From contig JAGLYE010000001.1 of assembly GCA_023132505.1 (NCBI GenBank), positions 1 through 23,202 of the forward strand: DNA of 23,202 bases. Direction: 5' to 3'. Of this stretch, positions 1 to 23,202 are shown in pieces. How positions within the stretch are numbered: the first letter of the stretch is position 1; every line of letters begins with the position of its first letter. Below the pieces are notes generated by a model, which was given only the letters and a program-made list of their open reading frames with translations, did no database searches and was not told the origin of the DNA. The stretch is from Bacteroidales bacterium (GTDB lineage: Bacteria; Bacteroidota; Bacteroidia; Bacteroidales; B18-G4). The translations under genes were made by a program, and so were the position numbers.

Positions 1-3000
1 CTGGAGTACGTGCTGATGGTGGGAGATGCTTATCCCAACGGTGGTAACAACGGTGGGCCGGATGATGTACCCATGTACTGGTGGGCACCCTCCGGTGAAG
101 ATCCATCCTATTCTGATACCTGGTATGTATGCCTCGATGGTTCGGATGATCATTATGCTGATCTTGCTATTGGTCGTTTTACTTATGATGACCTCTCAGA
201 ACTGGAGCTGCAACTCCAGAAAACCTTAAATCATTACCAGGCACCTGATGCATCTTCTAATTGGGCTGAGAACACCTTACTGGTTGCCCATAAGCAAAAC
301 TATCCGTCGAAATACACCCAATGTAAGAATGATATCAAAAATTTTAGCTACGCAATACAAACACCCATATTTACAGAATGCTATGGCGGTGCAGGAGCAA
401 CCAATCAGGATATCATCGACTATGTAAACAACACTTCCTGTGGTATTTTCAATTATCGCGGACATGGCAGTGAGACTGAATTCTGGCAATGGGGAGCAAG
501 CGGTTCCTTTACCAATACACACATCCAGCAGCTTACGAACACCGATAAATTATTTGTTCTCTTCGATGTTTGTTGTTCCAATATGAATATCGTTTCCCAT
601 GCCGGAGACTGTCTTTGCGAATCATTTATGAAATCACCGGTGGCGGCTGTGGCAATCAACGGAGCGATCATTCCTTCTTATACTATTCCCAATCATGATT
701 ATGACAAGGAAATGTATAAAGCTGTTTTTAACGAAGGAATTTACAATATCGGTTATGTCACTAATTCGGCCAATGTTATCGTACTGAATGTACATGGTAC
801 CATTGGTCGTTCAAACGTCAGAACCTATCTCTGGCTTGGTGATGCCTCTCTTGAGCCCTGGACACTGCAACCTGCCGATTTGGAGGTTTCTCACTTGCCA
901 ACCCTGTTTCTTGGCTTCACTGAATTCACTGTAACTGTTGAAAGCGGAGGCACCCCGGTTGAAAATGCAAGGGTTTGTATCACCAATGATGATCTGTCAC
1001 TTTATGCCGTAGGCTTTACAGATGTAACGGGAGAAGTTGTTATTAATTTCGGAGGACCTGTACAAGACCCGGGAACAGCTACTATTGTTGTATCTGCCCA
1101 CAACTATATTCCTTACAATACCGATATCCCCATCATTCCACAGCAAGGTTCATATTTGCTGCTTGACAATGTGCTTGTTGATGATCAAACAGGCAATAAC
1201 AATGGCCAAGCCGATTTTATGGAATTTATCAGCCTCGATGTAAGCCTGGAAAATATTGGTATTGATGAAGCACAGGGGGTTACAGCTACGATCGCATCAA
1301 CAGATCAGTACATCACCATTCTCGACGATGAAGCTTCCTGGGGCAATATTCCCGGCAATTCTATGGGAACAGCCGATAGTGCGTTTTCGATCCAGGTAGC
1401 AGACCTGGTACCCGATGGGCATATTGTCCTCGTGGAAATGGAAATACAGGATCAATCCGATGGCCAATGGTTTGCTGAATTCGAATTATTGCTCGGGTCA
1501 CCGATAATTAATATCGTTGAAATGCAAATTGATGATGCAGCCGGTGGAAATGGCAATGGCAGGATTGATCCCGGTGAAACCCTTACCATAAAAATTAAAA
1601 ACAATAACCTTGGACATTGCCCGGCAGAAAACTGCCTGGGCACACTCGAATCCGGCAGTCCATACCTTACATTCCTGAATGATTTTGATTCCCTCGGTAC
1701 TTTAGGACTCCTTGGGTACAAGTGGGCCGAATTCGAAGTTGAAGTAGAACCCAATGCCCCGAATGGAATATATTATGCCGATTTCAGTTATGAACTCAGC
1801 TCTGCTCCATTTAGCGAAACCCTCAACTTTACAGAAAAGATCGGTATTATAGTCGAAGACTGGGAAAGCAACGGGTTCGATTCTTTTGAATGGCAGCACG
1901 GAGGAGATCATTACTGGAACATCACCCCGCTCTATCCTTATGAAGGCAATTATCATGCTCAATCCGGAAATATCAGTGATAACCAGAGTTCTGTGTTATC
2001 GCTGAGTACAGAAGTGATGATTTCAGATACGATCTATTTCTATCTGAAAACATCCTCCGAATTATCCGACAAGTTTAAATTCTATATCGATAACAGCCTG
2101 AAGGATGAATGGTCGGGTATCGGTAATGGGTGGATCTTTACTAAATATCCCGTTAGCGAGGGGGTACACACTTTCAAATGGATCTATGAGAAAAATTCAA
2201 CCATCTCTGCAGGAGACGATTGTGCCTGGATCGATTTCATTGAATTCCCTCCACTGATGACCCTCACAGCATTTGCCGGCTTTGATGCGATGATCTGTGA
2301 AGGCGATGACTTCCAGTGCGACGGACAGGCGACCGCTTATGAATCCGTGCTCTGGAGCACTTCCGGAACAGGGGTATTTGATGATGCTACAATTCTGGAT
2401 CCCATTTATACACCAAGCACTGATGATCTGAACAATGGTTGGGTGACCCTGACCCTGGAAGCTACAGATGAAAATCTTCAGACCGCTTATGATAATATGA
2501 TATTGAGTTTCCGTACAGAGCCCGGCGAGGCCTCCCAGCCAATCGGGCCGGATTTCGTTAACCTGTATTATACTACAATGTCGGAATATACCACTGAACC
2601 CCTTCCATTTGCCGATAATTATGAGTGGATCGTTGACCCGGTAGATGCCGGAAACATTGATGGTATTGGCACAACCGGCACCATCACATGGAATCAATCA
2701 TTTCTGGGAACAGCAATTATATCGGTACGGGGGGTGAACACATGCGGGAATGGAACATTTTCGCCTGGCATTGAGGTGTTGGTTGATAATTTCACATCAG
2801 TAGAAGAAATCCTGGAAGAACAAAACCTTGCCATTTTCCCCAACCCCAATAAAGGTGAATTTACTATCGAACTAAAAGGTGAAAATTTTGGAAATGTTGA
2901 AGTGCGGATCTATGACATTAATGGTTCATTGGTTTATCACGAAACAGGTATCAACGCTGATAAAGGTTTCACCGGCAGGATCAATATGTTTAACTCCCCG

Positions 3001-3072
3001 CAAGGTATGTATTTCGTAAAAATAATGCATGACCGGGGTACCATCGTGAAAAAGATACTGCTCAACAGGTAA
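1..3072 (+). CDS. C25 (gingipain-family) cysteine protease with T9SS sorting domain, 5' end cut by window edge
   Basis: The reading frame is open from base 1, so the gene starts upstream; 1023 codons are visible. The GTG at base 10 is an internal Val in YVLMVGD, a core C25 strand, not a start. The catalytic domain runs to about residue 285, with His155 in YRGHGSE and Cys192 in FDVCCSN. Then follow an Ig-like domain (288-370), two beta modules opened by DDQTGNNNGQAD (394) and AGGNGNGRIDPGE (511), a jelly-roll domain (617-751), two PKD/Ig-like domains (757 and 849 onward) and a T9SS type A sorting domain from IFPNPNKGEF (946). The product should be exported, anchored at the surface and act as an endopeptidase. 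It is closest in layout to the three genes that follow. Around residues 99-108, where Arg-gingipain has its specificity Asp, I see no acidic residue, so specificity is unassigned. Catalysis itself looks intact. Confidence 0.93.
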   Translation: MEYVLMVGDAYPNGGNNGGPDDVPMYWWAPSGEDPSYSDTWYVCLDGSDDHYADLAIGRFTYDDLSELELQLQKTLNHYQAPDASSNWAENTLLVAHKQNYPSKYTQCKNDIKNFSYAIQTPIFTECYGGAGATNQDIIDYVNNTSCGIFNYRGHGSETEFWQWGASGSFTNTHIQQLTNTDKLFVLFDVCCSNMNIVSHAGDCLCESFMKSPVAAVAINGAIIPSYTIPNHDYDKEMYKAVFNEGIYNIGYVTNSANVIVLNVHGTIGRSNVRTYLWLGDASLEPWTLQPADLEVSHLPTLFLGFTEFTVTVESGGTPVENARVCITNDDLSLYAVGFTDVTGEVVINFGGPVQDPGTATIVVSAHNYIPYNTDIPIIPQQGSYLLLDNVLVDDQTGNNNGQADFMEFISLDVSLENIGIDEAQGVTATIASTDQYITILDDEASWGNIPGNSMGTADSAFSIQVADLVPDGHIVLVEMEIQDQSDGQWFAEFELLLGSPIINIVEMQIDDAAGGNGNGRIDPGETLTIKIKNNNLGHCPAENCLGTLESGSPYLTFLNDFDSLGTLGLLGYKWAEFEVEVEPNAPNGIYYADFSYELSSAPFSETLNFTEKIGIIVEDWESNGFDSFEWQHGGDHYWNITPLYPYEGNYHAQSGNISDNQSSVLSLSTEVMISDTIYFYLKTSSELSDKFKFYIDNSLKDEWSGIGNGWIFTKYPVSEGVHTFKWIYEKNSTISAGDDCAWIDFIEFPPLMTLTAFAGFDAMICEGDDFQCDGQATAYESVLWSTSGTGVFDDATILDPIYTPSTDDLNNGWVTLTLEATDENLQTAYDNMILSFRTEPGEASQPIGPDFVNLYYTTMSEYTTEPLPFADNYEWIVDPVDAGNIDGIGTTGTITWNQSFLGTAIISVRGVNTCGNGTFSPGIEVLVDNFTSVEEILEEQNLAIFPNPNKGEFTIELKGENFGNVEVRIYDINGSLVYHETGINADKGFTGRINMFNSPQGMYFVKIMHDRGTIVKKILLNR

Positions 3073-3093
3073 AGCCTTGCACTTAATTATATC

Positions 3094-3124
3094 AAAACCG
3101 GCAGCATTCCCTGCCGGTTTTTTT
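3094..3124 (+). terminator. Rho-independent terminator of the first protease gene
   Basis: A perfect 11-bp stem, AAAACCGGCAG at 3094-3104 and CTGCCGGTTTT at 3111-3121, encloses a 6-base loop and is followed by further T residues. It lies 21 bases after the stop codon and separates gene one from gene two. Confidence 0.9.
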
Positions 3125-3141
3125 GTATAACAATCGCACAC

Positions 3142-3210
3142 ATGTCCTAATTTATATGCGTTATAAATTAGACGTTTTGGACATTCTTTTCAGCACTTAA
3201 AATGTCTAAT
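3142..3210 (+). promoter_or_regulatory. Overlapping inverted repeats upstream of the second protease gene
   Basis: CTAATTTATA (3147-3156) pairs perfectly with TATAAATTAG (3162-3171) around a 5-base loop, and the flanking ATGTCC (3142-3147) can pair with GGACAT (3179-3184). A second pair, ATTAGACGTTTT (3167-3178) and AAAATGTCTAAT (3199-3210), matches at 11 of 12 positions. The two hairpins share bases 3167-3171, so they cannot form fully at once. The hexamer GTCTAA/TTAGAC or a near copy occurs three times, which would also suit an operator. A weak TAATTTG (3226-3232) lies downstream, without a clear -33 partner. The structures are seen; a regulatory role is inferred. Confidence 0.4.
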
Positions 3211-3267
3211 ATTCATAAAATTCCATAATTTGGGCAACCATCAATTCTAAAAACCAATTAACCTGCT

Positions 3268-6200
3268 ATGAAACGCTTTCTAAAATTAACTCTCACAGGA
3301 TTAATCCTCCTGGTATCTACACTGCTTTCGGCACAGACCAGCATGACTTATAACTTCAATGATCCACTGCTGAGTAACACTGAAGACGGGTATACATCAA
3401 TCGTTATCGACAATTGTTATAATCTGGGGGAAGAAGGCACACCCCTGCTGCCGTATTATGGTGCAAACATCCTTCTTCCTTTGGGAACAGAAATTAAAGA
3501 GATAAAGATTTTATCGATCAGCTTTGGTGAAAGCTATTCGGATAAGATTATACAGCCGGCCCCAGGGCAGTTTCCTATTTCCAAGGGAGCCCCAAAAGGT
3601 TACAAAGCTGTGGCTGATGCCTCTATCTACAACTCCAACGAAAGCTTTCCATCCAGTGTTATCGGATATCCGGCTACTGAGTTCCTCGCCGGACATTCCA
3701 TAGGAACATTTAGCATTTGTCCCGTAATTTATCATCCGAAAGATTCTGAGCTAAGCCTGATAAAAAGCATTACGCTTGAGATCATTACTCAAACCACCGA
3801 TCAGTCAATACAGGCAGCGTCAGTACTTAAAAACCATCCATCTCAAATAAGAAGGATCCGGAAAATTATTGACAACCCTGATAATCTGCTTACTTACAAC
3901 TATCCTGACAATAAATCGAATGAATATGATATCCTGTTCATTACTGACCAGGCCCTGGAGCCATATTTTGCCCCGTATATTTCATTTAAAACAGAAACAG
4001 GTTATCTGGTGAAAACCATTACCACTGATTACATCTATGCTAATTATAGTGGTAATGACAATCAGGAAAAGATCAGGAACTGCGTTATTGACTACTATTC
4101 CAACTTCAATATTTTTGCAGTTATCCTTGGTGGCGATGCCGATAAAAATAACCCTGCCCAGGATTTTGTGCCTCACAGGGGATTTTACGGTGTCATTGAT
4201 AATGATTATGACCTTCCTGCCGATATGTACTACGCCTGCCTCGATGGTAACTGGAATAATGATGGGGACCTGAAGTGGGGAGAACCAGGGGAAGATGACC
4301 TCTTTGCTGAAGTGATCGTTGGTCGCATTGCTGTAGATGATTCAACAGAAATTGCGCATTTTATGCATAAACAGTTCATGTACCAGGACCAACCCGTTGT
4401 GGCAGACATTGAAAAAGCACTGATGCTCGGAGAAGCCCTCGACGCTTCGACCTGGGGGGGTGACTCAAAAGATGAGATTGCCACAGGCAGTTCCAATAAT
4501 GGTATTACTACGGTCGGTGTAGCGCCCAATTTTACAATTGAGTACCTCTATGAAAGGGATGGATGGTGGAACAAAAGCCATGTATTCGATCAATTTAACA
4601 ATACAGGTATTAATTTGATTAATCATCTCGGACACTCCAACACATATTACAACATGAAGATGTACACATCTGATGTGACAACGAGTAATTTTACCAACGA
4701 CGGCATTAGCAGGGGTTATACAATAGGCTATTCACAGGGTTGTTACAACGGTTCTTTTGATAACAGGGGAACATCTCCTAGCTCATACGGAGCAGATTGT
4801 TTTGCAGAAAAGATCACAACCATCGAAACCGCAGAGGTCGCCTGTATTGCCAACTCCCGCTACGGCTTATACTCTCCGGGAACTACCAATGGGCCTTCGC
4901 AGTTATTCGACCGTGAGTTTTATGATGCCATTTTTGGTGAGGACCTTTGCATGATCGGCGAAGCCAATGGCGATTCCAAATCCGACCTGGCCGCTTTTAT
5001 TGCCGGAAACTCCGGCCTTAGGTGGTGTTGCTATATCCTGAATGTTTTTGGTGATCCCACACTGGATATCTGGACTGCTGTCCCAACGCCTATCACTGCA
5101 ACATATCCTGCAGCAGTGGCCTTAGGAACCGCAAGCATTACTTTCCAAACTGATGCCCCCGGTGCCAGAATAGGCCTTGTACAAAACGGGGAATTGATCG
5201 GACGCGGGCTTACCGACAATAGTGGTGATCTGGTATTAAACCTCTTTGCCCAGATCAGTATTATTGATACCATACAGGTTTCTATTATTGGCCATAACAA
5301 AGAGAGGCATTTTGGAGAAATAACTGTTATTGCAGGTCAGCCATTTGTGTGTTACGAATCACACTACATAAACGATACGATCTTAGGAAATGGGAATGGT
5401 CTCAGTGAATATGGTGAAACTGTGAAGCTGAGCCTGAAGGTAACCAATATGGGCGAGCTGGACGCCACAGATGTTAACGTCACTATAACGGCATTCGATC
5501 AATATATGATCATTCACGACAGCTCTGCATATTATGGGGATATCCTCCCTGGGCAAAGCATTATCGTGCCGGACGGGTTTGAAATTAGCCTGACCGATCA
5601 GGTTCCGGATGGTCATGAACTTCTCATCACCGTATTGGCCGAGGGGCAGGATATATGGGAAAGCAGTTTCATTGAAATAGCCTGTGCTCCGGCATTCACA
5701 TCGGGATTATTGAGTATCGATGACAGTGGAACCGGAAATGGTAACGGACAATTCGATCCGGGTGAAACAGCCGACATCCATATCGAGATCATCAACAGCG
5801 GGCACAGCCGGGCTATAAATATCAATGGTTTGGTATCCTCCGACGATCCTATGGTAAATATCATCTCAAACGCTTCCTTTGTGGATACATTGGAAGTGAA
5901 TGAAATCTTTGAAGCAATATATACAGTCTTTACGGATCCCCTTTCACAGCTCGGGGCTACTTTCCAGCTTGTTCATGATATTGAGGCCGGGCCATATGTA
6001 CAACAGCGCATTTACAACATCAATAACGGACTAATATGTGAAGATTGGGAAACCGGCAATTTCAACCGCTTTAACTGGACCCATTCAGGACAGCAAAGCT
6101 GGGAGATCACTGATGTTAATCCTTTCGAGGGTGTTTTCAGTGCCAGGTCAGGGAACATCACGCACGAAGAGAATTCTACTATCCAGATTGGCCTGTTTGT

Positions 6201-7254
6201 AGAGGAAGATGATAGTATTTCATTCTTCAGAAAAACATCCTCTGAGGCATCGGATTTCCTTAATTTTTATATAAACAATGTGCTAAAAGGACAATGGGCA
6301 GGTGATGAAGATTGGGAAAGGGTTTCCTACCCTGTGGAAGAAGGGGTAACCTTCTTCAAGTGGGAATATGCAAAAAACGCCTCTAACACCTCAGGAGAAG
6401 ATTGTTCCTGGTTAGATTATATCGTTTTACCATTTGTAAACACAGCCTCTGCCTATGCAGGACCGGATCAGTTAATATGCGAAACCGGTATATGTTCATT
6501 AAGCGGGGAAGCCCTTAACTATAATTCAGTTGAATGGATAAGCAGTGGCGACGGTAGTTTTGATGACCCGGAAATCCTTGAACCCATCTACAGTCCCGGG
6601 CCGGATGATATTGCTATGGGAGGAGTCGACTTAACCCTGGGGGCAACATATAATCAAACAGGAACCACATTTGATGTTATGCACCTGAGCATTGATGGCA
6701 ATCCCGGGATTCCCGACATGCCGGATGGCCCGGAATATGTTGATTTGCTAACCGTTACTTCATCCGAATATACAAGCTCCGCTTTACCATCAATCATTGA
6801 ATATGAATGGAAACTGGATCCGGATGAGGCCGGTATCATCGAAGGTAACGGAACAATCGGCACAGTCACCTGGGAACCCACCTATCATGGGCTGGCCTAT
6901 GTTTCTGTCAGGGCCATTGACACTTGTGGCCCGGGCTTGTATTCCGACGAATTTGAAGTCCTGGTAGATGAAGGCGGACTTGGTATTATTGAGCCCGGCA
7001 GCAAAGCCAGCCTGGCCATATATCCAAATCCAAATGAAGGCACTTTTACATTGGAAGCAACAAGCCAGCAACTTACAAACCTTAATATCAAGGTGTTTAA
7101 TGCATCAGGAACTCTGATCTTACATGAAAAAGCCTGCACTAAAAATAATGTGTTTATAAAGCATTATGACCTGAGTGCATATCAGCAAGGTTTGTATTTT
7201 ATACAACTTACCGGAGAAGGGATTTCTATAACGAAAAAACTCATCCTGCAATAA
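3268..7254 (+). CDS. C25-family cysteine protease with adhesin-like modules and T9SS sorting domain
   Basis: 1328 residues. A Sec signal peptide (1-22, ending LLSAQ) supports this ATG. Residues 23 to about 215 form the prosegment and about 220-600 the C25 catalytic domain, with His456 in NHLGHSN and Cys492 in SQGCYNG. This branch differs from the true gingipains: it has GHS rather than GHG, and the NSRYG, GTNGPSQ and FDREFYDAIF stretches common in other bacterial C25 members. Then come an Ig-like domain (595-690), two modules opened by GNGNGLSEYGE (702) and GTGNGNGQFDPGE (818), a jelly-roll domain (922-1054), two PKD/Ig-like domains (1062 and 1154 onward) and the sorting domain from IYPNPNEGTF (1251). 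Asp402 in SKDEI lies roughly where Arg-gingipain has its specificity Asp, but the alignment is too loose to assign a specificity. A terminator lies upstream, so the gene probably has its own promoter. Confidence 0.95.
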   Translation: MKRFLKLTLTGLILLVSTLLSAQTSMTYNFNDPLLSNTEDGYTSIVIDNCYNLGEEGTPLLPYYGANILLPLGTEIKEIKILSISFGESYSDKIIQPAPGQFPISKGAPKGYKAVADASIYNSNESFPSSVIGYPATEFLAGHSIGTFSICPVIYHPKDSELSLIKSITLEIITQTTDQSIQAASVLKNHPSQIRRIRKIIDNPDNLLTYNYPDNKSNEYDILFITDQALEPYFAPYISFKTETGYLVKTITTDYIYANYSGNDNQEKIRNCVIDYYSNFNIFAVILGGDADKNNPAQDFVPHRGFYGVIDNDYDLPADMYYACLDGNWNNDGDLKWGEPGEDDLFAEVIVGRIAVDDSTEIAHFMHKQFMYQDQPVVADIEKALMLGEALDASTWGGDSKDEIATGSSNNGITTVGVAPNFTIEYLYERDGWWNKSHVFDQFNNTGINLINHLGHSNTYYNMKMYTSDVTTSNFTNDGISRGYTIGYSQGCYNGSFDNRGTSPSSYGADCFAEKITTIETAEVACIANSRYGLYSPGTTNGPSQLFDREFYDAIFGEDLCMIGEANGDSKSDLAAFIAGNSGLRWCCYILNVFGDPTLDIWTAVPTPITATYPAAVALGTASITFQTDAPGARIGLVQNGELIGRGLTDNSGDLVLNLFAQISIIDTIQVSIIGHNKERHFGEITVIAGQPFVCYESHYINDTILGNGNGLSEYGETVKLSLKVTNMGELDATDVNVTITAFDQYMIIHDSSAYYGDILPGQSIIVPDGFEISLTDQVPDGHELLITVLAEGQDIWESSFIEIACAPAFTSGLLSIDDSGTGNGNGQFDPGETADIHIEIINSGHSRAININGLVSSDDPMVNIISNASFVDTLEVNEIFEAIYTVFTDPLSQLGATFQLVHDIEAGPYVQQRIYNINNGLICEDWETGNFNRFNWTHSGQQSWEITDVNPFEGVFSARSGNITHEENSTIQIGLFVEEDDSISFFRKTSSEASDFLNFYINNVLKGQWAGDEDWERVSYPVEEGVTFFKWEYAKNASNTSGEDCSWLDYIVLPFVNTASAYAGPDQLICETGICSLSGEALNYNSVEWISSGDGSFDDPEILEPIYSPGPDDIAMGGVDLTLGATYNQTGTTFDVMHLSIDGNPGIPDMPDGPEYVDLLTVTSSEYTSSALPSIIEYEWKLDPDEAGIIEGNGTIGTVTWEPTYHGLAYVSVRAIDTCGPGLYSDEFEVLVDEGGLGIIEPGSKASLAIYPNPNEGTFTLEATSQQLTNLNIKVFNASGTLILHEKACTKNNVFIKHYDLSAYQQGLYFIQLTGEGISITKKLILQ

Positions 7255-7336
7255 TATTAAACTGTGCTGATGTATGAGCTGGGGATTCCAGGCTACGGCA
7301 AACACATATGCAAACCCATTTAAAATAACATAAGGC

Positions 7337-7368
7337 ATTGATAATGAACTAAAATCATCGTATCTTTG
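7337..7368 (+). promoter_or_regulatory. Bacteroidota-type promoter for the Arg-gingipain-like gene
   Basis: A -33 element ATTG (7337-7340) lies 20 bases before TATCTTTG (7361-7368), an exact match to the phylum's TAnnTTTG -7 pattern. The start codon is 50 bases further on. The -7 box overlaps a small inverted repeat, CTTTGC (7364-7369) and GCAAAG (7374-7379), which could form a 5' hairpin in the transcript. It suggests that this gene can be transcribed independently of gene two. Confidence 0.75.
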
Positions 7369-7418
7369 CACCCGCAAAGCAAATATGACTATTTAACTAT
7401 AACCAAGCTCATCGAATT

Positions 7419-10400
7419 ATGAAAAAATCATTCGTTTTTTCCTTGATCATTCTCATTACAACCCTCTTTACTTACGCAGATGAATGGATTGATATTACAA
7501 GCCCGGAATCTGCCCCTGCTGAGATCCGGCTTATAGCAGCTGATAAGCAATCAAGCAGCATCTTGTTCAGGGTCCCTGGTTTCGATTTTGTGGAAGTCAG
7601 TACGGAACAAGGCCCTGCCTTTTTGCTAAAGCTTGAAGATGGCAGCCCGATGCTTGAGGCAGGCGCTCCGGATCTCTTGAAATTAACTGCTTCGGTGGTT
7701 ATTCCTGATCTGGCCGGAATGGATGTACGTGTTTTATCTTCAGATTATACTGAATATGAAAACATCCTGATCGCACCTTCCAAGGGTAATCTTACACGTG
7801 ATATCAACCCGGATGATGTGCCTTTCACTTTCGGAGAGCAATATACGCAAAACAGTTTTTTCCCGGGCAAACTTGTTGAACTCCGCAGTCCTTATATCAT
7901 AAGGGATTACAGGGGCCAGACGGTGATTGTCTATCCTTTCCAGTATAATCCGGTTACCCGTATATTAAGGGTTTATCATAGTCTTGATGTTGAAGTTTTT
8001 AAAATAAATGACAATGGCGCGAATCCACTTATACGAGAGAAGATGCCTGAAAAGATCGCTCTTGAATATTTTGCAATCTACGATCTTCACTTTCTGAACA
8101 GCCCGCAAAACCTTACTGATTACACACCCGTTAGCGAACATGGTAATATGCTTGTCATTTCCTACAATGCTTTTATGTCAGCCATGCAGCCTTTGATCGA
8201 CTGGAGGATACAAACAGGTACTCCTGTTGAGATTGTTGATGTTGCAAGTATAGGTGGATCTACACAGATCAAAAATTTTATCGCTGATTATTACAATACC
8301 AATGGATTAACATTTGTCCTGCTGGTTGGCGATGCAGCACAGGTACCTACATCCTATGCGAGTGGGGATTCTGATAATAACTATTCCTATATTGTTGGTA
8401 ACGATCATTATCCTGATGTCTTTATTGGCCGTTTTTCAGCAGAAAATATTGGTCATGTTGAAACACAGGTAGAGCGCACCATTACCTACGAAATAAACCC
8501 CGACCTTGGCTTTGACTGGTTTCCACGTGCAATAGGGATCGCCTCTTCACAGGGTCCCGGTGATGATGGTGAATATGATTATCAGCATGTACGCAATATG
8601 AATACCGACCTTATAAACTTTACCTACACTTTTGCTGCAGAACTTTTTGACGGAAGCCAGGGTGGAAATGACGCCCCGGGCAACCCTTCACCAGCAATGG
8701 TCGCCACTGAAGTGAATACCGGTGCCACGATCATTAATTATACAGGCCACGGCAGCACAAATTCATGGGGTTCCTCAGGATTCTCAAGCAGCAATGTTAA
8801 CGCCCTTACCAATAACGGAATGTGGCCTTTCATCTGGTCAGTTGCCTGTGTGAACGGAAACTTTGTTGGGGGAAGCTGTTTTGCTGAAGCATGGCTGCGC
8901 GCAACAAACAATGGCGAGCCCAGCGGAGCTGTCGCCACTATGATGTCGACCATTAACCAAAGTTGGAACCCGCCCATGTGCGGACAGGATGAAATGGTTG
9001 ATGTGCTCGTTGAAACATATCCGGGCAATATCAACAGGACTTTCGGAGCAGCTTCTATGCATGGCTGTATGCAGATGAATGACGAATATGGTTCAGGAGG
9101 TAATGCCATGACCGATACGTGGGTTTGTTTCGGCGATCCGTCGCTCCATGTAAGAACAGCCTTCCCGCAAACCATGACTGCGTCCTATATGACAACCTTG
9201 CTTATCGGCATGAACTCATTAGAAATAACTGCTAACACAGATGGTGGGACTGCATGTCTTACAAATGACGGTAATATCATAGCTGCCGGAATTATAGAAG
9301 GGGAATCCGTTATATTGACATTTCCGGAACTTATCAATCCATGCACGCTTACACTGACAATCACAGCTTTTAACTTCCTGCCGCACATCAGTGAGATAGA
9401 TGTAATACCCGGGAATATGCCTTTTCTTGTCTTTGACGATGACCATGTGATCGATATTAACGGAAATAATAATGGTAACCTCGACTTTGGCGAATCTGTC
9501 ACCTACACCATTGACCTGCTAAATCTGGGTGGTGTAGACGCTACAAATGTCGACGTGACACTCGAAGCTAATGATCAATATGTTAGCATCACCGATAATG
9601 TTGAATTATATGACCTGATCCCGGCCGGACAGTCAGTGGGCATGCCGGAAGGCTTTGCTATGGACATTGCCGAAAATACACCCGATGAACACATCATCGA
9701 CTTCACCATTACGGCTACCGATAGCGACACAACATGGACCATAGAGTACCAGGCAGAAGTCTTTGCCCCGATACTCAGCATTGCCGAGATGGTCATTGAT
9801 GACAACAGTACCGGAAATGGGAACGGCAGGCTTGACCCGGGCGAAACAGCTACCATTAAGGTTAAAAATTACAATTCAGGGCATTGCCCGGCCGAAAATT
9901 CATTTGCTACACTGCAATCGGATTGTCAGTATTTAACATTTTCAAACAACACTGATTCTATAGGCACACTGGGATTGCTTGGTTTCCTATGGGCCGAATT
10001 CGAAGTAGAAGTAGATGCAGGTGCTCCTGATGGAGCAGCTATTGCATACTTTGAATATGAATTAACATCGGGAAACCTTACTGAGTTTACCACTTTTCAG
10101 AAAAAAATCGGCCTTATATACGAGGATTGGGAAACCGGCGATTTCAGCCGCCATGAGTGGGAACTTGGTGGTGAGGTGCTTTTTGAACTAACCGGCATTT
10201 ATCCCTTTGAAGGGGTTTACTCAGCCAAATCGGGCAGCATTGAAGATAACGAACAAAGTGAACTTTCCGTAGATATGGAGGTGATGCTTCCCGATTCCGT
10301 CACATTTGTACTAAAGGTATCCTCCCAGCCTAATAAAGACATCTTCAAATTCTACATTGATAATTCACTCAAAGGTGAATGGTCAGGTTTTGGCATTGGA

Positions 10401-11342
10401 TGGCAAAGGGTTTCCTTCCCGGTAGAGCCTGGGAATTATACATTTAGATGGGTTTATGAAAAAGACGGTTCCGGAATGGCGGGTAGTGACTGTGCCTGGA
10501 TCGATTTCATCACTTTCCCACCCCTGATGACACTCACTTGTTATGCCGGAATTGATGACTATACATGCGATGAAAGCAACTTCCAATGCCTTGGAGAAGC
10601 TACCAATTGGGTATCTGTTGAATGGACAAGCTCCGGAGATGGTACTTTCGACGATCCCAATATCCTTGAACCCATATACATGCCGGGCATTGATGATATT
10701 AACAATGGAAGTGTTATATTGACCCTTACGGCAGAAGATGCAGAGGGTTTGTTGGTTGATGATGAGATGACCCTCCTGCTTATGGCTGTCCCTGAAGTGC
10801 CATCAACACCGGCAGGACCGGATTATGTAAACCTGAATATTGTAACTTCATCAGAATACACCACAGAAGCTGTTCCATATGCAGATCACTATGAATGGAA
10901 TGTTGAACCCGGTGAAGCAGGATCTTTCGCTGGAATCGGGACTACGGGAACTATTACCTGGAACCAGTCCTTCCTGGGCACTGCAATTATCACAGTCAGA
11001 GCCATGAATAATTGCGGCAATGGCGAATACTCTGAAGGATACAATGTAACGGTTGATAATTACACTACCGTTGAAGAGCTGACTACAGAGAATACGTTCC
11101 AATTATGGCCAAATCCGAATACCGGCAACTTCAGCATTCAGGCATCCGTGAGCAAAGCCGGAAATTATTCGCTACGGGCCTATAACCTCGTAGGAAAAGA
11201 AATGGCTTCCAGAACTAACATTTATCTTAATGGAAAGAATAGTATAAAGATCGATTTTGGAGGCCTTTCCGAAGGACTTTACTTCATGGTTATCGAAGGC
11301 CAGGGAGAAAAGATGATCCAGAAACTGATTATTAGAAAATAA
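7419..11342 (+). CDS. Arg-gingipain-like C25 cysteine protease with T9SS sorting domain
   Basis: 1307 residues with a signal peptide (1-20, ending FTYA). Residues 21-234 are a C25 propeptide, including VYPFQYNPVTRILRVYHSL. The catalytic domain starts near YTPVSEHG (235), matching the YTPVEE start of mature P. gingivalis RgpB. Further RgpB-like landmarks, from memory of that family, are VGNDHY, NYTGHGS with His444, SVACVNG with Cys477, STINQSW, GQDEM, NRTFG and MTDTW..FGDPSL. Asp387 in GEYDYQH aligns with RgpB Asp163, the S1 residue that binds Arg, so Arg-X cleavage is predicted. Downstream are an Ig-like domain (579-665), two loop-opened modules (679, 794), a jelly-roll (902-1034), two PKD/Ig-like domains (about 1040 and 1132) and the sorting domain from LWPNPNTGNF (1228). 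Unlike RgpB, no Arg directly precedes Tyr235 (the sequence is LTD-YTPV), so maturation may differ. Confidence 0.96.
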   Translation: MKKSFVFSLIILITTLFTYADEWIDITSPESAPAEIRLIAADKQSSSILFRVPGFDFVEVSTEQGPAFLLKLEDGSPMLEAGAPDLLKLTASVVIPDLAGMDVRVLSSDYTEYENILIAPSKGNLTRDINPDDVPFTFGEQYTQNSFFPGKLVELRSPYIIRDYRGQTVIVYPFQYNPVTRILRVYHSLDVEVFKINDNGANPLIREKMPEKIALEYFAIYDLHFLNSPQNLTDYTPVSEHGNMLVISYNAFMSAMQPLIDWRIQTGTPVEIVDVASIGGSTQIKNFIADYYNTNGLTFVLLVGDAAQVPTSYASGDSDNNYSYIVGNDHYPDVFIGRFSAENIGHVETQVERTITYEINPDLGFDWFPRAIGIASSQGPGDDGEYDYQHVRNMNTDLINFTYTFAAELFDGSQGGNDAPGNPSPAMVATEVNTGATIINYTGHGSTNSWGSSGFSSSNVNALTNNGMWPFIWSVACVNGNFVGGSCFAEAWLRATNNGEPSGAVATMMSTINQSWNPPMCGQDEMVDVLVETYPGNINRTFGAASMHGCMQMNDEYGSGGNAMTDTWVCFGDPSLHVRTAFPQTMTASYMTTLLIGMNSLEITANTDGGTACLTNDGNIIAAGIIEGESVILTFPELINPCTLTLTITAFNFLPHISEIDVIPGNMPFLVFDDDHVIDINGNNNGNLDFGESVTYTIDLLNLGGVDATNVDVTLEANDQYVSITDNVELYDLIPAGQSVGMPEGFAMDIAENTPDEHIIDFTITATDSDTTWTIEYQAEVFAPILSIAEMVIDDNSTGNGNGRLDPGETATIKVKNYNSGHCPAENSFATLQSDCQYLTFSNNTDSIGTLGLLGFLWAEFEVEVDAGAPDGAAIAYFEYELTSGNLTEFTTFQKKIGLIYEDWETGDFSRHEWELGGEVLFELTGIYPFEGVYSAKSGSIEDNEQSELSVDMEVMLPDSVTFVLKVSSQPNKDIFKFYIDNSLKGEWSGFGIGWQRVSFPVEPGNYTFRWVYEKDGSGMAGSDCAWIDFITFPPLMTLTCYAGIDDYTCDESNFQCLGEATNWVSVEWTSSGDGTFDDPNILEPIYMPGIDDINNGSVILTLTAEDAEGLLVDDEMTLLLMAVPEVPSTPAGPDYVNLNIVTSSEYTTEAVPYADHYEWNVEPGEAGSFAGIGTTGTITWNQSFLGTAIITVRAMNNCGNGEYSEGYNVTVDNYTTVEELTTENTFQLWPNPNTGNFSIQASVSKAGNYSLRAYNLVGKEMASRTNIYLNGKNSIKIDFGGLSEGLYFMVIEGQGEKMIQKLIIRK

Positions 11343-11347
11343 CCACA

Positions 11348-11477
11348 GGGGCTGTCTCAAAAGCCTAATATTTAAGTCATTTCGACCGAAGGGAGAAATC
11401 TATTATGCTGAAATCAGTAATACAGATTTTTCGCTAACACTCGAAATGACCTTGAGCAGACCTTTTGAGACAGCCTC
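11348..11477. mobile_element. MITE-like palindromic element between two protease genes
   Basis: GGCTGTCTCAAAAG (11350-11363) is repeated perfectly in inverted form at 11462-11475; one mismatch further the arms reach 16 bp (11348-11363 and 11462-11477). Inside, GTCATTTCGA (11376-11385) pairs perfectly with TCGAAATGAC (11441-11450), and AGAAATCT near 11394-11401 nearly pairs with AGATTTTT (11424-11431). The element is about 130 bp, has no coding capacity, and looks like a non-autonomous element with IS-type terminal inverted repeats. The inner motif resembles dispersed palindromic repeats seen in Bacteroidota genomes (recollection, not searched). I see no convincing target-site duplication. It fills most of the leader of the Lys-gingipain-like gene, starting 6 bases after the previous stop codon. 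Confidence 0.7.
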
Positions 11478-11503
11478 CTTTAACAAAACCAAAATTGCTT
11501 AAA

Positions 11504-14500
11504 ATGAAAAAATCATTCTCAGTTATTGCTTTTGCCTTTGCATTGTTTGCTTTTGGCAATATGTATGCACAAAACACTATTTATGTGGGGCAAAGCATGC
11601 CAAATGGTCTCACCATTGAAACAAATACTTTTTTTGAATTCTCAGGTAAGCATCATGTATCCTCATTTTCGGCTACTGAACAAAATACGGAAGAGGGCTT
11701 ATTTACACGCCTGGCGGTTCAGGGAAACTCAAAAACTGATTTATTCGGCCATCCGGAAATGCCGGCAAACCGAAAACTGATCAGGGTTCCCCTTGGTGCC
11801 AATGCTATTGTTACCATCCACAATGCTATTTACGAGGATATCGATCTGAAAAAAGAAGGTTTCCCGGCAGTTGTATATCCGGCACAACCTCCAAGGATCA
11901 AAAGTGACGACTATCATGAATTTGTAATAGACAAGGCCGCGTATCAGCAAGCCGGATTTGAAAAACATGAGTTGGTGAGTGTTGACATGCTGGGTATTTT
12001 AAGGGATAAGCGTATCGCCAGGATCAATTTCATCCCATTTCAATATGATCCCGTCAGGCACATCTTAAGAGTTTATCACCAAATCGATTTTACAGTAGAA
12101 TTTAAAAATGCCGATATTCCGGCTACCCTTGCGCTGGAAGAAAATTTTGCATCCCCTTGCTTTCAATCGGTCAATAATTTTCTTGTCAACGATATACCTG
12201 AAAGTAACAGGGAGAATTTCAAAGTATATCCAATAAAATATGTGATCATCGCCGATAGGATGTTCGAAAGCCAGTTACAGCCATTTATTGAATGGAAAAC
12301 ACACAAAGGCTTTATTGTTGTTGAATCATATACTGATGAAAGCGCAGTTGGCAACACATTGTCTTCAATAAAATCATACATTCAGGGGCTTTATGATTCC
12401 GGCACACCGGATGACCCCGCCCCTTCTTATGTGCTTTTCGTGGGGGATATACAACAGATCCCAACCTGGAGTAACGGCAATGGTGCCACCGATCGTAATT
12501 ACTGTGAATATACGGGTGACCTTTTCCCTGAAATCTACTACGGGAGGTTTTCTGCACAGAATACAGGACAGCTTCAGCCATACATTGACAAGACCCTGCT
12601 ATATGAAAAGTATCAGATGCCAGACCCTGCTTACCTGGATGAGGTAGTATTGATTGCCGGCATGGATGGGTCCCATGGATATGATTGGGGCAATGGGCAG
12701 ATCAACTACGGAACAATAAACTATTTCAATCCCGAGCACGGGATTACTGCCCACGCCTACCTCTATCCTCAATCCGGATCCAATGCAGCACAGATACGGC
12801 AGAATATCAGTGACGGGGTTACTTTTGGGAATTATACAGCCCATTGCAGCCCAAGCGGATGGGGCAACCCTTCCTTCACGATCTCTCACATCCCTGCTCT
12901 GCAGAATCAGGATAAGTATGGCGTACTGATTGGTAATTGCTGTTCATCAAGCGAATACCAGCTTAATGAGTGCTTTGCAGAAGCCATAGTCCGTGCTCAA
13001 AATAAAGGAGCTGTTGGCTATATTGGTGCCTCAAACAGTACTTATTGGGATGAGGATTATTACTTTGCTGTAGGGGTAGGACAAATCTCACAAATTCCAC
13101 CAGCTTATTCCGAAACCGGACTGGGACTTTACGACCGGGCCTTTCATGATCATGGCGAAGATTTTGGAGAATGGTATGTCAGCGGTGATGAAATGATCTT
13201 TGCAGGGAATTTGGCTGTTACAGAAGGATCACCGGGATCGGCACAGTACTACTGGGACGTTTATAACTACATGGGAGATCCATCCCTGATGGTTTTCTTC
13301 TCAAACCCGCCTGTTACTGCGGTAACTTATTCCCCTTTGCTGCCACTGCAATCAACCTCTTTTACAGTAACCACCGAACCTTATGCCTATGTCGCGCTTT
13401 CCATGAATGGCGATTATATAGGTGCTGCTCTGGCAAGTGCAGACGGTATTGCTGTCCTGGAATTCCCGGCGCTTACACAAAATGGAGAGGGTGATGTTGT
13501 GGTTACAAGGCAAAACGGACAACCATTTTTCGGTACCGTGATCATTGCATCCCCAAGCGGCCCTTACCTTATGCTCGAAGAGGTTAGCATCAGTGATGCA
13601 AATGGCAACAATAACGGACAAGCTGATTTCGGAGAATCCGTTGCACTGGACGTTAGTCTGACAAATGTCGGCAACGGAGATGCCAACAATACCATCAGTA
13701 CTTTAATTGGCAGTGACCCTTATGTTATCGTCACGAAAAACATTCATCAATGGCCAGTCATTCCCGGGCAAACAACCCTGACTGAAGATAGTACATTTTC
13801 ACTCGACATTGCCGCTGATGTCCCGGATCAGCATATGGTAAATTTTGATATTGAACTCGTAACTTCATCAAAAGAAACCTGGACATATGAATATGACATG
13901 ATGATCAACGCCCCTGTACTAACCATTGAATCGATGATCATTGACGACAGCCAGACCGGCAACGATAACGGACGCCTCGACCCGGGTGAAACGGCAACCC
14001 TTAAAATCATAAACAGAAATACAGGTCACTGCGAAGCCTATGATGCGGTGGCACAACTAAATTCGATATGCCAGTATCTTAGCTTTGAAAACAATACAGA
14101 TTCCATTGGCACATTAGGTTTGCTTGGTTATAAGTATGCTGAATTTGTTGTGGAGGTTGATGCAGATGCCCCCATCGGTGTAGCTACTGCATTGTTTAAC
14201 TATTCGATAAATTCGGGAGAGTACAATGCTGCCAAAGAATTCAGCGAAAAGATCGGCTTGCTTTTAGAAGACTTTGAAACCGGCGACTTTACCAAATTTG
14301 ATTGGGAAATGGCGGGAGATCAACCCTGGCAAACCACCAACATATATCCTTATGAAGGGGATTATTCTGCTATCTCAGGGAATATTACCGACGGGCAAAG
14401 CTCAATACTTTTTATCAACGTTGATGTAATGATCGCCGATTCTATATCATTTGTCTTTAAGGTGTCTTCACAAGTGAATCAAGATAAACTGAAGTTTTAC

Positions 14501-15478
14501 GTCAACAACACCATGAATGGAGAATGGTCAGGTGTTGGCGGAGGATGGAACGAAGTTTCCGTTTATCTCCCTATTGGAATTCATACCTTAAAATGGGTTT
14601 ATGAAAAAGATGCCGGCGGTTTCTCCGGCGACGACTGCGCATGGCTTGATTATATCATTTTCCCACCCCTGATGACACTTACTTGCTATGCAGGGCTTGA
14701 TGATTATACTTGCGACGGTAGCAGCTTCCAGTGCCAGGGACAAGCCACTGACTGGATCTCTGTTGAGTGGACAACCACCGGTGACGGAAACTTCGACAAT
14801 GCAGGTATTCTTGAACCGGTTTATACACCGGGTAGTGACGATATTGCCAATGGCAGCGTTATTCTCACACTTACTGCAGAAGATACGGAAGGCTCTTTGG
14901 TTGATGACGAGATGACACTTATGGTTATTGAAACACCCGAAACCCCCGTGACTCCTGAAGGCCCCGATTATGTGAACCTTTACATTGTTACATCTTCAGA
15001 ATATACAACAGAGCCGGTTCCATATACCGACTATTATGAATGGCGTGTAGAACCTATCGAAGCCGGGTCCTTTGCAGGTATCGGAATAATCGGGACCATT
15101 ACCTGGAATCAATCATTTCTGGGTACTGCCACCATATCGGTCAGGGCAATGAATAATTGCGGCGACGGACTGTTTTCAGATGGCTTTGAAGTAACAGTTG
15201 ATAATGTTGTTGCTATTCCTGAAGCTTCATTGGAAAATACCTTCTCTGTATATCCAAACCCAAGCAAGGGAAATTTCAATCTTATAAGCTCTTCCGGGAT
15301 AAGGGATGCAAGCATCATCGTTTATAATATCATTGGAGAAAAGGTATTTGACCTCAGCACTGATATTGCAACAGGTGAAAGCATACATATCGGGCTTGAA
15401 CATTTCCCAAAAGGCCTATATATCCTTTCCATCAGAACTGATAATTCCGGGTTTACCGAAAAGCTGATCATTAAATAG
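11504..15478 (+). CDS. Lys-gingipain-like C25 cysteine protease with T9SS sorting domain
   Basis: 1324 residues from ATG 11504. An upstream in-frame TTG (11465) lies inside the MITE repeat and was rejected because the ATG opens a clean signal peptide (1-23, ending NMYAQ). A prosegment reaches about residue 236. The catalytic domain resembles P. gingivalis Kgp in YTDESAVGNTLSSIK, IDKTLLYEK, YLDEVVLIAG, NPEHG, IGNCCSS and YIGASNSTYW. His447 in NYTAHCS and Cys480 are catalytic. Asp518 in DEDYY aligns with Kgp Asp516 and Thr445 with Kgp Thr442, the S1 residues contacting Lys, so Lys-X cleavage is predicted. The following Ig-like domain (600-685) also resembles Kgp. Then come two loop-opened modules (698, 813), a jelly-roll (921-1054), two PKD/Ig-like domains (about 1061 and 1153) and the sorting domain from VYPNPSKGNF (1248). 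I see no good promoter in its leader; it may be read from gene three or from within the inserted element. Confidence 0.96.
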   Translation: MKKSFSVIAFAFALFAFGNMYAQNTIYVGQSMPNGLTIETNTFFEFSGKHHVSSFSATEQNTEEGLFTRLAVQGNSKTDLFGHPEMPANRKLIRVPLGANAIVTIHNAIYEDIDLKKEGFPAVVYPAQPPRIKSDDYHEFVIDKAAYQQAGFEKHELVSVDMLGILRDKRIARINFIPFQYDPVRHILRVYHQIDFTVEFKNADIPATLALEENFASPCFQSVNNFLVNDIPESNRENFKVYPIKYVIIADRMFESQLQPFIEWKTHKGFIVVESYTDESAVGNTLSSIKSYIQGLYDSGTPDDPAPSYVLFVGDIQQIPTWSNGNGATDRNYCEYTGDLFPEIYYGRFSAQNTGQLQPYIDKTLLYEKYQMPDPAYLDEVVLIAGMDGSHGYDWGNGQINYGTINYFNPEHGITAHAYLYPQSGSNAAQIRQNISDGVTFGNYTAHCSPSGWGNPSFTISHIPALQNQDKYGVLIGNCCSSSEYQLNECFAEAIVRAQNKGAVGYIGASNSTYWDEDYYFAVGVGQISQIPPAYSETGLGLYDRAFHDHGEDFGEWYVSGDEMIFAGNLAVTEGSPGSAQYYWDVYNYMGDPSLMVFFSNPPVTAVTYSPLLPLQSTSFTVTTEPYAYVALSMNGDYIGAALASADGIAVLEFPALTQNGEGDVVVTRQNGQPFFGTVIIASPSGPYLMLEEVSISDANGNNNGQADFGESVALDVSLTNVGNGDANNTISTLIGSDPYVIVTKNIHQWPVIPGQTTLTEDSTFSLDIAADVPDQHMVNFDIELVTSSKETWTYEYDMMINAPVLTIESMIIDDSQTGNDNGRLDPGETATLKIINRNTGHCEAYDAVAQLNSICQYLSFENNTDSIGTLGLLGYKYAEFVVEVDADAPIGVATALFNYSINSGEYNAAKEFSEKIGLLLEDFETGDFTKFDWEMAGDQPWQTTNIYPYEGDYSAISGNITDGQSSILFINVDVMIADSISFVFKVSSQVNQDKLKFYVNNTMNGEWSGVGGGWNEVSVYLPIGIHTLKWVYEKDAGGFSGDDCAWLDYIIFPPLMTLTCYAGLDDYTCDGSSFQCQGQATDWISVEWTTTGDGNFDNAGILEPVYTPGSDDIANGSVILTLTAEDTEGSLVDDEMTLMVIETPETPVTPEGPDYVNLYIVTSSEYTTEPVPYTDYYEWRVEPIEAGSFAGIGIIGTITWNQSFLGTATISVRAMNNCGDGLFSDGFEVTVDNVVAIPEASLENTFSVYPNPSKGNFNLISSSGIRDASIIVYNIIGEKVFDLSTDIATGESIHIGLEHFPKGLYILSIRTDNSGFTEKLIIK

Positions 15479-15496
15479 TAATCCCCCGGCATACTG

Positions 15497-15528
15497 AAAC
15501 CCTTCTGATTCTGGTTCAGAAGGGTTTT
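15497..15528. terminator. Bidirectional rho-independent terminator
   Basis: A perfect 12-bp stem, AAACCCTTCTGA (15497-15508) and TCAGAAGGGTTT (15516-15527), with a 7-base loop and T residues on both strands. It sits between the convergent stop codons of the Lys-gingipain-like gene (15478) and the LuxE-like gene (15533), so it can end transcripts from both sides. Confidence 0.88.
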
Positions 15529-15532
15529 CATA

Positions 15533-16537
15533 TTAACTAAAAAGCAAGCTGCAACCCCTTACATCACTGCTATCGGTACGGCCAAGCACCTCAAAGGACC
15601 CATCGGGATGTAATTTTCCAATATCCTGGGTTTCGATAAATGCACACGAATGTATATTAGCCAGGTCAATGATATTGATGGCCCCGGTTTTACCTTCCGG
15701 CAATATTTGAAAAGGATCCTGTATATCGCGTACAATTACTTTCATCCACGGCGGGGCAATAAACCTTCCATCTCCCGTTGAATACGCTTGTGATAGCAAT
15801 TCTGTCATTCCATACTCCGAATGGATTGATTTGAGTTGAAAAGCATTGCATAGATGCTTATGCAATTCAGCCCGGGTGATCTCCTCCTTCCTGCCTTTCA
15901 TCCCGCCTGTTTCCATCAGGATAATGTTTTTACCCACCGGAAAGCTATATTGCGTTGCAAAATCAAGAAGGGCAAAGGAAACACCTATCAATATGACTTT
16001 TGTTTTATCTGAAGAAAATATTTTCAGTTTATCAGCAAGTTGATCATGTTCATAGAGGAAAAATCCACTTTCAGCATATCCTCCCGCCCGTATCAGCTCT
16101 TCGACCATAAAAACAAGTGACGATCCTTCCCTTTCAAGGTATGAGGGCAGCAAGGCAAGGAAACGGTATTCGGCCGGTTCGCCGTAAAATACCCTGAATG
16201 CATTTATAAAACTCTTTTTACAGAGTTCAAGGTTCCTGATATAATGCTTGCTGCGCTGCATCCCGCTGGTACCGCTGCTTGTAAAAACAATTTCTTCATC
16301 GAAGATTCCTGATATGATCTTGTGGTTTTTAAAAAACCCAATGGGCAGGAAAGGTATTTCATAAGAATTGGAAATGCGCTGTATATCAATCCCCAGAAAA
16401 TTTATATAATCACGATAAACGGTATTCTCCCGAGCCTGGTAATGAAATATTTCCATTGCGAGACCGTTAAATGCTTCAGGCGTCAGCTTCCGGAAAATCT
16501 TCTCCTGCAGCGAGTCGATATGGGAAAAAGCAGACAA
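15533..16537 (-). CDS. LuxE-like acyl-protein synthetase / acyltransferase family protein
   Basis: About 334 residues if it starts at TTG 16537. No ATG or GTG lies in the right place: the first in-frame ATG (16456) would remove the family-like N terminus (HIDSLQEKIF...LAMEIFHYQ), and the longest open frame (to 16672) would overlap the divergent lipoprotein gene by nearly 100 bp. The hallmark is FTSSGTSG (about residues 85-92), the adenylate-forming loop of LuxE and related acyl-activating enzymes. Family features also include IPFLPIGFFKNHKI before it and GRTDSSDVRGCSLL at the C terminus, where Cys330 could be the acyl-carrying Cys as in LuxE of luminous bacteria. Expected chemistry is ATP-dependent activation of a carboxylic (fatty) acid and transfer through Cys. 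No luciferase or reductase genes are nearby, so the acceptor is unknown; stand-alone homologues are common in Bacteroidota. The protein is probably cytoplasmic, with no signal peptide. Confidence 0.85.
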   Translation of the reverse strand: MSAFSHIDSLQEKIFRKLTPEAFNGLAMEIFHYQARENTVYRDYINFLGIDIQRISNSYEIPFLPIGFFKNHKIISGIFDEEIVFTSSGTSGMQRSKHYIRNLELCKKSFINAFRVFYGEPAEYRFLALLPSYLEREGSSLVFMVEELIRAGGYAESGFFLYEHDQLADKLKIFSSDKTKVILIGVSFALLDFATQYSFPVGKNIILMETGGMKGRKEEITRAELHKHLCNAFQLKSIHSEYGMTELLSQAYSTGDGRFIAPPWMKVIVRDIQDPFQILPEGKTGAINIIDLANIHSCAFIETQDIGKLHPDGSFEVLGRTDSSDVRGCSLLFS

Positions 16538-16575
16538 TTTAAATTTTCGTAATTTTACATTAAATAAATACCTGC

Positions 16576-17115
16576 ATGAGGCTTTCTTCAAAAATACAGT
16601 TATTTCTGGTAATCCTGTTGATAGCTGGATTTGGCTCCTGCAAAAAGGTTGAAAAATTCCCCGACATCCCACGGATTGAATATATGAGTTTTACCAGCCT
16701 TTACAATCCTGATCTTGAAATTTTTGACCGGGGAGTGCTCAGGTTTTCTTTTGAAGATGGCGATGGTGATATCGGTTTAAACAATGGCGATACCCTGCCC
16801 CCCTTTAACCCTTCCTCAAAATATCATTATAACCTTATCATTACCTATTTTGAAATGCAAAACGGGGAACTCAAAGAAGTGCCTATCCTTTGGTTCAATC
16901 CCCAGACAGAGCAATACGACACCCTTACACTCAGCGCACGCATTCCTAACCTGACACCGCAGGGGATTAACAAAGCAATTAGCGGTGAAATCCAGGATAC
17001 CATGTTCATTTACAATTTCAATTCGGTTTACGACACCATTAAATTAGAAGCTTTCATTGTAGACCGGGCTTTAAATGAGAGCAATACTATCAGCACTCCG
17101 CTAATAGTAAGATAA
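16576..17115 (+). CDS. Small hypothetical lipoprotein with acidic DGDGD motif
   Basis: 179 residues. The N terminus (1-22) is a lipoprotein signal peptide ending in the lipobox GFGSC, with Cys22 as the expected lipid-attached residue, followed by KKVEK. The mature part is mostly beta-strand-like and carries FSFEDGDGDIGLNNGDT (residues about 57-73), an Asp-rich loop that could bind calcium and that I recall from small Bacteroidota lipoproteins of unknown function. It diverges from the LuxE-like gene with only 38 bp between the starts. TAATTTTA (16550-16557) in that gap is a weak -7 candidate, which would leave a very short leader. The product is likely periplasmic or outer-membrane anchored. 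I cannot assign a function. Confidence 0.8.
   Translation: MRLSSKIQLFLVILLIAGFGSCKKVEKFPDIPRIEYMSFTSLYNPDLEIFDRGVLRFSFEDGDGDIGLNNGDTLPPFNPSSKYHYNLIITYFEMQNGELKEVPILWFNPQTEQYDTLTLSARIPNLTPQGINKAISGEIQDTMFIYNFNSVYDTIKLEAFIVDRALNESNTISTPLIVR
16589..16596 (-). promoter_or_regulatory. Possible -7 promoter element for the LuxE-like gene
   Basis: Read on the minus strand this is TATTTTTG, an exact TAnnTTTG match, 51 bases upstream of the proposed TTG start at 16537. No good -33 TTG lies at the right distance. If used, it rules out the longest upstream start, since transcription would begin downstream of 16672. It lies inside the start of the divergent lipoprotein gene. Confidence 0.3.
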
Positions 17116-17169
17116 ATGCAACAAGGTTTATTTCGCTTTTATATTAATACCAAAATTCATGATATTGAA

Positions 17170-17200
17170 ATTGAGCCAACAAATATTATTAGTATTTTTG
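17170..17200 (+). promoter_or_regulatory. Bacteroidota-type promoter for the TPR / DUF4292 / EnvC-like operon
   Basis: ATTG (17170-17173) and TATTTTTG (17193-17200) are 19 bases apart, matching the -33 and -7 (TAnnTTTG) pattern. This is the best promoter candidate in the roughly 217-base gap between the lipoprotein gene and the TPR gene. It would give a leader of about 125 bases. I see no terminator or RNA gene in that gap. Confidence 0.45.
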
Positions 17201-17332
17201 GCCGGTTCACCGGGATTGGACAGGAGTACACACAATTCCATACCGGAAAACTACGTTGAACTCATTAAAAACCCCTTCTGATCCAGGGATCGAGGACTTT
17301 GCTAAAATAAAATTTTGACGAAAAAAGACTGC

Positions 17333-19075
17333 ATGTTCACACGCATTAAAAATATACTTCCCCTGATACTTATACTTTCACTCAGTATGGGAGTAATTCT
17401 GATTCCCCTTTCGGGCCAGGCACAAAAATCAGACAAAAAAAATAAAAACAAGGAAAGGCAGGACAATTCAGAACTATTTCTTGAAGCCAACACCCAAAAA
17501 CTTCTCGGCAAGCTCGATAAAGCCAGGGACCTCTTTATTCAATGCCTTTATGCCGATCCCGAAGATGCAGCCTCCATGTATGAGCTGGCAAGGATTGAAC
17601 GGGTTCTCAACAATCAGAAAGAGGCTTTGGAATGGGCAGAAAAATCTGTCGTTTATGACCCCGAAAATATTTGGTACCTAAAGGTGCTTTCTGACCTATA
17701 CCAGGAAAATATGCAGTTCGATGAATCAATAGAGGTGATCAATAAACTTGTTAAGATGCACCCCGACAACCTGGAGTACCTCTATGACCTGGCCCTGACA
17801 CACTTACTTGTTGGCAATTATCAGAAATCCATCAACACATATAACAGGATTGAAAAACAAATCGGTGTAAGCGAGGACATCTCCATTCAAAAACAAAAAA
17901 TATGGTTGCGGATGGAAAAACCGGAAAAAGCCATTGAAGAGATGGAGTCCCTTTGTGAAGCCTGGCCCCAGGAAAGCAGGTTAAAGGCTATACTGGCCGA
18001 ATTGTACCTGTCGAACGGGATGGACAAAAAAGCCCTGGAAGCCTATCTCCAAATTGCAGAAAGCGACCCCGATAATGCCTATATTCAAATCTCCTTATCG
18101 GATTACTACAGAAAAAGGGGAGAAACCGAAAAATCATTTAAACATCTTAAACTGGGTTTTGCCAATCCATACCTTGATATCGATACCAAGGTTCAGATCC
18201 TTCTGGCATATTTTACCGTGAAGGAATACTATGACGAACAAAAGAAAGAAGCGGAAGAACTGGCCGGTATCCTCGTAAAAACACATCCTGAAGAAGCCAA
18301 AGCATACAGCATCCAGGCTGACTTACACTATCAAAACGAAGAGTGGGAAGAAGCCAGGGAGTCGTTGCGTAAGGTAATAAGTCTTGATAGCAGCAGGTAT
18401 ATTGTGTGGGAACAGCTGCTTTTTGCAGAATCCAACCTTTCCGATTTCGAGGCTATGCGTGATGAAAGCCGGAAAACCATTGAACTCTTTCCCCAGCAAC
18501 CGCTTCCTTATCTTTTTGCTGCCGTTGCCAGTTATCAGTTCGAAGACCATCACCAAATGATCAAAGATCTTGAAACCGGTATCCGATTCGTTGTAAGAAA
18601 CGACCTGCTGCTGGCAGAATTCTATAATTACCTGGGTGATGCATATCATCAGGTGGGTGAAGACGACAAAGCCTTTGAAGCTTATGAGGCTTCCTTAAAA
18701 ATCAATTCCGATAACTCCATCGTATTGAATAACTATGCCTATTATCTTTCACTACGGGGCGAGGACCTGGAGCGTGCTGAAAAAATGGCAAAAAAGGCCA
18801 CGGAGCTGGACCCCGAAAATTCATCCAATCAGGACACTTATGGATGGGTGCTTTACAAACTGGGGGAATATGAGCAAGCCCTTGAATGGATAGCCATGTC
18901 GCTTAAAAACCACAATGAAGAAAATGCCGAGGTGCTCGAACATTACGGTGATGTATTGTATAAACTGGGAAAGGAAAGGGAAGCCAAAAATTACTGGAAG
19001 CGTGCGTTGAAGGCTGGAAATGGAGGTAGTGAATTGTTGGAAAAAAAAGTAAACGAAGGCATATTATATGAATAA
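17333..19075 (+). CDS. Secreted or periplasmic TPR repeat protein
   Basis: 580 residues from ATG 17333. An in-frame TTG 18 bases upstream is possible, but the ATG gives a normal signal peptide (MFTRIKN, then a long hydrophobic run, ending SGQAQ near 31). A short Lys-rich stretch (KSDKKNKNK) follows. From about residue 45 to the end the protein is a run of roughly a dozen TPR-like helical pairs, recognisable from repeats such as AASMYELARIERVLNNQKEA, NAYIQISLSDYYRKRGETEK and VLNNYAYYLSLRGEDLERAE. TPR arrays are scaffolds for protein contacts; no enzymatic motif is visible. Its stop overlaps the next start by 8 bp, so it is translationally linked to the DUF4292 lipoprotein and EnvC-like genes. 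I recall this gene order from Bacteroidota genomes. A role in envelope assembly or in the peptidoglycan machinery is inferred from the neighbours. Confidence 0.88.
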   Translation: MFTRIKNILPLILILSLSMGVILIPLSGQAQKSDKKNKNKERQDNSELFLEANTQKLLGKLDKARDLFIQCLYADPEDAASMYELARIERVLNNQKEALEWAEKSVVYDPENIWYLKVLSDLYQENMQFDESIEVINKLVKMHPDNLEYLYDLALTHLLVGNYQKSINTYNRIEKQIGVSEDISIQKQKIWLRMEKPEKAIEEMESLCEAWPQESRLKAILAELYLSNGMDKKALEAYLQIAESDPDNAYIQISLSDYYRKRGETEKSFKHLKLGFANPYLDIDTKVQILLAYFTVKEYYDEQKKEAEELAGILVKTHPEEAKAYSIQADLHYQNEEWEEARESLRKVISLDSSRYIVWEQLLFAESNLSDFEAMRDESRKTIELFPQQPLPYLFAAVASYQFEDHHQMIKDLETGIRFVVRNDLLLAEFYNYLGDAYHQVGEDDKAFEAYEASLKINSDNSIVLNNYAYYLSLRGEDLERAEKMAKKATELDPENSSNQDTYGWVLYKLGEYEQALEWIAMSLKNHNEENAEVLEHYGDVLYKLGKEREAKNYWKRALKAGNGGSELLEKKVNEGILYE

Positions 19076-19910
19076 TCTTTTACGAAATACCATTTCTGCT
19101 AGCAAATGGGCCATCATCACCATGTTCCTTATTATGATCATCATATTAGGGGCCTGTTCCACCAAAAGACATATTATCAAGGAACCCCTTAAGGAAGCCG
19201 GAGCAGCATATCTGCTTGAAGAGCTGGCTGTAAATGAACTTCAATTCTCCTGGTTCTCAGCCAGGTTTTCCATCGATTACATTTATGATAAAAAGTTCAC
19301 CGAATTCAGAGGGCAGATCAGGATCAGGAAAGATAGTATCATCTGGCTTTCATTTTCACCGGCCCTGGGAATTGAAATGGCCAGGCTAAAGATCACCAAT
19401 GACTCCGTATTCTTCATGAACAGGATAAACAAGACCTGTCTCCGGGGGGATTACAGGTTCATCAATGAATACCTGCAAACCAATATTGATTTCGATATCC
19501 TACAATCTTTAATAATTGGTAATGATTTTCAATTTTATGAAAAATCCAAATTCAGGGCCAGCGTCGATAGCTGGGAGTATAAATTATCAACGTCTGAACG
19601 CAGAAAACTCAAAAAGTTTGTCAAACATGATGAAACAGATGCCAAAGCCTTTTATCAGAATATCTGGCTAAACCCCGAGAATTTCAAGATCACCAGGGTG
19701 AACATCAAGGAAATCACCAACGATAAGAAACTTAATGCCTATTACAGTGATTTTAAAGACCACAAAGGACAGCTTTTCCCATTCGACATCGTATTTGAGA
19801 TCATGGCTGATGAAAAGATCACGGTGAAGGTAAATTATTCCAGGATCCGCATTGATGAACCCCTTAGCTTCCCTTTCAGTATTCCTTCCAAATATAAGAG
19901 GATCTACTAA
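19068..19910 (+). CDS. DUF4292 family lipoprotein
   Basis: 280 residues. The N terminus has a long hydrophobic segment ending in the lipobox ILGAC, giving a lipid-modified Cys30 followed by STKRH. The body matches DUF4292 as I recall it: an N-terminal LQFSWFSARFSIDY strand pair, RGQIRIRKDSIIWLSFSPALGIEMARLKI, then a C-terminal beta-rich part with YYSDFKDHKGQLFPFDI. The repeated amphipathic strands suggest a LolA/LolB-like half-barrel, which would bind lipid or lipoprotein, but that is inference from pattern alone. ATG 19068 overlaps the TPR gene by 8 bp, and the stop at 19910 directly abuts the next ATG, so the three genes form one transcription unit. A later Met (19122) would leave a signal peptide with no basic start, so the longer form is preferred. 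Confidence 0.87.
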   Translation: MNNLLRNTISASKWAIITMFLIMIIILGACSTKRHIIKEPLKEAGAAYLLEELAVNELQFSWFSARFSIDYIYDKKFTEFRGQIRIRKDSIIWLSFSPALGIEMARLKITNDSVFFMNRINKTCLRGDYRFINEYLQTNIDFDILQSLIIGNDFQFYEKSKFRASVDSWEYKLSTSERRKLKKFVKHDETDAKAFYQNIWLNPENFKITRVNIKEITNDKKLNAYYSDFKDHKGQLFPFDIVFEIMADEKITVKVNYSRIRIDEPLSFPFSIPSKYKRIY

Positions 19911-21167
19911 ATGAAGATGAAACAGGTGTACATACCGTTTTATCATAAACTACGAATAATAGCCATTCTGGGATTTTTCCTTTTTCCGGTCTTTTTGGCT
20001 GCCCAGGATCGCAAATCCGGCCTGCGGCAGGAAAAAAAGCAAATCGAAGCTGATATTAAATACACTAATCAGCTCCTTTCAAAGACCAGGGAAAACCGGC
20101 GCAGCAGCATGGATGGCCTGGTGATCCTTCAGCAAAGGATAAGGCAACGCGAGAGGCTGATAAATACGATCAAGGCTGAACTCATTTTACTCGACAATGA
20201 AATAATAGAAACCGGCGACAGCATATTCGGCCTCACCGTTGAGTTAAAAAAGCTAAAAGAAGAATATGCCCAAATGATATACTATGCCAACCGGAACCGC
20301 AGTTCATACAACAGGCTGGTATTTGTTTTTTCTGCCCGGGATTTCAACCAGGCCTACCGCCGCATAAAGTATTTTCAACAATATGGAGCATACCGCAGAA
20401 CTCAGGCAGAACTCATTACATCTACACAGGATAAGTTAAGCATTAAAGAGCTGGAACTGGAACAACAAAAGGCCGAAAAGCAAAGCTTGCTGGCGCAAGA
20501 ACACGATGAAAAGCAACAGCTTGAAAATGAAAAAGGGGATGTGGACCATACCATCCAGGACCTGGGGCAAAAAGAAAAAGAACTAAAAGCCGCCCTGAGA
20601 GCTAAACAAAAAGCGGTTGCTGAGCTGGAAAAGGCCATCGAGAAAATCATTGCTGAAGAGATCAAGCTGGCGGAGGAACGGGCCCGGGCCCGGGCAGGGA
20701 CAACAACAAGCAGCGGCTTTGCACTCACCCCTGAAGAAAAACAGCTTTCAGAGAACTTTACGAGCAACAAAGGTAAATTACCCTGGCCAACAGAAAGGGG
20801 CATTGTTTCTAGTACTTTTGGAGAACACCAGCACCCGGTACTACCACGTGTGAAAATTAAAAACAATGGTATCGATATCCTTACCGGAGAGGGTGAATAT
20901 GCCAGGGCTGTCTTTAACGGAGAGGTAACCCGTGTGATCTCTGTGCCGAATTTCAATAATGTGGTGATCGTCAGGCATGGTGAATTCCTCACGGTTTATT
21001 CAAACCTGGATGAGGTAATGGTAAGCAAAGGGCAGAAAATAACTACCAAACAGCGAATCGGCCGTATTTACACCGACCATAATGAAAATAGGACCAAGCT
21101 GCATTTTGAAATCTGGAAGGCCAAGGACCTGATGAACCCCTCTTCCTGGCTTGCCGGGAAACGTTGA
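19911..21167 (+). CDS. EnvC-like murein hydrolase activator (coiled coil plus degenerate LytM/M23 domain)
   Basis: 418 residues. A signal peptide (about 1-31, ending VFLAAQ) is followed by a long Gln/Glu/Lys-rich coiled coil (about 33-262), interrupted by the SSYNRLVFVFSARDFNQAYR segment typical of EnvC-type proteins. The LytM/M23 fold spans about 291-418. Its zinc site is broken: the HxxxD ligand pair is N318...D322 (His to Asn), the His of the usual YxHL motif is Asn365, and the first His of the final HxH is Lys396, leaving only Asp322 and His398. Such degenerate LytM domains, as in E. coli EnvC and NlpD, activate N-acetylmuramyl-L-alanine amidases rather than cut peptidoglycan themselves. 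The likely role is therefore periplasmic control of cell-wall splitting at division. Start choice is between 19911 and the ATG at 19917; the first abuts the upstream stop. Confidence 0.9.
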   Translation: MKMKQVYIPFYHKLRIIAILGFFLFPVFLAAQDRKSGLRQEKKQIEADIKYTNQLLSKTRENRRSSMDGLVILQQRIRQRERLINTIKAELILLDNEIIETGDSIFGLTVELKKLKEEYAQMIYYANRNRSSYNRLVFVFSARDFNQAYRRIKYFQQYGAYRRTQAELITSTQDKLSIKELELEQQKAEKQSLLAQEHDEKQQLENEKGDVDHTIQDLGQKEKELKAALRAKQKAVAELEKAIEKIIAEEIKLAEERARARAGTTTSSGFALTPEEKQLSENFTSNKGKLPWPTERGIVSSTFGEHQHPVLPRVKIKNNGIDILTGEGEYARAVFNGEVTRVISVPNFNNVVIVRHGEFLTVYSNLDEVMVSKGQKITTKQRIGRIYTDHNENRTKLHFEIWKAKDLMNPSSWLAGKR

Positions 21168-21168
21168 T

Positions 21169-23169
21169 CTAATTTGCGGACCTGATAACCTTAATCCGCT
21201 CGCTGAAACCATTTCCGCTAAGCTGTATGATATAAATTCCGGGTTGGAGTATATTCCCTGTTTGATCCAAGCCATCCCATCTTATGGTATGCTTGCCAGG
21301 CAATGTTGTATTTTCTATCCATGTATGAAGCAATCTTCCGGATAAGGAATATACTTGCAATAGCAAATCACCTGCTTCCGCCATACTTATGCATATATGA
21401 AGCTCATTGGTAAAAGGATTGGGATAATAAGAAATGATCATATTGCTTTCTACAATAGCATCAGAAACACCCATATTGGGAATAACATTCATTTCAATGA
21501 CCACCGGAACCTTTATTCCGGCAAGGTCTTCAATCTGCATTTCACAATAATAAGTTCCCAATGCCATTCCGCTTGCATCAAAACTTATGGTGACAGCAAC
21601 ACTGTCACTACCCGCTAATACACCTGAGCCCGGAGCAAAATCAACCCATCCGGGCATGTTGGCAATATTGCATTCGAAAGGCAATTCAAAGCCAACAAGA
21701 TTTTGCAGGATCAGGTCTTTCTGCCCACTGGAATCCGGGGCTATGAAATAGTGAATACTGTCTGCAGAAGCTTGGATCCGTGGGCTCAGCAATTTTCTGA
21801 TTGCATTGTTTACATTCAGTCTCCCCCCCGACACGCAAAGCGTATCGAAGCCAGTAAGCGTATCGACACCATCCAGGATCAGGTTCTTCATGAAAATCGC
21901 CATCGCAGCGGGTTGATCACTGTACTTTTGCAGGAATATTTCATCAGCAGCAGCAAACATTAGGGCAATACTTCCGCTTACATGGGGTGATGCCATAGAT
22001 GTACCTGTTATATACCCGTATGTACTTAAAGCTTTTGTTGTAATAATATTTGTGCCCGGGGCACCCAGGTCGATAGATACAGAGCCCCATGCCGCATTAT
22101 CGTACTTAATATCATTTTTTGTGGTATTGGTAACGCCTATGAGGAAATCACTGTCGAAATTGGTCGGCACATCCCCAACCTCTTCAACATTCCATGGTTT
22201 ATTCATGGTAGCTGCAGCACTCAGTATCCCTAAGCTCCCCAACGAATCATACATCATGCCCCAGATAGGGTAGTCATCAGGATTTGCAAAATCCACCCCA
22301 AAGGAACTGTTCGTAGCAACTATAAATGCACCTTTTTCACCATTGGTTTCCTCATACAATAAACGCATGCTGTACACATAGGCATAAGCTTCCACCACTG
22401 TTGATTCAAAGGTGGAGGAACCGGCTACAGGCATCAGGGCACAATTCCAGTTCACACCGCTAATACCCGTTTCATTATTCCCTATTGCCCCTGCGATACC
22501 TGCAACACTGGTTCCATGGGCCCTCGCAGGAATGGTCCCTGTTGCTGAATAAGCATTCCAGCCATCATAATCATCTACATAACCATTGTTATCATCATCG
22601 ATCCCATTATCAGGAATCTCATTAATATTTTTCCAATAGTTCATGTCCTCATGGCCAAGGTAAAACCCATCATCCACCACTGCCAGGACGATGGTATCAC
22701 CCAGAACTGTTGTTCCGATGTTCACGGCAATTTCCCAGGCTTCTGTTGCATCAATATCAGCATCCACAAGCCCGCCTGACTGCCCGATATTATACAATGC
22801 CCATTGTTCCATGAATTTGGGATCGTCGGGGATTAGCTCGCGAAGCAAGATATAATGATCAAACTGAGCCTGGGCGATATACTTGTCGTCATGTAATTGT
22901 TTTAGCAAGTCTTTTCCTTCGCATATACTCTCATCGTAGTTAAACAACCATATGCCTAATTGATCCGACAGGCATTTTTCTGAAATTAAGCCTGCGAAAG
23001 AGTATAATCCTGCTAATTTATTTAATGTTATCTTTTGGTTTGTTGTTTGTTGGAGTTGAAGTATGATCTTTCCTGGTATAGCATTGTTGTCAACATTCCT
23101 CTCGGGATAGCCCGACGAAAGCAGCATAAAAACTGACAGGATGGAAATAGCAAATAACTTATTTTTCAT
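21169..23169 (-). CDS. Subtilisin-like S8 serine protease with T9SS sorting domain
   Basis: 666 residues. A signal peptide (about 1-20) and a prosegment (about 25-130) precede the S8 domain (about 135-460). The triad is Asp166 in AVVDDG, His218 in HGTSVAG and Ser391 in GTSMASPH; Asn323 in AAATMN is the likely oxyanion residue. A DDDNNGYVDDYDGWN loop (191-205) probably binds calcium. Residues about 460-565 form a beta-sandwich of BACON or Ig type. The C terminus (from about 578) holds YYPNPFTNELH and WDGLDQTGNILQPGIY, a T9SS type A sorting domain with FlgD-like features. The enzyme should be exported across the outer membrane and attached to the cell surface or released. It is convergent with the EnvC-like gene, leaving 1 bp between stop codons, and is not part of that operon. 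Its promoter lies in the 33 bases upstream or beyond the window edge; I see no clear match. Confidence 0.95.
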   Translation of the reverse strand: MKNKLFAISILSVFMLLSSGYPERNVDNNAIPGKIILQLQQTTNQKITLNKLAGLYSFAGLISEKCLSDQLGIWLFNYDESICEGKDLLKQLHDDKYIAQAQFDHYILLRELIPDDPKFMEQWALYNIGQSGGLVDADIDATEAWEIAVNIGTTVLGDTIVLAVVDDGFYLGHEDMNYWKNINEIPDNGIDDDNNGYVDDYDGWNAYSATGTIPARAHGTSVAGIAGAIGNNETGISGVNWNCALMPVAGSSTFESTVVEAYAYVYSMRLLYEETNGEKGAFIVATNSSFGVDFANPDDYPIWGMMYDSLGSLGILSAAATMNKPWNVEEVGDVPTNFDSDFLIGVTNTTKNDIKYDNAAWGSVSIDLGAPGTNIITTKALSTYGYITGTSMASPHVSGSIALMFAAADEIFLQKYSDQPAAMAIFMKNLILDGVDTLTGFDTLCVSGGRLNVNNAIRKLLSPRIQASADSIHYFIAPDSSGQKDLILQNLVGFELPFECNIANMPGWVDFAPGSGVLAGSDSVAVTISFDASGMALGTYYCEMQIEDLAGIKVPVVIEMNVIPNMGVSDAIVESNMIISYYPNPFTNELHICISMAEAGDLLLQVYSLSGRLLHTWIENTTLPGKHTIRWDGLDQTGNILQPGIYIIQLSGNGFSERIKVIRSAN

Positions 23170-23202
23170 AAAAACACCACTAGTGTCATGTCAAGAGCAT
23201 AT

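Follow-up and report, generated by a model that had tools for sequence, protein, structure and literature searches.

Results

Four C25 protease genes in tandem

The window, by which is meant the whole 23,202-nt stretch of DNA analysed, comes from an uncultured bacterium, likely of the Bacteroidota, and holds a run of four C25 (gingipain-family) protease genes; these, like every feature given below, lie on the + strand. Gene 1 (1..3072; Pfam) is truncated at its 5' end, where the contig begins; a full-length copy, P0271, is identical to it across 1023/1023 aa. It comprises a catalytic domain (1-855), a C-terminal chassis (~1129-3069) and a type IX secretion system sorting tail (2833-3063). Gene 2 (3268..7254; Pfam) encodes a C25 protease with a propeptide, a chassis (~5311-7251) and a sorting tail (7018-7251). 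These two lie upstream of gene 3 (7419..11342; 1307 aa), which has a propeptide (~7515-8000), a catalytic domain (8148-9149), a chassis (~9402-11339) and a tail (11103-11336), and gene 4 (11504..15478), with a catalytic domain (12239-13294), a chassis (~13556-15475) and a tail (15248-15475). The listed reading frame of gene 4 opens at TTG 11465; the residue numbers agree with a start at ATG 11504, as in the database copy P0121 (1324 aa). PorU is the sortase of the type IX system. The sorting domain at the C-terminus scores over the cut-off and the genome encodes PorU, so the proteins qualify as type IX cargo.

A terminator-like hairpin of 11 pairs with a T tail follows gene 1 (3094..3121) and argues against a single transcript spanning all four genes. 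Hairpin-type sites are no more frequent in the region than in shuffled sequence (13 against 13.5), so the weight of this one rests on its length.

Gene 3 is of the RgpB lineage and gene 4 of the Kgp lineage

In phmmer comparisons with PDB chains, the gene 3 catalytic domain scored 315 bits with RgpB (1CVR/4IEF) against 53 with Kgp; for its prodomain the scores were 128 bits with the RgpB prodomain and 26 with that of Kgp. The gene 4 catalytic domain scored 300 bits to Kgp and 112 to RgpB; its prodomain scored 97 bits to the Kgp prodomain, the RgpB prodomain being absent among the matches listed. A likeness limited to the catalytic core was rejected, since both prodomains match likewise.

Indexing of the PDB chains placed RgpB D163, H211 and C244 at the expected residues. 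These aligned to the S1 residue Asp387 of gene 3 (8577..8579) and to its catalytic His444 (8748..8750) and Cys477 (8847..8849); RgpB Trp284 is also matched. Kgp D388, T442, H444, C477 and D516 were likewise as expected and aligned to D388 of gene 4, the S1 residue Thr445 (12836..12838), the catalytic His447 (12842..12844) and Cys480 (12941..12943), and the S1 residue Asp518 (13055..13057), with Kgp Trp513 matched as well. All codons given by position were checked. Conservation was counted in the best 120 of 4706, 3760 and 260 homologues for the types of genes 3, 4 and 1, respectively, a non-random draw. Asp387 is kept in 120/120 (best 120 of 4706) and Asp518 in 120/120 (best 120 of 3760), while Thr445 is Thr in 116 of the latter and Ser in 4, which rules out chance for the S1 residues. 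The side chain of Kgp T442 binds the P1 head group (PMC6426963; this and the other papers given by PMC number are cited from excerpts). An earlier note on this DNA had aligned gene 3 with RgpB and gene 4 with Kgp and had named Asp387, Asp518 and Thr445 as their specificity residues, and these assignments are confirmed. By alignment with the solved enzymes, Asp387 and Asp518 are predicted to face S1, and gene 3 is predicted to cut after Arg and gene 4 after Lys.

A catalytic-domain tree was built with 24 hand-picked Lys- and Arg-type rows, 13 genes with a matched catalytic stretch of less than 280 aa being left out. RgpB and 13 Arg-type rows formed one group (support 100/100), into which gene 3 falls, and Kgp and 15 Lys-type rows formed another (100/99), into which gene 4 falls. 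The grouping of gene 3 with RgpB held at 99/99 in a tree without the PorU rows and gene 2, and that of gene 4 with Kgp at 99/97 or better in repeat trees. Constrained trees joining gene 3 with gene 4, or RgpB with Kgp, were rejected, and with them the reading of genes 3 and 4 as sister copies. The outcome set beforehand as speaking against the earlier note, a tree joining both domains away from Rgp and Kgp, did not appear: each domain fell with its P. gingivalis counterpart. The tree excludes that the Arg- and Lys-types arose separately and in parallel.

The prodomain plug residue differs among the four types

In RgpB, the prodomain residue that plugs S1 lies 7 places past a conserved Pro. The aligned residues are Arg127 in gene 3 (7797..7799; RgpB Arg126), Lys133 in gene 4 (11900..11902) and Ile104 in gene 2 (3577..3579). 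Across homologues, the plug column holds Arg in 120/120 Arg-type proteins (best 120 of 4706), Lys in 119/120 Lys-type proteins (best 120 of 3760), Asp in 119/120 gene-1-type proteins (best 120 of 260) and a hydrophobic residue in 31/31 gene-2-type proteins. The last set consisted of rows over 150 bits spanning gene 2 residues 110-560, of which 31, including the window's own copy, were left after removal of duplicates. As each family arose once in the tree, the invariance of the plug reflects descent as well as selection. The rule itself is based on one solved RgpB complex and a Kgp model (PMC4357240, PMC3677877, PMC6426963, in excerpt); a solved Kgp zymogen is known from a PDB title and a mention.

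Gene 1 carries two candidate basic residues on the S1 side, both invariant in its family (120/120, best 120 of 260): an Arg at the place of Kgp T442 (457..459; 452 in P0271) and a Lys near the segment aligned to RgpB D163 (310..312; 403 in P0271). With the Asp plug, these make it likely that gene 1 is Asp-specific, a prediction made from sequence. The column of Kgp D516, where the alignment is unsure, holds Glu in 118/120 and Asp in 2/120 gene 1 relatives (best 120 of 260), and this Glu could neutralise the S1 Arg. In gene 2, Leu454 stands at the T442 position (4627..4629), and the enzyme likely cuts after aliphatic (Ile/Leu-like) residues, as judged from its predicted plug and pocket; its catalytic part is mostly at 50-70 pLDDT in the predicted model. 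The catalytic His and Cys are present in gene 1 (463..465 and 574..576) and gene 2 (His456, 4633..4635; Cys492, 4741..4743). The plug residues and the invariant S1 Arg of gene 1 thus predict Asp and hydrophobic specificities, so that the array likely holds four; the adjacent Arg/Lys pair that gave the earlier note its title is indeed there, but a locus of four C25 genes was understated by it.

Of the alternatives, the one that survives best, though we find it rather doubtful, is that only genes 3 and 4 have a sharp P1 specificity and that genes 1 and 2 are diverged paralogues which inherited plug and S1 residues without a matching specificity. It would fit the long branches of genes 1 and 2 in the catalytic tree, the Glu that most gene 1 relatives have in the D516 column and the excerpted table of C25 specificities, which has Arg or Lys only (PMC4357240). 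It would also fit the mixed plug-column letters of other C25 genes of the genome: those on contigs 28, 83 and 288 have Phe, Lys and Val there, in a loop that needs a gap, and gave no clear plug reading in the alignment. Against it, the plug Asp of the gene 1 set holds while the residues flanking it vary, the S1 Arg and Lys do not change, the gene 2 plug is hydrophobic throughout, and both catalytic residues, His and Cys, are conserved in 120/120 of the gene 1 set (best 120 of 260) and 31/31 of the gene 2 set. The reading of four tandem C25 genes with type IX sorting tails, in which genes 3 and 4 are predicted Arg and Lys cutters of the RgpB and Kgp lineages and genes 1 and 2 likely have Asp and aliphatic specificity, is one that we hold with good confidence; it is based, at the sequence level, on the lineage of the genes, on their catalytic dyads and S1 residues, on the prodomains with their plug residues, and on the tails.

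Prodomain junctions

The final prodomain residue of gene 3 is Asp234 (8118..8120), at the place of RgpB Arg229. The junction reads LTD/YTPV, and no Arg or Lys occurs after Lys212 up to the prodomain end; as the autoprocessing Arg of RgpB is absent, activation of gene 3 differs from that of RgpB. Relatives of gene 3 have Arg in 69, Lys in 23 and Asp in 28 at this place (best 120 of 4706), the junction Arg being a trait of RgpB that is not kept throughout its lineage. Among Arg-type locus genes with an Asp junction, 14/19 have Arg or Lys one residue before it, which gene 3 has not. That gene 1 might activate gene 3 through this Asp is only a thought; the locus L023 has a gene-1-type gene and an Arg junction. 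A conserved junction Asp as gene 1's own activation site was rejected, the stretch being variable in its family. Gene 4 has Arg236 at its junction (NR/EN; 12209..12211), and Arg is found there in most Lys-type members (best 120 of 3760).

Arg/Lys tandems in other genomes

An Arg-type gene lies within 600 bases downstream in 52/70 Lys-type genes with room. Among the other 18, L021, L023 and L025 have an Arg-type gene directly upstream, in L031 another Lys-type gene comes first and an Arg-type gene follows it, L020 has another C25 gene in between, and in L067 the distance to the Arg-type gene, 653 bases, slightly exceeds the cut-off. In 32/149 genomes, representing 27 family codes, at least 33 same-strand Lys/Arg pairs were found. 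These were chosen by eye among the matches listed, with at most 4 candidates scored per genome after the first look, and are a lower bound for loose pairs; gaps between the matched parts reach 1795 bases, and two weaker candidates (G003 and G122) were left out. The 78 loci and 149 genomes overlap (G102 contig 4 is L021) and several loci share one genome, so the counts are not independent.

Since such tandems occur in 27 family codes, the pairing is likely ancestral; no Porphyromonas genome was identified in the compared set. The earlier note had proposed an ancestral or parallel two-specificity system: the tree removes the parallel origin of the types, and the spread of the tandem favours the ancestral pairing. 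The gene order, Arg-type then Lys-type, in the window, L021, L023, L025 and L032 is the reverse of that in the other pairs, as might be expected if unlinked genes had been brought together independently in this lineage. Such an assembly is improbable given the number of tandems elsewhere, and the same genome carries a second pair, on contig 287, in the common Lys-then-Arg order.

The C-terminal chassis follows lineage and the catalytic head follows type

In the trees, heads cluster by type and chassis by lineage. Genes 3 and 4 are 56% identical in the chassis and 29% in the head; between gene 4 and its G102 counterpart the chassis is 46% and the head 70% identical. Deep in the chassis tree (21 rows chosen by hand), Lys- and Arg-types of the same locus or lineage join, and trees holding 7 Lys-type or 7 Arg-type chassis in one clade were rejected (p 0.00015 and 0.0004). 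Among near relatives the chassis follows type, L108-L023 and window-L025 pairing Lys with Lys and Arg with Arg at 100/99 or better. The four genes share no exact DNA word of more than 21 bases, so recent gene conversion was rejected as the source of the likeness. Plain vertical descent of the chassis from one duplicated gene, without exchange among array members, fits the near relatives and the lack of shared words, but is the least probable alternative in view of the opposite identities of head and chassis and of the joining by locus in the deeper, hand-picked tree. The heads appear old and fixed, and the chassis exchanged or homogenised inside each lineage's array.

Searches of the gene 4 chassis gave no cleaved adhesin Pfam match at E <=5, with filters that drop most weak matches, and a PDB profile search of the chassis gave no gingipain adhesin chain; the chassis was accordingly rejected as a gingipain adhesin recognisable by sequence. 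By phmmer, Pfam and tree, the array does, as had been proposed, place Arg- and Lys-type proteases next to each other with a shared C-terminal part; no gingipain adhesin was recognised by sequence in this part. The accompanying claim that rgp and kgp of P. gingivalis carry different adhesins was wrong for rgpA and kgp, which share adhesin repeats; excerpts of PMC5266723 describe hagA, rgpA and kgp as having identical repeats, both within a gene and from gene to gene. A shared chassis is therefore a likeness to P. gingivalis and not a contrast.

Discussion

Sec and the type IX system would export each protein in zymogen form, with S1 kept shut by a substrate-like prodomain residue of the type accepted by the enzyme itself. 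A cut at or near the plug loop, by the enzyme itself or by a neighbour, would free it. The Arg at most Lys-type junctions would make the Arg-type partner the natural activator; this could be the reason for the two genes staying together. By cutting at complementary sites, the four heads together would break down extracellular protein as a source of amino acids.

Gene 3 resembles RgpB and RgpA of P. gingivalis (MEROPS C25) in its prodomain, catalytic and Ig-like domains, S1 Asp, dyad, Arg plug and sorting tail; unlike them it stands in tandem with a Lys-type gene, has a ~640-aa chassis without a recognised adhesin, and has Asp and not Arg at the junction. Gene 4 shares with Kgp the prodomain with a Lys plug, the S1 Asp and Thr, the dyad and the sorting tail, but its chassis has no recognised cleaved adhesin domains and it adjoins an Arg-type gene. 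In P. gingivalis, cleaved adhesin domains occur in Kgp and RgpA but are absent from RgpB. PorU (NF033707), present as two tandem copies in this genome, resembles the array in its C25 domain and sorting tail; it lies on another contig and is distant from genes 1-4 in the catalytic tree. Elsewhere in clan CD, caspases (C14A) and legumain (C13) take an acidic P1, as predicted for gene 1, and the MARTX cysteine protease domain (C80) takes Leu, comparable to the prediction for gene 2 (PMC4357240, in excerpt). Gene 1 differs from the former in being C25 by sequence, in the predicted C25 fold of a relative, and in its gingipain-type prodomain and secretion tail, and gene 2 from the latter in being C25 with a gingipain-type prodomain.

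Among the literature matches listed (titles and abstract openings of open-licence papers), neither an Asp- or hydrophobic-specific C25 protease nor an Arg/Lys tandem outside Porphyromonas was recognised. Excerpts report a gingipain-like C25 protease with dockerin in Cloacimonadota (PMC8542988) and, in estuary sediment, C25 genes that make up more than 40% of the peptidases predicted to be exported at every depth and that were assumed to prefer Arg (PMC6752024).

The full reading is that one array encodes four gingipains with P1 specificities for Asp, Ile/Leu-like residues, Arg and Lys on a common chassis, that the plug is a readable specificity code, that the Asp and hydrophobic types are the first in C25, and that the Arg/Lys tandem was inherited long before its virulence role in P. 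gingivalis; on this our judgement is evenly balanced. The predicted Asp and hydrophobic P1 rules would be new to C25. If the plug code is true, the specificity of thousands of unmeasured C25 proteases would be readable from sequence, and members cutting after Asp or hydrophobic residues would add new enzymes to protein analysis and to the modelling of organic-matter turnover. Research on gingipains treats them as virulence factors of a single oral germ. The recurrence of the Arg/Lys pair, in tandem, across many uncultured genomes suggests the pair to be at root a protein-digestion kit, likely one of sediment and similar bacteria, as far as habitat can be told from MAG names.

Genomic context of the C25 array

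The window corresponds to contig 1 of a 1.90 Mb draft genome (352 contigs, completeness 75.7%). Four C25 protease genes occupy the first 15.5 kb of the window, all on the forward strand: g1 (1-3072), with its 5' end missing, g2 (3268-7254), g3 (7419-11342) and g4 (11504-15478), separated by 195, 164 and 161 bases. By Pfam search, each of the four proteins has a type IX sorting tail besides its C25 catalytic and C25 Ig-like domains, and g2, g3 and g4 also have a C25 propeptide. A database copy of g1 (P0271) is identical across 1023 of 1023 residues and has 299 extra N-terminal residues, propeptide included, so g1 exists as a whole gene elsewhere. The array is adjoined by a LuxE-like acyl-protein synthetase gene (15533-16672, reverse strand), convergent with g4. 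A nearby subtilase (S8; 21169-23169, reverse strand), which matches the type IX tail weakly, is likely a further secreted protease.

The host genome has 83 type IX tail matches, all except one above the cut-off, and 12 C25 matches. Two of the latter are PorU-type sortases in tandem on contig 201 (20-3184 and 3777-7088, reverse strand; 1197 and 1388 bits, cut-off 420); PorU is usually single copy.

g3 and g4 belong to the Arg-type and Lys-type lineages

The earlier note had proposed that g3 is RgpB-like and g4 Kgp-like, and the alignments bear this out. g3 scored 315 bits against RgpB and 53 against Kgp (prodomains, 128 and 26), while g4 scored 300 bits against Kgp and 112 against RgpB, with a Kgp prodomain match of 97 and no listed match to the RgpB prodomain. 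Specificity and dyad residues were indexed in the PDB chains, and alignment gave their positions in the window proteins. The proposed Arg-specificity Asp387 of g3 and Lys-specificity Asp518 of g4 were found where expected, each invariant in the best 120 listed homologues (of 4706 and 3760, respectively); Thr445 of g4, also correctly placed, is kept in 116 of its 120 and replaced by Ser in the other 4. Among named relatives in the genome collection, those closest to g4 come from Bacteroidota MAGs, at loci L032 (CSMAG_1812; 85% over the first 654 residues) and L025 (74%).

When 37 catalytic domains were analysed by maximum likelihood, RgpB grouped with 13 Arg-type rows (support 100/100) and Kgp with 15 Lys-type rows (100/99). 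Both groups stayed at or above 99/97 without the two PorU rows and g2, and under that reduction a forced RgpB-Kgp pairing (p 5e-55) and a forced g3-g4 pairing (p 4e-5) were each rejected. A quick tree widened to 60 rows gave the same grouping; both P. gingivalis enzymes form long branches. The two window domains thus do not group together away from Rgp and Kgp, and since each group holds its own P. gingivalis enzyme, the Arg/Lys split predates the window lineage and P. gingivalis. g3 and g4 are a real, well-conserved gingipain tandem with predicted Arg and Lys cleavage specificities.

Prodomain plug and junction

According to PMC4357240, the RgpB prodomain puts Arg126 into S1, with a salt bridge to Asp163 as a P1 Arg would form. 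PMC3677877 describes a Lys modelled in the pocket for Kgp, and no inhibition when the two prodomains were swapped between enzymes. In the aligned prodomains of the best 120 listed proteins of each type, the plug position follows a conserved Pro by exactly 7 residues in 120/120 Arg-type, 119/120 Lys-type and 119/120 g1-type (best of 260) proteins. The plug is Arg in all 120 Arg-type proteins (Arg127 in g3) and Lys in 119 of the 120 Lys-type proteins (Lys133 in g4). We take this column to be that of Arg126 and Lys110/129, through PDB chain positions 107 and 115 and presumed tag and signal-peptide offsets. No clear plug was seen in the prodomain alignment of three other host C25 genes (contig 288, 1851-5981; contig 83, 2452-4377; contig 28, 3-3695). 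At the S1 position these three, an additional C25 group, have Arg (HRDHG).

The Lys-type junction residue was Arg in 107, Lys in 12 and a gap in 1 of the best 120 listed proteins; the 83 locus genes divided into 65 with Arg, 14 with Lys, and 2 each with Gly and Asp. The g4 junction is NR|EN. Given the prevalence of Arg here, an Arg-type partner would be able to activate the Lys-type zymogen. Arg-type junctions carried Arg (69), Lys (23) or Asp (28) in the best 120 listed proteins. Among 64 locus genes 19 had Asp, directly preceded by a basic residue in 14. The g3 junction is LTD|YTPV (Asp at 8118-8120), and the stretch after Lys212 up to this point contains neither Arg nor Lys; its nearest kin at L025 and L032 likewise have a junction Asp lacking a basic residue before it, making RgpB-like self-processing unlikely in these proteins.

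A common C-terminal chassis

About 640 residues after the Ig-like domain align among all four proteins. g3 and g4 match at 56% in this chassis and 29% in their catalytic heads, whereas g4 and its counterpart in G102, a genome of the window's family, match at 70% in the head and 46% in the chassis. A chassis tree of 21 hand-chosen rows unites Lys- and Arg-type proteins from the same locus or lineage (L031, 100/100; L020, 91/96; L022, 81/98; window with L025, 100/99). Among near relatives the chassis still groups by type (L108 with L023, window with L025). Trees that put all Lys-type chassis (p 0.00015) or all Arg-type chassis (p 0.0004) in one clade were rejected. No exact DNA word longer than 21 bases is common to the four genes, so the apparent chassis exchange was not recent. 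The host's other Lys-type gene carries a dissimilar chassis, with a 31% match to that of g4.

The suggestion that g3 and g4 heads sit on a common chassis stood, but the contrast drawn with P. gingivalis did not: rgpA and kgp have repeats in common, as PMC5266723 states, and unlike heads on common C-terminal sequence are thus a feature of both systems. No gingipain adhesin was recognised in the chassis by sequence searches against Pfam and PDB profiles.

Distribution of the Arg/Lys pair

A genome-collection scan with the Lys-type alignment matched 491 stretches, 451 of them encoding relatives; the best 80 matches gave 78 loci, some sharing one genome, with 80 Lys-type genes. Fewer than 700 bases lay 3' of 10 genes. 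Of the 70 with room, 52 had an Arg-type gene within the next 600 bases on the same strand; the others split into 1 with a second Lys-type gene in that place, 3 with a different C25 gene and 14 with none. An Arg-type neighbour stood on one side at 55 of 68 loci with room and was absent from 13. Record titles in this draw include Candidatus Cloacimonetes and Chlorobiota bins, labels that may err. At L031 (9779-23770), two Lys-type genes precede two Arg-type genes, as though a pair had doubled.

A second, overlapping survey of 149 genomes of the order yielded at least 33 pairs, picked by eye and spread over 32 genomes from 27 family codes. The order was Lys-Arg in 31 and Arg-Lys in 2, the window and G102. 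On contig 287 the host genome carries another pair, this one Lys-Arg, whose Arg-type gene is truncated where the contig stops.

Proposed working of the array

The genes, lineages, residues, tails and PorU sortase genes, all directly observed, suggest how the array may work. The proteases would be secreted as zymogens, each plugged by a substrate-like prodomain residue, activated partly by the Arg-type partner, and would jointly digest protein outside the cell. g1 and g2 likely add Asp and hydrophobic cutting to that of the Arg/Lys tandem. PMC6752024, together with the names of related MAGs, suggests a link between such digestion and protein turnover in sediment.
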